This document shows positions 1 through 64,000 of a stretch of 64,000 bases of DNA, one piece after another. This DNA is from Sphingomonas suaedae. GTDB taxonomy: Bacteria; Pseudomonadota; Alphaproteobacteria; Sphingomonadales; Sphingomonadaceae. Where the stretch lies: positions 2,664,001 to 2,728,000 of the forward strand of contig NZ_CP042239.1 of the NCBI RefSeq assembly GCF_007833215.1, given 5' to 3'. A program made the position numbers and the translations under genes. The notes beneath the pieces are model-generated. The model did not search any database and was not told the origin of the DNA. It saw nothing but the letters and a program-made list of their open reading frames with translations. Within the stretch, counting starts at the first letter, position 1; every line of letters begins with the position of its first letter.

Positions 1-1537
1 GCTGCATGTCGATCCTGCCCGGTTCCTCCGTATCGAATTTGGTTGCGACGACACGATCGGGTGCCTCGCCCTTGTCGGCCCAGGCGATCAGCGCAGAGAA
101 CAGATCGTGCCGCGCATCGTCGGACGGCGGCCTTGGCGGGATGCCGAGCGTGGTGTTGAACGCGTCGGGGCCGGTGCCGCCGCCGCAATGCATCATGCCC
201 GGCGCGAGGAACAGGCGCGCGCTGTCCGAGAGTTTGCTGGCGTCGCCCATCTGCGCGGCTTTGCGGTCAAAGAACGCGACCGACTGACCCGGCGGGACAA
301 GGGTGTCGGCAAGTCCGTGAAAGACGATCAGCTTGCCGCCACGTGCCGCGAAGGGCGCGAGGCTGCCGCGTGTGGCGTCGTTGACGATTGCGCCGAGCCG
401 CGCATCGACGAGCGGCATGTCGCGGTCGAAATCGAAGCCCTTCCAGTCCCAATTGGGGCCGAATACCCATTTGAACAGCGCGCCGAAGGGCGGCTGGTCG
501 GCGATCGGCTTTTGCAGGAAGGACCAGCCGAAGGTATCGGGCATCTCGCTGCCCGGCAGCCAGCCATGATAGCTGGGCTTACCATCGCGGTCGGTCGGCC
601 CGGAATAGAAGGCGCGCGCGGTCGCGACCTCGCCTGGCGTCAGGCAACTGTCCGACACTGCGCCGGTACACTGTAGAACCTGCGGATCGAACGTGCACCT
701 CATCGGGTCGGAGATGAAGCGATCGCCCGCCAACGCGTGACCCTGCCGCCAGCACGTCGCGATCGCGGCGTTGTTGAGCAGCTTGAGCTTGGCTTCGGAA
801 AGCAGGCGGCCGGGCGCGCGGTTCGCGGCGGCATAGTTCCACAGCACGGCGGCGTGGCCCCAGGTTCGGTTCATGACCGGCGCGCCCACCAGAATGCCGT
901 CATAATCCTCGGGGTAATGGAACGCTTCGATCAGCCCCATCTGGCCGCCGGTCGAGCAGCCCGTGTAATAGGAGCGCCTGGGATCCTGCCCGTAAAATGC
1001 CCGGGTGATCGCCTTGCCGGTCGTGGTCATCACATGAGTCGAGAGGCGTCCCCAGTCTCGCCATTTGCGCGGCTGACCGATCAGCGCATCGCCTTCAAGT
1101 GGCGTGGCGGGGGCGGTTCCCGCATCGGTCGTGGCGGTCGCAAAGCCACGCCGCAGCCCCTCCACCATGCCCGAATAGCCGAGCGCAAAGGTGCCGGCGA
1201 ACCCGCCGCTGCCATTGCCGTGGAACACGCCGGTCCAGCCCTGCACCGGCAGCCACAGCTCGACGCCGATGTCGGAGCCGGGCTCGGACCGCACGCGCGC
1301 GACGACGCGACAGAAGCTGCGATAGCCGGGAACATCCCCCGCGATCGTTGCTTCTGCGGGCTTGGCGGGCACCAGCACCGCGCTGGCGATGGTCGTATCG
1401 CGCAGATTCAGGCCCGCGAGCGCGGCGCAGCGCGCGGCGGCGTCAGGGGCCGGTTTGCGCGCCTGGGCGTGCGCCACATTCGGAACGGTCCAGAGCGCAG
1501 TCGCGGCGAGCACGGCGATGCAAGGGGTGCCCTTCAT
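1..1537 (-). CDS. Tannase/feruloyl esterase family protein (3' end cut off by window)
   Basis: Predicted secreted serine esterase of the tannase/feruloyl esterase family, which cleaves ester bonds of aromatic or hydroxy-acid esters. About 512 residues are visible; the C-terminus runs off the window. After a signal peptide ending near AHAQA, the nucleophile motif YYTGCSTGGQ (Cys-Ser-x-Gly-Gly), an acid-loop HGLADTLVPP and the PGMMHCGGG histidine motif give the complete Ser-Asp-His triad. The two flanking cysteines fit the disulfide known in this family. It follows the MFS gene by 29 bases and is probably the last gene of the run starting at the TBDT. Start: ATG at 1537 has AAGG just upstream; in-frame alternatives are GTG at 1549, ATG at 1552 and ATG at 1564, so the N-terminus is uncertain by 9 residues. 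The substrate cannot be told from sequence. Confidence 0.88.
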   Translation of the reverse strand, partial: MKGTPCIAVLAATALWTVPNVAHAQARKPAPDAAARCAALAGLNLRDTTIASAVLVPAKPAEATIAGDVPGYRSFCRVVARVRSEPGSDIGVELWLPVQGWTGVFHGNGSGGFAGTFALGYSGMVEGLRRGFATATTDAGTAPATPLEGDALIGQPRKWRDWGRLSTHVMTTTGKAITRAFYGQDPRRSYYTGCSTGGQMGLIEAFHYPEDYDGILVGAPVMNRTWGHAAVLWNYAAANRAPGRLLSEAKLKLLNNAAIATCWRQGHALAGDRFISDPMRCTFDPQVLQCTGAVSDSCLTPGEVATARAFYSGPTDRDGKPSYHGWLPGSEMPDTFGWSFLQKPIADQPPFGALFKWVFGPNWDWKGFDFDRDMPLVDARLGAIVNDATRGSLAPFAARGGKLIVFHGLADTLVPPGQSVAFFDRKAAQMGDASKLSDSARLFLAPGMMHCGGGTGPDAFNTTLGIPPRPPSDDARHDLFSALIAWADKGEAPDRVVATKFDTEEPGRIDMQ

Positions 1538-1566
1538 GATCCTTTTCACCATCTTTCCAGCCATGT

Positions 1567-2877
1567 TCACGCCACGCCGGTCGCCGACGATCGCTTGATC
1601 AGCCGGGCGAGCCACAGGAAGAGCAGGGCGGCGATGAGATACATCGGCGCCAGCGCGTAAAAGGCCATCCGCAGCGAATGGCCGCCATAATCGGCGCGGA
1701 AGAAGTCGCTCGCGATGCCGACAAAGGTCGGGCCAAGGCCGAGGCCGACAAGGTTCATGACGAGCAACAGCAAGGCGCCGGAGATCACCCGTGCGTCCGG
1801 CGCCACCTCGCTCTGGACGAAGGTGACCGTCGCGGGGAGGAAAAAAGAATTGAGGAACAGCGGGACGAACAGAAGCGCGAGCGCCACCTCCCACCGGTCC
1901 GCCGCTGCGAAGCCGAGGAAGAAGGGCAGCGCGAGCACGAGCGACAGCGCCGGTATGGTGGCATAGGCCGCCTTGTTCCGGACGGCGAAGCGATCGATCA
2001 GCTTGCCCGATACGAAGATGCCAGTGCCCATGCCGAGGCCGACGGCGAGCGCGTACCAGATCGCGACCTCTTCGAGCGTCATGCCTTTTTCACGCATCAG
2101 CAACAGCGTGGCGAAGTTGGCCAGACCATAGGTGATGAAATTGGCGGCGCCGCTGGCGAGTGCTGCGACCGCGAGCAGCTTGTTGCCGAAGAAGCCGATG
2201 ATCGCCCGGCCGAAGCTGGGCCTGGGCACGCCGGCGTCGAGCACAGGCGGGGGATCGAAACGGCCGCGCACCGGCTCGGGCACGAGGAAATAGACGAGGA
2301 TGGCGGTGAGTATACCGATCGCGCCGACGACGTAGAAGGGCACACGCCAGTCATAGGCGGCGGCGAGCGACGCGCCGAAGGCGACGCCCAACGCCGACCC
2401 GATCGGCGGGCCGAGGTTGAAGATGCCCATCGCCGTGCCGCGCTGCTCGCGCGGAAAGGTGTCGGAGATGATCGCATAGGATGGCGGGACGCCGCCCGCC
2501 TCGCCCACGCCAACTGCCATCCGCGCGGCAGCGAGCTGACCGTAATTGCCCGCCATGCCGCAGGCGACGGTCGCGCCGCTCCACAGTCCGCAGGCGAGCG
2601 ACAGGATCTTTACCCGGTTCGACCGGTCCGCGAGCCAGCCGATGGGAATGGCGATGAAGCAATAGAAGAGTGCGAAATAGAAGCCGGTGAGATAGCCAAG
2701 CTGGCTGTCGGTGATCTGCAGACCGTCCTGAATCGGCTTGGCGAGGATCGAAACCAGCTGGCGATCGAGGAAGTTGAGCACATAGACGCAGCACAGCATC
2801 CCCAGCACGAAGCCGCCCTTGCCGTTTCGGACGGTATCTGCATCCCCCTGCTGCGGCAGCGTCTGGTTGATCGCCAT
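1567..2877 (-). CDS. MFS transporter, spinster-like
   Basis: Predicted 12-helix inner-membrane transporter of the major facilitator superfamily, 436 residues. The N-terminal segment VYVLNFLDRQLVSILAKPIQ and the loop GWLADRSNRVKIL match the spinster-type MFS proteins common in sphingomonads. Those are often found beside TBDTs and catabolic genes. The ATG at 2877 is preceded by GGAAGGG at 10 bases; an upstream ATG at 2901 has no ribosome binding site. It lies 25 bases after the dehydrogenase gene and probably belongs to its transcript. Expected role: moving the product of the TBDT or esterase across the inner membrane. Direction and substrate are unknown. Confidence 0.88.
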   Translation of the reverse strand: MAINQTLPQQGDADTVRNGKGGFVLGMLCCVYVLNFLDRQLVSILAKPIQDGLQITDSQLGYLTGFYFALFYCFIAIPIGWLADRSNRVKILSLACGLWSGATVACGMAGNYGQLAAARMAVGVGEAGGVPPSYAIISDTFPREQRGTAMGIFNLGPPIGSALGVAFGASLAAAYDWRVPFYVVGAIGILTAILVYFLVPEPVRGRFDPPPVLDAGVPRPSFGRAIIGFFGNKLLAVAALASGAANFITYGLANFATLLLMREKGMTLEEVAIWYALAVGLGMGTGIFVSGKLIDRFAVRNKAAYATIPALSLVLALPFFLGFAAADRWEVALALLFVPLFLNSFFLPATVTFVQSEVAPDARVISGALLLLVMNLVGLGLGPTFVGIASDFFRADYGGHSLRMAFYALAPMYLIAALLFLWLARLIKRSSATGVA

Positions 2878-2902
2878 CGGCGTCGATCCCTTCCTATCCA
2901 TG

Positions 2903-3748
2903 TTATTCTGTGTCGATCCAGCCCGTCCGGCCCTTGCCGCCGCCAAGCCCCGCAGCAACGCGCCGCTTCAACAGCGCGGGCGGGCGGAACCGCTCGCCAT
3001 AGGCGTCGTGCAGGATGCCCTGTACCTGAAGGCAAAGGTCCGACGTGACGATATCCATCATCGCGAAAGGGCCGATCGGGTGGCCCAGGCCGAGGCGGCA
3101 CGCCATATCGAGGTCGGCGGGCGTCGCGACGCCCTCCTCGACCAGCTTGACCGCTTCGATCAGCAGCGCGTGGAGCATCCGGTTGACCGCAAAGCCGGCA
3201 ACGTCGCGGACGCGCACCGGCCGCTTGCCGATATCGGTCATCAACGAAACCACTTCGTCCGCGACGGCCTTGCCGGTCGCGAAGCCGGAAATGACTTCGA
3301 CGAGTTGCATTCGCGACACCGGCGAGAAATAGTGGGTGCCGATGAACCGCCCGCGCCGCTCCGGGGTCAGGAACGCGGCGAGGGTCGAGATCGGCAGCGT
3401 CGAGGTGTTGGTCGCGAAAATGCAGGACGGCGCGCAGATTTGATCCAGCCCGCGCAGTACATCCGCCTTGGCCTCGAGCGCCTCATACACCGCTTCCGTC
3501 ACGATAGCGCAGTCGCGCATGGCGTCGAGGCTGGTGACCGGCACGATCCGCGTCAGCGCGTCATCGGCCGCTGCACCCGCATAGGCCCCGCGCGCCACGC
3601 CCTTGTCCAGCACGCCGCGCAACCGCGCGATGGCGCGGGCCAGCGCCTCTTCGCTTCGATCGTGCAGCGCGACGCGATGTCCCGACAGGGCGAACACCAG
3701 GGCGATCTCGGCCCCCATCAGGCCCGCGCCGACCACCCCGGCCTTCAA
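2903..3748 (-). CDS. 3-Hydroxyacyl-CoA dehydrogenase
   Basis: Stand-alone 3-hydroxyacyl-CoA dehydrogenase, 281 residues, the usual size for the single-function enzyme. It oxidises (S)-3-hydroxyacyl-CoA to 3-ketoacyl-CoA with NAD+. The N-terminal Rossmann motif is GVVGAGLMGAEIA. The segment GTHYFSPVSRMQLVEVI carries the catalytic His, with NTSTLPIS before it, and the C-terminal dimerisation domain contains DVAGFAVNRML and GHPIGPF. The start is taken as TTG at 3748: its last two bases plus the next A form the TGA stop of the upstream synthetase (TTGA overlap), and GGAG lies 7 bases upstream. An ATG at 3790 would put 14 low-complexity residues before the Rossmann strand. Beside acetoacetyl-CoA synthetase it suggests C4 hydroxy/keto-acid metabolism. 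Confidence 0.9.
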   Translation of the reverse strand: MKAGVVGAGLMGAEIALVFALSGHRVALHDRSEEALARAIARLRGVLDKGVARGAYAGAAADDALTRIVPVTSLDAMRDCAIVTEAVYEALEAKADVLRGLDQICAPSCIFATNTSTLPISTLAAFLTPERRGRFIGTHYFSPVSRMQLVEVISGFATGKAVADEVVSLMTDIGKRPVRVRDVAGFAVNRMLHALLIEAVKLVEEGVATPADLDMACRLGLGHPIGPFAMMDIVTSDLCLQVQGILHDAYGERFRPPALLKRRVAAGLGGGKGRTGWIDTE

Positions 3749-5787
3749 GAGACCGCTCCGACGCAGGCATCCGATACACGCTGCCGCCATTGATGCGCCT
3801 GCTCAATGTACCAGGGCAGCACCTCCGGCGTGGCGGTGGCGTCGGGACTGACCACCTTCTCGACCGGCCAGCCGGCAAACAGGCGCTTGATCGGCAGCTC
3901 CTGCTTCTTGCCGGACAAGGTGCGCGGGATGCCGGGCGCGGCGATCACGCGATCGGGCACGAAGCGCGGCGACAGGCGGGTACGGATCGCCGCCGCGATC
4001 GCCGTCTCCATCGCCGCATCCACCGCACATCCCTCGGTCGGGACGACGAACAGGATCAGCTGGCTGTCCCCCTGCGCGGTTTCGAGATCGATCAGCATCG
4101 TGTCGGCGACCTGAGGCAGCTGGTCGACCGCGGCATAGATTTCCGCCGTGCCCATGCGGACCCCGTGCCGGTTGATCGTCGCATCACTGCGGCCGGAGAT
4201 GGTGCAGCTGCCGTCGCTGCCGATCGTCAGCCAGTCGCCGTGCCGCCACACGCCGGGCCAGGTCGCGAAATAGGAATCATGGTAACGGCTGCCATCCGCG
4301 TCGCCCCAGAAATAGAGCGGCATACTCGGGAACGGGCGCGTACAGACCAGCTCGCCCACTTCATCCACGACCGGCCTGCCCTGCTCGTCCCACGCCTCGA
4401 TCGCCGCGCCGAGGTGACGGCATTGCAGACGGCCCGGCGTGTCGGGCAGTTCGGGATTGCCGGCCATGAAGGCGGCGGCAATCTCGGTTCCGCCGCTGAC
4501 ATTGCACCACCAGATGTCGGGACGCCCAAGCTGCGCGAATTGCGCACTGCCCCAGCGCTGCACATCGGGGGGCAGCGGCGACCCGGTGCTGCCCAGCGCG
4601 CGAATATGCGCGATCCCTGGGATGCGCATGATGTCGACCCCGGCCTTGCGGCAACTGGCGAAAAAGGCCGCTCCGGCACCGAACCAGGTAACCCCGCTGG
4701 CCGCTGCGAAGTCCCACAGCCGCGTCCAGTCGGGATCCGCCTTGGTCCCGCTCGGCGATCCGTCGAACAGGCAGATGGTCGTGCCGCTGAGCAGCCCGCC
4801 GACCTGGATGTTCCACATCACCCAGCCGCTGGCGCTGTACCAATGGAAGCGTTCGCCGAAATTATTGGGCCCGTAACTGGGGCCAAGGTCGAAGTGTAGC
4901 CGCCCGGCCGCAGTCGCGATCAGCACGCCGCCATGGCCGTGAACGATCGCCTTGGGCAGTCCGGTAGTGCCGCTGGAATAGAGGATCCACAGCGGATGAT
5001 CGAACGGCAGCCATTCCGGCTCGAACGCGGCGACGGCGTCGTCGTCGCGCGAAATGGTGGTGGCAAACTCGATGGCACCCGGTACGTCACCCACGGCACA
5101 GCCGCTCGCGACGCGGAAGACGCTTTCGATACTGGGGAGTTGCGCGCGCAATTCCTCCACGGCTGCCGCGCGATCCAGCGCCTTGCCCGCATAGAAGACA
5201 CCGTCGACCGCGATCAGCGCCTTGGGCGTGGTCTGGCGCCACCGATCCAACACCGCATTGGTGCCCATGTCTGGCGAGCACAGGGTCCAGATGGCGCCGA
5301 TGCTGGCACAGGCGAGCAGTCCGATCACCGCCGCCGGGATATTGGGCAGATAGGCCGCGACGCGATCCCCCGGCGCGATCCCGCGTGCGCGCAGCGCCAG
5401 CGCCAGCGCCGCCGTCTGCCGCCGCAGCTCGGCCCAGCTGAATGTCACGCTGCCGCCGCGCTCGTCCAGTGCGATGATCGCCGGCTGCCCCGCCGCGTCC
5501 GCCGCATCTACATGCCTAAACACGTGCCGCGCGTAATTGACCTGCGCGCCCTCAAACCAGCGCGCGCCCGGCATCGCGTCGTCGCTCAGGACGGCGGTGA
5601 AGGGCGTCGGCGATTCGATGCCGTCAAACGCCCAGATACTGCGCCAGAACCCGTCGAGATCCTCCACCGACCACCGATGCAGCGCCTCGAAGCTCGCAAA
5701 GGTTCGACCGTGCGTCTGCGCCAGCCAGTCGCGATAGAGCCGGATCTGCGGCACGGGCTGGACGGGGGACACGCTGGCACCGGTCAT
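3745..5787 (-). CDS. Acetoacetyl-CoA synthetase (acetoacetate-CoA ligase)
   Basis: Adenylate-forming ligase, 680 residues, matching the acetoacetyl-CoA synthetase subfamily: acetoacetate + ATP + CoA gives acetoacetyl-CoA. The N-terminal domain typical of the acetyl/acetoacetyl-CoA synthetases is present (LDGFWRSIWAFDGI, ARWFEGAQVNYA). The ATP-binding P-loop is YSSGTTGLPKAIVHG, then SASGWVMWN, the hinge region GRSDATINRHGVRMGTAEIY, and the C-terminal lysine in SGKKQELPIK. The ATG at 5787 has AAGG 11 bases upstream; a TTG directly before it is less likely. The gene overlaps the dehydrogenase by 4 bases and follows the TBDT by 72. Members can accept related 3-oxo or 3-hydroxy acids, so acetoacetate as true substrate is inference. 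Confidence 0.9.
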   Translation of the reverse strand: MTGASVSPVQPVPQIRLYRDWLAQTHGRTFASFEALHRWSVEDLDGFWRSIWAFDGIESPTPFTAVLSDDAMPGARWFEGAQVNYARHVFRHVDAADAAGQPAIIALDERGGSVTFSWAELRRQTAALALALRARGIAPGDRVAAYLPNIPAAVIGLLACASIGAIWTLCSPDMGTNAVLDRWRQTTPKALIAVDGVFYAGKALDRAAAVEELRAQLPSIESVFRVASGCAVGDVPGAIEFATTISRDDDAVAAFEPEWLPFDHPLWILYSSGTTGLPKAIVHGHGGVLIATAAGRLHFDLGPSYGPNNFGERFHWYSASGWVMWNIQVGGLLSGTTICLFDGSPSGTKADPDWTRLWDFAAASGVTWFGAGAAFFASCRKAGVDIMRIPGIAHIRALGSTGSPLPPDVQRWGSAQFAQLGRPDIWWCNVSGGTEIAAAFMAGNPELPDTPGRLQCRHLGAAIEAWDEQGRPVVDEVGELVCTRPFPSMPLYFWGDADGSRYHDSYFATWPGVWRHGDWLTIGSDGSCTISGRSDATINRHGVRMGTAEIYAAVDQLPQVADTMLIDLETAQGDSQLILFVVPTEGCAVDAAMETAIAAAIRTRLSPRFVPDRVIAAPGIPRTLSGKKQELPIKRLFAGWPVEKVVSPDATATPEVLPWYIEQAHQWRQRVSDACVGAVS

Positions 5788-5859
5788 CAAAAGCCAAACC
5801 TTGTTGTTGCTGCTATGGTTGGCGGGCGGCGCCCCGTGCGAGACGCCTCCCGTCAGCGA

Positions 5860-8499
5860 TCAGAAGGAGGTCCGCAGGCTCATCGCCGCATATCGACCGA
5901 TCGCGTTGTAGGCGCCGCCGATGCCGTCGGTGCCCGGGAAGAAGGGCGGGGTCGCATCGAACAGGTCGTTGATCTGCAAGCCCAGCTCCAGCCCCTTGGC
6001 AAAGGCAAGATCGGGCAGCCGCACCGTCAGGCGCAGATCGACGGTCGTGTAACCCTCAGCCTCGTACAGCGCCGAACCGGTCGGCGTCGCATAGGACGCG
6101 GTGACGCCGCTGCGATGATTGACATAGTTGACGAAGGTCACCGGCCCGGCGGTAAAACCAAGCGTGGTGCGCAGCGTGGTGCGCGGAATGCCGGCATCCA
6201 GCGAGTTGCTCACCGCCGAGGTCGGCGAGAGCTGGTTGCGGTAGTTGAGGATGTAATTGCCCGCGACCCCGCCGAAAACCGTGCCGAAACCGACATCGTG
6301 GCGATAGCGCAGGTCGAAATCGATCCCGTTGGTCTCGCGCACCCCGAAATTGCCCTGTCGCAGGTCGAGGATGTTGCCGATCGTCGGCACTGCGGCGAAG
6401 GTGTAGTAAAAGGGAACGGTGTTTGCGATCGCCGCGTTCAGCTGCGCCGCGCTGGGATCGCGGATGACTCGCGCGGCGAAGGTCGGATCGCTGAACAACA
6501 GCGCCCCCAGCCCCGACGGGGTGCCGATCACATTGTCGTAATGAATGTCGTAGAAGGTGACGCTTGCGCTCAGGTTCGGCGCGAAGTTGGGGCGGAAGTC
6601 GGCGCCCAGCGACCAGGTGCGCGCAGTCTCCGGAGTGAGGTCCTGATTCCCGCCATAGAGCAGGATCGTGTTGACCTGCGTCGCGCCGCGCGACGGATCG
6701 CGCGCGCCGAATGCATCGACCAGCGCTGCCGCCGAATAATAGGAGCCGACCGTCGAGCCGAGATCGCGCAGGCCCGGCGCGCGGAACGACCGGCCATAGC
6801 TGCCGCGCAGGTTGATGCCCTCGACCGGTTCCCAGGTCAGCCCGATCTTCGGATTGCTGGTCGAACCGAAGTCGCTGTAATCGTCATAGCGGCCCGAGAG
6901 TGAGAGCGCGAGGCTATGCATTCCCGGCGTTGCATTGCCCTCGCCGAAGATCGGCACGAACAGCTCGCCATAGAGCGACTTGACGTTGCGCTCGAGATCC
7001 TCGGGGAAGCCGACCCCGCCGCTCTGGCCGCGCTGGCGATAGGTTTCGCGGCGATATTCCGCGCCGACCGCGATCTTGAGCGCGCCGCCCGGCAGATCGG
7101 CCAGCGGCCCGTCGACCTTGACCGCACCGATGCGCGTGCGCTGGCGGTTGTCGAAGGTGGTGGGGTTGTCGAGGATCGCCGCGACCACCGCCGGGCTGGT
7201 GCTATAGCCGAACGGATCGAGCGCTGTGGCGGTCGTGGTCCCTGCGGCAGCGGCGGTCAGCGCGGTGGTGTTGATCCCCGGCTGGAACGTGTCGTTGCGC
7301 GAGAAGTTGAACGAACCATAGATGCTTGCCTTGAACTCACCGGGCAGGCCGATATCGACCCCTGCGGTCGCATTGCCGCTGCGGACGCGGAAGGTCTGGT
7401 CGAAATGGTCGGCACCCACCAGCCGGTCCGGGCGGAAATCGAAATATCCGAATAGCGACCCCGTGCCAGGCGGCGCGCGGAAGAACGGATTGGCGGCGGT
7501 GATCAGAACGAATGTCTGACCCGGAAGCGCGGCCTGCACCACGTCGCGGCGGTCCGAATAGAGGAAATCCGCCCATAGAGTGACGGCATCGGACACCTCC
7601 TGTCGCGCGGTCACGAACGCGCTGTGCGTGCGGTTCTGCGGCAACAGATCGACCGGCCCGCGCGGGTCGCAGGTGTTCAGGCCGGGCGCGAGGCTGGGCG
7701 CTGCATAGATCGTCCCGGCGAACAGGTTGACATTCGCATCGGGGCACACCGCCGAACGCGTGTCGATGCCGCCCGCTGCGCGGAAATCGAGCGAGCGATA
7801 GCTGCGGTCGGCACCGGTGATGTTGCTGTTGTCCTGATATTGATAGGCGGCGAGGATCGATCCGCTACCCCAGTCATGCCCGGCGACGAGGCCCGCGCTG
7901 AACGCGTTGTAATCGTCGGCAATGCCGTAGCGGACAATTGCCTCCACCCCCTTCACGCGCTTGCGGGTGATGAAGTTCACGACGCCGGCGACAGCTTCCG
8001 AACCGTAGATCGCCGATGCGCCGTCGGCGACGATCTCGATCCGCTCGATCGCCAGTTCGGGAATGAACGGATAGTCGGGGTTGGTCTGCTGGGTGCTGCC
8101 CGAGATCAGACGATGCCCGTTCATCAGCGGCAGCGTCGCGGCGGTCGGCAGGCCGCGCAGGCCGGGCGCGAACGAGCCAAGGCCGTTGTTGCTGACCCGC
8201 GGCGCCGTGTTGAAGCTGTTGAGCTGCGGCACGGTCGCCAGCAGTTCGGGCGTGCTCGCCGCGCCGATCAGCTTCGCGTCCTCACGCGTCACGCTGATCA
8301 GGCCGGAGCCGGTGGGTGGAATCCCGCGAATGCTCGAGCCGGTGATGACAATCTCGGTCGCCTCTTCCGAATCCGGCTCCGCAACAGGCTCGGTCGCTTG
8401 CGCATACGCCGCCACAGGGGCGGCCAGCAGCGCCAGAGCCAGCGCGGAACGACCGAGCAGCTGCGCACGGCGTCCAAGATGATCGGTTCGGATCGACAT
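5860..8499 (-). CDS. TonB-dependent outer-membrane receptor (AraC-linked)
   Basis: Outer-membrane TBDT, 879 residues, for energised uptake of an unidentified ligand. Signal peptide: SALALALLAAPVAAYAQA. A TonB-box-like EIVITGSSI follows, then a plug domain (about residues 60-180, with LPLMNGHRL and IEIVADGASAIYGSEAVAGVVNFIT) and a 22-strand-type barrel ending in the usual terminal aromatic, LRTSF. No STN domain, so no sign of direct sigma-factor signalling. Start: ATG at 8499 behind AAGGAGGGG; a longer in-frame opening to 8589 lacks a signal-peptide-like start. First gene of a run leading into CoA ligase, dehydrogenase, MFS and esterase. The divergent AraC-type gene is its probable regulator. 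Confidence 0.93.
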   Translation of the reverse strand: MSIRTDHLGRRAQLLGRSALALALLAAPVAAYAQATEPVAEPDSEEATEIVITGSSIRGIPPTGSGLISVTREDAKLIGAASTPELLATVPQLNSFNTAPRVSNNGLGSFAPGLRGLPTAATLPLMNGHRLISGSTQQTNPDYPFIPELAIERIEIVADGASAIYGSEAVAGVVNFITRKRVKGVEAIVRYGIADDYNAFSAGLVAGHDWGSGSILAAYQYQDNSNITGADRSYRSLDFRAAGGIDTRSAVCPDANVNLFAGTIYAAPSLAPGLNTCDPRGPVDLLPQNRTHSAFVTARQEVSDAVTLWADFLYSDRRDVVQAALPGQTFVLITAANPFFRAPPGTGSLFGYFDFRPDRLVGADHFDQTFRVRSGNATAGVDIGLPGEFKASIYGSFNFSRNDTFQPGINTTALTAAAAGTTTATALDPFGYSTSPAVVAAILDNPTTFDNRQRTRIGAVKVDGPLADLPGGALKIAVGAEYRRETYRQRGQSGGVGFPEDLERNVKSLYGELFVPIFGEGNATPGMHSLALSLSGRYDDYSDFGSTSNPKIGLTWEPVEGINLRGSYGRSFRAPGLRDLGSTVGSYYSAAALVDAFGARDPSRGATQVNTILLYGGNQDLTPETARTWSLGADFRPNFAPNLSASVTFYDIHYDNVIGTPSGLGALLFSDPTFAARVIRDPSAAQLNAAIANTVPFYYTFAAVPTIGNILDLRQGNFGVRETNGIDFDLRYRHDVGFGTVFGGVAGNYILNYRNQLSPTSAVSNSLDAGIPRTTLRTTLGFTAGPVTFVNYVNHRSGVTASYATPTGSALYEAEGYTTVDLRLTVRLPDLAFAKGLELGLQINDLFDATPPFFPGTDGIGGAYNAIGRYAAMSLRTSF

Positions 8500-8571
8500 G
8501 ACCTTATCCCCTCCTTGATGTCTGTTCGTCGCGGCCATCGCCGCCGCCGGGCTTTGCCGACTTGATGCCTT

Positions 8572-8599
8572 GCTTATGGTCTGACACACCCAAGGGTAA
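8572..8599 (-). promoter_or_regulatory. Weak candidate promoter for the TBDT run
   Basis: On the minus strand TTACCC (8594-8599) and ATAAGC (8572-8577) are separated by 16 bases. Both hexamers are poor matches to the sigma-70 consensus, as is common where an activator is needed. The direct repeats at 8605-8635 lie immediately upstream of the -35 element. Tentative. Confidence 0.3.
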
Positions 8600-8604
8600 G
8601 CGCA

Positions 8605-8635
8605 TTGGCGGACATCGCTATGTCTTTAGCGGACA
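8605..8635. promoter_or_regulatory. Two direct repeats 21 bp apart, candidate AraC-family operator
   Basis: TTGGCGGACA (8605-8614) and TTAGCGGACA (8626-8635) differ at one base and start 21 bp apart, two helical turns. Between and overlapping them is an inverted GACAT-CGCT-ATGTC (8611-8624). Tandem half-sites at about 21 bp are the known binding geometry of AraC itself. Their place between the divergent TBDT and AraC-type genes makes them the likely operator; binding is inferred. Confidence 0.6.
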
Positions 8636-8656
8636 GATGCAGCGGGAGAATAAGCG

Positions 8657-9733
8657 ATGGCGGGCAACGCAATAGATGACGGTGGAGCAACCGGTCGCAA
8701 CCCGCGGGCGGGGTTTCCCTCGCTCAACCAGCGCAGCTTCGCCCCGTTCAAGATCGCGACGGTGATCGACACCGTTGCCGATCGCGGGATCAGCGCTGAG
8801 ACCGTGCTGGAGCGCACCGGCCTGTCACTGGCGGAGGTGCGCGATCCCCACACGATGACCTCGATCGGCCAGTATCTCACCGCGTGCGAGAACATCGTCG
8901 CGGCGGGGGCCGGGTTCGCCGACGCATTCGCGATCGGCGCCCGCCTCCACCTCTCGGCCTATGGCATGTACGGCTATGCGTTGATGTGTTCGCCGACGAT
9001 GCGCGACTTTTTCGACTTCGCCGTGCGCTACCAGCCGCTCGCCACGCCCACGGTGCGCCTCGAATGGCGGGCCGAGGGCGATGTGGCGATCTGGCAGTTC
9101 CGGGAAATCTATCGCGACGTGATGAGCAGCGACGTGCGCACCTTTCTGGTGCGCCAGCAGATGAAGATGACCTTTACCCATATCCGCGATACGGCGGGCA
9201 CCGACAATTTGCCGGTCCGAGCGCTGTTCGCCTTGCCCGAAGACTCGTTTTCGGCGGAGGACGCACGCGCGCTGTCCTGTCCGTGCCTGTATGATCAGGA
9301 GGCGAACGAACTCCATTATGCGATCGGCATCCTCGACCAGACGCCCGAGCTGGGGAACCGGTTGACCCGGACGATGCTTGAGGAGACGTGCGACCGGCTG
9401 ATCGGCCAGTCGCGGATATCCTCCGGCCTGTCGGGTGAGGTCTATCAGTTGCTGATGAACGCCCCGAGCCACTTTCCCTCGATGGAGGCGATCGCCGAGC
9501 AGCTGGGGCTGCAGGAGCGGACGCTACGCCGTCGACTCGCGGCCGAGGACTCCAGCTATGGCGCGATCGTCGACGATGTCCGCCGCAAGCTGGCGATCGA
9601 ATATCTCCAGACGACACGGATGAGCGTGGACGATGTCGCCTGGAAGGTAGGCTTCAGCGACAGCGCGAACCTGCGCCGCGCGGTCCGGCGCTGGACCGGC
9701 AAGACGATCAGCGAGATTCGGGCCCGCAAATAG
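8657..9733 (+). CDS. AraC-family transcriptional regulator with arabinose-binding-like sensor domain
   Basis: Transcription factor of 358 residues. Residues about 40-230 look like the Arabinose_bd sensor domain found in OruR/PhbR-type regulators (SLAEVRDPHTMTSIGQY, FADAFAIGARLHLSAYGMYGYAL). Residues about 245-355 form the double helix-turn-helix: MEAIAEQLGLQERTLRRRLA and MSVDDVAWKVGFSDSANLRRAVRRWTG. GGGAGAATAAGCG precedes the ATG. It is divergent from the TBDT gene with the 21-bp-spaced repeats between them, so it probably controls that run and perhaps itself. The ligand is unknown; a breakdown intermediate of the imported compound is the natural guess. Confidence 0.92.
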   Translation: MAGNAIDDGGATGRNPRAGFPSLNQRSFAPFKIATVIDTVADRGISAETVLERTGLSLAEVRDPHTMTSIGQYLTACENIVAAGAGFADAFAIGARLHLSAYGMYGYALMCSPTMRDFFDFAVRYQPLATPTVRLEWRAEGDVAIWQFREIYRDVMSSDVRTFLVRQQMKMTFTHIRDTAGTDNLPVRALFALPEDSFSAEDARALSCPCLYDQEANELHYAIGILDQTPELGNRLTRTMLEETCDRLIGQSRISSGLSGEVYQLLMNAPSHFPSMEAIAEQLGLQERTLRRRLAAEDSSYGAIVDDVRRKLAIEYLQTTRMSVDDVAWKVGFSDSANLRRAVRRWTGKTISEIRARK

Positions 9734-9864
9734 GAAGGCGCGCGGAAGCGTACCATTCCGATCTCATGCAGCTGCGCGAGGCCGCGCCCGTCAAAGGCGG
9801 CGTGCCTCTCCTTCCGATGCCCTTTATGGCGATACGGGTAGCGGCACGCGGCATTGCAGGGGCG

Positions 9865-10398
9865 CTATGGCTTCGGACGGTTCGCGAATATCAGTTCGTT
9901 TCTGCGTAGCGCGAACCGCCATTGGCCATCGTCGCCTCGCACGAAAACTTCCGTATATTCGCCGACAGAGCCGGGTTGGGCGGGGAATGGCGGTCCGTTC
10001 CCGTCGCCGCGATAATAGGTGATCAGGCGCGTTCCCACGGCGCGATCGGGGGCTTCGAAGACCAGATGAAGATTGGTCGAGACATGCCGCGTCGTTCGTG
10101 GATCACGCGCGCGGCGCGCATAATAGTCACCGATCGACCGGCGGCCAACGAGGCGCAGGCCCTGTTGCGGGTTTTCAAACACCGCATCGGGCGTGAACAG
10201 CCTTGCGACTTCGTCCGCACGGCCATGGTCCAGCAGATACGAAAATTCGATGGCCAGTTTTGCGATCGCGAGCCGGTCTGCAGCCTCCTCCGCTAGGAGG
10301 GATCGTGCCGACATGCCTTCGTCGTTCAGCGCGCAGCCAGCGCACAAGGTAGCGAGCAAAACGAGAAGCGACCTGCGCACGACATCGCTCTTCATCAT
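9865..10398 (-). CDS. SnoaL/NTF2-like domain lipoprotein
   Basis: Protein of 177 residues with a possible lipoprotein signal peptide (SLLVLLATLCAGC, Cys at 22; the Cys at -3 of the lipobox is not ideal). A SnoaL-like NTF2 fold follows: IEFSYLLDHGRADEVARLFTPDAVFENP, then GRRSIGDYYARRA, TRHVSTNLHLVFE and a final strand WRFALRRNELIF. The fold serves as an isomerase, a dehydratase or a plain binding domain, so no reaction is assigned. AGAGGG lies 5 bases before the ATG at 10398; GTG at 10404 and ATG at 10395 are alternatives. It follows the second TBDT but is separated from it by a hairpin plus T-run, so it may be expressed at a reduced level or only on readthrough. Confidence 0.8.
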   Translation of the reverse strand: MMKSDVVRRSLLVLLATLCAGCALNDEGMSARSLLAEEAADRLAIAKLAIEFSYLLDHGRADEVARLFTPDAVFENPQQGLRLVGRRSIGDYYARRARDPRTTRHVSTNLHLVFEAPDRAVGTRLITYYRGDGNGPPFPAQPGSVGEYTEVFVRGDDGQWRFALRRNELIFANRPKP

Positions 10399-10419
10399 TG
10401 GCACCCTCTCGCGCGTGAG

Positions 10420-10447
10420 AAAAAAAGGAGCGCCCCGAAGGGCGCCC
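10420..10447 (-). terminator. Rho-independent terminator/attenuator between TBDT and SnoaL gene
   Basis: Reading the minus strand, GGGCGCCC, loop TTCG, GGGCGCTC (one G-U pair) forms an 8-bp stem with a stable UUCG-type tetraloop, followed by CCTTTTTTT. It lies 20 bases after the TBDT stop codon and its T-run ends only 21 bases before the ATG of the SnoaL gene. Confidence 0.85.
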
Positions 10448-10467
10448 GAGGGGAGCTGGTTGTGCGT

Positions 10468-13281
10468 TTACATGCGTATTCGCACGCCGACGGTGTAACG
10501 CCGACCGATCTTGTCGTAATATTGCCCGTTTACCGGAGCGTTCAGGACGAAATAGGGTGTCGGGCGCGGATCCTGGTCAAACAGGTTATTCACTGCCCAG
10601 AAGAGTTCGTAGTTCTTTTCCTCTCCTGAGAAGAACTTGCCCGTCAGGTTGAAATACCATGTCGATGGCACGCGATTGTCGTTGATCGTCGGTCCACCGG
10701 GAATATTGTAGGTCTTGTCCTGCACCCCCGCGCTGATGAACATCGTCTGCAGCGAGACTTCCCATAGATCATTGCCGAGCGTCTGGCTCAGATCGGCGCG
10801 AAATTTCGGGATCGCGCCAAGCGTGGACGCATTCATCGCCCCGGAATGATCGAATGGGACGGAACCCACCGTCCCGGGATCGACGACCGAACGGAGCACA
10901 TAGGTTCCGCTCGCCCCGACACTGTACCTGCCGCTTTCGCCGAGAAAGCCGACGCGGCTGTCGTAATTCAACGTCCCGTCAATCCCCTCCTGGGTGAAGG
11001 AGCCGAGATTGAGCGTTCCGGCGAGCATGGCGGTGTGGATGCGCTCCCCGGGCGCGGCGGGGTCGGGTCCATAGGTGAAGGCGTTGCAAAAGGCCTGGTC
11101 GCCCGCGCTGCACAGCTGGGCGATCTGCGCGCTGGTGGGGTTGGAGATCGCATCCGTGATGCGGATATTGTAATAATCGATGGACACCCCCAGCCCGCGC
11201 AGCGCCCCGGTGCCCCGATACGCAACGCCGGCCGTCCAGGTATCGCCGAGTTCCGGTTTGACGTTGATGTTCCCGGCGGTCGCATTCTGCGGAATATTTG
11301 CGGTCTTGCTCTTGCCGTCGACGATCAGCGTGATCGGATTGGTCAGAACGTTGCCGGGGCTATACAGCTCGTTGAGAGCGGGCGCGCGAATGTCGCGCGA
11401 GCGCGAAACGCGCAGGACCAGGCCATCAAGCGGCTCCCATACCGCACCGGCCTTCCACGCGGTCTGCCCGCCTGCGGTGCTGTAATCGGCATAGCGCAGC
11501 GCGCCGTTCAGATTGAATCCGGTGAAAAGCGGCGCGGTCGCCTCGGCATAGCCCTCTGTCACGCTGAAACTGCCGGACCAGGGAATTGCATTGCCCGCGC
11601 CCAGATAGCCGCTCGCCGCCGAAATCGGATCGGCAGTGAGACGGGACGTCTCCCTGCGATGTTCGCCGCCAAAGGCGAGGCGGAGCGCCCCACCGGGAAG
11701 GTCGAACAGATTGCCGACCACATTCGCGGCGACCGTGAACTGGGTATATTTGACGTCGGAGGCAGGCTCGCCCCAGATATAGTCGCGCGCCGCGGCACTC
11801 GTATTGCCTTCGCCGAACAGATCGAGCGGCTGGCATCCTGCGGCAGCCGGATTGTTCTGCGCCACGGCGCGACAGACGATCCGACCGTTCGATACGCCGG
11901 TGAGAAACCGCCCCTCATCCACCGCGTCGATCGCAAAATTGAGGTTTTGCGTGACCAGGACCTTGCTGGCGCGCTGTTTGAAATAGTTGATGCCGTAGCT
12001 GCTGTGCGCGTCCCAGCTCCAGCTGCCGCCCAGCTTGCCCTTCAGGCCGATCGTGCCGTGCGGCGTCTCGTTGGTGACGCGGAACTGGTTGTTGCCGATA
12101 TCGAAGCCGATCCGGCTGATGCTGATCGACTGGTTCTCGGGCAGCAGCGCGCGAACCTCCGCTGGCAGGAATGGGTTGTCGCCCCGGATCGTCTGGCTGT
12201 TGAGGCGCAGCACCGCGCTGGTGATGGTGCCCTGCGCCTTCGACCAGCCACCCTCGACATAGGCGGTCAGGGAGTCCGAAAAGTCGAAATAGAGGCTGCC
12301 ATACAGGGTCCCCCGCTCGACACCGGGTACGGTCGTGGTCTGCGCATTGACCGACTGGCCTTCGCCGCCGACCATCACCCGGCCATCGATCGGACTGCCA
12401 TAGTCGAACCTGCGCAGCGACTTGTCGGGATTGAAGGTCATCCCGACCAGCGCGGCAAGCGCCGGAGACGCGCCGGTCGGAACGCGAACGATCACGCCGC
12501 CAGCGCCCAGCGAGTTGACCACATTTTCCGCGAGCAGCAGATCGGTTGGGCCTGTGCGGTCGGTGACGATCAGATGCTCGCGACGACCCCAGTCGCGTGA
12601 ATAGAAGCTGCCTACTCCCTCGACGTCCGAATAGTCCGCGCTGAGGACGAGGTGCCCGCGCCCGTCGGCGAAATCGGTGCCCGCCAGTACGCCGACGCGG
12701 AAACGACGGTCGTCCCCCTCTTCCGAAATGCCGGTCTGAACACGTGCGTCGATCCCGTCATAGCGGGTCTTCATGATGAGGTTGACCACGCCCGACACCG
12801 CGTCGGAACCATAGAGTGCGGAGGCGCCGCCCGTTACCACGTCGATCCGGTCGATCATGATCGTCGGCATCAGATTGAGGTCGGTGGTATTCGGCGTGCT
12901 CTGGTTGGCCGAAGGCGCGAACGGTACGACGCGCGAGCCATTGACCAGCACCAGCGTCCGCTGCCCGCCAAGTCCCCGCAAATCCGCGGTCGCCTGACCC
13001 GGGCTGGACAAATTGGTCGCGTTTGCCCCTGGGGACCGCGATGCCTTGAAGGCCGGGTTCTGGTTCAGCACGTCCATGATCGTTTCCGCAGCGCGGCGAT
13101 CAATCGTTTCCGCACCGACCACCTGGGTGGGCGTTGGTGCATCCAAACCGTTGGTGGCCGTGCGCGATGCGGTGATGACGATCGCATCGGAGTCGGACTC
13201 GTCGCCGATATCCTGCGCGGCGGCCGGGCACGCCAGCAACGCCAGGCCACTGCATGTGGCCAGAAAAAATGCCTTATCCAT
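10468..13281 (-). CDS. TonB-dependent outer-membrane receptor (second of the ECF locus)
   Basis: TBDT of 937 residues. The signal peptide runs from MDKAFFLATCSGLALL to ACPAAAQD; the TonB-box-like stretch is AIVITASRT. The plug covers about residues 45-170 (VDVLNQNP-like MDVLNQNPAFKASRS, TLVLVNGSRVVPF, IDVVTGGASALYGSDAVSGVVN), then the barrel. The protein ends in VRIRM rather than a terminal Phe, as in many long sphingomonad TBDTs. No STN domain. The ATG at 13281 is preceded by AAGGGGGG at 8 bases. It starts 21 bases after the amidohydrolase and probably shares its transcript. The ligand is unknown; having two TBDTs around one hydrolase suggests related ligands or substrate and product. Confidence 0.92.
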   Translation of the reverse strand: MDKAFFLATCSGLALLACPAAAQDIGDESDSDAIVITASRTATNGLDAPTPTQVVGAETIDRRAAETIMDVLNQNPAFKASRSPGANATNLSSPGQATADLRGLGGQRTLVLVNGSRVVPFAPSANQSTPNTTDLNLMPTIMIDRIDVVTGGASALYGSDAVSGVVNLIMKTRYDGIDARVQTGISEEGDDRRFRVGVLAGTDFADGRGHLVLSADYSDVEGVGSFYSRDWGRREHLIVTDRTGPTDLLLAENVVNSLGAGGVIVRVPTGASPALAALVGMTFNPDKSLRRFDYGSPIDGRVMVGGEGQSVNAQTTTVPGVERGTLYGSLYFDFSDSLTAYVEGGWSKAQGTITSAVLRLNSQTIRGDNPFLPAEVRALLPENQSISISRIGFDIGNNQFRVTNETPHGTIGLKGKLGGSWSWDAHSSYGINYFKQRASKVLVTQNLNFAIDAVDEGRFLTGVSNGRIVCRAVAQNNPAAAGCQPLDLFGEGNTSAAARDYIWGEPASDVKYTQFTVAANVVGNLFDLPGGALRLAFGGEHRRETSRLTADPISAASGYLGAGNAIPWSGSFSVTEGYAEATAPLFTGFNLNGALRYADYSTAGGQTAWKAGAVWEPLDGLVLRVSRSRDIRAPALNELYSPGNVLTNPITLIVDGKSKTANIPQNATAGNINVKPELGDTWTAGVAYRGTGALRGLGVSIDYYNIRITDAISNPTSAQIAQLCSAGDQAFCNAFTYGPDPAAPGERIHTAMLAGTLNLGSFTQEGIDGTLNYDSRVGFLGESGRYSVGASGTYVLRSVVDPGTVGSVPFDHSGAMNASTLGAIPKFRADLSQTLGNDLWEVSLQTMFISAGVQDKTYNIPGGPTINDNRVPSTWYFNLTGKFFSGEEKNYELFWAVNNLFDQDPRPTPYFVLNAPVNGQYYDKIGRRYTVGVRIRM

Positions 13282-13302
13282 CACCTCATCCCCCCTTGTC
13301 GG

Positions 13303-14313
13303 TCAGTTTTGCGTCGGCACGGGCGGCAGACCGAGCAGCGCCGCCGGGTTATCGGCCGTCATCCGGCGCACCTCCGCCGCAGTGAACCCGCGCCCACGGA
13401 GCAGGCCTGCAACCATCGCAATCATGTCGTCGGGCATGACCTGCCCCAATTGCCCGCCATCGCTGCTCAGGATCACATGGTCGGGACCGAGCGTGCGGAT
13501 CGCCCGGGCATATTGGTCGAAGGTGAAACTGGCGCGCTGCCCGATCAGAAATCCGGCGACGAATTCGATCTGCGCGCCCAGGCGGACGGCTTCCTGCATC
13601 TGCGCCATGGTCATGTCGATCGGATGGCCGATGGCGTGCGTCACAAAGACCCGCGCGATCCCCTGTCGCTTCGCCTCGCGGATGACCATCAGCGCCTCGG
13701 CCGGACTCAAATGCCCGGTCGCGAGTGCGAGGCGGACGTCGCTGTCGCGGACATCGGCCTTTGCGATCGCGGCGATCACCGCCTTTGTTTCGGCCAGCAG
13801 CTCGCCGTCTTTCGAAACGCGCACGGGCGGCCGGTCCTGTCCGCGCGAGGTGATGTTCTTCTCGCTATCCCAGGTGGGCATACTGACGATGCGCGCGCGC
13901 CCGCCCTTCACCTCGCCGAAATGATACACCGCCGCCGGGTTCAGCCCCCCCATCGGGTGGTTGAGACATAGCTGGCCGAACACCTCGACACCCGGCACCG
14001 CTTTTGACGCAAGATAGGCGAGCTGGGCGGTCTGATCGTAATGCTGCTTGATGACGAAGCCGCGCATTCCCGCCTTCTTCGCGCGCTCCGCCATGTCGAT
14101 CACGTCCAGCGCGCGGCGGGCCTGCACGCTGTGCGGTCCGAAGCTGTCGGGATCGAGATGGGTGTGGATATCGATCGCTCCGCGCAGCATCGCCCGGTCC
14201 GCGGGCGTCGGCGGCGGCAGCCTTCCCAGCGGAAATTGCGCCCAGGCCGGCCGGGCCAGGAGCAGGCCGGGCGCCAGAGCCATCAGGGCACGGCGGTTCA
14301 TGGATCCGTTCAC
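13303..14313 (-). CDS. Secreted amidohydrolase-fold protein (DUF6282-like)
   Basis: Predicted periplasmic metal-dependent hydrolase of 336 residues with a TIM-barrel amidohydrolase look. Signal peptide: RRALMALAPGLLLARPAWAQ. Candidate metal ligands are the HxH in AIDIHTHLD, the Lys in GFVIKQHYD, histidines in FVTHAIGHPIDM and Asp in ILSSDGGQ. Segment order resembles the DUF6282 family; the reaction is unknown. A start at GTG 14313 is chosen because AAGGAG lies 9 bases upstream; the ATG at 14301 is the alternative. It sits 40 bases after the STN-type TBDT and 21 before the next TBDT, so all three likely form one operon. Confidence 0.8.
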   Translation of the reverse strand: MNGSMNRRALMALAPGLLLARPAWAQFPLGRLPPPTPADRAMLRGAIDIHTHLDPDSFGPHSVQARRALDVIDMAERAKKAGMRGFVIKQHYDQTAQLAYLASKAVPGVEVFGQLCLNHPMGGLNPAAVYHFGEVKGGRARIVSMPTWDSEKNITSRGQDRPPVRVSKDGELLAETKAVIAAIAKADVRDSDVRLALATGHLSPAEALMVIREAKRQGIARVFVTHAIGHPIDMTMAQMQEAVRLGAQIEFVAGFLIGQRASFTFDQYARAIRTLGPDHVILSSDGGQLGQVMPDDMIAMVAGLLRGRGFTAAEVRRMTADNPAALLGLPPVPTQN

Positions 14314-14353
14314 GCTCTCAAACTCCTTGATGTTCCGATGGCGTGACGCGCCG

Positions 14354-17300
14354 TCACAGTCGCAACCGTGCGCCCACGACGTAGAAGGTGCCGCGACGGT
14401 CGAAGAACTGCGAGTTGGCGATCGTCGGCGTCGCGATCGAATTGGGCGTGATCGGCGGATAGACGTTGAACAGGTTTTCAACGCGGCCATAGAGTTCGAT
14501 GTTCGATGTCAGCTTGTACGATCCCGACACGTCGACATAGCTGCGCCCGGCCACAGTGTTGTCGGCGATGTCGAGTCGGGTGATGTTGAAGCGCGTATCG
14601 AAGTTGCCGCCGTCGATATAGCGATAGCCGATGCCCAACTTGAACTTCCCGATCGCGTAATTCGCGTCGAGATTGACGCGCCATTCGGGCACGCCCTGGG
14701 GTGGCGCGCCAATGCCGGCCAGACCGACATAGTCGTTGGTCGTGCCGTTGGAGGTGGTCGACAGTTCGGCGACATAATTTGCCAGCCCGCGCAGACCGAG
14801 ATCGCCCCCCAGGAAAGCGGTCCGGTACTGCAGCTCGAAATCGACCCCGCTGGTCTTCAACGCCTCGGCATTGAACGGCGCGGCGTTGATTTGGGTGATG
14901 ATCCCGGTGCTGGGGTTGCGGATCACGCTGGCGCAGAATTCGGTCCGCCCGTCTTCGCAGAAATCGACGATATTCTGCGAAGGGACGGTGGCGATCGCCT
15001 GGTTGATCTTGATGCGGTAGTAATCCACCGATGCCCTCAGCCCCGGAAGAAAGTCCGGCTGCAAGACCACCCCGGCGGTGAAGGTATCGGCCTTTTCGGG
15101 CTCCAGTGCCGGATTGCCGGCGGTGATCTGCAAGGTCGGGCGCGCCACATTGTCGCGCGGATCGATGATCCCGTTGATCACCTGATTGCCGCGCGAGAAC
15201 AGTTCCCAATTGTTGGGCGCGCGGATATCCCGCGACAGCGTGGCGCGAAACCGGACATCCGGAATGGGCGAATAATTGACGCCGACTTTCCAGGTGGTGA
15301 CCGCACCGCTCAGCTCGTAATCCGTGTAGCGAACGGCACCGTTGAGTTCGAGATTGTCGGCAAAGCGGCTGCCGTTGGCGAGTGGCACCACGACCTCCGC
15401 ATAGCCTTCCTTGACGTCGAACTCGCCCTCGAACGGTTGGGAATTGATCGAGCGCCAGCGCCGCGCAGCCGAATCGTCATCGGCGGTGAGCACGGTCTTT
15501 TCGCGGCGATATTCGGCGCCGATCGCGACCTTCACATCGCCTGCCCAGGTTGCAAACGGACTGCCCGACAAATTGGCCGCGAACACGTCCTGTTCCTGCC
15601 GTGAGCGTGTCCAGGATGTACCGCGATAATAGTCGAGCGCCCGCTGATCGATCGATCCGGCACCGAACGGGTCGATCGGCACGCACTCACGAATATCGCG
15701 ATAGGGGTCCTGCGCATCGGTCGGGTTCGGATTGGCAAGCAGCGCGCGGCAGACCGGCCGGTTGGTCGCCGGATCGATCACGCTGTCGATGCCCATCCTC
15801 CAGCGACTGTTGATCCGGTTATAGTGGCTGATCGACTCGTAACTGTTGCGGCTGATCTGGCCGGAAATGTCCCAGGTCCAGCCGTCACCGAACCGCCCCT
15901 CCAGCCCGAAGGTGAAGCGGTTGACCTCCGTCTTGTTGTCGAACAGCGACGTCTGGTCTTCGTAATTCATGCGACCGAGCAGAAAGCTGTTCACGCCAGC
16001 CGCCGTCATCGCGTCCCGCATCGGCGACGCCAGGAATGCGTTGTCGATCTGGATGGTTACGCCGGCATCGTCCCGGTTCGGGGACAGGTCGGACAGGACG
16101 TTCACGCGCGAATAGAGAAAATCGGTGAAGAAGGTGACGTTGTCGGTGATGTCGAACCGGACGCCGCCATAAGCCGTGACACGCTCGATTTCCGGCAGGA
16201 TGTTGCCATCGTCGGTCAGCTGACCGCCATCGCCCCCCGTCATGAAGGTGCCGCCGATATTGGTGCCATAGACGAACGGAACCGGGTTGCCGTTACGATC
16301 GAACTGTACCCCCGTGCCTGCCGCGAAGCCCAGGCGCTGCGCCAGGCTGGGTCCCGTCGCATTGGGATTGGCGGAATTGGTGCGGGTGATGACGCCGCCC
16401 GCCGTCATGTTGGTGAACCGCGCATTGTCGGAGATGATCAGGCGGGGCTGGCCGTTGGTCGGCGTGTAGGCCGGATTGGTCAGCAGCGCCGTCCCCCGGC
16501 TGCCCCAAGGCCGGGTCGCCTGCGCCGTCTGACCGCTGTTGCGCATATAGTCGCCGGCAAGGGTCAGTTGCAGCCGATCGTCGAAGAGCTTGGTGCCATA
16601 GGCGCCGCTGACTGCGGGCCGGTGATGGTCGTCATAGATGGTCTGTCCATAGGACGCGTCCAGCCTCAGCCCCTTGAGATTCTTGTCGAGGATGAAATTG
16701 ACCACGCCCGCGACCGCATCCGATCCATAGGCGGCGGAGGCGCCGCCGGTGACGATCTCGACATTGCTGATCAATGCGACGGGGACGATGTTGGTGTCGA
16801 TCGTCCCGGCCGGATCGGTGAAGGCGACCCGGCGGCCGTCGATCAGGAGCAGCGTGCGCTGGGTGCCCAGCGCGCGCAGGTCTGCATTGGATCCGCCGAC
16901 CGGCTCGCTCGACTTGCCGATATTCTGGTTGATGCGAAGCTGCGGCACGTCGTCGAGCAATTCCGAAACGGTGCTCACCGCCTTGCGGTCCAATTCCCCC
17001 CGGCCCAATATCGTGACGGGCGTCGGGGCGGTGAAGCCGCTGATCCGCGTTCCCGTGACCGTGATCGCCTCCTCCTCCGCCGGGGCAGGCTCGACGCTCG
17101 CGGTTTCCGCCTGGGGCGGTGCCTCGCTCGTTCGAGCGGGCTCGGGCGCCCTGCGCGGCGCGGGGAGCGCATCGATCACATAGCTGTTCGCATTCGCCTT
17201 GCGGACCGTGAGGCCGGTGCTGGTCAGCAATTTGCGCAACGCATCGTCCGGGGAATGCTTGCCGCGCAGCGCGTGCGAACGCACGCCGATCAGCCGGGCA

Positions 17301-17494
17301 GGATCGAACAGGACCGATTTCCCGCTTTGCCGTCCAAAGGCTTCCAGCGCGCGCGACAGGTCCTGCGCCGGGATATTATAAGTCCGCAATTCCGAAGACT
17401 GCGCGGCGGCGACGACCGGAAAAACCGGCGCGAATCCGATCGCTGCACCCGCAAGCGCAGTGGCCATCAACCGGCCATATGCCCGATGTGACAT
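14354..17494 (-). CDS. TonB-dependent receptor with N-terminal STN signalling domain
   Basis: TBDT transducer of 1046 residues. The signal peptide ends near VFPVVAAAQ. An STN domain follows (about residues 33-90: LRTYNIPAQDLSRALEAFGR, LLTSTGLTVRKANANSYVI), then a proline- and Glu-rich linker, a TonB-box-like AITVTGTRI, the plug (LLLIDGRRVAF, EIVTGGASAAYGSDAVAGVVNFIL) and the barrel ending VVGARLRL. In FecA-type systems the STN domain relays ligand binding to a FecR-type anti-sigma factor. The sigma and fecR genes lie directly upstream, which supports that role. Start: ATG at 17494 behind GGGGGAGAGGA. A FecI-like promoter candidate lies 63-89 bases upstream. Confidence 0.94.
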   Translation of the reverse strand: MSHRAYGRLMATALAGAAIGFAPVFPVVAAAQSSELRTYNIPAQDLSRALEAFGRQSGKSVLFDPARLIGVRSHALRGKHSPDDALRKLLTSTGLTVRKANANSYVIDALPAPRRAPEPARTSEAPPQAETASVEPAPAEEEAITVTGTRISGFTAPTPVTILGRGELDRKAVSTVSELLDDVPQLRINQNIGKSSEPVGGSNADLRALGTQRTLLLIDGRRVAFTDPAGTIDTNIVPVALISNVEIVTGGASAAYGSDAVAGVVNFILDKNLKGLRLDASYGQTIYDDHHRPAVSGAYGTKLFDDRLQLTLAGDYMRNSGQTAQATRPWGSRGTALLTNPAYTPTNGQPRLIISDNARFTNMTAGGVITRTNSANPNATGPSLAQRLGFAAGTGVQFDRNGNPVPFVYGTNIGGTFMTGGDGGQLTDDGNILPEIERVTAYGGVRFDITDNVTFFTDFLYSRVNVLSDLSPNRDDAGVTIQIDNAFLASPMRDAMTAAGVNSFLLGRMNYEDQTSLFDNKTEVNRFTFGLEGRFGDGWTWDISGQISRNSYESISHYNRINSRWRMGIDSVIDPATNRPVCRALLANPNPTDAQDPYRDIRECVPIDPFGAGSIDQRALDYYRGTSWTRSRQEQDVFAANLSGSPFATWAGDVKVAIGAEYRREKTVLTADDDSAARRWRSINSQPFEGEFDVKEGYAEVVVPLANGSRFADNLELNGAVRYTDYELSGAVTTWKVGVNYSPIPDVRFRATLSRDIRAPNNWELFSRGNQVINGIIDPRDNVARPTLQITAGNPALEPEKADTFTAGVVLQPDFLPGLRASVDYYRIKINQAIATVPSQNIVDFCEDGRTEFCASVIRNPSTGIITQINAAPFNAEALKTSGVDFELQYRTAFLGGDLGLRGLANYVAELSTTSNGTTNDYVGLAGIGAPPQGVPEWRVNLDANYAIGKFKLGIGYRYIDGGNFDTRFNITRLDIADNTVAGRSYVDVSGSYKLTSNIELYGRVENLFNVYPPITPNSIATPTIANSQFFDRRGTFYVVGARLRL

Positions 17495-17556
17495 TCCTCT
17501 CCCCCATCTGGTCGGGCGTTTGCGCCCTCTATCCATTCAAGACGCAGGGATTTGAT

Positions 17557-17583
17557 GAGTCCGAACGATATTCGTTATTTTCC
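17557..17583 (-). promoter_or_regulatory. Candidate FecI-type ECF promoter for the STN-type TBDT
   Basis: On the minus strand, starting at the last base of the fecR stop codon, GGAAAATAA is followed about 20 bases after its first G by CGGACTC. As recalled, the E. coli fecA promoter has GGAAAT and a similar AT-rich spacer, so the resemblance is suggestive only. It lies in the 88-base gap between fecR and the TBDT, where a promoter for the cognate sigma factor is expected. Confidence 0.5.
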
Positions 17584-18647
17584 TATGAACGGACTCGGCT
17601 GCGGGCAGGATTCTTCCACGAAAGACGAATGGTGCCGCCCTGTTCCCGCTCCGCGCGAAGCGGATAAAGGGTGGACAGCGCGGCGACGAAATCCTCCTGG
17701 TCCGCAGTGGGGAAGATGCCGCTCACCTTCAACGCTGCGACGTCCGGATCATCCACCACCAATTGCAGCTGGGAATAGCGGTTCACTTCCTTGATCGCGT
17801 CGCCCAGCATGTCGTTCCGAAAGATCAGCACGCCACGGTTCCACGCGGTCTCGCGCTCGACGTCCGCCGCCGAGACCTCGACGGCTTCGGCCCCTTCCGT
17901 CAGCAATTGCTGGCCCGGCTGCAGGTCCGTGCGCGCCAATGCGGGGATGATGCGGCTCAATCCCTTCGGATTGACGGGGGCGACGCGTACATGGCCCTCG
18001 ACAAGCAGAACCTTGACCTGTCCATCCTGCCGGATCTGCACATCGAACGCGGTGCCGAGCGCGGTCACCTGGCGGTTCCGCGCCGACACGACAAAGGGGC
18101 GATCGGCGTCCTTGGCGACGTTGAACATTGCCTGCCCCTGCAGCAGGCGGACATCGCGACGGTCGGGCGAGAAGCGAACTTCGATCAACGAGCCCGTATT
18201 CAGCGTCACGCTGGACCCGTCGCCCAGGATCACGTCGCGCCGTTGCCCGATCGCGGTCGCGTACCGCTGTACATGTTCCGTCGCGGCCGGGGCGGCGGCG
18301 TTCGGATCGAGACGCGACATCCCGTCAAATGCGACGATCAGGGCAAGGCTTGCCGCGATCGCCGAGGTTACACCCCATTTGCGACGCCGTCGCCCGTTCT
18401 GCTGACGCGCCATGTCCAGCGCCTGCAGGCGCATCTCGCGGATTTCCGGCATCGTTGCGAAACCACCGACCTGATCGTCACGCCGCACGACCTCGCGCCA
18501 GGCGCGCTGATTGGCCTCCTCTTTCAGCCATTGAGCGAACCGCTCGTCGCTCGCGAAACCGGCGGGATTAAGCCGACGACGCGCCGCCCACCAAATCGCC
18601 GCTTCCTGCGCATTTTCGGGGGGGCGTCGGATCGCGGAAAGGTTCAT
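17583..18647 (-). CDS. fecR: FecR-family anti-sigma factor
   Basis: Inner-membrane signal transducer of 354 residues. The N-terminal cytoplasmic domain (DUF4880-like: AAIWWAARRRLNPAGFASDERFAQWL) binds the sigma factor. A single membrane helix lies near residues 90-105 (GVTSAIAASLALIVAF). The periplasmic FecR domain contains GQRRDVILGDGSSVTLNTGS and VTALGTAFDVQI, followed by a DUF4974-like C-terminal repeat (NDMLGDAIKEVNRYSQLQLVV). In known systems the periplasmic part contacts the receptor's STN domain. The start is fixed by an ATGA overlap with the sigma gene stop, so the two proteins are translationally coupled. Confidence 0.93.
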   Translation of the reverse strand: MNLSAIRRPPENAQEAAIWWAARRRLNPAGFASDERFAQWLKEEANQRAWREVVRRDDQVGGFATMPEIREMRLQALDMARQQNGRRRRKWGVTSAIAASLALIVAFDGMSRLDPNAAAPAATEHVQRYATAIGQRRDVILGDGSSVTLNTGSLIEVRFSPDRRDVRLLQGQAMFNVAKDADRPFVVSARNRQVTALGTAFDVQIRQDGQVKVLLVEGHVRVAPVNPKGLSRIIPALARTDLQPGQQLLTEGAEAVEVSAADVERETAWNRGVLIFRNDMLGDAIKEVNRYSQLQLVVDDPDVAALKVSGIFPTADQEDFVAALSTLYPLRAEREQGGTIRLSWKNPARSRVRS

Positions 18648-19168
18648 GGCAGTTCCTCCCGCAATGCGGCGAGAACCCTGCTGATATCCTTTTCGATCTG
18701 GCGTTGTGAAAGGCCGAGAAACGCCGCGATCTCACGCCCCGTCATTTCCTCGAACCGGTTGAGAATGAACACCATACGGGGGCGCTCCGGCAGAGCCTCC
18801 AATATTCTGAGAAAGCGGCTGTAACTGTCCTTGCCGATCATCTCGCGTTCGGGCGATATCTCGTCGATCAGCCTTCCCAGCGGATCGGCGAACCCTTCGC
18901 CCTGAATATCCGGCCGAACGGTGCGGCGGCGCGACCGGTCGCGCAGCAAATTGGTCGCGACCTGAAAGACATAGCCCTCGATATTCTCGATCGCGTCGCC
19001 ATCGGACCGGCGGGCCAGCGACGCGAACACATCCTGCGTCAGGTCATCCGCCTCGGCGCGATCCCTCACCCGGCGCAGGAAAAAGGCATGTACCGCCCGC
19101 TCATAGCGCAAGGCGATCGATGCAACGTCGTGCCGGTTATCGGCGGGTTGGCGGATCTGGGCGCACAT
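18644..19168 (-). CDS. ECF RNA polymerase sigma factor, FecI-type
   Basis: Extracytoplasmic-function sigma factor of 174 residues. Region 2 is about residues 18-85 (YERAVHAFFLRRVRDRAEADDLTQDVF, then YVFQVATNLLRDRSRRR) and region 4 about 120-170 (LPERPRMVFILNRFEEMTGREIAAFLGLSQRQIEKDISRVLAAL). There is no long C-terminal extension. The ATG at 19168 has AGGAGG 7 bases upstream; the in-frame GTG at 19186 would run through that site. With fecR overlapping and an STN-domain TBDT next, this is a typical cell-surface-signalling set. The GGAAAATA found in the candidate TBDT promoter recurs upstream of this gene at 19217-19224, but without the same spacing to a -10 element. Confidence 0.93.
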   Translation of the reverse strand: MCAQIRQPADNRHDVASIALRYERAVHAFFLRRVRDRAEADDLTQDVFASLARRSDGDAIENIEGYVFQVATNLLRDRSRRRTVRPDIQGEGFADPLGRLIDEISPEREMIGKDSYSRFLRILEALPERPRMVFILNRFEEMTGREIAAFLGLSQRQIEKDISRVLAALREELP

Positions 19169-19282
19169 GCTGGGTCCTCCTAGCACTAGACGCAGCGATC
19201 CGGCTGTTCCGAACTATATTTTCCCCGATACCGATACCCGCCGCCCGCGCCATTTCTCTCCCCCTTGCGGCGAACAGGCGTT

Positions 19283-19873
19283 ATGGCACGCGCCATGGCT
19301 GATGATCCTTTTGCGCTGTTCGATAGCTGGTATCGCGAAGCCCGTGCGAGCGAACCCAATGATTCCAATGCGATGGCATTGGCCACTGTCGGCGCCGACG
19401 GCCAGCCTTCGGTGCGGATGGTGCTGCTCAAGGGCCACGGGCCGGGCGGATTCGTCTTCTATACCAATGGCGAGAGCCGCAAGGCGGGCGAGCTGGCGGT
19501 GACACCGCGTGCTGCGTTGCTGTTTCACTGGAAATCATTGCGCCGCCAGATCCGGATCGAGGGGCCGGTGAGCTCGGTCTCGGCGGCCGAGTCCGACACC
19601 TATTTCGCTTCACGCAGCCGCGATTCGCAGCTCGGCGCCTGGGCGAGCGATCAGTCGCGGCCGCTGCCTGATCGCGCGACGTTCGAGGCGCGGTACGAGG
19701 CGGCGCGCCAACGGTTCGAGGGCGGCGACGTCCCGCGTCCGCCGCATTGGGGCGGCTATCGCGTGACGCCCGAGCGGATCGAATTCTGGATGGACCGCGA
19801 ACACCGGCTGCACGAGCGGCGCGTATTCACCCGCACTGCCAGCGGCTGGGACGAGGGGCTGCTATACCCGTGA
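19283..19873 (+). CDS. pdxH: Pyridoxamine 5'-phosphate oxidase
   Basis: FMN-dependent PNP/PMP oxidase, last step of pyridoxal 5'-phosphate synthesis; 196 residues, close to the family norm. Diagnostic segments are PNDSNAMALATVGADGQPSVRMVLLKG, GGFVFYTNGESRKAGEL, ALLFHWKSLRRQIRIEG and the C-terminal PHWGGYRVTPERIEFW and LHERRVFTR. The ATG at 19283 has AGG close upstream; ATG at 19295 also fits. It is divergent from the ECF sigma gene, and its stop overlaps the GTG start of the CDF exporter (GTGA). Confidence 0.96.
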   Translation: MARAMADDPFALFDSWYREARASEPNDSNAMALATVGADGQPSVRMVLLKGHGPGGFVFYTNGESRKAGELAVTPRAALLFHWKSLRRQIRIEGPVSSVSAAESDTYFASRSRDSQLGAWASDQSRPLPDRATFEARYEAARQRFEGGDVPRPPHWGGYRVTPERIEFWMDREHRLHERRVFTRTASGWDEGLLYP

Positions 19874-20790
19874 GCGCAACGCCGACCCGCGCCGCGATGG
19901 CCAGCGTCGCCGCAGCGATGCTGCTCGGCGCGCTCAAGGGCTATGCCGCCTGGACGACCGGATCGGTGGCGATGCTCGCCAGCCTCGCCGACAGCCTGCT
20001 CGATCTCGTCGCGTCGCTGGTGACGCTGGCGGGGGTGCGGATCGCTGCGCAGCCGGCCGATGCCAATCACCGTTTCGGCCATGGCAAGGCCGAGGCGCTG
20101 GCGGCGCTGTTCCAGGTGGTGCTGATCTCGGTCTCGGCCACCTTCATCGCGGTGCGCGCGGTCGAGCGGTTCGCGAGCGGCGAACTGGCGGCCGATCCGG
20201 AGGCGGGCATCGCAGTCTCGGTCGCCGCGATTCTCGTCACGCTGGCGCTCACCGCCTATCAGGCGCGCGCCATCGCCGCGAGCGGATCGATCGCGATCCG
20301 CACCGACCGGCTCCACTATCAGTCGGACCTGCTGCTCAACAGCGGGGTGATCGCCGCTTTGGTGCTCGAATCGATCGTCGGGCTGCGCGGCGCGGACCCG
20401 GTATTCGGGATCGGCATCGCCCTGTGGCTGCTATGGGGCGCCTGGCGCGCGGCGAGCGACGCCATCGGGCAGCTGATGGACCGCGAATGGCCGGACGAAA
20501 AGCGCCGTGCCTTTGTCGCGGTGGCGGCGCAGATGCCGGGGTTCGAAAGCCTGCACGACCTGCGCACCCGCACCAGCGGGTCGCAGGATTTCGCGCAGTT
20601 CCATGTTCACATCCCGGGCGCGATGAGCGTTGCGGAGGCGCATGACGTGGTAGAGGCGCTCGAACACCGTCTCGCCGCCGAGTTTCCGGAGACCGAGATT
20701 CTCATCCATGTCGACCCGGTCGGACAGGTCGACCGGCCCGGCGATCCGCTGCGCGAGGCGGACGAGCTGGGCCCCATCAAGGACGCATGA
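19870..20790 (+). CDS. Cation diffusion facilitator (FieF-like metal exporter)
   Basis: Inner-membrane divalent metal/proton antiporter of the CDF family, 306 residues. The transmembrane metal site is given by LASLADSLLDLV (Asp in TM2) and TDRLHYQSDLLLN (HxxxD in TM5). The cytoplasmic HRFGHGKAEAL loop and a C-terminal ferredoxin-like domain (LHDLRTRTSGSQDFAQFHVHIPG) match the FieF branch, which exports Fe(II) or Zn(II); the exact metal is inferred. The start is GTG at 19870, whose GTGA overlaps the pdxH stop, with GAGGGG upstream. Its own stop overlaps the next gene. Confidence 0.93.
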   Translation: MSATPTRAAMASVAAAMLLGALKGYAAWTTGSVAMLASLADSLLDLVASLVTLAGVRIAAQPADANHRFGHGKAEALAALFQVVLISVSATFIAVRAVERFASGELAADPEAGIAVSVAAILVTLALTAYQARAIAASGSIAIRTDRLHYQSDLLLNSGVIAALVLESIVGLRGADPVFGIGIALWLLWGAWRAASDAIGQLMDREWPDEKRRAFVAVAAQMPGFESLHDLRTRTSGSQDFAQFHVHIPGAMSVAEAHDVVEALEHRLAAEFPETEILIHVDPVGQVDRPGDPLREADELGPIKDA

Positions 20791-21587
20791 TGCAATTGCC
20801 CTTTGCCCAGATCGATGCCTTTGCCGACCGGCCGTTCACGGGGAATCAGGCGGCGGTGATGCCGCTCGACGCTTGGCTCGACGATGCGATGCTGCAGGCG
20901 ATCGCCGAAGAGAACAACCTGGCCGAGACCGCCTTCCTCGTGCCCGACGCGAGTGGCGCGGCGGACTATGAGCTGCGCTGGTTCACCCCGGCGGTCGAGG
21001 TGGCGCTGTGCGGCCATGCGACGCTGGCGAGCGGGCATTATCTCCTCTCGCGCGATGCGGCGCTGAGCGAAGTCCGCTTTCGCACGCGGCGCGCCGGCAT
21101 CCTGTCGGTCGCGCGTGAGGGCGAAGGCTATGCGATGGCGCTGCCCGCCTATCCGCCCGTGCCCGCGGACGTTCCGGGACTGCGCGCCGCGCTGGGGCTG
21201 GCGGAGGATCAGGGGAAGACGCTGCGGCATCCCAACGGCTACGACCTCATGGTGCTCGACAGCGAAGCGGCGGTGCGCGCCCTCACGCCCGATTTCCGCG
21301 CGCTGGCGGCAATCGGCGATACGCTCAACATCGTCACCGCGCCGGGGGAGGAGACCGATGTCGTCAGCCGCGTCTTCGCCCCTGCGGCGGGGATCGACGA
21401 GGACCCGGTGACCGGGTCGGCCCACTGCGTACTCACCCCCTATTGGGCGGCACGGCTGGGCCGCACGCGCTTCACCGCATTCCAGGCAAGCGCGCGCGGC
21501 GGGCATGTCGCGTGCGAGGCGGCGCGCGATCAGGTGATGCTGCGCGGCCGCTGCGTCACCGTGATCGAAGGGACGTTCTACCTGTAG
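20787..21587 (+). CDS. PhzF-family isomerase
   Basis: PhzF-like protein of 266 residues. The family has two related halves and isomerises substrates through a conserved acid, here the Glu in NNLAETAFLV (about residue 47). Other motifs are IDAFADRPFTGNQAAVM, LRWFTPAVEVALCGHATLASGHYL, EDPVTGSAHCVL and GRTRFTAFQASARGG. The physiological substrate of most family members is unknown, and no phenazine genes are nearby, so no pathway is claimed. ATG-ATG at 20787/20790 overlaps the stop of the CDF gene, so the two are probably co-translated with pdxH. It ends 3 bases before the convergent ybbP. Confidence 0.9.
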   Translation: MMQLPFAQIDAFADRPFTGNQAAVMPLDAWLDDAMLQAIAEENNLAETAFLVPDASGAADYELRWFTPAVEVALCGHATLASGHYLLSRDAALSEVRFRTRRAGILSVAREGEGYAMALPAYPPVPADVPGLRAALGLAEDQGKTLRHPNGYDLMVLDSEAAVRALTPDFRALAAIGDTLNIVTAPGEETDVVSRVFAPAAGIDEDPVTGSAHCVLTPYWAARLGRTRFTAFQASARGGHVACEAARDQVMLRGRCVTVIEGTFYL

Positions 21588-21590
21588 CGC

Positions 21591-24119
21591 CTACAGCCGC
21601 CGCAACGCCTGCGCCGCGCGGACCGACAGCAGCGGCAGCGAACCGAGCAGGCCGATGCCGAGCGTCAGCAGCGTGCCCGCGCCTAGCGTCGCGAGCACGA
21701 TTCCCCAGTCGGGCGCCCAGCCGAATTCGAACACGCCGGTGATGACGTACCAGCCCGCCAGCCCGCCCAGGCCCAGCGCGAGCAGCGCCAGCGTCGCGGC
21801 GAGCAGCGCATATTCCAGCGCCTGCGCACCCAGGATCTGCCAGCGCGTCGCGCCCAATGTCTTCAGGATCACGCTGTCATAGGTGCGCGCATGGCGCGAC
21901 GCCGCGATCGCCCCGACCAGCACCGCGATCCCGGCCAGGATCGCGACCGATGTCGAAATCAGGATCGCGGTCGCCATCTGGTCGAGGATCGCGCGCACCT
22001 GCCCCACCACCTCGCTGATCGCGATGATCGAGGCCGAGGGGAAGGCGCCGAGCAGCGCGCGCGACACCTTGCCCTCGTTGGCGTCGTCCATCTCGATCGT
22101 CGCGGTCAGGCTGTGCGGCGCGGCGGCAAGCGTGCTGGGCGAGAAGACGAGGACATAGTTGAACCCCATCGTGTCCCAGTTGACCTGGCGCAGCGAGGCG
22201 ATCTTCGCCTCGATCTCGCGGCCGAGGATGCTGACGGTAAGCGTGTCGCCGACCCCGACCTTCAAGATCGCCGCCGCCTCGCGGTCGAGCGAGACCAGCG
22301 GGAGACCGGCATAGTCGCGCGGCCACCACTGGCCCGCCACCAGATCGCTGCCTTGCGGCAGCACGTCGGAATAGGTGACACCGCGCTCGCCGCGAAGGAA
22401 CCACGCGCCCTCCGGCAGCTCGGCGAGGTCGGCGACACGCTGGCCACCGAACGCGGTGATCGTGCCGCGCAGCGATGGGACGATGTTGAGCTTCGCCTCG
22501 GGCGCCGCGCGCTTCACCGTCGCGACGAAACGCTCGCGCGCGTCGGAGGGGATATCGAGCACGAACTGGTTGGGCGCGCGCTGCGGCACCGCGCGATCGA
22601 TCTCGGCGTTAAGGCTGGTCTGGATCGCCGCCAGCGTGACGAACAAGGTGAGCGCGAGGCCGAGCGCGATGACCAGCGCGACGGTCTGCGCGCCGGGACG
22701 ATGGAGGTTGGCAAGCGCGAGGCGCAGCAGCGGGCGGCGCGGGCGCGGGAGCCGCGCGGCGATCCGCCGGACCAACGCGCCAATGCCGAGCAGCACGAGC
22801 AGCACCGCCGCGACCGCGCCGAGCACCGCGGCGGCGAAGATCGGCTCGCGCGCGGTGACAAGCGCCAGCGTGACGACCAGCGCCCCCGCCGCCGCGACCT
22901 GCAGCGCGGTGCGGCGGTCGACGCGGCGCCCGTCCTCGACCCCGCTGCGCAGCTGCGCCGCGGCGGGATGGGTGCGCGCGCGGGCGAGCGGGGGCAGCGC
23001 AAAGGCGAACGCGATCAGCACGCCATAGGCGGCGCTGGTCGCGAGCGGGAGCGGATAGATGCCGAGTCCCGGCGCGACGGGGAGCAGGTCGCCCGCCAGC
23101 GCGACGAACGCGATCGGCAGCAGCGCGCCGATGACCAGCCCGACGCCCACCGCCAGCGCGGTCGCCGCGGCGATCTGGAGCAGATAGATGCGCGAGATAT
23201 CGGTCGAGGTGGCGCCCAGGATCTTGAGCGTCGCGATGCTCCCGCGCTTCTGCCCGAGATAGGAGGCGACGCCGTTGCTGACGCCGATCCCCGCGATCAC
23301 CAGCGCGGCGAGGCCGATCAGCGAGAGGAACTGCCCCATCCGCTCGAAGAAGCGCACCGCGCCGGGGGCCGCACGGTCGCGATCCTTATATTCCCAGCCG
23401 GCATTGGGGAACTTCGCCTTGAGGCCCTCGACCGCGGCTTCGGGATCGACGCCGGGATTGAGGCGGATGCGGTATTTGGTTTCGTAGAGCGCGCCCGGCT
23501 GGATCAGCCCGGTACGCGCAAAGCCCGCGCGCGAGACGATCGCGACCGGACCGAGGGTGAAGCCCTCCCCCACCCGGTCGGGTTCGTCGGCGATGATCGC
23601 GGCGACGCGGAAATCGGCCTCGCCATAGCGGAGCGTATCGCCGGGCTGGAGCAGCAGCCGTTCGGACAATGCGCGACCGATCAGCGCGGCATCGGGCGCC
23701 AGCGGGCGGTATGCTCCGGTTTCCAGCGTCAGCGTGCCGTAGAGCGGATAGGCCGAATCGACGCCCTTGAGCTCCGTCAGCACCGCATCGGGCGCGCCAG
23801 CAATCGGCGTCGTGCGGCGGGCCATCGCGCGCGTGCGAATCGTGTCGCTCACCGTGCCGAGCTGCGCCAGCGCAGCGCGTTCGGCAGCGGAGAGCTGGCG
23901 CTGCGTCATCGCCACCTCGACATCGCCGCCGAGCAGAATTTGCCCCCGTGCGGAGATTTCCGAGGTGATCGACGCGGTCAGGCTGCCGATCGTCGCCAGC
24001 GTCGCGACACCGAGAAACAGGCACACGAGGAGCAGCCGCAGCCCGCGAAAGCCCGAATGCAGGTCGCGACGCGCGATGCTCCAGCTTGCGCGCCAGCCGA
24101 GTGAAGTTGCGCCGCTCAA
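21591..24119 (-). CDS. ybbP: ABC transporter permease, FtsX-like (YbbP family)
   Basis: Membrane subunit of a YbbA-YbbP ABC transporter, 842 residues. An N-terminal helix (LRLLLVCLFLGVATLATIG) is followed by a MacB-type periplasmic domain, then two FtsX permease blocks (LSLIGLAALVIAGIGVSNGVASYL and ISTSVAILAGIAVLVGAIAASRHARTYDSVILKTLGATR, split by a second soluble domain). This duplicated layout is that of E. coli YbbP. The start is TTG at 24119, forming a TTGA overlap with the ybbA stop. The role is unsettled in the literature; an involvement in envelope lipid or lipoprotein handling is often assumed. Confidence 0.9.
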   Translation of the reverse strand: MSGATSLGWRASWSIARRDLHSGFRGLRLLLVCLFLGVATLATIGSLTASITSEISARGQILLGGDVEVAMTQRQLSAAERAALAQLGTVSDTIRTRAMARRTTPIAGAPDAVLTELKGVDSAYPLYGTLTLETGAYRPLAPDAALIGRALSERLLLQPGDTLRYGEADFRVAAIIADEPDRVGEGFTLGPVAIVSRAGFARTGLIQPGALYETKYRIRLNPGVDPEAAVEGLKAKFPNAGWEYKDRDRAAPGAVRFFERMGQFLSLIGLAALVIAGIGVSNGVASYLGQKRGSIATLKILGATSTDISRIYLLQIAAATALAVGVGLVIGALLPIAFVALAGDLLPVAPGLGIYPLPLATSAAYGVLIAFAFALPPLARARTHPAAAQLRSGVEDGRRVDRRTALQVAAAGALVVTLALVTAREPIFAAAVLGAVAAVLLVLLGIGALVRRIAARLPRPRRPLLRLALANLHRPGAQTVALVIALGLALTLFVTLAAIQTSLNAEIDRAVPQRAPNQFVLDIPSDARERFVATVKRAAPEAKLNIVPSLRGTITAFGGQRVADLAELPEGAWFLRGERGVTYSDVLPQGSDLVAGQWWPRDYAGLPLVSLDREAAAILKVGVGDTLTVSILGREIEAKIASLRQVNWDTMGFNYVLVFSPSTLAAAPHSLTATIEMDDANEGKVSRALLGAFPSASIIAISEVVGQVRAILDQMATAILISTSVAILAGIAVLVGAIAASRHARTYDSVILKTLGATRWQILGAQALEYALLAATLALLALGLGGLAGWYVITGVFEFGWAPDWGIVLATLGAGTLLTLGIGLLGSLPLLSVRAAQALRRL

Positions 24120-24814
24120 GCTGCGTCGTCCGACACGATCAGCCCGTCGCGCATCGTCAGCACGCGGTCGCAGCGCTGCGCCAGCGCCGGATCATGGGTG
24201 ATGATGAGCAACGTCGCGCCCGCCGCGCGCTGGCGGTCGAACAACAGGTCGACGATCGCGCCGCTGGTGGTGCCGTCGAGATTGCCGGTCGGTTCGTCGG
24301 CGAAGATGATCTGGGGACGCCCGGCGACAGCGCGCGCGATGGCGACGCGCTGCTGCTCGCCGCCCGACAATTGCACCGGATAATGGGTCAGGCGATGGCC
24401 GAGGCCGACCGCTTCCAGCTCCGCCTGCGCGCGCGCGAAGGCGTCGGGCGCCCCGGCGAGTTCGAGCGGCACCGCGACATTTTCGAGCGCGGTCATGGTC
24501 GGGAGCAGGTGGAACGCCTGAAGGACGATGCCCACGCGCCCGCGGCGTGCGAGCGCCAGCCCGTCCTCGTCCAGCCTGTCATAGGCGACCCCCGCAACGC
24601 TGACCGTTCCACCGCTCGCGCGCTCGAGGCCGGAGAGGATCGCCATCAGCGACGATTTGCCCGACCCCGACGGCCCCAGGATCGCGACGCTGCTTCCCTG
24701 CGCGATATCGAGGTCGATTCCCTTGAGGATGTCGGTGGGTGCCTCGCGCGTGCCGAGCGTCAGGGTGACATTGCGTGCGCGGATTGCGATATCCGCCGCT
24801 GGTTCGATCGACAT
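24116..24814 (-). CDS. ybbA: ABC transporter ATP-binding protein (YbbA family)
   Basis: ATPase subunit for YbbP, 232 residues. Walker A is GPSGSGKSS, the signature LSGGEQQRVAIARA, Walker B IIFADEPTGNLD, and the switch His lies in IITHDPALA. Sequence type is the LolD/MacB/FtsE cluster. The ATG at 24814 starts the conserved region (MSIEPAADIAIRARNV); a start at 24853 would overlap the divergent tesA coding region. The gene pair ybbA-ybbP divergent from tesA reproduces the E. coli arrangement, which supports the assignment. Confidence 0.93.
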   Translation of the reverse strand: MSIEPAADIAIRARNVTLTLGTREAPTDILKGIDLDIAQGSSVAILGPSGSGKSSLMAILSGLERASGGTVSVAGVAYDRLDEDGLALARRGRVGIVLQAFHLLPTMTALENVAVPLELAGAPDAFARAQAELEAVGLGHRLTHYPVQLSGGEQQRVAIARAVAGRPQIIFADEPTGNLDGTTSGAIVDLLFDRQRAAGATLLIITHDPALAQRCDRVLTMRDGLIVSDDAA

Positions 24815-24831
24815 GAGTGGAGACGGGTTCC

Positions 24832-25539
24832 TTGACCAACAGGTTCGTTGCATATGCGGGCGCGGTGCTGCTCCTCCAAGGGCTGGCCGGCTGTTCGGAT
24901 GAGAAAAAGCCCGGAAACGAAACGACCGGACCCGTCACGGCGGCCTCCGAACCCGTCAATGGCGCAGCGGAGATCGCCGACCGCAAGCTGGTGGTGGCCT
25001 TCGGCGACAGCCTCTATGCGGGCTATGGCGTGCTGCCGCAGGAGAGTTTTCCCGCCCGGCTCGAAAAGGCGCTGGCGGCCCGCGGCGTGGCGGCGACCGT
25101 CCGCAATGCCGGGGTTTCGGGCGACACGACCTCGGCCGGATTACGACGCCTCGCCTTCACGCTCGACGGGCTCGACCGCACGCCCGATCTGGTGATGGTG
25201 AACCTTGGCGGCAACGACATGCTGCGCGGCATCGACCCCGCCGAGACGCGCGCCAATCTGACGGCGATCTGCGCGGAGCTGCAGCGGCGCGGCATTCCCA
25301 TCCTGCTCACCGGCATGGTCGCCGCGCCGAACATGGGCCGCGATTATGCCGAGCCGTTCAACGCGATCTATGCCGATCTGGCGAAACGCTATGACGCCGC
25401 GCTTTACCCCTTCTTCCTGGACGGCGTCGTCACGAATCGCGCGCTGATGCTGCCCGATGGAGTTCATCCCAACCCACAGGGGATCGAGGCGATCGTCGAG
25501 AAGGTGACGCCGATCGTCGCGGGAGCGCTCGAACCCTAG
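24832..25539 (+). CDS. tesA: Arylesterase/thioesterase of the GDSL (SGNH) family, lipoprotein
   Basis: TesA-like multifunctional esterase, 235 residues, with a lipoprotein signal peptide ([16 protein letters not shown]) rather than the plain signal peptide of E. coli TesA. SGNH blocks are visible: [13 protein letters not shown] (nucleophile Ser), [14 protein letters not shown] (Gly), [14 protein letters not shown] (Asn) and [13 protein letters not shown] (Asp-x-x-His). The TTG at 24832 is preferred because GGAG lies 9 bases upstream; an in-frame GTG at 24817 has no such site. It is divergent from ybbAP, and its stop codon overlaps the stop of the convergent mnmA in a shared CTAG. Confidence 0.92.
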
Positions 25540-26693
25540 GCGGGAGCCAGTTCCGCGCGCTCGGTCTCGGCGATCCAGCCGCCGCCCAGCACGCGCTCGC
25601 CAGCGTAGAGCACCGCCGCCTGACCCGGCGCGACGCCATATTCGGGCGTGTCGAACACCACCCGGTCGCCATCGAGCCGGGCGGGCGTGGGGCGCGCCAT
25701 CGAACGGACCTTGGCGGTCAGCGGTCCCTCATGACCCCCGCCGATCCAGTTGAGTCCCTCGATCCGCGCGGCGCGCACCGCGAGCGCGGATTTGGGACCG
25801 ACCACGACCTGTCGGGTCGAAGGGTCGAGCCGGATGACGTAGAGCGGCTCGGGCGTGCCGCCGATCTCGAGCCCACGGCGCTGGCCGACGGTGAAATGGA
25901 TCAGGCCGCGATGCTCGCCGAGCTTCGCGCCGCGTTCATCGACGATATCGCCGCGCGTCTCGGCCTGCGGGCGCAGTTTCTTGACCAGCGAGGCATAGTC
26001 GCCATCGGGGACGAAGCAGATATCCTGGCTGTCGGGCTTTCCCGCCACGCCAAGGCCGATCTCCGCCGCGATCTCGCGCACCCGCGCCTTGGGCAGGCCG
26101 CCCAGCGGAAAGCGCAGGAAATCGAGCTGAGCGCTGGTGGTGGCGAACAGGAAATAGCTCTGGTCGCGCGCCGGATCGGCGCCCTTGTGCAGTTCGGGGC
26201 CGTCGGGGCCGATCGCGCGCTGGACATAATGACCGGTCGCAAGACAATCGGCACCAAGATCGCGTGCGAGCGCGAACAGGTCGGTGAATTTCGGCCCCAT
26301 ATTGCATTTGACGCAGGGGATCGGCGTGCGTCCGGCCAGATAGGTGTCGGCGAAATCGTCGATCACTTGTCCGCGAAAGCTGCTTTCGTGATCGAAGACA
26401 TAATGGGCGATGCCCAGCCGATCGCACACCGCGCGCGCATCGCGGATGTCACGGCCCGCGCAACAGCTTCCGGCACGTCCCACTGCCTCGCCATGGTCGT
26501 AGAGCTGGAGCGTCACCCCGATCGTCTCGGCGCCGGTGCGCGCGGCGAGCGCAGCCACCACCGAACTGTCGACGCCGCCCGACATGGCGACGACGATCCG
26601 CCGCTGCGCAAGCGGCCCTTCGAGCTGGAAATCTCCCGAGAACATCGTGCGCGCACATAGGGGCGCGAAGTCCGCGATGCAAAATTCGCGCAT
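25536..26693 (-). CDS. mnmA: tRNA-specific 2-thiouridylase MnmA
   Basis: Catalyses 2-thiolation of U34 in tRNA Lys, Glu and Gln. 385 residues. The PP-loop ATP site is [16 protein letters not shown]. The first catalytic Cys is in [13 protein letters not shown] and the second in [13 protein letters not shown], with LATGHYVQ and [11 protein letters not shown] between them. The C-terminal barrel includes [13 protein letters not shown]. The ATG at 26693 has AAGGG 7 bases upstream; a start at 26645 (MFSGDFQ), common among relatives, has no visible site, so 16 N-terminal residues are uncertain. Confidence 0.96.
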
Positions 26694-26760
26694 TTACCGG
26701 CCCTTCAACCTTCTTCGCTAAACCGAGTCGGATGGATTCGACCGATGACAGTATGCGTAG

Positions 26761-26985
26761 ATGGATCTGAGCTTCCGATTCGACCGGGACGTGGCGGTAA
26801 CCGCGATCCCCGTACCGCTGGCGGTGTTGCTGGCGGGTGCGGCGGTGCGCCAGTCGGCGGGGCCGACCGCGCGGTTGCAGACGCGGCTGGATCGGTCGGC
26901 GCCCGTAAGTGGGTTGCTCGCCCCGGCGCATGGCGCGTTCAACCTGGCGATGGAAGGCGCGCTAACCCGGTGGAAAGGGCAATGA
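26761..26985 (+). CDS. Small hypothetical protein
   Basis: Possible 74-residue protein between mnmA and sciP. Codons end mostly in G or C, as in the neighbouring genes. It has one moderately hydrophobic stretch (VAVTAIPVPLAVLLAGAAV), too weak to call a membrane helix, and no recognised domain. No convincing ribosome binding site precedes the ATG. A rival frame over the same bases is Gly/Arg-rich and looks like a shadow. Function unknown. Confidence 0.35.
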   Translation: MDLSFRFDRDVAVTAIPVPLAVLLAGAAVRQSAGPTARLQTRLDRSAPVSGLLAPAHGAFNLAMEGALTRWKGQ

Positions 26986-27084
26986 ACGCGGCGTTTACCG
27001 TGCCGCTTAGCCGATGCTCAAGCCCGGACCGTTACGGTCGTCAGAACAAGAAGACGGGGGCCCCCCGCCCTGATCGAGGTGGTA

Positions 27085-27384
27085 ATGATTGAGAACCAGA
27101 AGATCCGACCGGCAAAGGTGATCGGGCCGCTCGGCGAGCCGCTGACGCTCGATTCGCTGCCGCCGCCCGAAACGACGCGCTGGGTCGTCCGCCGCAAGGC
27201 GGAGGTCGTCGCGGCGGTGAATGGCGGCTTGCTGACGATTGACGAGGTATGCGACCGCTATGGCCTGACGGTCGAGGAATTCGCCGGGTGGCAGCGCGCG
27301 ATCGACCGGTCGGGTATGCCGGGCCTGCGCGTCACGCGCATCCAGCATTACCGCTCGCTGTATGAGCGCCAGCAGAAATACTGA
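27085..27384 (+). CDS. sciP: CtrA inhibitor SciP (DUF1153)
   Basis: Small helix-turn-helix protein of 99 residues. In Caulobacter SciP binds CtrA at its target promoters and blocks transcription, shaping the cell cycle. The family core is clear: VIGPLGEPLTLDSLPPPETTRWVVRRKAEVV, then AAVNGGLLTIDEVCDRYGLTVEEFAGWQRAID and GLRVTRIQHYR. The ATG at 27085 has GAGG 5 bases upstream; a GTG at 27079 is possible. No TTAA-N7-TTAA CtrA box was seen upstream. Its presence indicates an alphaproteobacterial CtrA circuit; whether it controls motility or division here is not shown. Confidence 0.95.
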   Translation: MIENQKIRPAKVIGPLGEPLTLDSLPPPETTRWVVRRKAEVVAAVNGGLLTIDEVCDRYGLTVEEFAGWQRAIDRSGMPGLRVTRIQHYRSLYERQQKY

Positions 27385-27412
27385 TCGCTGCAATCAGCAA
27401 CGACCTCTCCCA

Positions 27413-27439
27413 CCGCCCGCGCCTCAAAAACGCGGGCGG
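27413..27439. terminator. GC-rich perfect hairpin downstream of sciP
   Basis: CCGCCCGCG (27413-27421) and CGCGGGCGG (27431-27439) form a perfect 9-bp stem with a 9-base A-rich loop, 28 bases after the sciP stop. No T-run follows, so termination is likely but not certain. Confidence 0.5.
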
Positions 27440-27520
27440 AACCATGTCCGGGCGACGCGATCCCTTTCGAATGGCCAGTCTGGCTGGCGGTGGGCCAATG
27501 GGCTAAACGCGGCACGCAAG

Positions 27521-27546
27521 TTCGGAGAGGACGCATTCGGAGAGGA
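27521..27546. repeat. Short tandem repeat TTCGGAGAGGA x2
   Basis: TTCGGAGAGGA occurs at 27521-27531 and again at 27536-27546, a 15-base period, directly before the terminator hairpin. The surrounding 27388-27593 holds no gene that can be supported. Confidence 0.5.
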
Positions 27547-27548
27547 AA

Positions 27549-27574
27549 GGGGCCGTCCCACGCAGGACGGCCCC
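27549..27574 (-). terminator. Rho-independent terminator of the SIMPL-domain gene
   Basis: GGGGCCGTCC and GGACGGCCCC form a perfect 10-bp stem with loop CACGCA; on the minus strand the stem is followed by TTTCC. It lies 20 bases after the stop of the minus-strand SIMPL gene. Confidence 0.8.
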
Positions 27575-27593
27575 ACCTCCTGCCCCGTTCGGA

Positions 27594-28313
27594 TCACTTC
27601 AGCAGGAAGCGTACACGGACGTTCGCGCTCACCTGTTGCTCGCCGGGCACCAGCTGGGTCGAATCCTTGGCTTCCGCGCGCACCATCATCTGCGGCACCG
27701 GGCCGGGCGCCCCGCCATCCATCGCCTCACTCACCGACAGAATCTGCTGGACGCTCATTCCCAGGGCACGGGCATAGAGTTCGGCGCGCGCGCGGGCGCG
27801 CTTGATCGCATCGACTCGTGCCGCGTCCGTCGCTTGATCGATCGCATCGATCGACAGGTTCGGCCCGTCGATCTGGTTCGCACCCTGTTGCACCAGCGCA
27901 TCGAGGATCGCGCCGCTGCGCGCGATGTCGCGGAACTTCACCGAAACGCTGTTCGACGCCTGATATCCGGTGATCGTCGGGGGCTGGTTGTCGCCATAGC
28001 GATATTGCGGGTTGAGTGAGATGGTCGCAGTCTGGATGTCCCGCGCGGCAATCCCGGCGGCCTTCAGCGCGGCCAGCACCGACGCCATCTCGCGCGCATT
28101 GGCGGCCAGCGCCTCCGCGGCCGTGCCGCCCTGGGTGACCACGCCCGCGCGGATCGTCGCGACATCGGGAACGCGGTTGACCTGTCCCTCGGCCACCACG
28201 TCGAGCAGCGTGCCTTCGGCGACGGCGAGGGCGGAACCGGGCGTCGCCACCTGCGCAGCCGCCGTCATCGGCAGCATCGCGGCGAGGCTCATGGCGGTCA
28301 TCAATCGAAACAT
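27594..28313 (-). CDS. SIMPL-domain (DUF541) periplasmic protein
   Basis: Exported protein of 239 residues. Signal peptide: MTAMSLAAMLPMTAAAQ. One SIMPL/DUF541 domain covers most of the rest, with the family's features VVAEGQVNRVPDVATIRAGV, IQTATISLNPQYRY, TGYQASNSVSVKFRDI and ARARAELYARALGM. Relatives include E. coli YggE, linked to oxidative-stress tolerance; the molecular role is not established. AAGGGATCCGGA precedes the ATG. A minus-strand terminator closes it, and the next gene upstream is glsB-like. Confidence 0.9.
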   Translation of the reverse strand: MFRLMTAMSLAAMLPMTAAAQVATPGSALAVAEGTLLDVVAEGQVNRVPDVATIRAGVVTQGGTAAEALAANAREMASVLAALKAAGIAARDIQTATISLNPQYRYGDNQPPTITGYQASNSVSVKFRDIARSGAILDALVQQGANQIDGPNLSIDAIDQATDAARVDAIKRARARAELYARALGMSVQQILSVSEAMDGGAPGPVPQMMVRAEAKDSTQLVPGEQQVSANVRVRFLLK

Positions 28314-28396
28314 TCCGGATCCCTTCAGCAAATTGTCCCGCCGCTGTTTGGCACAGGGCGGGACAACCGGGGCTGAACGACCCGAAAAAGCGTAAC

Positions 28397-28657
28397 TCAG
28401 CGCACCCGGCGCGCCATCACCAGACGATAGAGCGCGAGCAGCACGACCGCTCCGATCGTCGCCGCGATATAGCTCGACAGCGTGCTCGAAAGGTCCACTC
28501 CGATCGACGGCGCGACGAATCCCGCCAGCAGCGCGCCGGCGATTCCGATCAGGATCGTGACGATGATCCCACCCGGGTCCTTGCCCGGCATGATGAGCTT
28601 GCCAAGGATGCCGGCCACCAGGCCGATGAGAATCCAACCGAGAATTCCGTCGGGCAT
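28397..28657 (-). CDS. GlsB/YeaQ/YmgE-family membrane protein
   Basis: Small inner-membrane protein of 86 residues with three predicted helices (GWILIGLVAGILGKLIM, GGIIVTILIGIAGALLAGFVA, YIAATIGAVVLLALYRLV). The G-K-L-I-M-P-G-K-D-P-G-G loop is the hallmark of the transglycosylase-associated/YeaQ family, often induced by stress. AGGAGG lies 5 bases before the ATG. The biochemical role is unknown. Confidence 0.92.
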   Translation of the reverse strand: MPDGILGWILIGLVAGILGKLIMPGKDPGGIIVTILIGIAGALLAGFVAPSIGVDLSSTLSSYIAATIGAVVLLALYRLVMARRVR

Positions 28658-28820
28658 GTGTTCCTCCTGTTTTCACCTCCACCCCTTCCCATCGGGGCGA
28701 ACCGCAGCTTGCCTGATGAACGATGCGGCTGCAAACGCTGATTCGGCAGCGCAACGATCCTGCCGACCCTTGCGGAACAAGGGGAAAACAGGCATGGCGC
28801 GATCCGGTTGCAAAGAGCCC

Positions 28821-28849
28821 TTGAGGCAAGTGACTTATTCAGATAATAC
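28821..28849 (+). promoter_or_regulatory. Sigma-70-type promoter for the RND efflux operon
   Basis: TTGAGG (28821-28826), a 17-base spacer and TAATAC (28844-28849), with a predicted start near 28856 and the adaptor ATG at 28906. This is among the best consensus matches in the window. Confidence 0.7.
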
Positions 28850-28905
28850 AGCGTGACGGGAAAGACCCGCGCCGGTCGCAAGGCCGCGGTGGAAAGAGGT
28901 CACGC

Positions 28906-30120
28906 ATGAATTACGAGGCACGGATGTTCGGTGGGGAAGAACGGCTCGCTTTGACCGGCGACGAGGGGAAGCGGTCGCGTCGTCGCTGGTGGATCATCGG
29001 TGCGGTCATCGCCGTCGTCGTGATCGCAGGCGCCTGGTTCGCCTTTGGCGCAGGCGGAGCCGATGACAAGGCCGGGCCCGCCGCCGGTGCCGGCGCCGCA
29101 AAGGGCGCTCAGGGCGAGGGGCGCCAGCTTCCGACCGTTACCGTCGCCGTGCCCGGGCGCCAGACGGTCCAGAGTATCGTCAGCGGCACCGGCTCGCTGG
29201 CCGCGCGGCGCGAAATGCCGGTCGGCGTGGCCGGCGAAGGCGGCATGGTCACCCGCGTGCTCGTGGAGCCGGGCGACTGGGTGGATGCGGGCCAGGTCCT
29301 CGCGACCGTCGACCGCAGCGTGCAGAGTCAGACGGCGCAGTCGCTGGCGGCGCAGGTGCGCGTCGCGCAGGCCGATCTCGATCTTGCCCAGGCGGAACTC
29401 GATCGCGCGCAACAGCTGGTCGGTCGTGGCTTCATCTCCAAAGCCGATCTTGATCGCAAGACCGCCACCCGCGATGCGGCCGCAGCGCGCGTGCGCGTGG
29501 CGCAGGCGCAATTGTCCGAAACCGCCGCGCGCAACCGGCGACTTGACATCCGCTCGCCTGCGGCTGGCCTCGTGCTGACCCGCGCGGTGGAGCCGGGCCA
29601 GATCGTCAGCTCCGGTTCGGGAACGCTGTTCCGCGTCGCCCAGGGCGGGCAGATGGAATTGCGCACCCAGCTGAGCGAAGCCGATCTCCACCGCGTTCCC
29701 GTCGGCGCCCGCGCCGAGGTGACGCCGGTCGGCATGGACCAGACCTTCACCGGCGAAGTGTGGCAGGTGTCGCCGGTAATCGATCCCCAGACTCGCCAGG
29801 GCGTCGCCCGCGTCGCGCTGAGCTTCGACAAGGCGTTGCGTCCCGGCGGTTTCGCCACCGCGCGGATCGTCGCGGGTGGCGCGGTGATGCCGCAGTTGCC
29901 CCAATCGGCGATCCAGAGCGACTCCAAAGGCAATTATGTCTATATCCTCAACGCGAAGGACGAGGCGGAACGGCGCGCGATCAAGACCGGGCAGGTCTCC
30001 GATGCGGGCGTCGCGATCACCAGCGGCCTGACCGGAACCGAGCGTGTGGTGCTCACCGCAGGCGCGTTCCTCAACCCGGGTCAGAAGGTCATTCCGAACC
30101 TCACGACCATCAAGCGCTAA
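28906..30120 (+). CDS. RND efflux periplasmic adaptor subunit
   Basis: Membrane-fusion protein of 404 residues linking an RND pump to an outer-membrane channel. An N-terminal anchor helix lies near residues 26-48 (RRWWIIGAVIAVVVIAGAWFAF), followed by a flexible Gly/Ala linker. A barrel-sandwich hybrid domain (GEGGMVTRVLVEPGDWVDAGQVLATVD) flanks a coiled-coil hairpin (about 145-205), then IRSPAAGLVLTRAVEPGQIV and the beta-barrel and membrane-proximal domains. GAGG lies 7 bases before the ATG. The pump gene follows after 12 bases; no outer-membrane channel gene is present, so a shared TolC-like partner is assumed. Confidence 0.95.
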   Translation: MNYEARMFGGEERLALTGDEGKRSRRRWWIIGAVIAVVVIAGAWFAFGAGGADDKAGPAAGAGAAKGAQGEGRQLPTVTVAVPGRQTVQSIVSGTGSLAARREMPVGVAGEGGMVTRVLVEPGDWVDAGQVLATVDRSVQSQTAQSLAAQVRVAQADLDLAQAELDRAQQLVGRGFISKADLDRKTATRDAAAARVRVAQAQLSETAARNRRLDIRSPAAGLVLTRAVEPGQIVSSGSGTLFRVAQGGQMELRTQLSEADLHRVPVGARAEVTPVGMDQTFTGEVWQVSPVIDPQTRQGVARVALSFDKALRPGGFATARIVAGGAVMPQLPQSAIQSDSKGNYVYILNAKDEAERRAIKTGQVSDAGVAITSGLTGTERVVLTAGAFLNPGQKVIPNLTTIKR

Positions 30121-30132
30121 AGGGACAGGGAC

Positions 30133-33100
30133 ATGGGCTTCCGCAACATTTCCGCCTGGTCGATCCGCAATCCGGTTCCGCCCATCGTCCTGTTTATCGC
30201 GCTGACCATCGCGGGGTTCGTCAGCTTCGCGCGAATGGACGTGAACAACGATCCGGATATCGATTTCCCGATCGCGATCGTCGTCATCAACCAGCCGGGC
30301 GCCGCACCGACCGAGCTGGAGACGCAGATCACCCAGCGCGTCGAATCCGCGGTCCGCGCGCTCCAGGGCATCGACCAGATCGAATCGAACGTGACCGAGG
30401 GCAGCTCGGTCACCGTCGTCCAGCTCGACATCGGCACGCCGATCGATCGCGCTGTCCAGGACGTGCGCGAAGCGGTGAACCAGATTCGCAGCGACCTGCC
30501 CGACGGCATTCTCGAGCCTCAGGTCTATCGCGCGAACACGACGGACAACGATATCGCCAGCTTCACCGCGATCGCCACCGACATGACGATCGAGGACCTG
30601 TCCTGGTATGTCGACAATGCGGTGTCGAAGGAACTGTTGTCGGTCTCCGGTCTGACCGCAGTGGAGCGGATCGGCGGCGTCAGCCGCGAGATCCGCGTCA
30701 TCCTCGACCCCGCCAAGGTCCAGTCCTATGGCATCACCGCGACGCAGGTGAACCAGCAGCTGCGCCAGGTGAACCTGAACGCGGCGGGCGGACGCGCCGA
30801 AATCTCGGGCACCGAACAGTCGGTGCGCGTGCTCGGCAACGCCGCCAATGCCTATCAGCTGGGCCAGACCCAGATCGCGATCGGCGGCGGACGCACCGTG
30901 CGCCTCGCCGATATCGCCGAAGTGCGCGACGAATATGCGGAGATCCGCAGCTCGGCCGAATGGAACGGGCAGCAGGTGCTCGCCTTCGACATTAAGCGCG
31001 GCAAGGGCGCATCCGACGTCGCGGTATTCGCCGAGGCGGAGCAAAAGCTGAAGGCGCTTCAGGAGCGCAATCCCAAAGTCAAGTTCGAGGTGTTGTTCAA
31101 CAACACCAAATACGCGAAGGATCAGTATGAATCGGCGCTGTGGGCGCTGATCGAGGGTGCGGCGCTCGCCGTCGTCGTCGTGTTCCTGTTCCTGCGCGAC
31201 TGGCGCGCGACGCTGATCTCGGCGCTCGCGATTCCGCTTTCGGCGATCCCGACCTTCTTCTTCATGGAACTGCTCGGCTTCAACCTCAACCAGATGACGT
31301 TGCTCGCGCTCAGTCTGGTGGCGGGCGTGCTGGTCGATGACGCGATCGTGGAGATCGAGAATATCGTTCGCCACATGCGCATGGGCAAATCCGCCTATCA
31401 GGCGTCGATCGACGCGGCGGACGAGATCGGCGTCGCGGTGGTCGCAACCACCATGTCGATCGTCGCGGTGTTCCTGCCCGTCGGCATGATGCCCGGCATT
31501 TCGGGTCAGTTCTTCAAGAATTTCGGCCTCACCGTGGTCGCCGCGGTGCTGATGAGCCTTGCCGTCGCACGCCTGCTGACCCCGATGATCGCCGCCTATT
31601 TCCTGAAGGCAAAGGGTCACGCCACCCATGGCGAAGGGTGGATGATGGATCAGTATATGAAGGTCCTTCACTGGACGCTGCGCCATCGCTGGTCGGCGGT
31701 GGTCGGCGGGCTGGCGTCGTTCGGCCTCACCATCTGGTGCTTCACCGCGCTGCCGATGACGTTCCAGCCCAATCAGGACCAGGATGCGGTGACCGCGACG
31801 ATCGAGATGGTCCCCGGAACGACGCTGGAGCAGACCAAGGCGGTGGTCGATCGTGTCCGCAATCTGCTGGCACAGCAGGAGGGCGTCGAGAACACCTATT
31901 CCCGCGCCTTTGTCGGCAATGGCCGCGTCACCGCGATGCTGGCCGATGAGCGGCCCTTCAAGAGCGACGAATTCGAGCGGCGCCTGACGCCCGAACTGAC
32001 CAAGATCCCCGACGCGCGCGTGTCGTTCCGCAACCAGCAGGGCTGGGGCGGATCGGGCCGGGCGCTGACGATCACGCTGGGGGGCGAGGACCCCGCCCTG
32101 CTGCAGCGGACCGCACAGAAGATCGTCGAGGAGATGGAAGGTCTAAAGACCGTAGTCGCACCGCGCATCACCGGCGACCTGCAGCGGCCCGAAATCGTGA
32201 TCCGCCCACGGATGGACCTTGCCGCCGATATGGGCGTGACCACGGCCGCGCTGTCGAGCGCGATCCGCATCGCGACGCTGGGCGATATCGACCAGAACAG
32301 CGCCCGCTTCTCGCTGTCCGACCGCCAGATCCCGATCCGCGTTGCGCTGGACGAGGATGCGCGTGCGCGGCTCTCGACGATCCAGAACCTGCCTGTCCAG
32401 ACCCAGTCGGGCGGCTCGGTGCCGCTGAGCCTGGTTGCCGAGATCGGCTTCGGCGCGGGCCCCACCCGGATCGATCGCATCAACAAACAGCGTCGTATCA
32501 TGATCGGCGCCGATCTCGCCCCCGGCGTGGTCAGTGGCGATGCGATGAAGCAGATCGACGCGCTCCCTTCGATGAAGAACCTGCCGCTCGGCGTCGGCAA
32601 GCTGACCGTGGGCCAGGCCAAGTGGCAGGCGGAGATGATCAACAACTTCATCGTCGCAGTGGTCGCTGGCATCTTCCTCGTCTTCGCGGTGCTGGTGTTG
32701 CTCTATCGCCGCTTCATGTCGCCGCTGGTGAACATGGGATCGCTGCTGCTGGCGCCGTTGGGCGGCCTGCTCGCACTGATGGTGGCGGGCCAGCCGATTT
32801 CGATGCCGGTGTTTATCGGACTGCTGATGCTGCTCGGGATCGTCGCCAAGAACTCGATTTTGCTGATCGATTTCGCGCTTGAGGAGATGGAGAAGGGCGT
32901 CGACAAGCTCACCGCGATCGCCGATGCCGGGCACAAGCGCGCCCAGCCGATCGTGATGACCACGGTCGCGATGGTCGCAGGCATGGTGCCGACCGCCATC
33001 TCGCTGACCGGCGACAGTTCGTGGCGCGCGCCGATGGGCATCACCGTGATCGGCGGCCTGATCCTGTCCACGATCCTGACGCTGGTGATCGTTCCGGCGA

Positions 33101-33270
33101 GCTTCAGCCTGGCGATCGGGGTCGAACAATGGCTGGGGCCGCGGCTGCGTCGGCGCCTGCTGACCTACACCCCCGGCGACGAGCATGGGCCGCAGGGGCC
33201 GGTGATCGAGCATCAGCCGGGCGGCCGGATCGGCCATCGCGGCAGCGAGGGTCCGGAACCCGCCGAGTGA
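30133..33270 (+). CDS. RND-family multidrug efflux permease (HAE1-type)
   Basis: Proton-driven inner-membrane pump of 1045 residues, the normal length. The first helix is NPVPPIVLFIALTIAGFVSF. The proton-relay aspartates of TM4 are in GVLVDDAIVEIENIVRHM, followed by the conserved SIVAVFLPVGMMPGISGQFFKNFG. The second half repeats the layout with LLMLLGIVAKNSILLIDFALE and GHKRAQPIVMTTVAMVAGMVPTA. Sequence type is the hydrophobe/amphiphile family (AcrB/MexF-like) rather than the metal exporters, since the CusA-type motif is absent. Substrates cannot be told. The C-terminus ends in a charged tail after the last helix. Confidence 0.95.
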   Translation: MGFRNISAWSIRNPVPPIVLFIALTIAGFVSFARMDVNNDPDIDFPIAIVVINQPGAAPTELETQITQRVESAVRALQGIDQIESNVTEGSSVTVVQLDIGTPIDRAVQDVREAVNQIRSDLPDGILEPQVYRANTTDNDIASFTAIATDMTIEDLSWYVDNAVSKELLSVSGLTAVERIGGVSREIRVILDPAKVQSYGITATQVNQQLRQVNLNAAGGRAEISGTEQSVRVLGNAANAYQLGQTQIAIGGGRTVRLADIAEVRDEYAEIRSSAEWNGQQVLAFDIKRGKGASDVAVFAEAEQKLKALQERNPKVKFEVLFNNTKYAKDQYESALWALIEGAALAVVVVFLFLRDWRATLISALAIPLSAIPTFFFMELLGFNLNQMTLLALSLVAGVLVDDAIVEIENIVRHMRMGKSAYQASIDAADEIGVAVVATTMSIVAVFLPVGMMPGISGQFFKNFGLTVVAAVLMSLAVARLLTPMIAAYFLKAKGHATHGEGWMMDQYMKVLHWTLRHRWSAVVGGLASFGLTIWCFTALPMTFQPNQDQDAVTATIEMVPGTTLEQTKAVVDRVRNLLAQQEGVENTYSRAFVGNGRVTAMLADERPFKSDEFERRLTPELTKIPDARVSFRNQQGWGGSGRALTITLGGEDPALLQRTAQKIVEEMEGLKTVVAPRITGDLQRPEIVIRPRMDLAADMGVTTAALSSAIRIATLGDIDQNSARFSLSDRQIPIRVALDEDARARLSTIQNLPVQTQSGGSVPLSLVAEIGFGAGPTRIDRINKQRRIMIGADLAPGVVSGDAMKQIDALPSMKNLPLGVGKLTVGQAKWQAEMINNFIVAVVAGIFLVFAVLVLLYRRFMSPLVNMGSLLLAPLGGLLALMVAGQPISMPVFIGLLMLLGIVAKNSILLIDFALEEMEKGVDKLTAIADAGHKRAQPIVMTTVAMVAGMVPTAISLTGDSSWRAPMGITVIGGLILSTILTLVIVPASFSLAIGVEQWLGPRLRRRLLTYTPGDEHGPQGPVIEHQPGGRIGHRGSEGPEPAE

Positions 33271-33301
33271 ACCAAAAGCAGGCACGCGGATTGTTACGGC
33301 T

Positions 33302-34582
33302 ATGAACCCGTCGATCCGCGTGCTTTCTGGTCCAGTGATTCGCGACCGTGAACCCGTTCCGCCTGCGCTGAGGCGGATGCGCATCCTTGCCACCGGCCTG
33401 CTGGTCGCGATGGCGATCGTCTATTTCGTCGCGCGCAGCTACGAGCCGGCCTACACCGCAGCGGGCTTTGTCAGGGCCTTTGCCGAGGCGGCGATGATCG
33501 GCGGGCTGGCCGACTGGTTCGCGGTTACCGCGCTGTTTCGACACCCCCTGGGTCTGCCGATCCCGCACACCGCGATCATTCCCCGCAACAAGGAGCGGAT
33601 CGCTACCTCCCTCGCCAACTTCCTGCGCGACAATTTTCTGATCCCGCGCGTGGTCGCGCGGCGGATGCGCGGCATCGACGTTGCGGGCGCCGCCGGCAAA
33701 TGGCTGGCCCAGCCACCGGAGTGCTCCGGACGCCTGCGCCGCGGTGCGTCGCGCATGGCGGCGAGCCTGCTCGAATCGCTCGACAAGGATCAGTTGGGTG
33801 GGCTGATCAAGGGCGCGGTGGCAAACCGGCTGCGCCAGACCGATGTGGCGCCGCTGCTCGGGCAGGCGCTGGGTGCGGCGATTGCCGAGGGACGACACCT
33901 GCCGCTGATGGATTCGATGCTGCGCTGGCTGGCGAAGATTATCGACCAGAATGAGGCGCTGATCCGCAAGATGGTGCATGAGCGCGCCGGTGCGATCATG
34001 CGCTGGACCGGCCTCGACGAAACGCTCGCCAACGCGATCATCGACGGACTGTACAAGCTGGTCGCCGACGTCGCCGAAGACCCCGGCCATCCGCTGCGCG
34101 CAAAAGTGGAAGAAGGGCTGGAAAAGCTCGCATTCGACCTGCAGTTCGACATTCCCACGCGCCTCAAGGTCGAGGAATTCAAGGCCGAAATGCTCGACAA
34201 CCCCGCGCTCGCCCGATGGATCGAGGGGATGTGGGACCAGGCCCGTGCCGCCCTCCTCCGCGTCGCGCGCGATCCCGACGCAGCGCTGACCGGAAAGCTG
34301 GGCGATGCACTACGCCAGTTGGGGCAGACACTGCAGAGCGACCCGCGCCTCAGCCATATGATCAACCGCTTCGTCCGCCGCGCCGCGGTCGGCACCGCCG
34401 CCGATTATGGCGATGGCATCGTGCGGCTGGTGTCCGACACGGTGCGCGGCTGGGATGCGCGCACGATCACCGGGCGGCTGGAAAATGCGGTGGGCAAGGA
34501 CCTGCAATATATTCGTATCAATGGCACGCTGGTCGGCGGGCTGGTGGGGCTGACGCTGCATACATTGCACACCGTGTTGTGA
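33302..34582 (+). CDS. DUF445-family membrane-associated protein
   Basis: Protein of 426 residues of the DUF445/YjiN family. An N-terminal helix (MRILATGLLVAMAIVYFVA) precedes the signature FAEAAMIGGLADWFAVTALFRHPLGLPIPHTAIIPRNKERIATSLANFLRDNFL. A long, mostly helical region follows, with alternating charged segments, and a C-terminal helix YIRINGTLVGGLVGLTLHTLH. The function of the family is unknown. It starts 31 bases after the RND pump and may be read from the same transcript, though a link to efflux is only positional. Confidence 0.9.
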   Translation: MNPSIRVLSGPVIRDREPVPPALRRMRILATGLLVAMAIVYFVARSYEPAYTAAGFVRAFAEAAMIGGLADWFAVTALFRHPLGLPIPHTAIIPRNKERIATSLANFLRDNFLIPRVVARRMRGIDVAGAAGKWLAQPPECSGRLRRGASRMAASLLESLDKDQLGGLIKGAVANRLRQTDVAPLLGQALGAAIAEGRHLPLMDSMLRWLAKIIDQNEALIRKMVHERAGAIMRWTGLDETLANAIIDGLYKLVADVAEDPGHPLRAKVEEGLEKLAFDLQFDIPTRLKVEEFKAEMLDNPALARWIEGMWDQARAALLRVARDPDAALTGKLGDALRQLGQTLQSDPRLSHMINRFVRRAAVGTAADYGDGIVRLVSDTVRGWDARTITGRLENAVGKDLQYIRINGTLVGGLVGLTLHTLHTVL

Positions 34583-34620
34583 TGAAGGCCGACAGAGTGT
34601 CGCGTGCCTGACCCCGTTTG

Positions 34621-34826
34621 CCCTGAGCCTGTCGAAGGGCGGCCTCCTGCCCCCGGAGATCACGGGACCGGTGCTTCGACAAGCTCGTACAAACGGCTTA
34701 GCGCGCGATCGGGTTGAGTTGAGTCGTTCCCCGGCGCAGGCCGGGGTCCAGTTGCGAGCTGTTTCGAGTGACGGGATGCCGCCGCGTGTTCGTCGATACT
34801 GGACCCCGGCCTTCGCCGGGGAACAG
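34621..34826. repeat. Cluster of REP-like hairpin elements
   Basis: Within the 290-base gap 34583-34872 there are two element types. CCCTGAGCCTGTCGAAGGG (34621-34639) is met by an inverted half, GCTTCGACAAGCTCGT (34673-34688). Then a 25-base unit with core CCCCGGCGCAGGCCGGGG (34727-34751) is repeated in inverted orientation with one mismatch at 34799-34823 (core CCCCGGCCTTCGCCGGGG), each able to form its own hairpin. Such elements are familiar from sphingomonad genomes. They lie between the convergent DUF445 and HAD genes. Confidence 0.8.
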
Positions 34827-34872
34827 AGCGATGAAACACAGCCCGAAACGGTCTAGAGGGCAAGAACGGGCG

Positions 34873-35547
34873 TCACCCCTCCCAGTCCAGCACCGGCCAA
34901 CCCCTGCTCACCGCCAGCCGTCGCAGCGGGCCATGCGCGTTGACCGCGAACGGTTCGTCCGCCCATTTGAGTACCGGCACGTCGGAGACATGGTCGCTGT
35001 AGAAGCGCACCCGGATATCCGCGCGCGACAGGCCCTCGCGCGCCATCCAGGCCTCGATCAGCCGCAGCTTGGCGGGGCCGTAGCAATTCTCGCCCTCCAG
35101 CCGGGCGAGGACGTTGCCGTCCGCATCGCGCCGCGCGGAGGTGGAGATTACCGTGCCGATCTCAAGCTGCGCCGCGATCGCTTCGGCATAATAGCCATGG
35201 CTGGCGGTCGCGAGCACCGGTTCCCATCCCTCCGCGCGATCCGCCTCGACCCGCGCCCGCGCATCGGCGAACAGGTTGGTCGCCGCGACATCCTCCGCAA
35301 ACGTTTGCGCCACCTTCGCCAGATCTGCAGGCGGGATCGCGCGGCCGATCATCAACCGGTGGGTGATTTCCTTGAGCCGTGCCCGGTCGATCGCCTTGGC
35401 CAGATAAGCAAGGCTCGCCACCCCGGCGAGCGGCAGCAGCGCCAGCCGCCACGGCGCCCGCACCCGCGCGGCGTGAATCAGGAACGGTGTCCAGGTCGCC
35501 CGGCGCGTGATCGTCTTGTCCATGTCGTAGATTGCGAGCCGCCGCAT
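34873..35547 (-). CDS. HAD-superfamily phosphatase (HAD-IB type)
   Basis: Haloacid-dehalogenase-type phosphohydrolase of 224 residues. The nucleophile motif is YDMDKTITRRATW (DxD), motif II is in VLATASHGYYAEAIA, and the Asp of motif IV is in VRFYSDHVSDVPVLKWADEPFAVN. A helical cap with a hydrophobic stretch (WRLALLPLAGVASLAYLAKAI) follows motif I, as in the HAD-IB/SerB-like group. The ATG at 35547 has AAGG 5 bases upstream. It is divergent from the mla operon by 97 bases. The substrate is not evident; phosphoserine or lipid phosphates would fit the subgroup. Confidence 0.88.
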   Translation of the reverse strand: MRRLAIYDMDKTITRRATWTPFLIHAARVRAPWRLALLPLAGVASLAYLAKAIDRARLKEITHRLMIGRAIPPADLAKVAQTFAEDVAATNLFADARARVEADRAEGWEPVLATASHGYYAEAIAAQLEIGTVISTSARRDADGNVLARLEGENCYGPAKLRLIEAWMAREGLSRADIRVRFYSDHVSDVPVLKWADEPFAVNAHGPLRRLAVSRGWPVLDWEG

Positions 35548-35644
35548 CAGCGCCTTGTTTCCTGTCCAGATTCGGGTTGGATGAGAATCATCTGTAATCA
35601 CCGGCGCTTGCCGATCCAGTCCGAATGAACCAAGGATGACGCCG

Positions 35645-36751
35645 ATGAGCGCGCCAGCCGATTTCCAGCATGATGCGGCCGATGGCGGCACGCTGCGTTT
35701 CAGCGGCAATCTGTCGCTTCGCGCGATCGGTGATCTTGCCGACCGGCTTGGTTCGGTCGAGGGGCCGGTGCGCACGCTCGACATGCAGGGAATCGATCGG
35801 CTCGATACCGTCGGCGCCTGGCTGGTCCACCGCTTCGCGCGCGACCATGATGCCAGGGTCGTCGGCCTCGACAGCAACCAGCAACTGTTGTTCGATCATG
35901 TCGCACAGGCCGATCATCCGATCGCCACGCCTGCGCGCCCGCTGGGCCCCTTTGCGCAATTGCTCGCCGAAATCGGCGAGGCCGTGGTGCAGGCGTTCCA
36001 GACGCTCTACGGCCTGCTCGGCTTCATGGGCGCGACCGCGGTTGCCGCCGGGCGCGTGATCGCCAATCCGCGCCGCTTTCGCTACCATGCAACGGTCCAT
36101 CGGTTCGAAGTGGTCGGCGTTTCGGCGCTGGGCATCATCGGGTTGATGAGCTTTCTGATCGGGATCGTCATCGCGCAACAGGGCGCGGTGCAGCTGCGCC
36201 AGTTCGGTGCCGAGGTGTTCACGATCAACCTGGTCGGGCGGATCACGTTGCGCGAGCTCGGCATTCTGATGACCGCGATCATGGTCGCTGGCCGCTCCGG
36301 CTCCGCCTTCGCCGCGCAGCTCGGCACGATGAAACTGACTGAAGAGATCGATGCGATGCGCACCATCGGCGTCAGTCCGATGGAGGCGCTGGTCTTGCCG
36401 CGCGTGCTGTCGGCGGTGCTGATGCTCCCGCTGCTCGGCTTCTACGCATCGCTGATCGGGATGATCGGCGGCGGTCTGCTCTGCTGGATCGCGCTCGACA
36501 TCCCGCCGATCACCTTCGTCCAGCGCATCCGCGAAGTGGTGCCCATCACCGATCTCTATGTCGGGCTGGTCAAGGCACCGGTGTTCGGCGCGATCATCGC
36601 CATGGCGGGCTGTTACCAGGGGATGCAGGTCGAGGGCGACGCCGAACAGGTCGGCACCCGCACCACCACCGCCGTGGTTCAGGCGATCTTCCTCGTCATC
36701 GTGCTCGATGCCTTTTTCGCGGTGTTCTTTACCGAAGTGGGGTGGAACTGA
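35645..36751 (+). CDS. mlaE: MlaE-family lipid ABC transporter permease with N-terminal STAS domain
   Basis: Permease of a Mla-type phospholipid transporter, 368 residues. Residues 1-100 look like a STAS domain (LRFSGNLSLRAIGDLADRL, VRTLDMQGIDRLDTVGAWLVHRFA), equivalent to the separate MlaB subunit of E. coli. The rest is the MlaE core (FEVVGVSALGIIGLMSFLIGIVIAQQ, IMVAGRSGSAFAAQLGTMKLTEEIDAM, LVLPRVLSAVLMLPLLGFYA). The start at 35645 is chosen because AAGGA lies at suitable distance; ATG 35636 is 3 codons upstream. Its TGA overlaps the ATG of mlaF (TGATG). Confidence 0.93.
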   Translation: MSAPADFQHDAADGGTLRFSGNLSLRAIGDLADRLGSVEGPVRTLDMQGIDRLDTVGAWLVHRFARDHDARVVGLDSNQQLLFDHVAQADHPIATPARPLGPFAQLLAEIGEAVVQAFQTLYGLLGFMGATAVAAGRVIANPRRFRYHATVHRFEVVGVSALGIIGLMSFLIGIVIAQQGAVQLRQFGAEVFTINLVGRITLRELGILMTAIMVAGRSGSAFAAQLGTMKLTEEIDAMRTIGVSPMEALVLPRVLSAVLMLPLLGFYASLIGMIGGGLLCWIALDIPPITFVQRIREVVPITDLYVGLVKAPVFGAIIAMAGCYQGMQVEGDAEQVGTRTTTAVVQAIFLVIVLDAFFAVFFTEVGWN

Positions 36752-37563
36752 TGACCGCCCCGACCTTCGATGACGGTGACGCGATCATCCGCGTCCGCAA
36801 CCTGCGCAACAGCTTCGGCGAGCAGGTGGTCCACGACAATCTCGATCTCGACGTGCGGCGCGGCGAGATCCTGGGCGTGGTCGGCGGGTCCGGTACCGGC
36901 AAGTCGGTGCTGATGCGTTCGATCATCGGCCTGCAGCCGCCCGATCATGGCGAAGTCCATGTCTTTGGCGAGCCGGTGCTGGGAGCGAATGACGATCAGG
37001 CGTTCGAGATTCGCCGCCGCTGGGGCGTGCTGTTCCAGGGCGGTGCGCTGTTCTCGACCCTGACCGTGTCGGAGAATGTCCAGGTCCCGCTCAAGGAATT
37101 CTACCCCCAGCTCGATCAGGGGCTGCTCGACGAGATCGCTGCGTACAAGGTGGTGATGACCGGGCTGCCCCCCAATGCGGGGCCGAAATATCCCGCCGAG
37201 CTGTCGGGCGGCATGAAGAAGCGCGCGGGACTTGCGCGCAGCCTGGCGCTCGATCCCGAACTGCTGTTCCTCGACGAACCGACCGCCGGGCTCGATCCGA
37301 TCGGCGCTGCGGCGTTCGATGAACTCACGCGTTCGCTTCAGCAGACGTTGGGGCTGACGGTCTTCCTCATCACCCATGATCTCGATACGCTCTACGCGAT
37401 CTGCGATCGCGTCGCGGTGCTCGCCGACAAGCGGGTGATCGCGGTGGGGACGATCGACGAACTTCTCGCGCTGGATCACCCGTGGATTCAGGAATATTTC
37501 AATGGCCCGCGCGGCCGCGCGGCGGTGTCCAGCGCGGAACGCGCGGCTGCCAAGGGGGCTTAA
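36751..37563 (+). CDS. mlaF: MlaF-family lipid ABC transporter ATP-binding protein
   Basis: ATPase partner of the MlaE-like permease, 270 residues. Walker A: VVGGSGTGKSVLMRSI. A MlaF-typical FQGGALFSTLTVSENV follows, then the signature ELSGGMKKRAGLARSLALDPELLFLDEPTAGLDPIG and the switch His in FLITHDLDTLYAICDRV. The ATG at 36751 overlaps the mlaE stop; a GTG 9 bases earlier is unlikely. It provides energy for moving phospholipids between the inner membrane and the periplasmic MlaD ring; direction is still debated for this family. Confidence 0.95.
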   Translation: MTAPTFDDGDAIIRVRNLRNSFGEQVVHDNLDLDVRRGEILGVVGGSGTGKSVLMRSIIGLQPPDHGEVHVFGEPVLGANDDQAFEIRRRWGVLFQGGALFSTLTVSENVQVPLKEFYPQLDQGLLDEIAAYKVVMTGLPPNAGPKYPAELSGGMKKRAGLARSLALDPELLFLDEPTAGLDPIGAAAFDELTRSLQQTLGLTVFLITHDLDTLYAICDRVAVLADKRVIAVGTIDELLALDHPWIQEYFNGPRGRAAVSSAERAAAKGA

Positions 37564-37566
37564 GGC

Positions 37567-38538
37567 ATGGAAACCCGGTCAAATCATGTGCTGGTCGGCG
37601 CGGTCGTGCTGATCCTGCTCGCCGTGCTGGCGCTGTTCACCGTGTGGCTCGCGCGCGTCAGCACGACCAGCGAGAAGGAATATGACATCTTCTTCAAACA
37701 GGCGGTCGACGGTCTGAACAAGGGCTCGCAGGTCGCCTTTTCCGGCGTGCCCGCTGGTCAGGTGAAGGAAATCGGTCTGTTCAAGCCCGACCCCAGCCTG
37801 GTGCGCGTGCGGATCGCGGTGAACAGCGACGTGCCGATCCTGCAGGGCACCACGGCGACGATCCAGGGCGTTGGCTTTACCGGGGTCAGCCAGATCCAGC
37901 TCGACGGCGCGGTCAAGGGTGCGGCGCCGATCGTCTGTCCGGAAACCAATCCGCGCGCGGTCTGCCCGCTCGGCGTGCCGGTGATTCCGACCAAACAGGG
38001 CGGGCTAGGTGCTCTGCTCAACTCGGCACCGCGCCTGCTCGAACGACTCTCGACGCTCACCGAACGGCTCACCGAATTGCTGTCCGACCGCAATCAGGCG
38101 TCGATCAGCGGCATCCTTGCCAACACCGAACGGCTGACCGGGGAACTGGCCAAGGGCGCGCCCGACATGCGCGCGGCCATTGCCGAACTGCGCAACACGG
38201 TGAAACAGGCGGGCTATGCCGCCGAGAAGATCGGCGACATGGCCGCGACCACCGACCGTGTCCTGGGCGACGAGGTATCCCCGGCGATGAGGGACCTGCG
38301 GGGCGCCATCGCTTCGGCCGACCGCAGCATGAAGGCGCTTGAGCGGACATTGGGCAAAGCGGATACCGGGATCGACGCGGTTTCGAGCAAGACGATCCCC
38401 GAGATCAATCAGCTGATTCAGGACCTGCGCCAGATGACCGCCGCGCTCGCCTCGGTCGCGGAAAAGATCGATCGCGAGGGAGCCGGGTCGATCCTGGGAT
38501 CGCCCAAGCTTCCCGACTATGAACCCAGGAAGAAGTGA
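37567..38538 (+). CDS. mlaD: MlaD-family (MCE domain) lipid-binding protein
   Basis: Periplasmic MCE protein of 323 residues anchored by one N-terminal helix (HVLVGAVVLILLAVLALFTVWLA). The MCE domain spans about residues 38-115 (FFKQAVDGLNKGSQVAFSGVPAGQVKEIGLF, TIQGVGFTGVSQIQLDG). The C-terminal half is long and helical (about 150-300), longer than E. coli MlaD and closer to the alphaproteobacterial form. It starts 3 bases after mlaF. The MCE ring is the known lipid conduit. No mlaC-like gene is in the operon. Confidence 0.93.
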   Translation: METRSNHVLVGAVVLILLAVLALFTVWLARVSTTSEKEYDIFFKQAVDGLNKGSQVAFSGVPAGQVKEIGLFKPDPSLVRVRIAVNSDVPILQGTTATIQGVGFTGVSQIQLDGAVKGAAPIVCPETNPRAVCPLGVPVIPTKQGGLGALLNSAPRLLERLSTLTERLTELLSDRNQASISGILANTERLTGELAKGAPDMRAAIAELRNTVKQAGYAAEKIGDMAATTDRVLGDEVSPAMRDLRGAIASADRSMKALERTLGKADTGIDAVSSKTIPEINQLIQDLRQMTAALASVAEKIDREGAGSILGSPKLPDYEPRKK

Positions 38539-39164
38539 GCCCGATGATGCGAACCCGCCTCCTCCTCCCCGCGCTGCTCGCCGCGCTGCCGCTCGGCGGC
38601 TGCATCAGCTTCGGCTCGAACCCGCCCCCTTCCCTGCTCACCCTCAATGCCGACGCCACGGTCGCGGTGGGGGAGACCGCCAGTTCGGCCAATGCGCGTT
38701 CGATCACCATCGCGGTGCCGGGCGTGCCGCAGGAACTGGCAGTGACCCGCATCCCGGTGCGCAGCGGCGACACCAGCGTTGCCTATCTCAAGGATGCGCA
38801 ATGGGTCGAAACCCCCAATCGCCTGTTCGCGCGGATGCTGTCCGATACGATCACCGCGCGCACCGGCCGTGTCGTGTTGACGACACGCGTATCGCTTGGG
38901 GATCCCGGCGCGCGGCTGGGCGGCGACCTGCGCCAGTTCGGGGTCGATGCCACTGCCAGTGAGGCGGTCGTCGTCTATGACGCGACGCTGGTGCGCGACC
39001 GCCCCGCCTCCAGCGACGGCGCCCGCCCCGTGATGCCCTATGAAAAGCGCCGCTTCGAGGCGCGCGTGCCGATGGCCGAACTCACCCCCGCCGCTGCGGG
39101 CACCGCGCTAAACCAGGCGGCGAACAAGGTGGCGGGCGAGGTCGCCGAGTGGGTGGGGAAATAG
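38535..39164 (+). CDS. ABC-type transport auxiliary lipoprotein (PqiC-like)
   Basis: Lipoprotein of 209 residues with signal peptide LLLPALLAALPLGGC and lipobox Cys. The remainder matches the PqiC/DUF330 type found beside MCE transporters (ITIAVPGVPQELAVTRIPVRSG, VAYLKDAQWVETPNRLFARMLSDTI, NQAANKVAGEVAEWV). In PqiC this partner forms an outer-membrane ring closing the MCE tunnel. The GTG at 38535 is taken as start from the GTGA overlap with mlaD and AGGA 4 bases upstream; ATG at 38544 or 38547 is possible. Final gene of the lipid-transport operon. Confidence 0.87.
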   Translation: MSPMMRTRLLLPALLAALPLGGCISFGSNPPPSLLTLNADATVAVGETASSANARSITIAVPGVPQELAVTRIPVRSGDTSVAYLKDAQWVETPNRLFARMLSDTITARTGRVVLTTRVSLGDPGARLGGDLRQFGVDATASEAVVVYDATLVRDRPASSDGARPVMPYEKRRFEARVPMAELTPAAAGTALNQAANKVAGEVAEWVGK

Positions 39165-39221
39165 ACTGCTGAGACTGAATCGGCTTCGGTGAAGCGAGCC
39201 GGTGCCACGCGCTGAAAAGCG

Positions 39222-40094
39222 CTATGGCGCGCGCCGGACCGGCGGCATCACGTTGCAGATGTCCACCCCGCCTGAGGGCAGGTTGAAAAAGGGCGGCTGG
39301 CGATTCTCGCGCGCCTTGATCCAGGCGGCGAAACGGACATTGTCTGCGGCGCGATACTGGAAGCGCGGGCGCACGCTTTCGGGCAAGTCGCTGGCAAGCC
39401 TACCCCGCACGAACGGAACGTGCTGGCTTGTCTCCTTGTAGAGGCCAAGCCCGCCCTCGGTGCCGCGCGGCAGCGCCGACAAATGCTCGATCCCCTCGAG
39501 CACACGGCCGACGATCGCGATGTTGCGATCGAGATGGCGAGGCCCATGGCCGATCACCGCATAAAGATCGCCGCCGCTTCCCGTGCTCGGCGCCAGATCG
39601 CGCGCGACACCGACCATGGCATAGCAATGCGGGAGCCACGCGACCTGCCCATTGGTCGCCAGCGGCCAGCCATCGGCGCTGTGCCCGGTTGCGGTCGAAT
39701 AGGGGTCGGTGCGGGTGAGCCGCGTGACCGCGTCGAAGGCCGGCCAGTCATATTCGGCGGGCGGCCGGGCGATCACGCCCTCCGGCAGCGGCTTCTTCTC
39801 GGTCGGATCGCCCCATTGCACGACATAATTGTCGTGGACACGATAGACGCTTGCCGCGTCCCACCAACCGGCGGCCGCAAGCCTGCGGATATTGGCGACA
39901 TGGACCGGCGCGTAGCGCGGCGCGAGCCGGATCACGATCTGTCGCTCACCCGCCAGCGTCATCACCAGCAACTCTTCGGCGGGGATGTCGCGCCAATCGC
40001 TTTCGACCGGATCGGAAGGAAGCGGAGCCGCCGTGGCGGCCTGCACTGCGAGCGCGAGGAGCGAGGTCAGCATGGGCGCCAAGCTGTCACGCAT
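39222..40094 (-). CDS. Periplasmic cyclophilin-type peptidyl-prolyl isomerase
   Basis: Exported PPIase-like protein of 290 residues with signal peptide [18 protein letters not shown]. The cyclophilin fold is seen in [54 protein letters not shown], the gapped [47 protein letters not shown] part and an insert between them. It is longer than simple PpiA and may be divergent in the active site, so activity is not assured. The ATG at 40094 is chosen; ATG at 40073 would shorten the signal peptide. No clear ribosome binding site is visible for either. Confidence 0.85.
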
Positions 40095-40114
40095 GACGCG
40101 CGCGCGCAACGCGC

Positions 40115-40143
40115 TTGCGAAGCGGCAACCAAATCTCTACGCA
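40115..40143 (+). promoter_or_regulatory. Candidate promoter of tRNA-Ser
   Basis: TTGCGA (40115-40120), a 17-base spacer and TACGCA (40138-40143) lie 20 bases before the tRNA. The -10 match is weak. Confidence 0.4.
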
Positions 40144-40162
40144 GCGCGCTTCCAGCGAATGC

Positions 40163-40253
40163 GGAGCGGTGGCCGAGTGGTCGAAGGCGCTCGCCTGGAA
40201 AGTGAGTATACGGCAAAACCGTATCGAGGGTTCGAATCCCTCCCGCTCCGCCA
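40163..40253 (+). tRNA. tRNA-Ser(GGA)
   Basis: A complete class II tRNA of 91 nt. The acceptor stem GGAGCGG pairs with CCGCTCC, followed by discriminator G and an encoded CCA. The D-arm region starts TGGCCGAGTGGTCGAAGGC. The anticodon arm CTCGC/GTGAG holds the loop CTGGAAA with anticodon GGA at 40197-40199, reading UCC and UCU. A long variable arm (TACGG...CCGTA) identifies serine. The T-arm GGTTCGAATCC is intact. Confidence 0.98.
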
Positions 40254-40596
40254 CACTTCGTTCTCGCGGCTAGTCCGATTCGCTCATGCCTCTCACGCCC
40301 CGCTGCGGTATCGAATGCATATTACGGATTCGCCCCGATCGCTGGTGAAAGCGGGGCGCGGGGTCTCCGGTGGACAGAATGACAGTGCCATCGCGCCTCA
40401 CTCCGTACGAACTTTAGCGATCCTCCAATCGGGGAAGGCCAAGCTTCGGGCGAAATCGACTGCCACCATTCCACCGCCGTCCGCAGAGAGAAGACGGATC
40501 ATGGTAAATCGCGAAACGGGGCTCCATCGGGAATTTGTTGGTTGCGAATAGCTTGCAGCGCGCCGCCCATGGAGGCCAGATGCCGGTTCTGGTGCC
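40254..40596. other. 343-base region without a supported gene, downstream of tRNA-Ser
   Basis: No open frame here has convincing coding character, ribosome binding site or known domain. Parts of 40380-40560 are less GC-rich than the flanking genes. A minus-strand frame (about 40398-40502, MIRLLSADGGGMVAVDFARSL...) uses codons unlike the neighbours and is not called as a gene. No second copy of the tRNA 3' end was found in the window, so an integrated element cannot be shown. Confidence 0.5.
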
Positions 40597-42708
40597 CTAG
40601 AATTCGAACTCGTCCGCCGGCGCACCCTCGCGGCGGCGACGTTCGCGGACGGGCGGCGGCATGTCTTCGAACTCTTCCTCGCGCGGGACGTCACGGCGGG
40701 GGCGGATCATCTCGATGCTGCCGTCGCGATTGACGCGGACGCCCATCTCGCGGCCGCCGAAGCTGCCTTCGAACTCGATGGGGCCGTCGTCGATGAAATT
40801 CTCCGGGTCTTCGGTCAGGATGTCCGTGACATTCTCCACCACCGGCTCGGGTCGGGGACGCGCGGTCACGCCCAGCGCCTGGCTCATGAAATCGCGCCAG
40901 ATGCGCGCCGGGATGCCACCGCCCGCCAGCCCGCCATTGGGACTGTTGTCGTCATTGCCCAGCCAAACCCCGGTGACGATGCCATTGGCATAGCCCAGGA
41001 ATAGCGCGTCGCGATTGTCCTGCGTCGTCCCAGTCTTGCCGAACGTGTCGACCGACAGCGCGGCGGTGCGTCCAGTGCCGCCATCGACGGTCGCGGCGAG
41101 CAAGTCGCGCATCCCCTCCAACTCGCGCCGCGACAGCGACCGGGTTGCCCCGATCAGCCGCTCTGCCCAGCCGGGCGCGTCGGTGTCGGACAGGCCGTGC
41201 GGGCGCACCGGCGTGGTGCCGCTGGCGATGGCGGCATAGGCGGCGGTGAGTTCGAGCAGCGAGACGCTGGAGGTGCCGAGCGCGATCGATGCCTCATTGG
41301 GGATGGGCGAGGTGATGCCGAGATCGCGGGCGGCGCGGATCACTGCGGCGGGTCCGACCTGCTGGGTCAGCCGCGCGGCGGCGACGTTGCTCGACCGGGC
41401 AAACGCCTCACGCAAGGTGATGACCCCGCGATAGCGACCGTCGCTGTTCTTGGGACTCCATTTGCCGATCGTCACCGGTTCGTCGCGCACGGTGGAATCG
41501 GGGGTCATCCCGGCGCGCAGCGCGGCGAGATAGACGAACAGCTTGAAGGTCGAGCCCGGCTGGCGCTGCGCCTGGGTCGCGCGGTTGAACGGGGATTGCG
41601 CATAGCTCTTGCCCCCGACCATCGCGATCACCCGCCCGTCGGGGCGCATCGCGACGATCGCCACCTGTGCCTTGCGCAGCCCGGCATTGCGCACTGCGCG
41701 CTCGGCGGCGCGCTGCATCCGCGCTTCCAGCGTCGTCGTCACGGTCTGGTTGGTGGCGATCTCGCCCGAACGGTCGCGCGCTTCGGGCAGCACCCAGTCG
41801 GCGAAATAGGTGCCGCTGGGCAAGGTCTTGACCTTGGACAGGCGCAGCCGCGCGGGCTGGACCGCCTTGGCTTCCGCCTCGGTCAGGAAGCCGGCGTCGA
41901 CCATCGTGCCGATCACCACCGCCTGGCGTTCGCGCGCACCCTTGAGGTTCGAGGAGGGCGCGAGCCGCGAGGGCGCCTTGACCAGTCCGGCCAGCATTGC
42001 CGCCTGGGCGGTGGTGAGGTCCGTCGCCGGGCGGCTGAAATAATGGCGCGCGGCGGCGTCGAGGCCGTACTGATTGTCGCCGAAATAGACGTTGGAGAGA
42101 TAGCGCGAGAGAATCTCGTCCTTGGTCAGCCAGGCTTCGAGCCAGAAGGCGATCAGCACCTCCTGAAACTTGCGTCCGAAGGTGCGGTCGGAGTTCAGAA
42201 ACGCGTTCTTGGCGAGCTGCTGCGTGATCGTGCTGCCGCCCTGACGGCTATTGTCGGTGAACATGTTGTTGACGAAGGCGCGCAATATGCCGCGCGGATC
42301 GACACCGAGATGCGAGCGGAAGCGGCGATCTTCGACCGCGACGAACGCCTCGACGACATGGTCTGGCAGTTTCGCCGCATCGACCGGCTTGCCCACCACG
42401 GCGCCGGTGCGCGCGATCGGCGTCCCCTCGGCCGACAACAGGGTGATCGAGGGCGGCACCGGCGGTTCGAGCGACTTGCTGAGCGGCGCGGTGAACACCA
42501 GCCAGGCGACCGCAGCGATGAACAACAGGATGAGGATGCCGAGAATCCGGGGAATCCAGCGCCATTTGCGGCGCCGGACGATGACCGGAAGGTTGACCGT
42601 ATAGTCGCCGAGCGGCGGCTGCACGCCGCCGCCTGCGCCCGGGCCGGGCGGGGGCGGGATCGCGGCGCGGGGGTCCGCGATCTCGGGATAGAGGGTGTCG
42701 TAACGCAT
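40597..42708 (-). CDS. Class A penicillin-binding protein (bifunctional transglycosylase/transpeptidase)
   Basis: Peptidoglycan synthase of 703 residues. A cytoplasmic Pro-rich start is followed by one membrane helix (IPRILGILILLFIAAVAWLVF, about 55-75). The GT51 domain has VAVEDRRFRSHLGVDPRGI (catalytic Glu), GGSTITQQLAKNAFL and EILSRYLSNVYFGDNQYG. The transpeptidase has the nucleophile in PGSTFKLFVY (SxxK), then RSSNVAA (SxN) and FGKTGTTQDNRDALFLGY (KTG). The tail after residue 620 is acidic then Arg-rich, probably disordered. The ATG at 42708 is supported by a promoter that would start the mRNA just upstream of it. Confidence 0.95.
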   Translation of the reverse strand: MRYDTLYPEIADPRAAIPPPPGPGAGGGVQPPLGDYTVNLPVIVRRRKWRWIPRILGILILLFIAAVAWLVFTAPLSKSLEPPVPPSITLLSAEGTPIARTGAVVGKPVDAAKLPDHVVEAFVAVEDRRFRSHLGVDPRGILRAFVNNMFTDNSRQGGSTITQQLAKNAFLNSDRTFGRKFQEVLIAFWLEAWLTKDEILSRYLSNVYFGDNQYGLDAAARHYFSRPATDLTTAQAAMLAGLVKAPSRLAPSSNLKGARERQAVVIGTMVDAGFLTEAEAKAVQPARLRLSKVKTLPSGTYFADWVLPEARDRSGEIATNQTVTTTLEARMQRAAERAVRNAGLRKAQVAIVAMRPDGRVIAMVGGKSYAQSPFNRATQAQRQPGSTFKLFVYLAALRAGMTPDSTVRDEPVTIGKWSPKNSDGRYRGVITLREAFARSSNVAAARLTQQVGPAAVIRAARDLGITSPIPNEASIALGTSSVSLLELTAAYAAIASGTTPVRPHGLSDTDAPGWAERLIGATRSLSRRELEGMRDLLAATVDGGTGRTAALSVDTFGKTGTTQDNRDALFLGYANGIVTGVWLGNDDNSPNGGLAGGGIPARIWRDFMSQALGVTARPRPEPVVENVTDILTEDPENFIDDGPIEFEGSFGGREMGVRVNRDGSIEMIRPRRDVPREEEFEDMPPPVRERRRREGAPADEFEF

Positions 42709-42721
42709 GGAACCGGGCACT

Positions 42722-42750
42722 GTATTACGACACTAGAACAGTATCGGCAA
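42722..42750 (-). promoter_or_regulatory. Sigma-70-type promoter of the class A PBP gene
   Basis: On the minus strand TTGCCG (42745-42750), a 17-base spacer and TAATAC (42722-42727). The expected start is near 42715, leaving a leader of only about 7 bases before the ATG at 42708. Confidence 0.65.
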
Positions 42751-42787
42751 GCGCCCGCCGTTCCGCGCGCGACGGATCGGCGGGCGC
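42751..42787 (-). terminator. Hairpin after the S9 peptidase gene
   Basis: GCGCCCGCCG (42751-42760) and CGGCGGGCGC (42778-42787) form a perfect 10-bp stem with a 17-base loop, 5 bases after the peptidase stop. No T-run; it abuts the -35 element of the PBP promoter. Confidence 0.5.
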
Positions 42788-42792
42788 CCGGC

Positions 42793-44844
42793 TCATTTCG
42801 CCGCAGCTGCCGGGGGTGCAGCGGCGGCGAGACCCGGTACATAGGCCGCGCCCTCAAGCACCTCGAGGCTGGATCCCTTGAAGTCATCGCCGATCGGCTG
42901 CGCCTTGCCGCCCAGGCATTTCGACAGGAACCCCTCGCTGATCGCGAAGAAGGACAGGCGGTTCTCCGGCCGGACGAAGCCATGCCCCTCATCGGGATAG
43001 TTGATATAGGTGACGGGCAGATTGCGCGCCTTCATCGCCTCGACGATCTGGTCGCTCTCCGCCTTGACCACCCGGGGATCGTTGCCGCCCTGACCGATCA
43101 GCAAGGGCTTCTTGATCGCATCGACGCGACTGATCGGCGACTGCGCCATCATGCGCTTCACATCCTCGGGCTTGGTCGGGTCCCCGATATGCTTGTAGAA
43201 GGTTCCCTCGAGGATCGGGCGCCAATAGGGCGGGAAGCTCTCCATCAGCGTTTTGAGGTTCGACGGGCCGACGATGTCGACGCCACAGGCGAATTTGTCA
43301 GGCGTGAAGGTCAGGCCGACCAGCGTCGCATAGCCGCCATAGGAGCCGCCCATGATCGCGACCTTGTCGGGCGTGGTGACGCCACCCTTGATCGACCAAT
43401 CGACCGCGTCGATCAGATCCTGGTGCATCTTGCCCGACCATTCGCCGATCGCGGCGTTGACGAAGCCTTTGCCAAAGCCTGTCGAGCCGCGATAATTGAC
43501 GCTGAGCACCGCATAGCCGCGATTGGCGAGCCATTGATGCGCGCTGTTATAGCCATAGCCGTCGCGCGCCCAGGGGCCGCCATGGACGAAGAGTACCATC
43601 GGCACCGGCTTGTCGGCCTTGCCATCCTTGTTCGCATCGGCGCCGGGGGGAAGAGTGAGATAGCTCACCAGCGTCTTGCCATCGCCGGTCGGGATTTCGA
43701 CCGGCCACATCGGCTGTAGCGGATAGGCCGACAGGTCGGGGCGGGTCTCATACAGCTTGGTGAGCGTCTTGCCCTTGCGGTCGTAGATATAGGCGGTGGC
43801 GGGCTGTTCCGCCGCGCTCGCCGCGACGATCAGCTTCGACCCATCATCGGTCGACGACATGATCGATACCTCGCCCGGCAGTTTCGACTGGAGAAAGTCG
43901 AAATCGGCCTTCGCCTCGGCATTCAACGGGGTCCATTCATTCTTGAGATAATTCACCGAATAGGCGACCGGCTCATAGGTTTCGGGGTCGGTCAGCAGCC
44001 CCTGAATATCCGCCTTGTCGCTCGCGGCGATCACGTCGGTCTTCAGGCTGTCGGCGTCCATCTTCACCAGCGCCGCCTTGTCGCGGCCGCGGCTGTCCAC
44101 CCAATAGAGCGTCGTGCCGTCCTTGTTGAAGCCGATCGGCGCGGTGGTGAAGAAATCCTCGTTCGCGACCGTAAGAACCTCGGCCCACTTGCCGTCCGCG
44201 CCCAGCCGGAAATATTTGCTCCCGCCGCCCGGCACCTGCTGAAAGGCGAAGCGGGGTTTCAGCTGATTGTCGGTGACCCAGCCGCCATAGCCGGGATTTT
44301 CCATGACCAGCTTGCTCGCGCCGGTCTTGTAGTTGACCTCATACAGGTCGAAAAACTGCGGGTTGCGATCGTTCAGGCCGATCAGCACGACATCGGGGCG
44401 CAGCTTGCTGACCCCCTGGATCGTCGCGCGCACCTTGTCGCCCGCCTTGGTCAGCGCAGTGTCCTTGAGCGTCGCGATATCGACCGAATGGACGCGGAAA
44501 TTCTCGTTTCCGCCGCTGTCCTGCAAATAGATGATGTGTGCGCCGTCGGGCGCCCAGAAATAATTCTGAAGCCCGCGCTTCGCCTCCTTGGTCACCGCCT
44601 TGGCGGCGGCGAGATTACCGATCGGCGCGACCCAGACGTTCATGACGCCATCGACCGGCGCCAGCCAGCTGACATGCTTGCCGTCCGGACTGATCTGCCC
44701 GCCCGCACGGCTGGGATTGCCGAATATCTTGTCGCGCGGGATCAGCCTGTCTTCCGATGTGACGGGAGCGGCCGCACCGGCATAGGCTGCGGTTCCGGCG
44801 AGCAACACGGCGCCCGAGAGCAATGCGATCGTTAGTCGTTTCAT
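42793..44844 (-). CDS. S9 family prolyl oligopeptidase-like serine peptidase
   Basis: Exported peptidase of 683 residues. Signal peptide: IALLSGAVLLAGTAAYAG. A beta-propeller covers roughly residues 45-410 (ISPDGKHVSWLAPVDG, YFWAPDGAHIIYLQDSGGNENF). The C-terminal alpha/beta hydrolase has VLFVHGGPWARDGYGYN, nucleophile Ser in IMGGSYGGYATLVG (about residue 500), Asp in GQGGNDPRV and His in YPDEGHGFVRPENR. It cleaves peptides or amide/ester bonds; the natural substrate is unknown. GGAGGG lies 7 bases before the ATG at 44844. A 22-base palindrome overlaps its likely promoter. The gene after it (PBP) has its own promoter. Confidence 0.94.
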   Translation of the reverse strand: MKRLTIALLSGAVLLAGTAAYAGAAAPVTSEDRLIPRDKIFGNPSRAGGQISPDGKHVSWLAPVDGVMNVWVAPIGNLAAAKAVTKEAKRGLQNYFWAPDGAHIIYLQDSGGNENFRVHSVDIATLKDTALTKAGDKVRATIQGVSKLRPDVVLIGLNDRNPQFFDLYEVNYKTGASKLVMENPGYGGWVTDNQLKPRFAFQQVPGGGSKYFRLGADGKWAEVLTVANEDFFTTAPIGFNKDGTTLYWVDSRGRDKAALVKMDADSLKTDVIAASDKADIQGLLTDPETYEPVAYSVNYLKNEWTPLNAEAKADFDFLQSKLPGEVSIMSSTDDGSKLIVAASAAEQPATAYIYDRKGKTLTKLYETRPDLSAYPLQPMWPVEIPTGDGKTLVSYLTLPPGADANKDGKADKPVPMVLFVHGGPWARDGYGYNSAHQWLANRGYAVLSVNYRGSTGFGKGFVNAAIGEWSGKMHQDLIDAVDWSIKGGVTTPDKVAIMGGSYGGYATLVGLTFTPDKFACGVDIVGPSNLKTLMESFPPYWRPILEGTFYKHIGDPTKPEDVKRMMAQSPISRVDAIKKPLLIGQGGNDPRVVKAESDQIVEAMKARNLPVTYINYPDEGHGFVRPENRLSFFAISEGFLSKCLGGKAQPIGDDFKGSSLEVLEGAAYVPGLAAAAPPAAAAK

Positions 44845-44869
44845 GCGATTTCCCTCCATTGATGGGACG

Positions 44870-44897
44870 AGCATATCACGCCTGTGTATTATTACAA
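44870..44897 (-). promoter_or_regulatory. Candidate promoter of the S9 peptidase gene
   Basis: On the minus strand TTGTAA (44892-44897), 16 bases and TATGCT (44870-44875); the start is expected near 44863, 19 bases before the ATG. The -35 lies inside the palindrome at 44884-44905. Confidence 0.5.
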
Positions 44898-44905
44898 TAA
44901 TACAC
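44884..44905. promoter_or_regulatory. Perfect 22-bp AT-rich palindrome, candidate operator
   Basis: Arms GTGTATTATT (44884-44893) and AATAATACAC (44896-44905) are exact inverted repeats around a 2-base centre. It stands out in high-GC DNA, lies between two peptidase/hydrolase genes and covers the -35 element of the downstream gene, the position of a repressor operator. The binding protein is unknown. Confidence 0.65.
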
Positions 44906-44908
44906 CCC

Positions 44909-46501
44909 TTAACGCACCGGTGCGAAGTTCAGATGATGATAGTCATAGCTGAAATCGGCGATCGGCGAGAGCGCCTTCATCGTGACCCCGGCGACTTTGC
45001 CGTCCTTTACCACGAAGCTGACCAGCGCGTCCTCACCCTTGCCGGGCGCCATCCGGGTGCGGAAGGCGTCGGGACCCCAGGGGTCCAACACGCTCGCGAA
45101 TTGCGGATGCGGGGCGAAGTCGATGTGCAACGTGTCGCCGCGCAACGCGACGGTGATGTCGCCATACCAGGCATCGCGATAACGCCCGGCATAGGCGGCG
45201 AGCGGAAGGCTCGGGCCGCCTTTCGGGCGGTTTGCGTCGCCATCGCCCATCGCCGCCGCCATGCTTTCCGCCGCCAGCTTGTTGCGCGCGACATAGCTGC
45301 CCACCCAGTCATAGGCGGGTGCGCCGAGCAGGTGATCGAGGATCGCGTTGCGGATGCCGCCCGACACGCTGTCCTCGGTATTGCTGAACACCGCGACGCC
45401 GACCCCTGCCGAGGGGATCAGCGCGGTCTGCGTCACCTGTCCCGACAGGCCCCCCGAATGGCTGATGAGGCGGCGCGCGCGGAAATCCTGGACGAACCAG
45501 CCCAGCGCATAGCCGGACATGATCGGCCGGGCAGGATTGAGGTCGGTTGCGCCATCGCTCGACGAGACGACGACCTGCGGCGTCCACATCTCGGCGGCGC
45601 TTTCCTTGCTCCACAATTTCTTGCCACCGGGCAGTTCGCCCAGTGCCAGCTGAACCTGAAGCCATTTGGCGATGTCGGTCACGCTGGCGTTGATCCCCGC
45701 ACCCGGATCGACCACCGGGGATTCGTCGGGCTGGATCACCTTCATCGGCCCCACCCCGCGCACCGGCGGGCCGAGCCGCGCGTGGCGGCCCGCCACATTC
45801 TTTGTCCTGAGCAGTTCGAGCGACGGGACCGCATCGACCATTCCCATCGGCTCCAGCATCCGCGTGCGGATGAAATCGCGCCAGCTGAGTCCCGACACCC
45901 TCTCGATCAGCGCGCCCGCGACGATGTAGAGGATATTGTCATAATCATAGCCGCCCCGGAACGGTCGCACCGGCTGAAGGAACTGCAGCGCGCGGATCGC
46001 ATCCTGCGCGGTGCGGTTCGAGCGCGGGAAATAGAGCAGGTCCCCCGCGCCGAGCGGCAAGCCCGATCGATGGACCAACAGATCACGGACGTTGAACAGC
46101 GTCGTGACCGCCGGGTCGGCCATTTTGAAGTCCGGCAGATGCTGCGTCAGCCGGTCGTCCCAGCCGATCTTGCCCTCTTCCACCAGCATCGCCAGCGCTG
46201 CCGCGGTGAACGCCTTGCTGTTCGATGCGATGCCGAAGCGGGTGTGGACGTCGACCGGATCGGGACGACCCATGGTCCGCACGCCATAGCTCTTGAGCCA
46301 CACCGGCTGGTCCTTGCGCACGATCGCCACGGCGATGCCGGGCGTCTCGAACGCGCGCATGAAGTCCGCGACGATGGTGTCGACTGCGGTTTCGAGCGGT
46401 GCCGCTGCAGCTTGTTGCGCCCATGCGGGCAGTGCAAGCGTTGCCGCGCCGCCCAGACCCAATGCCAGTGCGCCGCGCCGATCCACCGTGAATCCCGTCA
46501 T
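44909..46501 (-). CDS. Beta-lactamase-fold serine hydrolase (class C/esterase type)
   Basis: Exported protein of 530 residues with a possible Tat-type start (VDRRGALALGLGGAATLALPAWA). The beta-lactamase domain has SxxK in FGIASNSKAFTAA (Ser93, Lys96), Tyr-x-Asn in GGYDYDNILY and an HSGG motif in ISHSGGLSGQ. A C-terminal domain of about 110 residues (YAGRYRDAWYGDITVALRGDTLHIDF) resembles DUF3471-type additions. Such proteins act as D-amino-acid peptidases, esterases or D,D-carboxypeptidases; resistance to beta-lactams should not be assumed. The S9 gene follows on the same strand after 64 bases, separated by the palindrome. Confidence 0.9.
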   Translation of the reverse strand: MTGFTVDRRGALALGLGGAATLALPAWAQQAAAAPLETAVDTIVADFMRAFETPGIAVAIVRKDQPVWLKSYGVRTMGRPDPVDVHTRFGIASNSKAFTAAALAMLVEEGKIGWDDRLTQHLPDFKMADPAVTTLFNVRDLLVHRSGLPLGAGDLLYFPRSNRTAQDAIRALQFLQPVRPFRGGYDYDNILYIVAGALIERVSGLSWRDFIRTRMLEPMGMVDAVPSLELLRTKNVAGRHARLGPPVRGVGPMKVIQPDESPVVDPGAGINASVTDIAKWLQVQLALGELPGGKKLWSKESAAEMWTPQVVVSSSDGATDLNPARPIMSGYALGWFVQDFRARRLISHSGGLSGQVTQTALIPSAGVGVAVFSNTEDSVSGGIRNAILDHLLGAPAYDWVGSYVARNKLAAESMAAAMGDGDANRPKGGPSLPLAAYAGRYRDAWYGDITVALRGDTLHIDFAPHPQFASVLDPWGPDAFRTRMAPGKGEDALVSFVVKDGKVAGVTMKALSPIADFSYDYHHLNFAPVR

Positions 46502-46506
46502 TCCGC

Positions 46507-46626
46507 GTCACCCCAAGCTGGTCGCCCCGGCCTTGCGCCGGGACCCACTGGACCGCAAGCGCATCGCATCAGCCCAGAAGACCGACCTTGCCGCCCGGTG
46601 GACCCCGGAACAAGCCCCGGGGGTGA
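46507..46626. repeat. Paired REP-like inverted repeats
   Basis: GTCACCCC (46507-46514) and GGGGTGAC (46619-46626) are inverted ends of a 120-base stretch. Each side holds its own hairpin: CCCGGC-CTTGC-GCCGGG on the left, and CCCCGG...CCGGGG near 46605-46620 on the right. It fills the gap between the HNH gene and the beta-lactamase-fold gene and could act as a transcription end point. Confidence 0.7.
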
Positions 46627-46637
46627 CAATCGGGAGG

Positions 46638-47204
46638 TTATGCCTCCAGCTCGACGTCCCAGTAGAGCCAGTCGCGCCAGGTATCGTGAAGATAGTTGGG
46701 CGGGAAGCGGCGACCATGTTCCTGCAGCTGCCAGCTGGTCGGGCGGATCGGCGCCATGAAGAGCGGCATCGCCGCCTGTTTGGGCGTGCGGCCACCTTTC
46801 TTGAGGTTGCACGGCGCACAGGCGGTCGCGACATTTTCCCAGGTTGTCCGCCCGCCCTGCGCGCGCGGGATGACATGGTCGAAGGTCAGATCGCGGTGGC
46901 TGCCGCAATATTGGCATTCAAACTTGTCGCGCAGGAACAGGTTGAAGCGGGTGAAGGCCGGAAATTGCGATGGTTTCACATATTGTTTGAGCGCGATGAC
47001 GCTCGGCAGCTTGATGCACGCGGTTGGGCTGCGCACCTCGCGCTCATAATGGCTGACGATATCGACGCGATCTAGAAACACCGCCTTGATCGCGGTCTGC
47101 CACGGCCAGACGCTGAGCGGATAATAGGAAAGCGGGGTGTAATCGGCGTTCAGAACGAGCGCCGGACAACCGTCCGGATGTCGGATCAGATCGGGATGGT
47201 ACAT
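46638..47204 (-). CDS. HNH endonuclease
   Basis: Protein of 188 residues. The HNH core is at about 95-145: FECQYCGSHRDLTFDHVIPRAQGGRTTWENVATACAPCNLKKGGRTP, with two CxxC zinc pairs, the catalytic His and the Asn. The N-terminal part (GCPALVLNADYTPLSYYPLSVWPWQTAIKAVFLDRVDIVSHYE) is the usual partner in this widespread chromosomal HNH family. Its biological role is unknown; it is common outside phages and is not by itself evidence of a defence system. GAGGGGGATC precedes the ATG. Confidence 0.93.
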   Translation of the reverse strand: MYHPDLIRHPDGCPALVLNADYTPLSYYPLSVWPWQTAIKAVFLDRVDIVSHYEREVRSPTACIKLPSVIALKQYVKPSQFPAFTRFNLFLRDKFECQYCGSHRDLTFDHVIPRAQGGRTTWENVATACAPCNLKKGGRTPKQAAMPLFMAPIRPTSWQLQEHGRRFPPNYLHDTWRDWLYWDVELEA

Positions 47205-47323
47205 GATCCCCCTCGTGCCGCTCGTTCGTGCGCGTTGGCGGGTGTCTCGCCGCCAGCCGTGACATGCATATGACAGCACGGGCCGCGACTCGCGGTCAAG
47301 GGCCGGTTTGCGCGCGGTCGCAC

Positions 47324-48088
47324 CTAATCTGCATAGATCATGCGTCGGCTCATGCCCCCGTCGATCACCAGGGCCTGGCCGGTGACGAACGCGGCCCGAT
47401 CGGCGAGGAACAGAACCGCGTCGGCGATGTCGTCGGGGGTGCCGACGCGCCCAACCGGGTGCTGGGTGCGGTCGATCACGCGATGCTCTGGCTCCGAACG
47501 CTGCGACGATTTCTGCCATTGCGCCGTCTCGATCCAGCCGGGGCAGATCGCATTGACGCGGATATCCGGCCCCAGGCTGACCGCCAGCGCATGGGTGAGT
47601 GCGACCAGTCCGCCCTTCGCCGCGGCATAGCCCTCGCAATTCGGCTCGGACTGGAAGGCGCGGGTCGAGGCCATCAGGACGATCGATCCGTTGCTGGGCC
47701 GAAGCAGCGGAACAGCGCCGCGCGTCATCAGGAAAGCGCCGGTCAGGTGGCTGTCCTGCCATTTGCGCCAGTCCGACAGAGCCAGCGTCTCGATCGGGCC
47801 GCTGACCGGGTCGGCGATGCCGGCATTGCTGACCAGCAGATCGAGCCCGTCGGCCCCGGCGTCCCTGCTCCACCTGGCGAAGGCCGCGAATGCCTGATCG
47901 ACCGCGTCCTCGTCGCCGACATCGGCCAGTTGGGTCAGCAGCGGGCGCGGCGCGTGCGCCTGCGCCAGTTCGCGCAGCGCGACGCGGTCCAAATCGATCG
48001 CCATCACGCCCCAGCCTTCGCCGAGCAGCCGCTCGACAATCCCGCGGCCGATCCCCTGCGCTCCACCCGTCACAATCGCCGTTCGCAT
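47324..48088 (-). CDS. Short-chain dehydrogenase/reductase
   Basis: NAD(P)-dependent SDR of 254 residues. Cofactor motif IVTGGAQGIGRGIVE, structural VSNAGIADP, catalytic Ser in IVLMASTRAFQSEPNCEGYAAAKGG with YxxxK, and the C-terminal VNAICPGWIETAQW and FVTGQALVIDGGMSRRM. The ATG at 48088 has GGAGG 7 bases upstream. It is divergent from crtY, 107 bases apart. The substrate is unknown; a role in carotenoid modification is possible only by position. Confidence 0.92.
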   Translation of the reverse strand: MRTAIVTGGAQGIGRGIVERLLGEGWGVMAIDLDRVALRELAQAHAPRPLLTQLADVGDEDAVDQAFAAFARWSRDAGADGLDLLVSNAGIADPVSGPIETLALSDWRKWQDSHLTGAFLMTRGAVPLLRPSNGSIVLMASTRAFQSEPNCEGYAAAKGGLVALTHALAVSLGPDIRVNAICPGWIETAQWQKSSQRSEPEHRVIDRTQHPVGRVGTPDDIADAVLFLADRAAFVTGQALVIDGGMSRRMIYAD

Positions 48089-48195
48089 CACCTGTCCTCC
48101 ATTTCGTGGGGCCGAACGCATCGCCGCGACGGAAAGGTTCGTGACCGCCATGAGCGGGGCTTCCACCGGTCCCGGCGATCCGCTAGGCGGCGGCG

Positions 48196-49359
48196 ATGCC
48201 AGCGATCATCCATTGCGACGTCGCCATTGTCGGAGGCGGTCTCGCCGGCGGCCTGATCGCGCTCGCGCTGCGCCGCAAACATCCCACCCTCGACGTCCGC
48301 CTGATCGAGGGCGGGCGCACGCTGGGCGGCAACCATCTCTGGTCCTTCTTCGCGAGCGATGTCGCGCCCGCCGACCGCTGGCTGGTCGCGCCGCTGATCT
48401 CCTATGGCTGGACCAGCTATGACGTTCATTTCCCGGCCCATGCCCGCACGCTGAAATCCGCCTATTATTCCATCGAGTCCGAACGGTTCGACCAGGTCGT
48501 GCGTGCGGCGATGCCCGACCATGCGGTGATGACGCGGCGCAAGGTGCTCGGTGCCAGCGCGCGCGCGGTAGTGCTGGCCGATGGCGACCGGATCGAGGCG
48601 GGCGGGGTGATCGATTGCCGCGGGCCGGGCGACCTGTCCAAGCTCGATCTGGGCTGGCAGAAATTCTTGGGGCGCGAGCTGGCGCTGGCCGAACCCCATG
48701 CGCTCAAGCGCCCGGTGGTGATGGACGCGACGGTCGCGCAGATCGACGGATACCGGTTCATGTACGCGCTGCCCTTTGCGGCGACCCGACTGTTCCTCGA
48801 GGATACTTATTACAGCGATGCGCCCGAGATCGATGTGGCGGCATCGGCCAAGCGGATCGACGCCTGGGCGAGCGCGCGCAACATCGCAGTGGAGGGGGTC
48901 ACGCGCGAAGAGGCTGGCGCGCTGCCGATCGCGATGGGTGGCGATTTCGAGGAATATTGGAAGTCTGGCGGCAATCGCGTTGCCAAGGGCGGGATGCGCG
49001 CCGGGCTGTTCCACCCGGTCACCGGCTATTCGCTGCCCGATGCGGTGCGCCTCGCCGCCCTCATCGGCAATAGCCGCGACCTGTCGGGCGTGGCGCTGCA
49101 CGCGCTGACCCACGGCCATGCGCGAAAGACATGGCGCCAGCGCGGCTATTACCGCATGTTGTCGGCGATGCTGTTCCGCGCGGCCGATCCGGGCGAGCGC
49201 TATCGCATCCTTGAACGATTTTACCGGTTGGACGCGGGGCTGATCGCCCGCTTCTATGGTGGACAGTCGAGCCTGTTCGATCGGGCACGGGTACTCGCCG
49301 GCAAGCCGCCGGTACCGATCAAGCGCGCCTTGGGCGCGATCAGGGGGACGGCGCGATGA
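48196..49359 (+). CDS. crtY: Lycopene beta-cyclase
   Basis: FAD/NAD(P)H-dependent CrtY of 387 residues, converting lycopene to beta-carotene by cyclising both ends. The N-terminal dinucleotide motif is DVAIVGGGLAGGLIALAL. CrtY-type motifs are NHLWSFF, GGVIDCRGP and the C-terminal FHPVTGYSLPDAVRLA. The ATG follows GGCGGCG. First gene of the four-gene run crtY-crtI-LOG-crtB, overlapping crtI by ATGA. Product direction therefore points to beta-carotene and its hydroxylated derivatives; no crtZ, crtW or crtG lies in the window. Confidence 0.95.
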   Translation: MPAIIHCDVAIVGGGLAGGLIALALRRKHPTLDVRLIEGGRTLGGNHLWSFFASDVAPADRWLVAPLISYGWTSYDVHFPAHARTLKSAYYSIESERFDQVVRAAMPDHAVMTRRKVLGASARAVVLADGDRIEAGGVIDCRGPGDLSKLDLGWQKFLGRELALAEPHALKRPVVMDATVAQIDGYRFMYALPFAATRLFLEDTYYSDAPEIDVAASAKRIDAWASARNIAVEGVTREEAGALPIAMGGDFEEYWKSGGNRVAKGGMRAGLFHPVTGYSLPDAVRLAALIGNSRDLSGVALHALTHGHARKTWRQRGYYRMLSAMLFRAADPGERYRILERFYRLDAGLIARFYGGQSSLFDRARVLAGKPPVPIKRALGAIRGTAR

Positions 49360-50837
49360 AACGGGCAGCAGTCATCGGCGCGGGGTTCGGCGGTCTGGCG
49401 CTGGCCATCCGCCTCCAATCGGCGGGCGTCGAGACCGTGGTGATCGAGGCGCGCGACAAGCCGGGCGGGCGCGGCTATTATTGGGAAAGGGACGGCTTCG
49501 TCTTCGACGCCGGTCCCACGGTCATCACCGCACCCGAGTCGCTGGAGGAGCTGTGGTCGCTGTCCGGCCACCGCATGGCGGACGATGTCACGCTGGTCCC
49601 GGTCTCGCCCTTCTACCGGCTCAATTGGCCGGATGGGACGAACTTCGACTACACCAATGACGACAGCATCCTGACGGCCGAGATCGCCAAGCTCGATCCC
49701 GCCGACATCGCCGGCTATCGCCGCTTCCTCGACTATTCGGCGGGCGTGTACCGCGAGGGCTATGAGAAGCTAGGCCATGTCGCGTTTCTCGACTTCGGGT
49801 CGATGGTGAAGGCGGCGCCCGCGCTGATGAAATATCAGGCGTGGCGCAGCGTCTATTCGATGGTCTCGACCTTCGTGAAGAACGAGAAGCTGCGCGAGGC
49901 GCTGTCGTTCCACACGCTGCTGGTCGGCGGCAACCCGATGACCACCAGCGCCATCTATGCGCTGATCCACAAGCTCGAGCGCGACGGCGGCGTGTGGTTC
50001 GCGATGGGCGGGACCAACCGGCTGGTCGCCGGTATGGTGCGGCACTTCGAGCGGCTGGGCGGGAAGCTGGTGCTGGGCGACGCGGTCGAGGAGATCGAGA
50101 CGCTGGGCGAGCGCGCGACGGCGGTGCGCACCAAATCGGGTGCGCGGTTCGAGGTCGATGCGGTCGCCAGCAACGCCGACATCGTCCACAGCTATCGCGA
50201 CCTGCTCAAGGGCTCGCGCAGCGCACAGCGCACCGCCGGAAGGCTTGAGCGCAAGCGTTTCTCCCCGTCGCTGTTCGTCGTGCATTTCGGGATCAAGGGC
50301 ACGTGGCCCGGCATCCCGCACCATATGATCCTGTTCGGCCCGCGCTATAAGGGGCTGCTCGCCGACATCTACGACCATGGCGTGCTGAGCGAGGACTTCT
50401 CGCTATACCTGCACCACCCGACCGTCACCGATCCGTCGATGGCGCCGGAGGGGCATTCGACCTTCTATGCGCTCGCGCCCGTACCGCACATGGGCAAGTC
50501 GCCGGTTGACTGGGACGAGGTCCGACCGATCCTCGAAAAGCGCATCCTGGACGAGGTCGGCCGCCGCCTGATCCCCGACATCCATGAGCGGATCGTCACC
50601 AAGTTCAGCTATGCGCCGACCGACTTCCAGCACGATCTGGCCGCGCATCTGGGCAGCGCGTTCAGCCTCGAGCCGATCCTGACGCAAAGCGCCTATTTCC
50701 GCGTGCACAATCGCGATTCCTCGATTCCCAACCTCTATTTCGTCGGCGCGGGGACGCATCCCGGCGCCGGAATCCCCGGCGTGGTCGGCAGCGCCAAAGC
50801 CACCGCCGCGCTGATGCTGGAGCAACGACAGACGTGA
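49356..50837 (+). CDS. crtI: Phytoene desaturase
   Basis: FAD-dependent CrtI of 493 residues that desaturates phytoene to lycopene in four steps. N-terminal FAD motif: AAVIGAGFGGLALAIRLQSAG, then DKPGGRGYYWERDGFVFDAGPTVIT. The C-terminal bacterial desaturase signature is NLYFVGAGTHPGAGIPGVVGSAKA. Length and motifs fit the bacterial/fungal CrtI class. Overlaps crtY (ATGA) and the following LOG gene (GTGA), so it is translated in a coupled way. Lycopene made here feeds CrtY. Confidence 0.97.
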   Translation: MKRAAVIGAGFGGLALAIRLQSAGVETVVIEARDKPGGRGYYWERDGFVFDAGPTVITAPESLEELWSLSGHRMADDVTLVPVSPFYRLNWPDGTNFDYTNDDSILTAEIAKLDPADIAGYRRFLDYSAGVYREGYEKLGHVAFLDFGSMVKAAPALMKYQAWRSVYSMVSTFVKNEKLREALSFHTLLVGGNPMTTSAIYALIHKLERDGGVWFAMGGTNRLVAGMVRHFERLGGKLVLGDAVEEIETLGERATAVRTKSGARFEVDAVASNADIVHSYRDLLKGSRSAQRTAGRLERKRFSPSLFVVHFGIKGTWPGIPHHMILFGPRYKGLLADIYDHGVLSEDFSLYLHHPTVTDPSMAPEGHSTFYALAPVPHMGKSPVDWDEVRPILEKRILDEVGRRLIPDIHERIVTKFSYAPTDFQHDLAAHLGSAFSLEPILTQSAYFRVHNRDSSIPNLYFVGAGTHPGAGIPGVVGSAKATAALMLEQRQT

Positions 50838-51415
50838 AGCGCCTTGCCATCTATTGCGGCTCCGCGACCCCGGCGGATCCGGTCTATATCGACAATGCCC
50901 GGTTCGTCGGGCGCACATTGGCCGAGCGCGGGATCGGCGTCGTCTATGGCGGCGGGCGGCTGGGGCTGATGGGCGCAGTTGCCGACGCAGCGCTGGAGGC
51001 GGGCGGCGAGGTCATCGGGGTGATCCCGCAGGCGCTGGTCGATGCCGAGGTCGCGCATCGCGGCTGCACGGAACTGCATGTCGTGCGCACGATGCACGAG
51101 CGCAAACAGGCGTTCACCGACATGTCGGACGGTTTCGTCACGCTGCCCGGCGGCACCGGGACGATGGACGAACTCTGGGAGGCGATGAGCTGGGCGCAGA
51201 TCGGCTATCATGCCAATCCGGTCGGGCTGCTCAACGTCTCGGGCTATTATGACGGGCTGATCCAGTTCGTCGCCAAGATGGGCGAGGTCGGCTTCCTGCG
51301 CCCCCAGCATCAGTCGATCCTGCTGATCGACGACACGCTGGACGGCCTGCTCGACAAGATGGCGGGGCATGTGCCGGCCACGACGATCGGCCAGATCGGC
51401 AGCAGGGACCTGTGA
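50834..51415 (+). CDS. LOG-family Rossmann protein (TIGR00730 type)
   Basis: Protein of 193 residues with the LOG/lysine-decarboxylase-like fold. The diagnostic PGGxGTxxE motif is in FVTLPGGTGTMDELWEAMSW, with GVVYGGGRLGLMGAVADAAL before it and VVRTMHERKQAFTDMSDGF. Known members cleave nucleoside monophosphates (cytokinin riboside monophosphates or AMP) to the free base. No carotenoid reaction is known for the family. It uses a GTG start in a GTGA overlap with crtI and ends in a GTGA overlap with crtB, so it is firmly part of the crt operon. Confidence 0.93.
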   Translation: MKRLAIYCGSATPADPVYIDNARFVGRTLAERGIGVVYGGGRLGLMGAVADAALEAGGEVIGVIPQALVDAEVAHRGCTELHVVRTMHERKQAFTDMSDGFVTLPGGTGTMDELWEAMSWAQIGYHANPVGLLNVSGYYDGLIQFVAKMGEVGFLRPQHQSILLIDDTLDGLLDKMAGHVPATTIGQIGSRDL

Positions 51416-52374
51416 CCCCCCCCGCGCCGGGCTGCAGCGCCCCACGCCGCGACGCGGTCGTGGCTGCAGCGCGGGAGAGCATCGCCAAGGGCTCCAAGAG
51501 CTTCGCGGCGGCAAGCAAATTGTTCGATCCCACGACGCGCGAGCGCGCCTGGCTGCTCTATGCCTGGTGCCGCGCCTGCGACGACATCGCGGACGGGCAG
51601 GAACATGGCCATGACGCCAGCGTGGTCGCGGACCCGGCGGCGGCACTGGCACGCATCCGCACGTTGACCGATCGCGCACTCGCGGGCGAGTGGACCGGCG
51701 AAATGCCGTTCGACGCGCTGCGCATCGTCGCGCAGGAAACGCGGATGCCGCATCGCTTCGCCCACGATTTGATCGAGGGCTTTGCGCTCGATGCCAAGGG
51801 CTGGTTCCCGCGTTCCGAGAGCGACCTGATGCAATATTGCTATCATGTCGCGGGCGCGGTCGGGTGCATGATGGCGGTGGTGATGGGGGTCGATCCGCAG
51901 GACGATGCGACGCTCGATCGCGCCTGCGATCTCGGCCTCGCCTTTCAGCTCGCCAATATCGCCCGCGATATCGAGGCGGACGACCGGATCGGCCGCTGTT
52001 ACCTGCCGATGGACTGGATGGTCGAGATGGACATCCCGCCCGGCCAGCATATGAAGCCGCCTTTTCGCGCGCGCCTCACCGTCATGGCGCGCTGGCTGGG
52101 CGAATTTGCACAGGCGCATGAGGAAAGTGCGCGGCACGGCACGCCCGCGCTCGGCTTTCGCTCGGCCTGGGCGGTGCTGGCGGCGGCGGGCATCTATGGC
52201 GGCATCGCGCGCGAGGTTGTGGCGCGCGGCAACCATGGCTGGGACCATCGCGCCAGCACGAGCAAGGCGCAGAAACTGGGCTGGATCGCGCGGGCGTTCG
52301 CACAGTCGGCGATGCGGCGGCGGCTCTACCCGCCCGAACCGCGCCCCGCGACTTTGTGGACGCGCCCGCGTTAA
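51412..52374 (+). CDS. crtB: Phytoene synthase
   Basis: CrtB of 320 residues, joining two geranylgeranyl diphosphates to phytoene, the first committed carotenoid step. The two Asp-rich magnesium sites are YAWCRACDDIADGQ and ANIARDIEADDRIGRCYLP, with YCYHVAGAVGCMMA between. A start at GTG 51412 is given by the GTGA overlap with the LOG gene. The operon places the first enzyme last, while the three crt genes together give beta-carotene from GGPP. The GGPP synthase is not in the window. Confidence 0.96.
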   Translation: MTPPAPGCSAPRRDAVVAAARESIAKGSKSFAAASKLFDPTTRERAWLLYAWCRACDDIADGQEHGHDASVVADPAAALARIRTLTDRALAGEWTGEMPFDALRIVAQETRMPHRFAHDLIEGFALDAKGWFPRSESDLMQYCYHVAGAVGCMMAVVMGVDPQDDATLDRACDLGLAFQLANIARDIEADDRIGRCYLPMDWMVEMDIPPGQHMKPPFRARLTVMARWLGEFAQAHEESARHGTPALGFRSAWAVLAAAGIYGGIAREVVARGNHGWDHRASTSKAQKLGWIARAFAQSAMRRRLYPPEPRPATLWTRPR

Positions 52375-52423
52375 CTGCAATCGGTAACCGGCACGAAAGC
52401 CGCGCTCACGCACTCGTGCGTGG

Positions 52424-52618
52424 ATGACGACGCTATCGCTTCAGCTCTCCCGTGCGCTGGCACGCGGCCGCGCTCAGCCCGCACCGCCGCCAACCCGCGC
52501 GGACCTGCTCGCGACTCTGCTGCGCAAGCGCGCCGCCGCGCATAACGCCGGCGCCGTCGAACTCGAAGCGATGCTGATCGACCAGATCCGCTGGGCACTG
52601 CCGATCGAGCGGGGCTGA
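52424..52618 (+). CDS. Small hypothetical protein downstream of crtB
   Basis: Possible 64-residue protein, basic and Ala/Arg/Leu-rich, 49 bases after crtB. Codon third positions are G/C-rich like the neighbours and the C-terminal half (RADLLATLLRKRAAAHNAGAVELEAMLIDQIRWAL) looks like an amphipathic helix pair. No domain recognised and no clear ribosome binding site. It ends 8 bases before the convergent L,D-transpeptidase. Confidence 0.5.
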   Translation: MTTLSLQLSRALARGRAQPAPPPTRADLLATLLRKRAAAHNAGAVELEAMLIDQIRWALPIERG

Positions 52619-52626
52619 CCGCGGGT

Positions 52627-53388
52627 TTACCGCCGCCGCCGCGGCACCTTCTGAACCACCGGTTCCATCGGCGCGAAAACCACGCCCTCGGGTGACACCG
52701 ACTGGTCGGCCACCGCCGGGATGATGATGTCGTTGCTCGACGTCACCACATCGAACGCGCCGGTGCGAAATGCCGCAAAATCGGGGCGCAGGAATGGGGC
52801 TTCGGGTCGCTTTGCCACCTGTTCGGGGGCCAGACGCGGCACGCCGCGCCGTACCCGGGGATCCTCGATCTCATAGCCGACCACCGATACCGCGGTGCCT
52901 AGCTCGGTGATCGCATAGAGCCGCTTGGCGAATTCGCGCGGGAAGCGGATGCAGCCGTGCGAGGCGGGGTAGCCCGGCAGATGCCCGGCATGGAGCGCGA
53001 TGCCATCCCAGGTCAGCCGCTGCATGAACGGCATCGGTGCGTTGCTGTAGAGGTTGGAGCGGTGATGCACCCGCTTTTGCAGGATGGTGAACTCGCCCGC
53101 CGGGGTGCCCTTGCCCTTCTTGCCCGTCGAGACGGTCGAGGCCGCGATCAGCACGCCGTCGCGATAGATATAGGCGACCTGGCCGGGAAGGCTGATGAGG
53201 ATCGTGACGCCCGATGCGCCCCCCGCGCGCTGATAGGCGGCGTCCTCGATCCAGGTCCATTGGCCGTTGCGGAGCAGAATCTCTTCGGCGCCGACCGCTG
53301 ACACTTGTTGCGCCATAGCCGGTGCAGACCAGCCCAACGCAGCCCCGATCACCGCCGTCAATATCGCCCGCGTGGCCGCAGACCCCAT
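52627..53388 (-). CDS. L,D-transpeptidase (YkuD domain)
   Basis: Exported protein of 253 residues. Signal peptide: AILTAVIGAALGWSAPAMAQ. The YkuD catalytic domain covers about residues 60-170 with HAGHLPGYPASHGCIRFP: catalytic His and Cys146. It makes 3-3 cross-links in peptidoglycan or attaches proteins to it. A C-terminal tail of about 80 residues follows the catalytic domain and ends in basic residues. The ATG at 53388 has GGAGG 7 bases upstream. Divergent from a second transpeptidase-like gene. Confidence 0.92.
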   Translation of the reverse strand: MGSAATRAILTAVIGAALGWSAPAMAQQVSAVGAEEILLRNGQWTWIEDAAYQRAGGASGVTILISLPGQVAYIYRDGVLIAASTVSTGKKGKGTPAGEFTILQKRVHHRSNLYSNAPMPFMQRLTWDGIALHAGHLPGYPASHGCIRFPREFAKRLYAITELGTAVSVVGYEIEDPRVRRGVPRLAPEQVAKRPEAPFLRPDFAAFRTGAFDVVTSSNDIIIPAVADQSVSPEGVVFAPMEPVVQKVPRRRR

Positions 53389-53616
53389 ATATTTGCCTCC
53401 CAATTCCACGCCGGTGACCTTCCCGGCATGTATGGTTAACGCGGGTCAGGGCAAGGTGTTGCCACGCGGTTTCCACCTGCGCAAAGCAAAAACAGGCCGT
53501 CCGCCGATTCTGACGCCGCCGTCCCGATGCGCGACATCCATCGACCAGCCGCGCGAAGTCTGCGCCGAAATGATGCGAAACTGTGAACTCCCTTAGGACG
53601 AATCGGCGCCGATCTT

Positions 53617-53625
53617 TGATATAGT
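53617..53625 (+). promoter_or_regulatory. Extended -10 promoter candidate
   Basis: TGATATAGT (TG-n-TATAGT) at 53617-53625 is an extended -10 element with no good -35, 41 bases before the ATG of the YkuD_2 gene at 53666. Confidence 0.45.
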
Positions 53626-53665
53626 GCCGGTTCGGAAGCGGAGTTTGTGGGGGCACAGAGGACGC

Positions 53666-54379
53666 ATGGACAAGATGATCGAAGCCGCGGCGTCGCGCCG
53701 CGCATTTCTGAAGAGCGCAGGCGTCGTCGCGGGTACGGGCCTGCTCTATGGCTGCGCCTCGCGGACGGTTACCACCGCCCTGCCAGCATCGACGTCGGCT
53801 CCGGTGCCGCCGCCCCCGGTTGCGACCCCGGTGCCCGCCGCGCCGCGTGCCGTGGCGAGCGCGCCGCGCAACATCCGCCCCGAGCTGTTCGAGCGCGCGG
53901 TCGCCGCACTCCAGCGCCATTCGAGCCGCATCCGCCAGCAGGACCGGATCGCGATCGCCGATTTCTCGCTGCCCTCGGCGCGGCTGCGCTTCCATTTCGT
54001 CGATCTTCAGGGCGGGGCGACCCGCTCGATGCTCGTCTCGCACGGCATCGGATCGGACCCGGAACATATCGGCCTGCTCCAGCGCTTCTCGAACGAGGTC
54101 GGTTCGGAAGCGACGTGCGAGGGCGCGTTCCTTGCCGCCAATTACTATGTCGGCAAGCATCAGCTGTCGCAGCGGCTGATCGGGCTCGATCCGACCAACT
54201 ATAATGCGCTCGACCGCGCCATCGTGGTGCATGGCGCCTGGTATTCGAACCCCGACATGATCGCCAAGCACGGCAAACTCGGCCGCAGCCAGGGCTGTTT
54301 CGCGGTGGGTGAGCGCGATCTCGACACGCTGTTCGCGATGCTCGGCGAAGGGCGGATGATCTACGCCGCCAAGGCGTAG
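53666..54379 (+). CDS. Murein L,D-transpeptidase catalytic-domain lipoprotein (YkuD_2 type)
   Basis: Protein of 237 residues. The N-terminus combines a twin-arginine motif (SRRAFLK) with a lipobox ending LLYGC (Cys30), so it is probably exported by Tat and lipidated. A Pro/Ala-rich linker follows to about residue 72. The catalytic region matches the YkuD_2 family: FHFVDLQGGATRSMLVSHGIGSDP, IVVHGAWYSNPDMI and GRSQGCFAVGERD (catalytic Cys). The ATG at 53666 with GAGG just upstream is chosen; a GTG at 53624 would bury the Tat signal. Likely cell-wall remodelling. Confidence 0.88.
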   Translation: MDKMIEAAASRRAFLKSAGVVAGTGLLYGCASRTVTTALPASTSAPVPPPPVATPVPAAPRAVASAPRNIRPELFERAVAALQRHSSRIRQQDRIAIADFSLPSARLRFHFVDLQGGATRSMLVSHGIGSDPEHIGLLQRFSNEVGSEATCEGAFLAANYYVGKHQLSQRLIGLDPTNYNALDRAIVVHGAWYSNPDMIAKHGKLGRSQGCFAVGERDLDTLFAMLGEGRMIYAAKA

Positions 54380-54440
54380 GGCATCGGGAGCAGAGACGCC
54401 TGCCGGGCGTTTGACCCCGACACCATGTCGGGATGATCGC

Positions 54441-54947
54441 ATGACAGAAACGCTCCAACCGGCGCTGCCGGATGACGTCGATCGCGCCGCACGCGCGGTG
54501 CTGGAGGCCGCCTGCGCCGCCAAACTGAGCCTTGTTACTGCCGAAAGCTGTACCGGCGGGATGCTCGCTTCGCTGCTCACCGATGTCGAAGGTGTCAGCT
54601 CGGCCTTCGAGCGCGGCTTTGTTGTCTATTCGAAAGACGCGAAATGCGAGTTGCTCCACATTGCGCGCGACACCGTCGAGCGGTGCGGGGCCGTGAGCCG
54701 CGCGGTGGCGGTGGCGATGGCCGAAGGTGCGCTCGCCGCCAGCCATGCCGATATCGCGCTGGCGATCACCGGCTTTGCCGGGCCGGGCGGACCCGATGAC
54801 GAACCCGGCCTCGTCCACTTCGCGTGCGCGCGTCGGGATCACCCGACCGCCCATCGCGAAGAACATTTTGGCGATATTGGTCGCGGACCGACCCGGATTG
54901 CCTGTATGCGCGTGGCGTTGGACATGATCGGCGAGGCGATAGACTAG
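54441..54947 (+). CDS. cinA: CinA-family nicotinamide-nucleotide amidohydrolase
   Basis: Single-domain CinA C-terminal protein (PncC type) of 168 residues, lacking the N-terminal MoaB-like domain of long CinA. PncC hydrolyses nicotinamide mononucleotide to nicotinate mononucleotide in NAD recycling. Motifs: KLSLVTAESCTGGMLASLLTDVEGVSSAFERGFVVYS, GAVSRAVAVAMAEGAL and ADIALAITGFAGPGG. GGGA precedes the ATG. Its TAG stop overlaps the GTG of nadE, another NAD gene, supporting the NAD role. Confidence 0.92.
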   Translation: MTETLQPALPDDVDRAARAVLEAACAAKLSLVTAESCTGGMLASLLTDVEGVSSAFERGFVVYSKDAKCELLHIARDTVERCGAVSRAVAVAMAEGALAASHADIALAITGFAGPGGPDDEPGLVHFACARRDHPTAHREEHFGDIGRGPTRIACMRVALDMIGEAID

Positions 54948-56995
54948 TGGCGAAGCACCGGTTCCATTCGATCCACGCGCACGGCATGGTGCGGGTCGGC
55001 GCCTGCACGCCGAGCGCGAGCGCGGGGGACATCGCCGCCAACACCGCCTCGCACATCGCGCTGGCGAAACAGGGCGATGCGGCGGGCGCTGACCTGCTGT
55101 TGTTCCCCGAACTCGGCATCACCGGCTATGCGATCGACGATCTGCACCTGCAGGACGCGGTGCTGCGCGCGACCCGGCAGGGTCTGGCGGAGCTGGTCGC
55201 GGCGAGCGCGAAGCTCAAGCCCGTGCTGCTCGTCGGCGCGGCGCTGGAGCGCAACGGGCGGCTTTACAATTGCGCGGTGGTGATCGCGCGCGGCCGGGTG
55301 CTGGGGGTGGTGCCCAAAAGCTATTTTCCCAATTACCGCGAATATTATGAAAAGCGCTGGTTCGCCTCCGGCATCGGCCTGTCGGGGACGATCGATGTTG
55401 CGGGACAGACCGCTCCGTTCGGCACCGACCTGATCTTTGCCGCCAGCGACCTGCCCGATTTCGTGTTCCATGCCGAGATTTGCGAGGATTTCTGGGGGCC
55501 GCTGCCCCCATCCACCTTTGGCGCGATGGCCGGGGCGACGATCCTTTGCAACCTGTCGGCCAGCAACATCGTCATCGGCAAGGCGCGCGAGCGGGCGATG
55601 CTGTGCGCGGCCCAGTCCGCCCGCACTGCATCGGCCTATATTTTCTCCGCATCGGGGCCGGGCGAAAGCACCACCGACCTCGCCTGGGACGGGCAGAGCC
55701 TGATCTATGAGCTGGGCGAACTGCTCGCTGCCTCGGGACGCTTCGATCTCGAGGATGAGCTGATCACCGCGGACATTGACGTCGCGCGGCTGCGGCAGGA
55801 GCGGATGCGCTTTGGCACCTTCAACGACAATGCCGCCGCCGCAGGCCATCCCGAGCAGCGCTTTCGCCGGATCGCGTTCGATCATCAGCCGGGGCATGAC
55901 GATATCGGGCTGCACCGCGCGATCCGCCGCTTTCCCTTCGTGCCCGACACGCCGGAGAAGCTGGACGAGGACTGCTACGAAGCCTTCAACATCCAGGTCG
56001 AGGGGCTGCGCAAACGGATGGTGTCGACCGGCGGGTCGAAGCTGGTCATCGGCGTCTCGGGCGGACTCGACTCCACCCACGCGCTGATCGTCGCAGCGAA
56101 GGTAATGGATCGGTTGGGGAAACCGCGCAGCGATATTCTCGGTTTCACCATGCCCGGCTTCGCCACCGGCGAGGGGAGCAAGGGCAACGCGTGGGCGCTG
56201 ATGAAGGCGCTGGGGATCACCGCGGAAGAGATCGATATCCGCCCCGCTGCGCGGCAGATGCTCACCGATATGGGCCACCCCTATGCCGATGGCGAGCCTG
56301 TCTATGACGTGACGTTCGAGAATGTTCAGGCGGGACTTCGCACCGACTATCTCTTCCGCCTCGCCAACCAGCGTGGCGGGTTCGTCATCGGCACCGGCGA
56401 CCTCAGCGAACTCGCGCTCGGCTGGTGCACCTATGGCGTTGGCGACCAGATGTCGCATTATGCGGTGAACGCGGGCGTGCCCAAGACGCTGATCCAGTTT
56501 CTGATCCGCTGGTGCATCGCGACCAACCAGTTCGATGCCGAGACCGATGCGGTGCTCGACGCGATCCTGGCGCAGGAAATCTCGCCCGAACTGGTCCCTG
56601 CCGACGCCAGCGGCGCGATGCAGAGCACCGAGGCGAAGATCGGGCCGTACGCGCTCAACGACTTTTTCGTCCATTATGTCGTGCGCCACGGGCTCGCGCC
56701 GTCGAAAATCGCGTTCCTTGCCTGGCAGGCGTGGAAGGATGCCGATGCGGGCGAATGGCCGCTGGGCGTGCCGCCGCACCAACGCGTCGCCTATGATCTG
56801 CCGACGATCCGCCACTGGCTGGAAAAGTTCCTGATCCGCTTCTTCGCACAGAGCCAGTTCAAGCGCAGCGCGATCCCCAACGGGCCGAAAGTGTCCGCGG
56901 GCGGGGCGCTGTCCCCGCGCGGGGACTGGCGCGCGCCGTCGGACGGGGTGGCGGGGCCGTGGCTCGACGAGCTTGAGGCGAACGTCCCTAGGTAA
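54947..56995 (+). CDS. nadE: Glutamine-dependent NAD(+) synthase
   Basis: Two-domain NadE of 682 residues. The N-terminal glutaminase (nitrilase fold) has Glu in LLLFPELGITGY, Lys in VPKSYFPNYREYYEKRWF and Cys in HAEICEDFWGP. The C-terminal synthetase has the PP-loop LVIGVSGGLDSTHALIVA and IGTGDLSELALGWCTYGVGDQMSHY. Ammonia from glutamine is passed to deamido-NAD. Start: GTG at 54947, whose first base is the last of the cinA TAG; the sequence AKHRFHSIHAHG then agrees with relatives. It converges with the DNA ligase gene, overlapping by 8 bases. Confidence 0.96.
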   Translation: MAKHRFHSIHAHGMVRVGACTPSASAGDIAANTASHIALAKQGDAAGADLLLFPELGITGYAIDDLHLQDAVLRATRQGLAELVAASAKLKPVLLVGAALERNGRLYNCAVVIARGRVLGVVPKSYFPNYREYYEKRWFASGIGLSGTIDVAGQTAPFGTDLIFAASDLPDFVFHAEICEDFWGPLPPSTFGAMAGATILCNLSASNIVIGKARERAMLCAAQSARTASAYIFSASGPGESTTDLAWDGQSLIYELGELLAASGRFDLEDELITADIDVARLRQERMRFGTFNDNAAAAGHPEQRFRRIAFDHQPGHDDIGLHRAIRRFPFVPDTPEKLDEDCYEAFNIQVEGLRKRMVSTGGSKLVIGVSGGLDSTHALIVAAKVMDRLGKPRSDILGFTMPGFATGEGSKGNAWALMKALGITAEEIDIRPAARQMLTDMGHPYADGEPVYDVTFENVQAGLRTDYLFRLANQRGGFVIGTGDLSELALGWCTYGVGDQMSHYAVNAGVPKTLIQFLIRWCIATNQFDAETDAVLDAILAQEISPELVPADASGAMQSTEAKIGPYALNDFFVHYVVRHGLAPSKIAFLAWQAWKDADAGEWPLGVPPHQRVAYDLPTIRHWLEKFLIRFFAQSQFKRSAIPNGPKVSAGGALSPRGDWRAPSDGVAGPWLDELEANVPR

Positions 56996-58565
56996 CCAGC
57001 CGCTCCAGTCCGGCAATCGTATCCGCCTCATGCGCGGGTTTGTCGGTGCGGATGCGGCTGATCCGCGGAAAGCGCATCGCGAGGCCCGATTTGTGCCGCT
57101 TCGACGCATGAATCGAATCGAACGCCACCTCCAGCACAAGGCTCTTTTCCACCTCACGAACCGGGCCGAACCGCGCGGTCGTATTGTTGCGCACGAAGCG
57201 GTCGAGCCATTTCAGCTCCTCATCGGTGAACCCGAAATAGGCCTTGCCCACCGGCAACAGCTCGCCGCCATCGGTCCATGCGCCGAATGTGTAGTCCGAG
57301 TAGAAGGACGATCGCTTCCCGCTCCCGCGCTGCGCATACATCAGCACGCAATCGGCGGTCAGCGGTTCGCGCTTCCACTTATACCAGAGGCCCACGCGCC
57401 GCCCGGCGACATAGGGGGCGTCGCGCCGCTTGAGCATCACTCCCTCGATCGCCGCGTCGCGGGCGCCGGCGCGTAGCTCCTCCAGCGCCGCAAAATCCTC
57501 CGCGTCGATCAGGGCGGAAACGTCGAACCGGTCGGCGTCGAGCCGCGCGGCGAAGGCGTCCAGCCGCGCGCGACGCGCATGCCAGGGCAATTCGCGCAGA
57601 TCATCGGCGCCATCGAACAACAGGTCATAGAGCCGCACGAACGCGGGAAATTCCGCGAGCGTCTTTGCCGAAACCACTTTTCGTCCCAGCCGCTGCTGCA
57701 ACGCGTTGAAACTTCCAGCCTCACCACCCTGAGCTTCGCCACGCACCAGCAATTCGCCGTCGAGCACGCCCGGCGTGGCAAAGGCCGAGGCGACATCGGG
57801 AAAGCTGCCCGTTATGTCGTCTCCGGCGCGACTGAACAGGCGCGTCTGGCCCGCGACATGGACGATCTGGACTCGGATGCCGTCCCATTTCCATTCCGCG
57901 GCATAGTCGTTGAGGTCGATCTGTGTCTCCTCAAGCGGGTGGGCAAGCATGAAGGGGCGAAACACCGGCACGTCCAGCGTCGTCGGCTGCGGCCCGCGCC
58001 CTTCGCCCCAGGCGAACAACGGCGCATAGGGTGGGGACAGGCCGTGCCACACCTCCTCCACCGCATCGACATCGACCCCGAACGCTTCGGCAAAGGCAGT
58101 CTTGGCGAGCCGCGCCGACACCCCGACGCGCAGGCCTCCGGTGGCGAGCTTGAGCAACGCATAGCGTTCGTCCGCCGCCAGCCGGTCGAGCATCGCGCCG
58201 AGTGCAGCCGGCGCATCGGATCGCGTCAGGCTGGCCAGGCGATTGACGACGGCCCCCAGCGTCAACGGTTCCGCCTCCGGCGGCGGCACCGCCGGTTCGG
58301 GCCAGATCAGCGCCACCGTCTCGGCCGTATCGCCGACGAAATCGCGGCTCAGCTGGAACAGCACCGGATCGACCCGCTCGCCCACCAGCGCGCGGATCGT
58401 CGCAGGCTTGACCGCGGGCAGGTCGAGCGTCCCGGTCAGCGCCGCCAGTCCCCAGCCGCGATCCGGGTCGGGCGTTTCACGCAGCCACGCGCCGATCAGC
58501 CGCAGCTTCGCATTGCGCGACCGCGTGTAGATCAGCCGGTCGAGAAGGTCGGCAAAGGCGCGCAT
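56988..58565 (-). CDS. ATP-dependent DNA ligase
   Basis: ATP-dependent ligase of 525 residues. The N-terminal DNA-binding domain covers about 1-200; the nucleotidyltransferase has motif I EWKWDGIRVQ (adenylated Lys), LDGELLVR and EGVMLKRRDAPYVAGRRVGLWYKWKRE. The OB domain ends with RFPRISRIRTDKPAHEAD. This is the non-Ku, LigB/LigC-like chromosomal type, an accessory to the NAD-dependent LigA. Relatives usually sit with a DEXH helicase and a metallo-beta-lactamase-like exonuclease; neither is here. Confidence 0.94.
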   Translation of the reverse strand: MRAFADLLDRLIYTRSRNAKLRLIGAWLRETPDPDRGWGLAALTGTLDLPAVKPATIRALVGERVDPVLFQLSRDFVGDTAETVALIWPEPAVPPPEAEPLTLGAVVNRLASLTRSDAPAALGAMLDRLAADERYALLKLATGGLRVGVSARLAKTAFAEAFGVDVDAVEEVWHGLSPPYAPLFAWGEGRGPQPTTLDVPVFRPFMLAHPLEETQIDLNDYAAEWKWDGIRVQIVHVAGQTRLFSRAGDDITGSFPDVASAFATPGVLDGELLVRGEAQGGEAGSFNALQQRLGRKVVSAKTLAEFPAFVRLYDLLFDGADDLRELPWHARRARLDAFAARLDADRFDVSALIDAEDFAALEELRAGARDAAIEGVMLKRRDAPYVAGRRVGLWYKWKREPLTADCVLMYAQRGSGKRSSFYSDYTFGAWTDGGELLPVGKAYFGFTDEELKWLDRFVRNNTTARFGPVREVEKSLVLEVAFDSIHASKRHKSGLAMRFPRISRIRTDKPAHEADTIAGLERLVT

Positions 58566-58694
58566 GGGCGCTCAACATGGCGCAACGCCGACGGTTCCGC
58601 CAATCCCTCTCGCTCCCGTCGCCGGTTCACGCTAGCGTAAAGCTGCCGGAGAGGCCGGACGCGATTCGCGCGTGCCGTGAGAGGGATATATTCG

Positions 58695-59006
58695 ATGAAG
58701 ACCCTATTGCTTGCCGTCGCCGTATCGGTCCTGCCGCTCGCGCCCGTTTCGTTTGCTCAGGACGGCGCGCCCGCCGCCGCGGTGGCGACCACCGCGAAGT
58801 TCAACCTCGACACGCCGATTCAGGACATCGTCGCCAACGAACAGGCGAAGGCCGCGCTCGAAGCCAATATCCCCGGCCTGTCGGCGCATGAAAGCTATGA
58901 AATGTTCAAGGGCATGAGCCTCAAGCAGCTCTCGGCCTATGCCGCCGACAAGCTGACCCCCGAACTGCTGGCCAAGACCGAGAAGGACCTTGCCGCAGTG
59001 AAGTGA
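58695..59006 (+). CDS. Small exported protein of unknown function
   Basis: Protein of 103 residues with signal peptide LLLAVAVSVLPLAPVSFAQ. The mature part has one conserved-looking block, KFNLDTPIQDIVANEQAKAALEANIPGLSAHESYEMFKGMSLKQLSAYAADKLTPELLAK, predicted helical. No enzymatic motif or known domain was recognised. GAGGG lies 9 bases before the ATG at 58695; a longer opening to 58677 is not supported. A strong terminator follows 6 bases after the stop, so it is likely a single-gene transcript. Confidence 0.8.
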   Translation: MKTLLLAVAVSVLPLAPVSFAQDGAPAAAVATTAKFNLDTPIQDIVANEQAKAALEANIPGLSAHESYEMFKGMSLKQLSAYAADKLTPELLAKTEKDLAAVK

Positions 59007-59012
59007 GTGTCG

Positions 59013-59039
59013 AACCCTCCCCCCGCCAGGGGGAGGGTT
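59013..59039. terminator. Rho-independent terminator between convergent genes
   Basis: AACCCTCCCCC and GGGGGAGGGTT form a perfect 11-bp stem with a 5-base loop, then a short T-run on the plus strand. It lies between the small exported protein and the convergent PLD gene and can serve both. Confidence 0.85.
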
Positions 59040-59048
59040 TCGTAACCC

Positions 59049-60272
59049 TCAATCCTCGCGGTTGATGTTGAGCGAGCGGGTCACGCGATAGTCCAGCACG
59101 CCGACGACGAAATAGGTCAGCGCCTGCATCATCCGCATCCACGGACCGGTGCGCTCACGATGCAGCGCCCGGGTCACCTCCAGCGATCGGGCCACTTCCG
59201 CATCGACATAGGCGCGGACATGCGCCGCAAACGCCCTGTCCTCGATCCGCAGCATCACTTCCAGATTGAGGAACAGGCTGCGCATGTCGAAATTGGCCGA
59301 CCCGATCTGCACCGCATCGTCGATCACGAACAATTTGGTGTGCAGCTTGGTCGGCAGATATTCGAAGATCCTGACCCCGCGTCGTAACAGTCCGCGATAG
59401 GTGAAGCGCGCGGCGTGCAGCGTCAGGTGATTGTCGGTGATCGACGGTACGATCACCCGTACCCGCCCACCACGCCGCGCCGCGCGGCCCAGGCGCAGCA
59501 GCATCGCCGGGCTCGGGAAGAAATAGGCGGCAAGAATGTCGATCGCCGACGCGCGTTTGAGATCGCGCCGCACCGCCCGCGCCCAGGGGGACAGCCGCCG
59601 TGTCGGCCCGCCGAGCAGCCAGCGCAATTCGCCCTGCGGCTCGCTCCAGTGTGACAGCGCCTTGCGCAATACGCGCAACGGCGCGCGCGGCCGCTTCGCC
59701 CAGCGCCAGAGCGCGTCGAAATATCCGCCCAGCCGCGCCGCTGTCGGCCCCTCCACCAGCAGCCCCAGATCGCGCCATCCATCGCTGCCCGGCGCGCCGA
59801 AATAATCATCCTGGATGTTGAAGCCGCCGATGATGATCCGCGCGCGTTCCGCGTCCTCGGCATCGGCGAGCGCGATCTTTTGATGGTTGCGCAACAGATA
59901 GCGCCGCCCCAGCCGCGGCACGAAGAAGCACACACGCCCCCCCGCTTCGCGCAATGGCGCGAAGAAATCCCGGTCATAGGCGGGGTCGCTGCCCAGCCCG
60001 TCGACGATCAGCGTGACCTCGACCCCGCGCCGCACCGCATCGGTCAGCGCTACGCGCACCCGTTCGCCGACCGCGTCATCGGTGTAGATATAATAAAGCA
60101 GTCGCAGCGATATCCGCGCGTTCGCGATCAACGCCATCAGTGCTTCGAGCCGACGCGGACCGGTGTCGAGCAGCTGAAGGCGACTGCCCGCGATCTCGAA
60201 CACCGGCTGTGGCGCCGGTTCGGGCGGCAGGCCGGGCGGAATCGTCGGTGGTGGATCGGCGGCCTGCTCCAT
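59049..60272 (-). CDS. Phospholipase D-family protein (cardiolipin synthase-like)
   Basis: Protein of 407 residues with two HKD motifs, each within a PLD repeat: LLRNHQKIALADAEDAERARIIIGGFNIQDDYFG (about 130-165) and LPTKLHTKLFVIDDAVQIGSANFDMRS (about 310-340). These are the two halves of the shared active site used by cardiolipin synthases and related phosphatidyl transferases. No N-terminal membrane helices are evident, unlike E. coli ClsA, and this resembles ClsB/ClsC-type enzymes. The substrate is inferred. The ATG at 60272 is chosen; GTG 60275 is adjacent. Confidence 0.9.
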   Translation of the reverse strand: MEQAADPPPTIPPGLPPEPAPQPVFEIAGSRLQLLDTGPRRLEALMALIANARISLRLLYYIYTDDAVGERVRVALTDAVRRGVEVTLIVDGLGSDPAYDRDFFAPLREAGGRVCFFVPRLGRRYLLRNHQKIALADAEDAERARIIIGGFNIQDDYFGAPGSDGWRDLGLLVEGPTAARLGGYFDALWRWAKRPRAPLRVLRKALSHWSEPQGELRWLLGGPTRRLSPWARAVRRDLKRASAIDILAAYFFPSPAMLLRLGRAARRGGRVRVIVPSITDNHLTLHAARFTYRGLLRRGVRIFEYLPTKLHTKLFVIDDAVQIGSANFDMRSLFLNLEVMLRIEDRAFAAHVRAYVDAEVARSLEVTRALHRERTGPWMRMMQALTYFVVGVLDYRVTRSLNINRED

Positions 60273-60335
60273 CACTGGCGACTTGCACCAAGCGCGCCGT
60301 CCATGCCAGCCCTACAGCGACGTCCGCCGATTTCC

Positions 60336-60364
60336 TTGACTCCGCACAGCCCAGCCTCTAACTG
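60336..60364 (+). promoter_or_regulatory. Sigma-70-type promoter of rpoZ
   Basis: TTGACT (60336-60341), a 17-base spacer and TAACTG (60359-60364), with a predicted start near 60371 and the rpoZ ATG at 60403. The -35 is close to consensus. Confidence 0.65.
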
Positions 60365-60402
60365 ACGCGCTTTCCTGTATCTCTGCCCGAAGGAAGCGTT
60401 TC

Positions 60403-60747
60403 ATGGCGCGCGTCACTGTCGAGGATTGCGTCGACAAGGTATCCAACCGTTTTGATCTCGTGCTGCTGGCTGCGCAACGCGCGCGCCAGATCTCGGGCGG
60501 CGCCGAGCTGACCATCGATCGCGACCGCGACAAAAACCCGGTCGTGGCGCTGCGCGAGATCGCCGAAGAAACGGTTCGTCCGGACAACCTGGAAGAATCG
60601 CTGGTCGGCAGCCTTCAGCGCGTTCAGATCGACGATGAGGAAGCGCCCGATGAGGTCGGCAGCCTCTCGGCTTCCGCGGAGGCGCTGCGCCTCACCGCCG
60701 CCGCGCCGCCGCGCAACCAGAATCTCGGTGCCGACTACGACGGCTGA
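60403..60747 (+). CDS. rpoZ: DNA-directed RNA polymerase omega subunit
   Basis: Omega subunit of 114 residues, which helps assemble the beta' subunit. The conserved N-terminal part is [31 protein letters not shown] followed by [15 protein letters not shown]. The C-terminal tail beyond residue 65 is acidic and low-complexity, as in alphaproteobacteria. GGAAG precedes the ATG. It stands alone here, with its own promoter and a strong terminator, not beside spoT or gmk. Confidence 0.97.
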
Positions 60748-60772
60748 CCCGCCGCAGCATCGCCGCCGATCG

Positions 60773-60806
60773 AAAGGCCGCTGTCCCGATGGGACGGCGG
60801 CCTTTT
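60773..60806 (+). terminator. Rho-independent terminator of rpoZ
   Basis: AAAGGCCGCTGTCCC (60773-60787) pairs with GGGACGGCGGCCTTT (60791-60805) over 15 bp including one U-G pair; the loop is 3 bases and T follows. Confidence 0.85.
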
Positions 60807-60909
60807 CGTTGGCGTGTGGAGGAGAGATCGGTCCAGTGCGGACCAACTAACCCCTTGATCGGATTGTCGCCGTAACGGACATTCTTTCCTCCGAATCGGG
60901 GGGAATCCT

Positions 60910-62289
60910 TTGCCGGGAAGCGACGCGCTCATTCTCGCAATCGATTCGCTCGCGCGCGAAGCAATGCTGTTCGCCGCGATCGGCTTCCTGATCGGCGGCA
61001 TCGACGACCTGTTGGTTGATGTCGCTTATGGCGCAACCTGGCTGCGCGCCCGGCTGCGCCGGGAACGGCCGCGCGCGCTCGACGTCGCGCCGCTCCCGAT
61101 CGCGATATTCATTCCCGCCTGGGACGAGGCGGCGGTGATCGGGGCGATGCTGCGGGCTACGCTCGCCCGTTACGACTATCCCGACTATCGCCTCTATGTC
61201 GGCGCCTACCCCAACGATCCGGCGACGATCGCGGCGGTGTCGGAGGTCGCGTTGACGGACCCGCGCGTGCGGCTGGTGGTCACCGCCACCGCGGGGCCGA
61301 CAACCAAGGCCGATTGTCTCAATACATTGTGGCGCGCGTTGCTGCGCGACGAAGCGGCGGGAGAGCCATTCGCGGCGGTGCTGCTACACGATGCCGAGGA
61401 TCTGGTCGATCCACAGGAACTGCGCGTCTTCGCCGCCTGGCTTGGCGATCACGAAGCAGTGCAACTGCCCGTCCTCCCGCTCGCCGACCCGCGCTCTCCC
61501 CTCGTCGCTGGTCACTATCTCGACGAGTTTGTCGAGGCACATGCCAAGAATCTGGTGGTCCGCGCAGCGCTTGGGGCCGCCCTGCCCTTTGCCGGGGTCG
61601 GCTGCGCGATCCGCCGCGACATGATCGTGCGCATTGCAGATATACGCGGCGGTATGCCGTTCGACGAAACGAGCATCACCGAGGATTATGAGCTGGGACT
61701 GACCGTGACCGAACTTGGCGGGCGCACCGCATTTGTCCGGATGCGCGACGATCAGGGTTCGATGATCGCGGTGCGCGCCTATTTCCCGGCACAGATCGGG
61801 GCGGCGGTGCGGCAAAAGGCGCGCTGGATGACCGGCATCGCGCTCGCGGGATGGGACCGCGTGGGGTGGCAGCGCGGCGGATCGATCGGCGAGCATTGGA
61901 TGCGAATGCGCGACCGGCGCGCGACGCTGGCGATCCCGGTCCTCGCGATCGCCTATGTCGCGCTGGTCGCCTGGGGCGTCGCGCTCGCTATCCATCTCGC
62001 GACCGCCACGCCGATGTCGGCACCCGGCGGGTTCACCGCGCCGCTCCTGATCGCGAACGCGGTGCTGCTCGGCTGGCGCGTGGCGATGCGCGCGGCCTTT
62101 ACGGGCGCGGCCTATGGACCGACGCAGGCGATCCTTTCGGTGCCGCGATTGTTCGTCGCCAATTTGGTGGCCTTGCTCGCCGCGAGGCGAGCGATCACGC
62201 TTTATTGGCCTACGCTGCGCGGGGTCCCGCCGCGCTGGGAAAAGACGGCGCATCATTTCCCCGACGCCACCGAGCACCCAGCGACATGA
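60910..62289 (+). CDS. NfrB-like family 2 glycosyltransferase
   Basis: Membrane glycosyltransferase of 459 residues. A first helix region (MLFAAIGFLIGGIDDLLVDVAYGATWLRARL) carries the IDDLxxD pattern of the NfrB group. The catalytic GT2 domain follows: FIPAWDEAAVIGAMLRA, LLHDAEDLVDPQELR (Asp pair), TEDYELGLTVTELGG and RQKARWMTGIALAGW (QxxRW-like). C-terminal helices complete the transport channel part. NfrB proteins make an extracellular glycan used by phage N4. The C-terminal MshEN c-di-GMP domain of E. coli NfrB is absent. TTG at 60910 with GGGGGG upstream is taken as start; ATG 60964 is possible. Confidence 0.88.
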   Translation: MPGSDALILAIDSLAREAMLFAAIGFLIGGIDDLLVDVAYGATWLRARLRRERPRALDVAPLPIAIFIPAWDEAAVIGAMLRATLARYDYPDYRLYVGAYPNDPATIAAVSEVALTDPRVRLVVTATAGPTTKADCLNTLWRALLRDEAAGEPFAAVLLHDAEDLVDPQELRVFAAWLGDHEAVQLPVLPLADPRSPLVAGHYLDEFVEAHAKNLVVRAALGAALPFAGVGCAIRRDMIVRIADIRGGMPFDETSITEDYELGLTVTELGGRTAFVRMRDDQGSMIAVRAYFPAQIGAAVRQKARWMTGIALAGWDRVGWQRGGSIGEHWMRMRDRRATLAIPVLAIAYVALVAWGVALAIHLATATPMSAPGGFTAPLLIANAVLLGWRVAMRAAFTGAAYGPTQAILSVPRLFVANLVALLAARRAITLYWPTLRGVPPRWEKTAHHFPDATEHPAT

Positions 62290-63296
62290 GCGGGCGCGGT
62301 CGCCCGCTGCGCTTTGTCGCGCTCGTCGCGGCGGGATGGGCGGGGATGCGTGTGGTCTTGCTCTGGCCAGAGGGCGCCACCCTGCCCCAGGCGATCGAGG
62401 CAGCGATGCCGCTGCGTTCGGCGCGCGCCGCCGTCTCACCACCATCGACCATCCCCGCGCCCCGCCCGGCCATGCCGATCTCGCGCAACGCCACGGAGCA
62501 ATGGCGCACCGCCGCGCCACTTGCGCCGATCCCCCGCGTGACGACAGCCAAAGCGCGCAGCTTCGCGATGCTTGGCCTTGTCGCTTTCGGTCAGGAACAG
62601 GTGATCGATGCGCCGCCGGGCGTGCTCCCGCGCGCAGGGCCGCTACGGACCGCGATGCTGCCCGAACCCGCCCGGCCCGACCGGTGGAGCGCGAGCGCCT
62701 GGCTCGTCACCCGGCGTGGCGCTGCGGGCGGCGGCGCGATGCTGGGCAGCGATCAGGCCGGCGCACGGATTGTCTATGCGCTCCGTCGCGACCGCGCGCT
62801 GGCGCTCTATGCCCGGGCGAGCGGACCACTGTCCGGCACGGGCCGCGAGCTGGCAGTCGGCGTCGAATGGCGCCCGTTCCGCGCACCGCTCCGCTTCCTC
62901 GCCGAACAGCGTATCGCGGTGGATGGCGGAAAGTCGGGCCCGGCGCTCGGAATTGTTGCGGGGGTCGACCGGGTGACGCTGCCCTTCGCCTTCGAACTCG
63001 AGGCCTATGGCCAGGCGGGCGGGGTCGCGCGGGCACGGATCGAGCCCTTTGCCGATGGCGCGATGCGGGTGACGCGCGAGATCGCCTCGCCCGGCGCGGC
63101 CCGGGTGACGCTGGGGGCAGGCGCCTGGGGGGCGGCACAGCGCGAGGCGGCGCGACTGGACATCGGGCCAAGCGCGGTCGCCACGCTGCCGCTCGGCGGG
63201 CCGACCGTGCGCATCGCGATCGACTGGCGCGAGCGGGTGGCGGGAGATGCGCGCCCGGGATCGGGACCGGCGCTCTCGGTCGGGGCGGATTTCTGA
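62286..63296 (+). CDS. NfrA-like C-terminal domain protein (short form)
   Basis: Protein of 336 residues overlapping the glycosyltransferase by ATGA, so the two are coupled. An N-terminal hydrophobic segment (RFVALVAAGWAGMRVVLLW) may be a signal or anchor. A Pro-rich linker runs to about residue 95. The rest, with alternating strands (WSASAWLVTRRGAAGGG, ARIVYALRRDRALALYARASGPL, FLAEQRIAVDGG, PFAFELEAYGQAGGV), resembles the C-terminal barrel of NfrA, the phage N4 adsorption protein. The TPR half of NfrA is missing. Likely an outer-membrane outlet or anchor for the glycan; inferred from context and similarity by eye. Confidence 0.65.
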   Translation: MSGRGRPLRFVALVAAGWAGMRVVLLWPEGATLPQAIEAAMPLRSARAAVSPPSTIPAPRPAMPISRNATEQWRTAAPLAPIPRVTTAKARSFAMLGLVAFGQEQVIDAPPGVLPRAGPLRTAMLPEPARPDRWSASAWLVTRRGAAGGGAMLGSDQAGARIVYALRRDRALALYARASGPLSGTGRELAVGVEWRPFRAPLRFLAEQRIAVDGGKSGPALGIVAGVDRVTLPFAFELEAYGQAGGVARARIEPFADGAMRVTREIASPGAARVTLGAGAWGAAQREAARLDIGPSAVATLPLGGPTVRIAIDWRERVAGDARPGSGPALSVGADF

Positions 63297-63345
63297 TCTC
63301 GCCGCCTTCCTAGCGCCCCGATGAGCCGCTAGGCAGGGATCGCCC

Positions 63346-64000
63346 ATGGATCTCTACCTGCCCATCGCCAATCTTTCGGTCAATGCGCTCGTCATCGTGC
63401 TGCTGGGCCTTGGCGTCGGACTCTTGTCGGGGATGTTCGGCGTTGGCGGCGGGTTCCTCACCACGCCGCTGCTGATCGTCTATGGCATTCCGCCGACCGT
63501 CGCCGCCGCGTCCGCCGCGAGCCAGGTGACCGGCGCCAGCGTCTCGGGTGTGTTCGCGCATCTGCGCCGCAAGGGTGTGGACATGCATATGGGACTATGG
63601 CTGATCGGCGGCGGCGTGCTGGGATCGGGGGCCGGTGCGATCCTGTTCCGGCTGCTTCAGGCGAGCGGCCAGATCGATACGGTGATCGCCGTTCTCTACG
63701 TGCTGATGCTGGGGTCGATCGGCTGGCTGATGCTGTCAGAATCGCTGCGATCGATCCGCGCGACCCGGGAGGGTGGCGCCGCGCGCGCCCGACGGCGACG
63801 GCATCATCCGATGGTTGCGGCGCTTCCGCTGCGCTGGCGTTTCTATCGCTCGGGCCTCTATATCTCGCCGCTCGCGCCGCTGCTGCTGGGCTTTGCCACC
63901 GGCATATTGACGATGCTGCTTGGTGTTGGCGGCGGGTTCATCCTGATCCCGGCGATGCTCTATCTGCTCGGGATGCCGGCGCAGGTGGTGGTCGGCACCT
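63346..64000 (+). CDS. TauE/SafE-family permease (3' end cut off by window)
   Basis: Membrane protein; 218 codons visible, C-terminus beyond the window. The family's two-fold repeat is seen as GLLSGMFGVGGGFLTTPLLIVYGIP near residue 30 and GILTMLLGVGGGFILIPAMLYLLGMP near 200. Members export sulfite, sulfoacetate or other organosulfonates. Between the halves is a basic loop (ARARRRRHHP). AGGGATCGCCC precedes the ATG at 63346. It follows the NfrA-like gene by 49 bases. The substrate cannot be told. Confidence 0.9.
   Translation, partial: MDLYLPIANLSVNALVIVLLGLGVGLLSGMFGVGGGFLTTPLLIVYGIPPTVAAASAASQVTGASVSGVFAHLRRKGVDMHMGLWLIGGGVLGSGAGAILFRLLQASGQIDTVIAVLYVLMLGSIGWLMLSESLRSIRATREGGAARARRRRHHPMVAALPLRWRFYRSGLYISPLAPLLLGFATGILTMLLGVGGGFILIPAMLYLLGMPAQVVVGT

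Follow-up and report, generated by a model that had tools for sequence, protein, structure and literature searches.

The nearest described route is the PHB cycle of Sinorhizobium meliloti (phaZ, bdhA, acsA2), in which BdhA acts first, oxidising the hydroxy acid, and acetoacetate is the acid that is then activated (PMC5596199). The cycle employs, like the locus described here, a ligase of the acetoacetyl-CoA-synthetase family (AACS), there in 3-hydroxybutyrate breakdown, but our locus differs in that its dehydrogenase would act at the CoA level after the ligase, in that it carries a TonB-dependent transporter (TBDT) and a secreted-looking esterase, and in that its operon is without bdhA. No linkage of bdhA to AACS was found, and the one BdhA protein over cut-off in the same genome is encoded at 2294238, about 370 kb away.

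In the SusCD-type PULs of Bacteroidota, active transport across the outer membrane, a hydrolase, an inner-membrane carrier and a dedicated regulator are combined in one locus. The same set of transporter, hydrolase, carrier and regulator is found in our locus, which differs from these PULs in having no SusD-like gene (the SusD family was found in none of the nine proteins scanned), an esterase in place of glycan hydrolases, and CoA-level catabolism inside the operon. Feruloyl esterases and MHETase share the family domain PF07519 with the esterase, but its partner genes point to a 3-hydroxy acid and not to terephthalate or ferulate. A literature search returned no description of this gene combination; it covered titles and abstract openings, with most subscription papers outside its reach, so that this result is weak.

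Layout and conservation of the operon

The window, that is, the whole stretch of 64,000 nucleotides that was analysed (2664001-2728000), is part of the single-contig genome of Sphingomonas suaedae, which has 4,154,291 bases. The operon lies on the minus strand and opens with the TBDT (Plug and beta-barrel, PF07715/PF00593; 5860..8499), whose start ATG at 8499 is preceded by AAGGAGG. It is followed by an AACS-family acyl-CoA ligase (3745..5787), a 3-hydroxyacyl-CoA dehydrogenase of a (3S)-type family (2903..3748; TTG start inside the end of the ligase gene), an MFS transporter (PF07690; 1567..2901; start ATG at 2901, alternative ATG at 2877) and a tannase/feruloyl-esterase-family hydrolase (1..1570; GTG start), whose gene extends beyond the window, its stop ending at L004:9903, 98 bases outside window base 1. 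With the chosen starts, the spacings are 72 bases between TBDT and ligase, -4 between ligase and dehydrogenase, 1 between dehydrogenase and MFS gene and -4 between MFS gene and esterase. On the plus strand, divergent from the operon, an AraC-family regulator is encoded at 8657..9733 (Arabinose_bd and HTH_18; PF12625/PF12833). The first-pass annotation had described five minus-strand genes after the TBDT; the minus-strand run, the divergent AraC gene, the two overlaps and the gaps of 72 bases or less hold, but four genes follow the TBDT, which makes five in all. Its assignments to gene families were borne out by Pfam and NCBIfam profiles.

A scan of genome contigs based on the dehydrogenase gave 44 loci, which were then compared with six proteins of the module. 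The complete arrangement, with the AraC gene divergent from TBDT, ligase, dehydrogenase, MFS and esterase genes, is present in 12 loci including the window (the others being L035, L036, L037, L039, L040, L041, L043, L045, L074, L078 and L125, the last being an addition from another genus, counted as complete although its stretch ends inside its AraC gene). These copies span Sphingomonas, Blastomonas, Sphingopyxis, Qipengyuania, an unclassified Sphingomonadales MAG and one further genus, and since the same gene order recurs in other genera, the arrangement is not due to chance. Conservation outside this strain, on which the first-pass reading had been made to depend, is thus what the neighbourhood comparison found, and the operon is genuine, conserved and locally regulated. 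Identity among complete copies is 79-92% for the TBDT and, in ten copies from named genomes, 81-90% for the AraC protein.

One further locus (L038) matches the arrangement as far as the end of its contig inside the MFS gene. In S. pruni (L042) the module is rearranged, the order being an MFS gene of another type, an M28 peptidase, another TBDT, AACS, dehydrogenase, a carboxylesterase, a PF00756 esterase, a protein with no Pfam match, a PF00144 protein, the tannase-family esterase and a TBDT. In 31 of the 32 remaining loci of the scan, where the DNA was examined and some contigs are short, no relative of the tannase-family esterase was found; the exception, L044, has its ligase swapped (see below). 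The esterase family extends more widely: relatives of the L044 esterase number 526 at E up to 1e-120, and the best 120 of them include proteins of Nitrospirillum, Azospirillum and Niveispirillum.

The distribution of the module is patchy. Among 199 genomes drawn evenly from the family, six (own genome counted) have the dehydrogenase at E up to 1e-90; two of these are of the AACS type (G000 and G245), two are ligase-swapped (G264, which is L044, and G219), and in two (G284 and G259) neither an AACS nor a tannase-family gene was found near the dehydrogenase. Of 100 near genomes, own included, five have a full-length ligase with 56% identity or more, and four have an esterase with 65% or more; the further ligase matches there are a 77-residue piece in G007 (68%) and a 41% identical protein in G049. 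Apart from the ligase itself, the best match to it in the own genome has 32% identity.

A regulator with one operator-like site per genome

The intergenic regions between AraC and TBDT genes align across 12 loci, and in 11 of them the hexamer CGGACA occurs twice, 21 bases apart, the first copy being GGGACA in the remaining one (L039). In the window this direct repeat, CGGACA-N15-CGGACA, has a single exact match (8609..8635, plus strand; 21 bases start to start) and is a putative AraC operator. When the pattern CGGACAN6TGTCNTTNNCGGACA was searched genome-wide with up to one mismatch, all 13 AACS-type genomes scanned had exactly one site each, which was an exact match in 11 of them and carried a single mismatch in the other two. 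Neither of the two ligase-swapped genomes scanned had a site, and a reversed control pattern gave none in any of the 15 genomes. The repeat is also present in L125, where its stretch was searched, and the one site of S. pruni is located between its AraC gene and the rearranged island. A scan of the window with two mismatches gave 15 matches against 9.0 expected, a number that 4 of 100 shuffles reach, so that in the window the exact site alone was used.

A single site per genome is the pattern that a one-operon regulator would show, and a wider AraC regulon was rejected, since the search, which allowed up to one mismatch, turned up no additional member. The locus offers a predicted one-operator regulon that is open to ligand screening: the AraC protein would bind the repeat and, on sensing a pathway compound, activate the operon. 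In the ligase-swapped L044, a different AraC-family gene lies ahead of the TBDT in the same direction.

A predicted route for 3-hydroxy-acid esters and its alternatives

The role of the operon is most likely ester catabolism. In the reading that we favour, with somewhat more belief than doubt, it imports and catabolises an ester or oligoester of which a 3-hydroxy acid of short or medium length is part. The uncut ester would cross the outer membrane through the TBDT and be cleaved in the periplasm by the tannase-family esterase, and the MFS transporter would carry the freed acid inward, where the ligase would make the CoA thioester from the hydroxy acid itself, the dehydrogenase would convert the hydroxyacyl-CoA to 3-ketoacyl-CoA, and a thiolase encoded elsewhere would perform the final thiolysis. 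The inward direction of the MFS, the cellular location of the parts and all enzyme activities are here predicted from protein families and gene context, from which we also infer the substrate class. If this holds, a set of generic annotations becomes a testable uptake route for a class of esters, and a group of TBDTs and tannase-family enzymes gains a predicted type of substrate.

Several observations are counted against this route. By score, the ligase ranks as a true acetoacetate-CoA ligase, and acetoacetate may be its substrate; the dehydrogenase family is of the (3S)-type, and natural free 3-hydroxy acids are mostly (3R); the tannase-family relatives with known structures are feruloyl esterases and MHETase; and the operon in the window has no thiolase, while its MFS transporter could export.

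The esterase aligns over the whole gene with PF07519 (286.1 bits, positions 2-489 of the 490 in the profile). Its sequence contains the GCSTGG, D and HC motifs known from the tannase family, and by eye its N-terminus resembles a signal peptide, as in several relatives. Some genomes have additional secreted-looking esterases in the operon, and one database protein (P0007) combines carboxylesterase and tannase domains in one chain. For the dehydrogenase, both domains are over cut-off (PF02737, 183.6 bits; PF00725, 84.8 bits), its best PDB matches are Hbd/PaaH-type chains and its alignment with 9fbd covers residues 2-277 of 281; all 20 of its NCBIfam matches are under cut-off, so that it falls in no named subfamily or equivalog such as 3-hydroxybutyryl-CoA dehydrogenase. 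A (3S)-type enzyme is what its family would lead one to expect. Outside the module, relatives of the dehydrogenase adjoin genes that by eye look like those of acyl-CoA dehydrogenases, hydratases or thiolases, which was seen in several of eight loci and fits the favoured route.

The ligase is over the cut-off of TIGR01217 (685.8 bits against 520.9) and of the acetoacetate--CoA ligase model NF002937 (869.9 bits against 639), and it matches PDB 4wd1 with 651 bits. In the 12 aligned ligases of the module, a Trp follows a conserved Trp at a position that we take to be the equivalent of Acs Trp414, and 4wd1 has Ile there. A ligase pocket specific to the module was considered and dropped, as AACS genes outside the module in G011 and G048 likewise have Trp at this position. 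Enzymes of the AACS family also activate 3-hydroxybutyrate. The part of PMC8359440 available to us does not state such an activity for them.

In a rival reading, the ligase acts as its family name implies: the freed acid is acetoacetate or another 3-keto acid, and the dehydrogenase is there for a side reaction or for a substrate of mixed hydroxy/keto nature. We consider this unlikely. The scores against TIGR01217 and 4wd1 speak for it, as does the setting of three other AACS-family genes of the genus (two in G011, one in G049), which by eye adjoin fumarylacetoacetase-like and monooxygenase-like genes, acetoacetate being a plausible product there. However, the operon has no gene that would make acetoacetate, such a route needs no 3-hydroxyacyl-CoA dehydrogenase, and in three loci (L044, L109 and L124) a non-AACS AMP-ligase stands in the place of AACS, directly before the same dehydrogenase.

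This swapped ligase is nearest to PRK06018 and 3-(methylthio)propionyl-CoA ligase, with L044 and L109 scoring under those cut-offs and the L124 ligase named by its 72% identity to that of L044. In a tree of 40 dehydrogenase rows, the 13 AACS-type rows and two swapped rows (L044 and L109; L124 is outside the tree) form one clade (95/94), whose sisters are Croceicoccus and three other rows. As L042, L044 and L109 branch without resolution at its base, the tree does not tell which ligase is ancestral. Because a swapped ligase precedes the same dehydrogenase lineage, it appears that the ligase produces the substrate of the dehydrogenase, so that the 3-hydroxy acid would be activated directly.

The L124 operon adds to this picture. 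It is a single-strand run of TBDT, SDR, a second ligase, thiolase, ligase, dehydrogenase, MFS and esterase genes, and its SDR scores best against MFE-2 chains (2et6, 370 bits over two domains; 3oml, 198; 1gz6, 196), with the best other SDRs at 153-154 bits. One operon thus combines both stereo-types of dehydrogenase with a thiolase that could act after them. A carboxylesterase-SDR-thiolase group also adjoins the module in L125. Direct activation of the acid, as proposed in the first-pass annotation, is strengthened by the ligase swap and by the thiolase and (3R)-type dehydrogenase of L124, and it seems more probable that the hydroxy acid is activated than acetoacetate as such.

A different alternative, for which we see little prospect, is that the substrate is an ester of an aromatic acid, with an esterase of the feruloyl or gallate type and a ligase and dehydrogenase acting on 3-aryl-3-hydroxypropionate or 3-aryl-3-oxopropionate. 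This alternative is favoured by the esterase's relatives of known structure, which include chains of feruloyl esterase B and MHETase, and by a gene about 2.4 kb beyond the AraC gene of L039 (L039:816-1661), whose product is an alpha/beta hydrolase that looks, by eye, like a meta-cleavage-product hydrolase. The ligase, however, is of the acetoacetate type, and its scores against benzoate and coumarate ligases are much lower; in addition, no recurring ring-cleavage gene was seen by eye beside the module in the loci read.

It is just as improbable, in our estimate, that the substrate is specifically (R)-3-hydroxybutyrate oligomers from PHB breakdown. The chemistry would suit a C4 ligase, and the own genome encodes a PF10503 (Esterase_PHB) protein (E 7e-35); the scores of the module esterase (29 bits) and the accessory PF00756 esterase (37.6 bits) against the short-chain PHA depolymerase cut-off of 150 bits are weak. 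Against PHB, BdhA-type proteins over cut-off in all 15 module genomes offer another route for free (R)-3-hydroxybutyrate, and the dehydrogenase family is of the (3S)-type. Moreover, PF10503 is found at E below 1e-29 in six of these 15 genomes, own included, and has no match at E 0.001 in three, so that the module and the PHB esterase do not travel together. These searches do not single PHB out, and it was set aside as the specific substrate. Thus, what stands of the first-pass interpretation is a conserved, regulated unit leading from an ester to a 3-hydroxy acid and its CoA thioester, but hydroxybutyrate oligomers gain no specific support. Liamocin-type fungal esters as the substrate are only an idea.

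Finally, that the genes are mere neighbours with no common function is highly improbable, given the same order in 12 complete loci, the overlapping genes and one conserved operator-like repeat per genome, against which stands only the general caution that operons can hold unrelated genes.

A companion operon with a (3R)-type dehydrogenase

Searches in which the L124 SDR and the L109 ligase were the queries uncovered a second operon, at 3606577-3615181 of the own genome, which encodes a TBDT, an MFS transporter, a carboxylesterase (PF00135), a ligase, a TetR protein and a (3R)-type SDR, and which has the identical order in three further module genomes (L127, L128 and L130). The closest solved relatives of its SDR are the (3R)-hydroxyacyl-CoA dehydrogenases of peroxisomal MFE-2 (2et6, 376.7 bits over two domains; 1zbq, 206.9; 1gz6, 205.8), which are closer than other SDRs (7ulh, 159.2; the FabG-type 4rzh, 146.2). 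Unlike MFE-2, it is a separate single-domain bacterial protein, encoded beside a ligase, an esterase and a TBDT. The MFS proteins of the module and the companion operon in the own genome are 58% identical, and three other MFS proteins from the loci read match weakly or not at all. The two TBDTs are hardly alike (25% identity over 200 residues).

There are indications in the genome sequences that the two operons co-occur. At E up to 1e-90, the SDR is present in 15 of 17 module genomes and in 5 of 19 other genomes from the genus (Fisher 2.4e-4, relatedness uncorrected), and at E up to 1e-150 the ligase is present in 15 of the 17 and 8 of the 19 (Fisher 5.8e-3, relatedness uncorrected). The queries came from G219 and G043 and match themselves, and each of these genomes also has a second copy. 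In two module genomes (G105 and G108) neither the companion SDR nor the ligase was found. The distance between ligase and SDR is 760-890 bases in 11 of the 17 module genomes.

Going beyond the view of the first-pass annotation, we regard this companion operon as the more interesting lead. Tentatively, we speculate that two parallel TBDT-esterase-ligase operons of opposite stereochemistry might harvest both epimers of a 3-hydroxy acid from an abundant, unrecognised natural ester while skipping the free keto acid, one with the AACS-type ligase, the (3S)-type dehydrogenase, the tannase-family esterase and AraC, and the other with a DmdB-like ligase, the (3R)-type SDR, the carboxylesterase and the TetR gene. 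If so, there would be an unrecognised natural pool of 3-hydroxy-acid esters that is used by common environmental bacteria. Parts of the companion operon adjoin the module in L038, L040, L074 and L125, and lie within about 5 kb of it in L036/L130 and L044/L132.

Operator-to-start stretch and the S. pruni island

The stretch between the putative AraC operator and the start codon of the TBDT gene (window 8500-8608) carries conserved patches of its own across 12 loci, and one of these patches is GC-rich and possibly able to fold. The operator-bearing island of S. pruni, a rearranged locus (L042:2506-16196), has extra genes: one encodes an M28 peptidase, another a member of the beta-lactamase family (PF00144), and a further one a protein of 436 aa that matches no Pfam family. 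A 57% relative of this 436-aa protein, likewise with no Pfam match, adjoins the companion operon of genome G011 (L129:5530-6870).

Paired esterases

The carboxylesterase and the tannase-family esterase are adjacent in the ligase-swapped loci L044 and L109, and both domains (PF00135 and PF07519) occur in one 972-aa database protein, P0007, which might represent a fusion of this pair.

Companion operon and other gene regions

In the own genome, the companion operon, TBDT-MFS-carboxylesterase-ligase-TetR-SDR, spans 3606577-3615181 (L126:4078-12682), with a GH20 beta-hexosaminidase gene immediately upstream (L126:1341-3932). Other AACS-family genes of the genus (loci L110, L111 and L113) lie, by eye, with fumarylacetoacetase-like genes, in what look like aromatic ring-cleavage clusters.

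Within the window, in the region 10468-19186, a second TBDT (10468-13284) is accompanied by SnoaL-like and DUF6282 proteins, followed by a 1060-aa ORF that by eye appears to be another TBDT and goes with anti-sigma-like (17583-18647) and sigma-like (18644-19186) ORFs, also assigned by eye.
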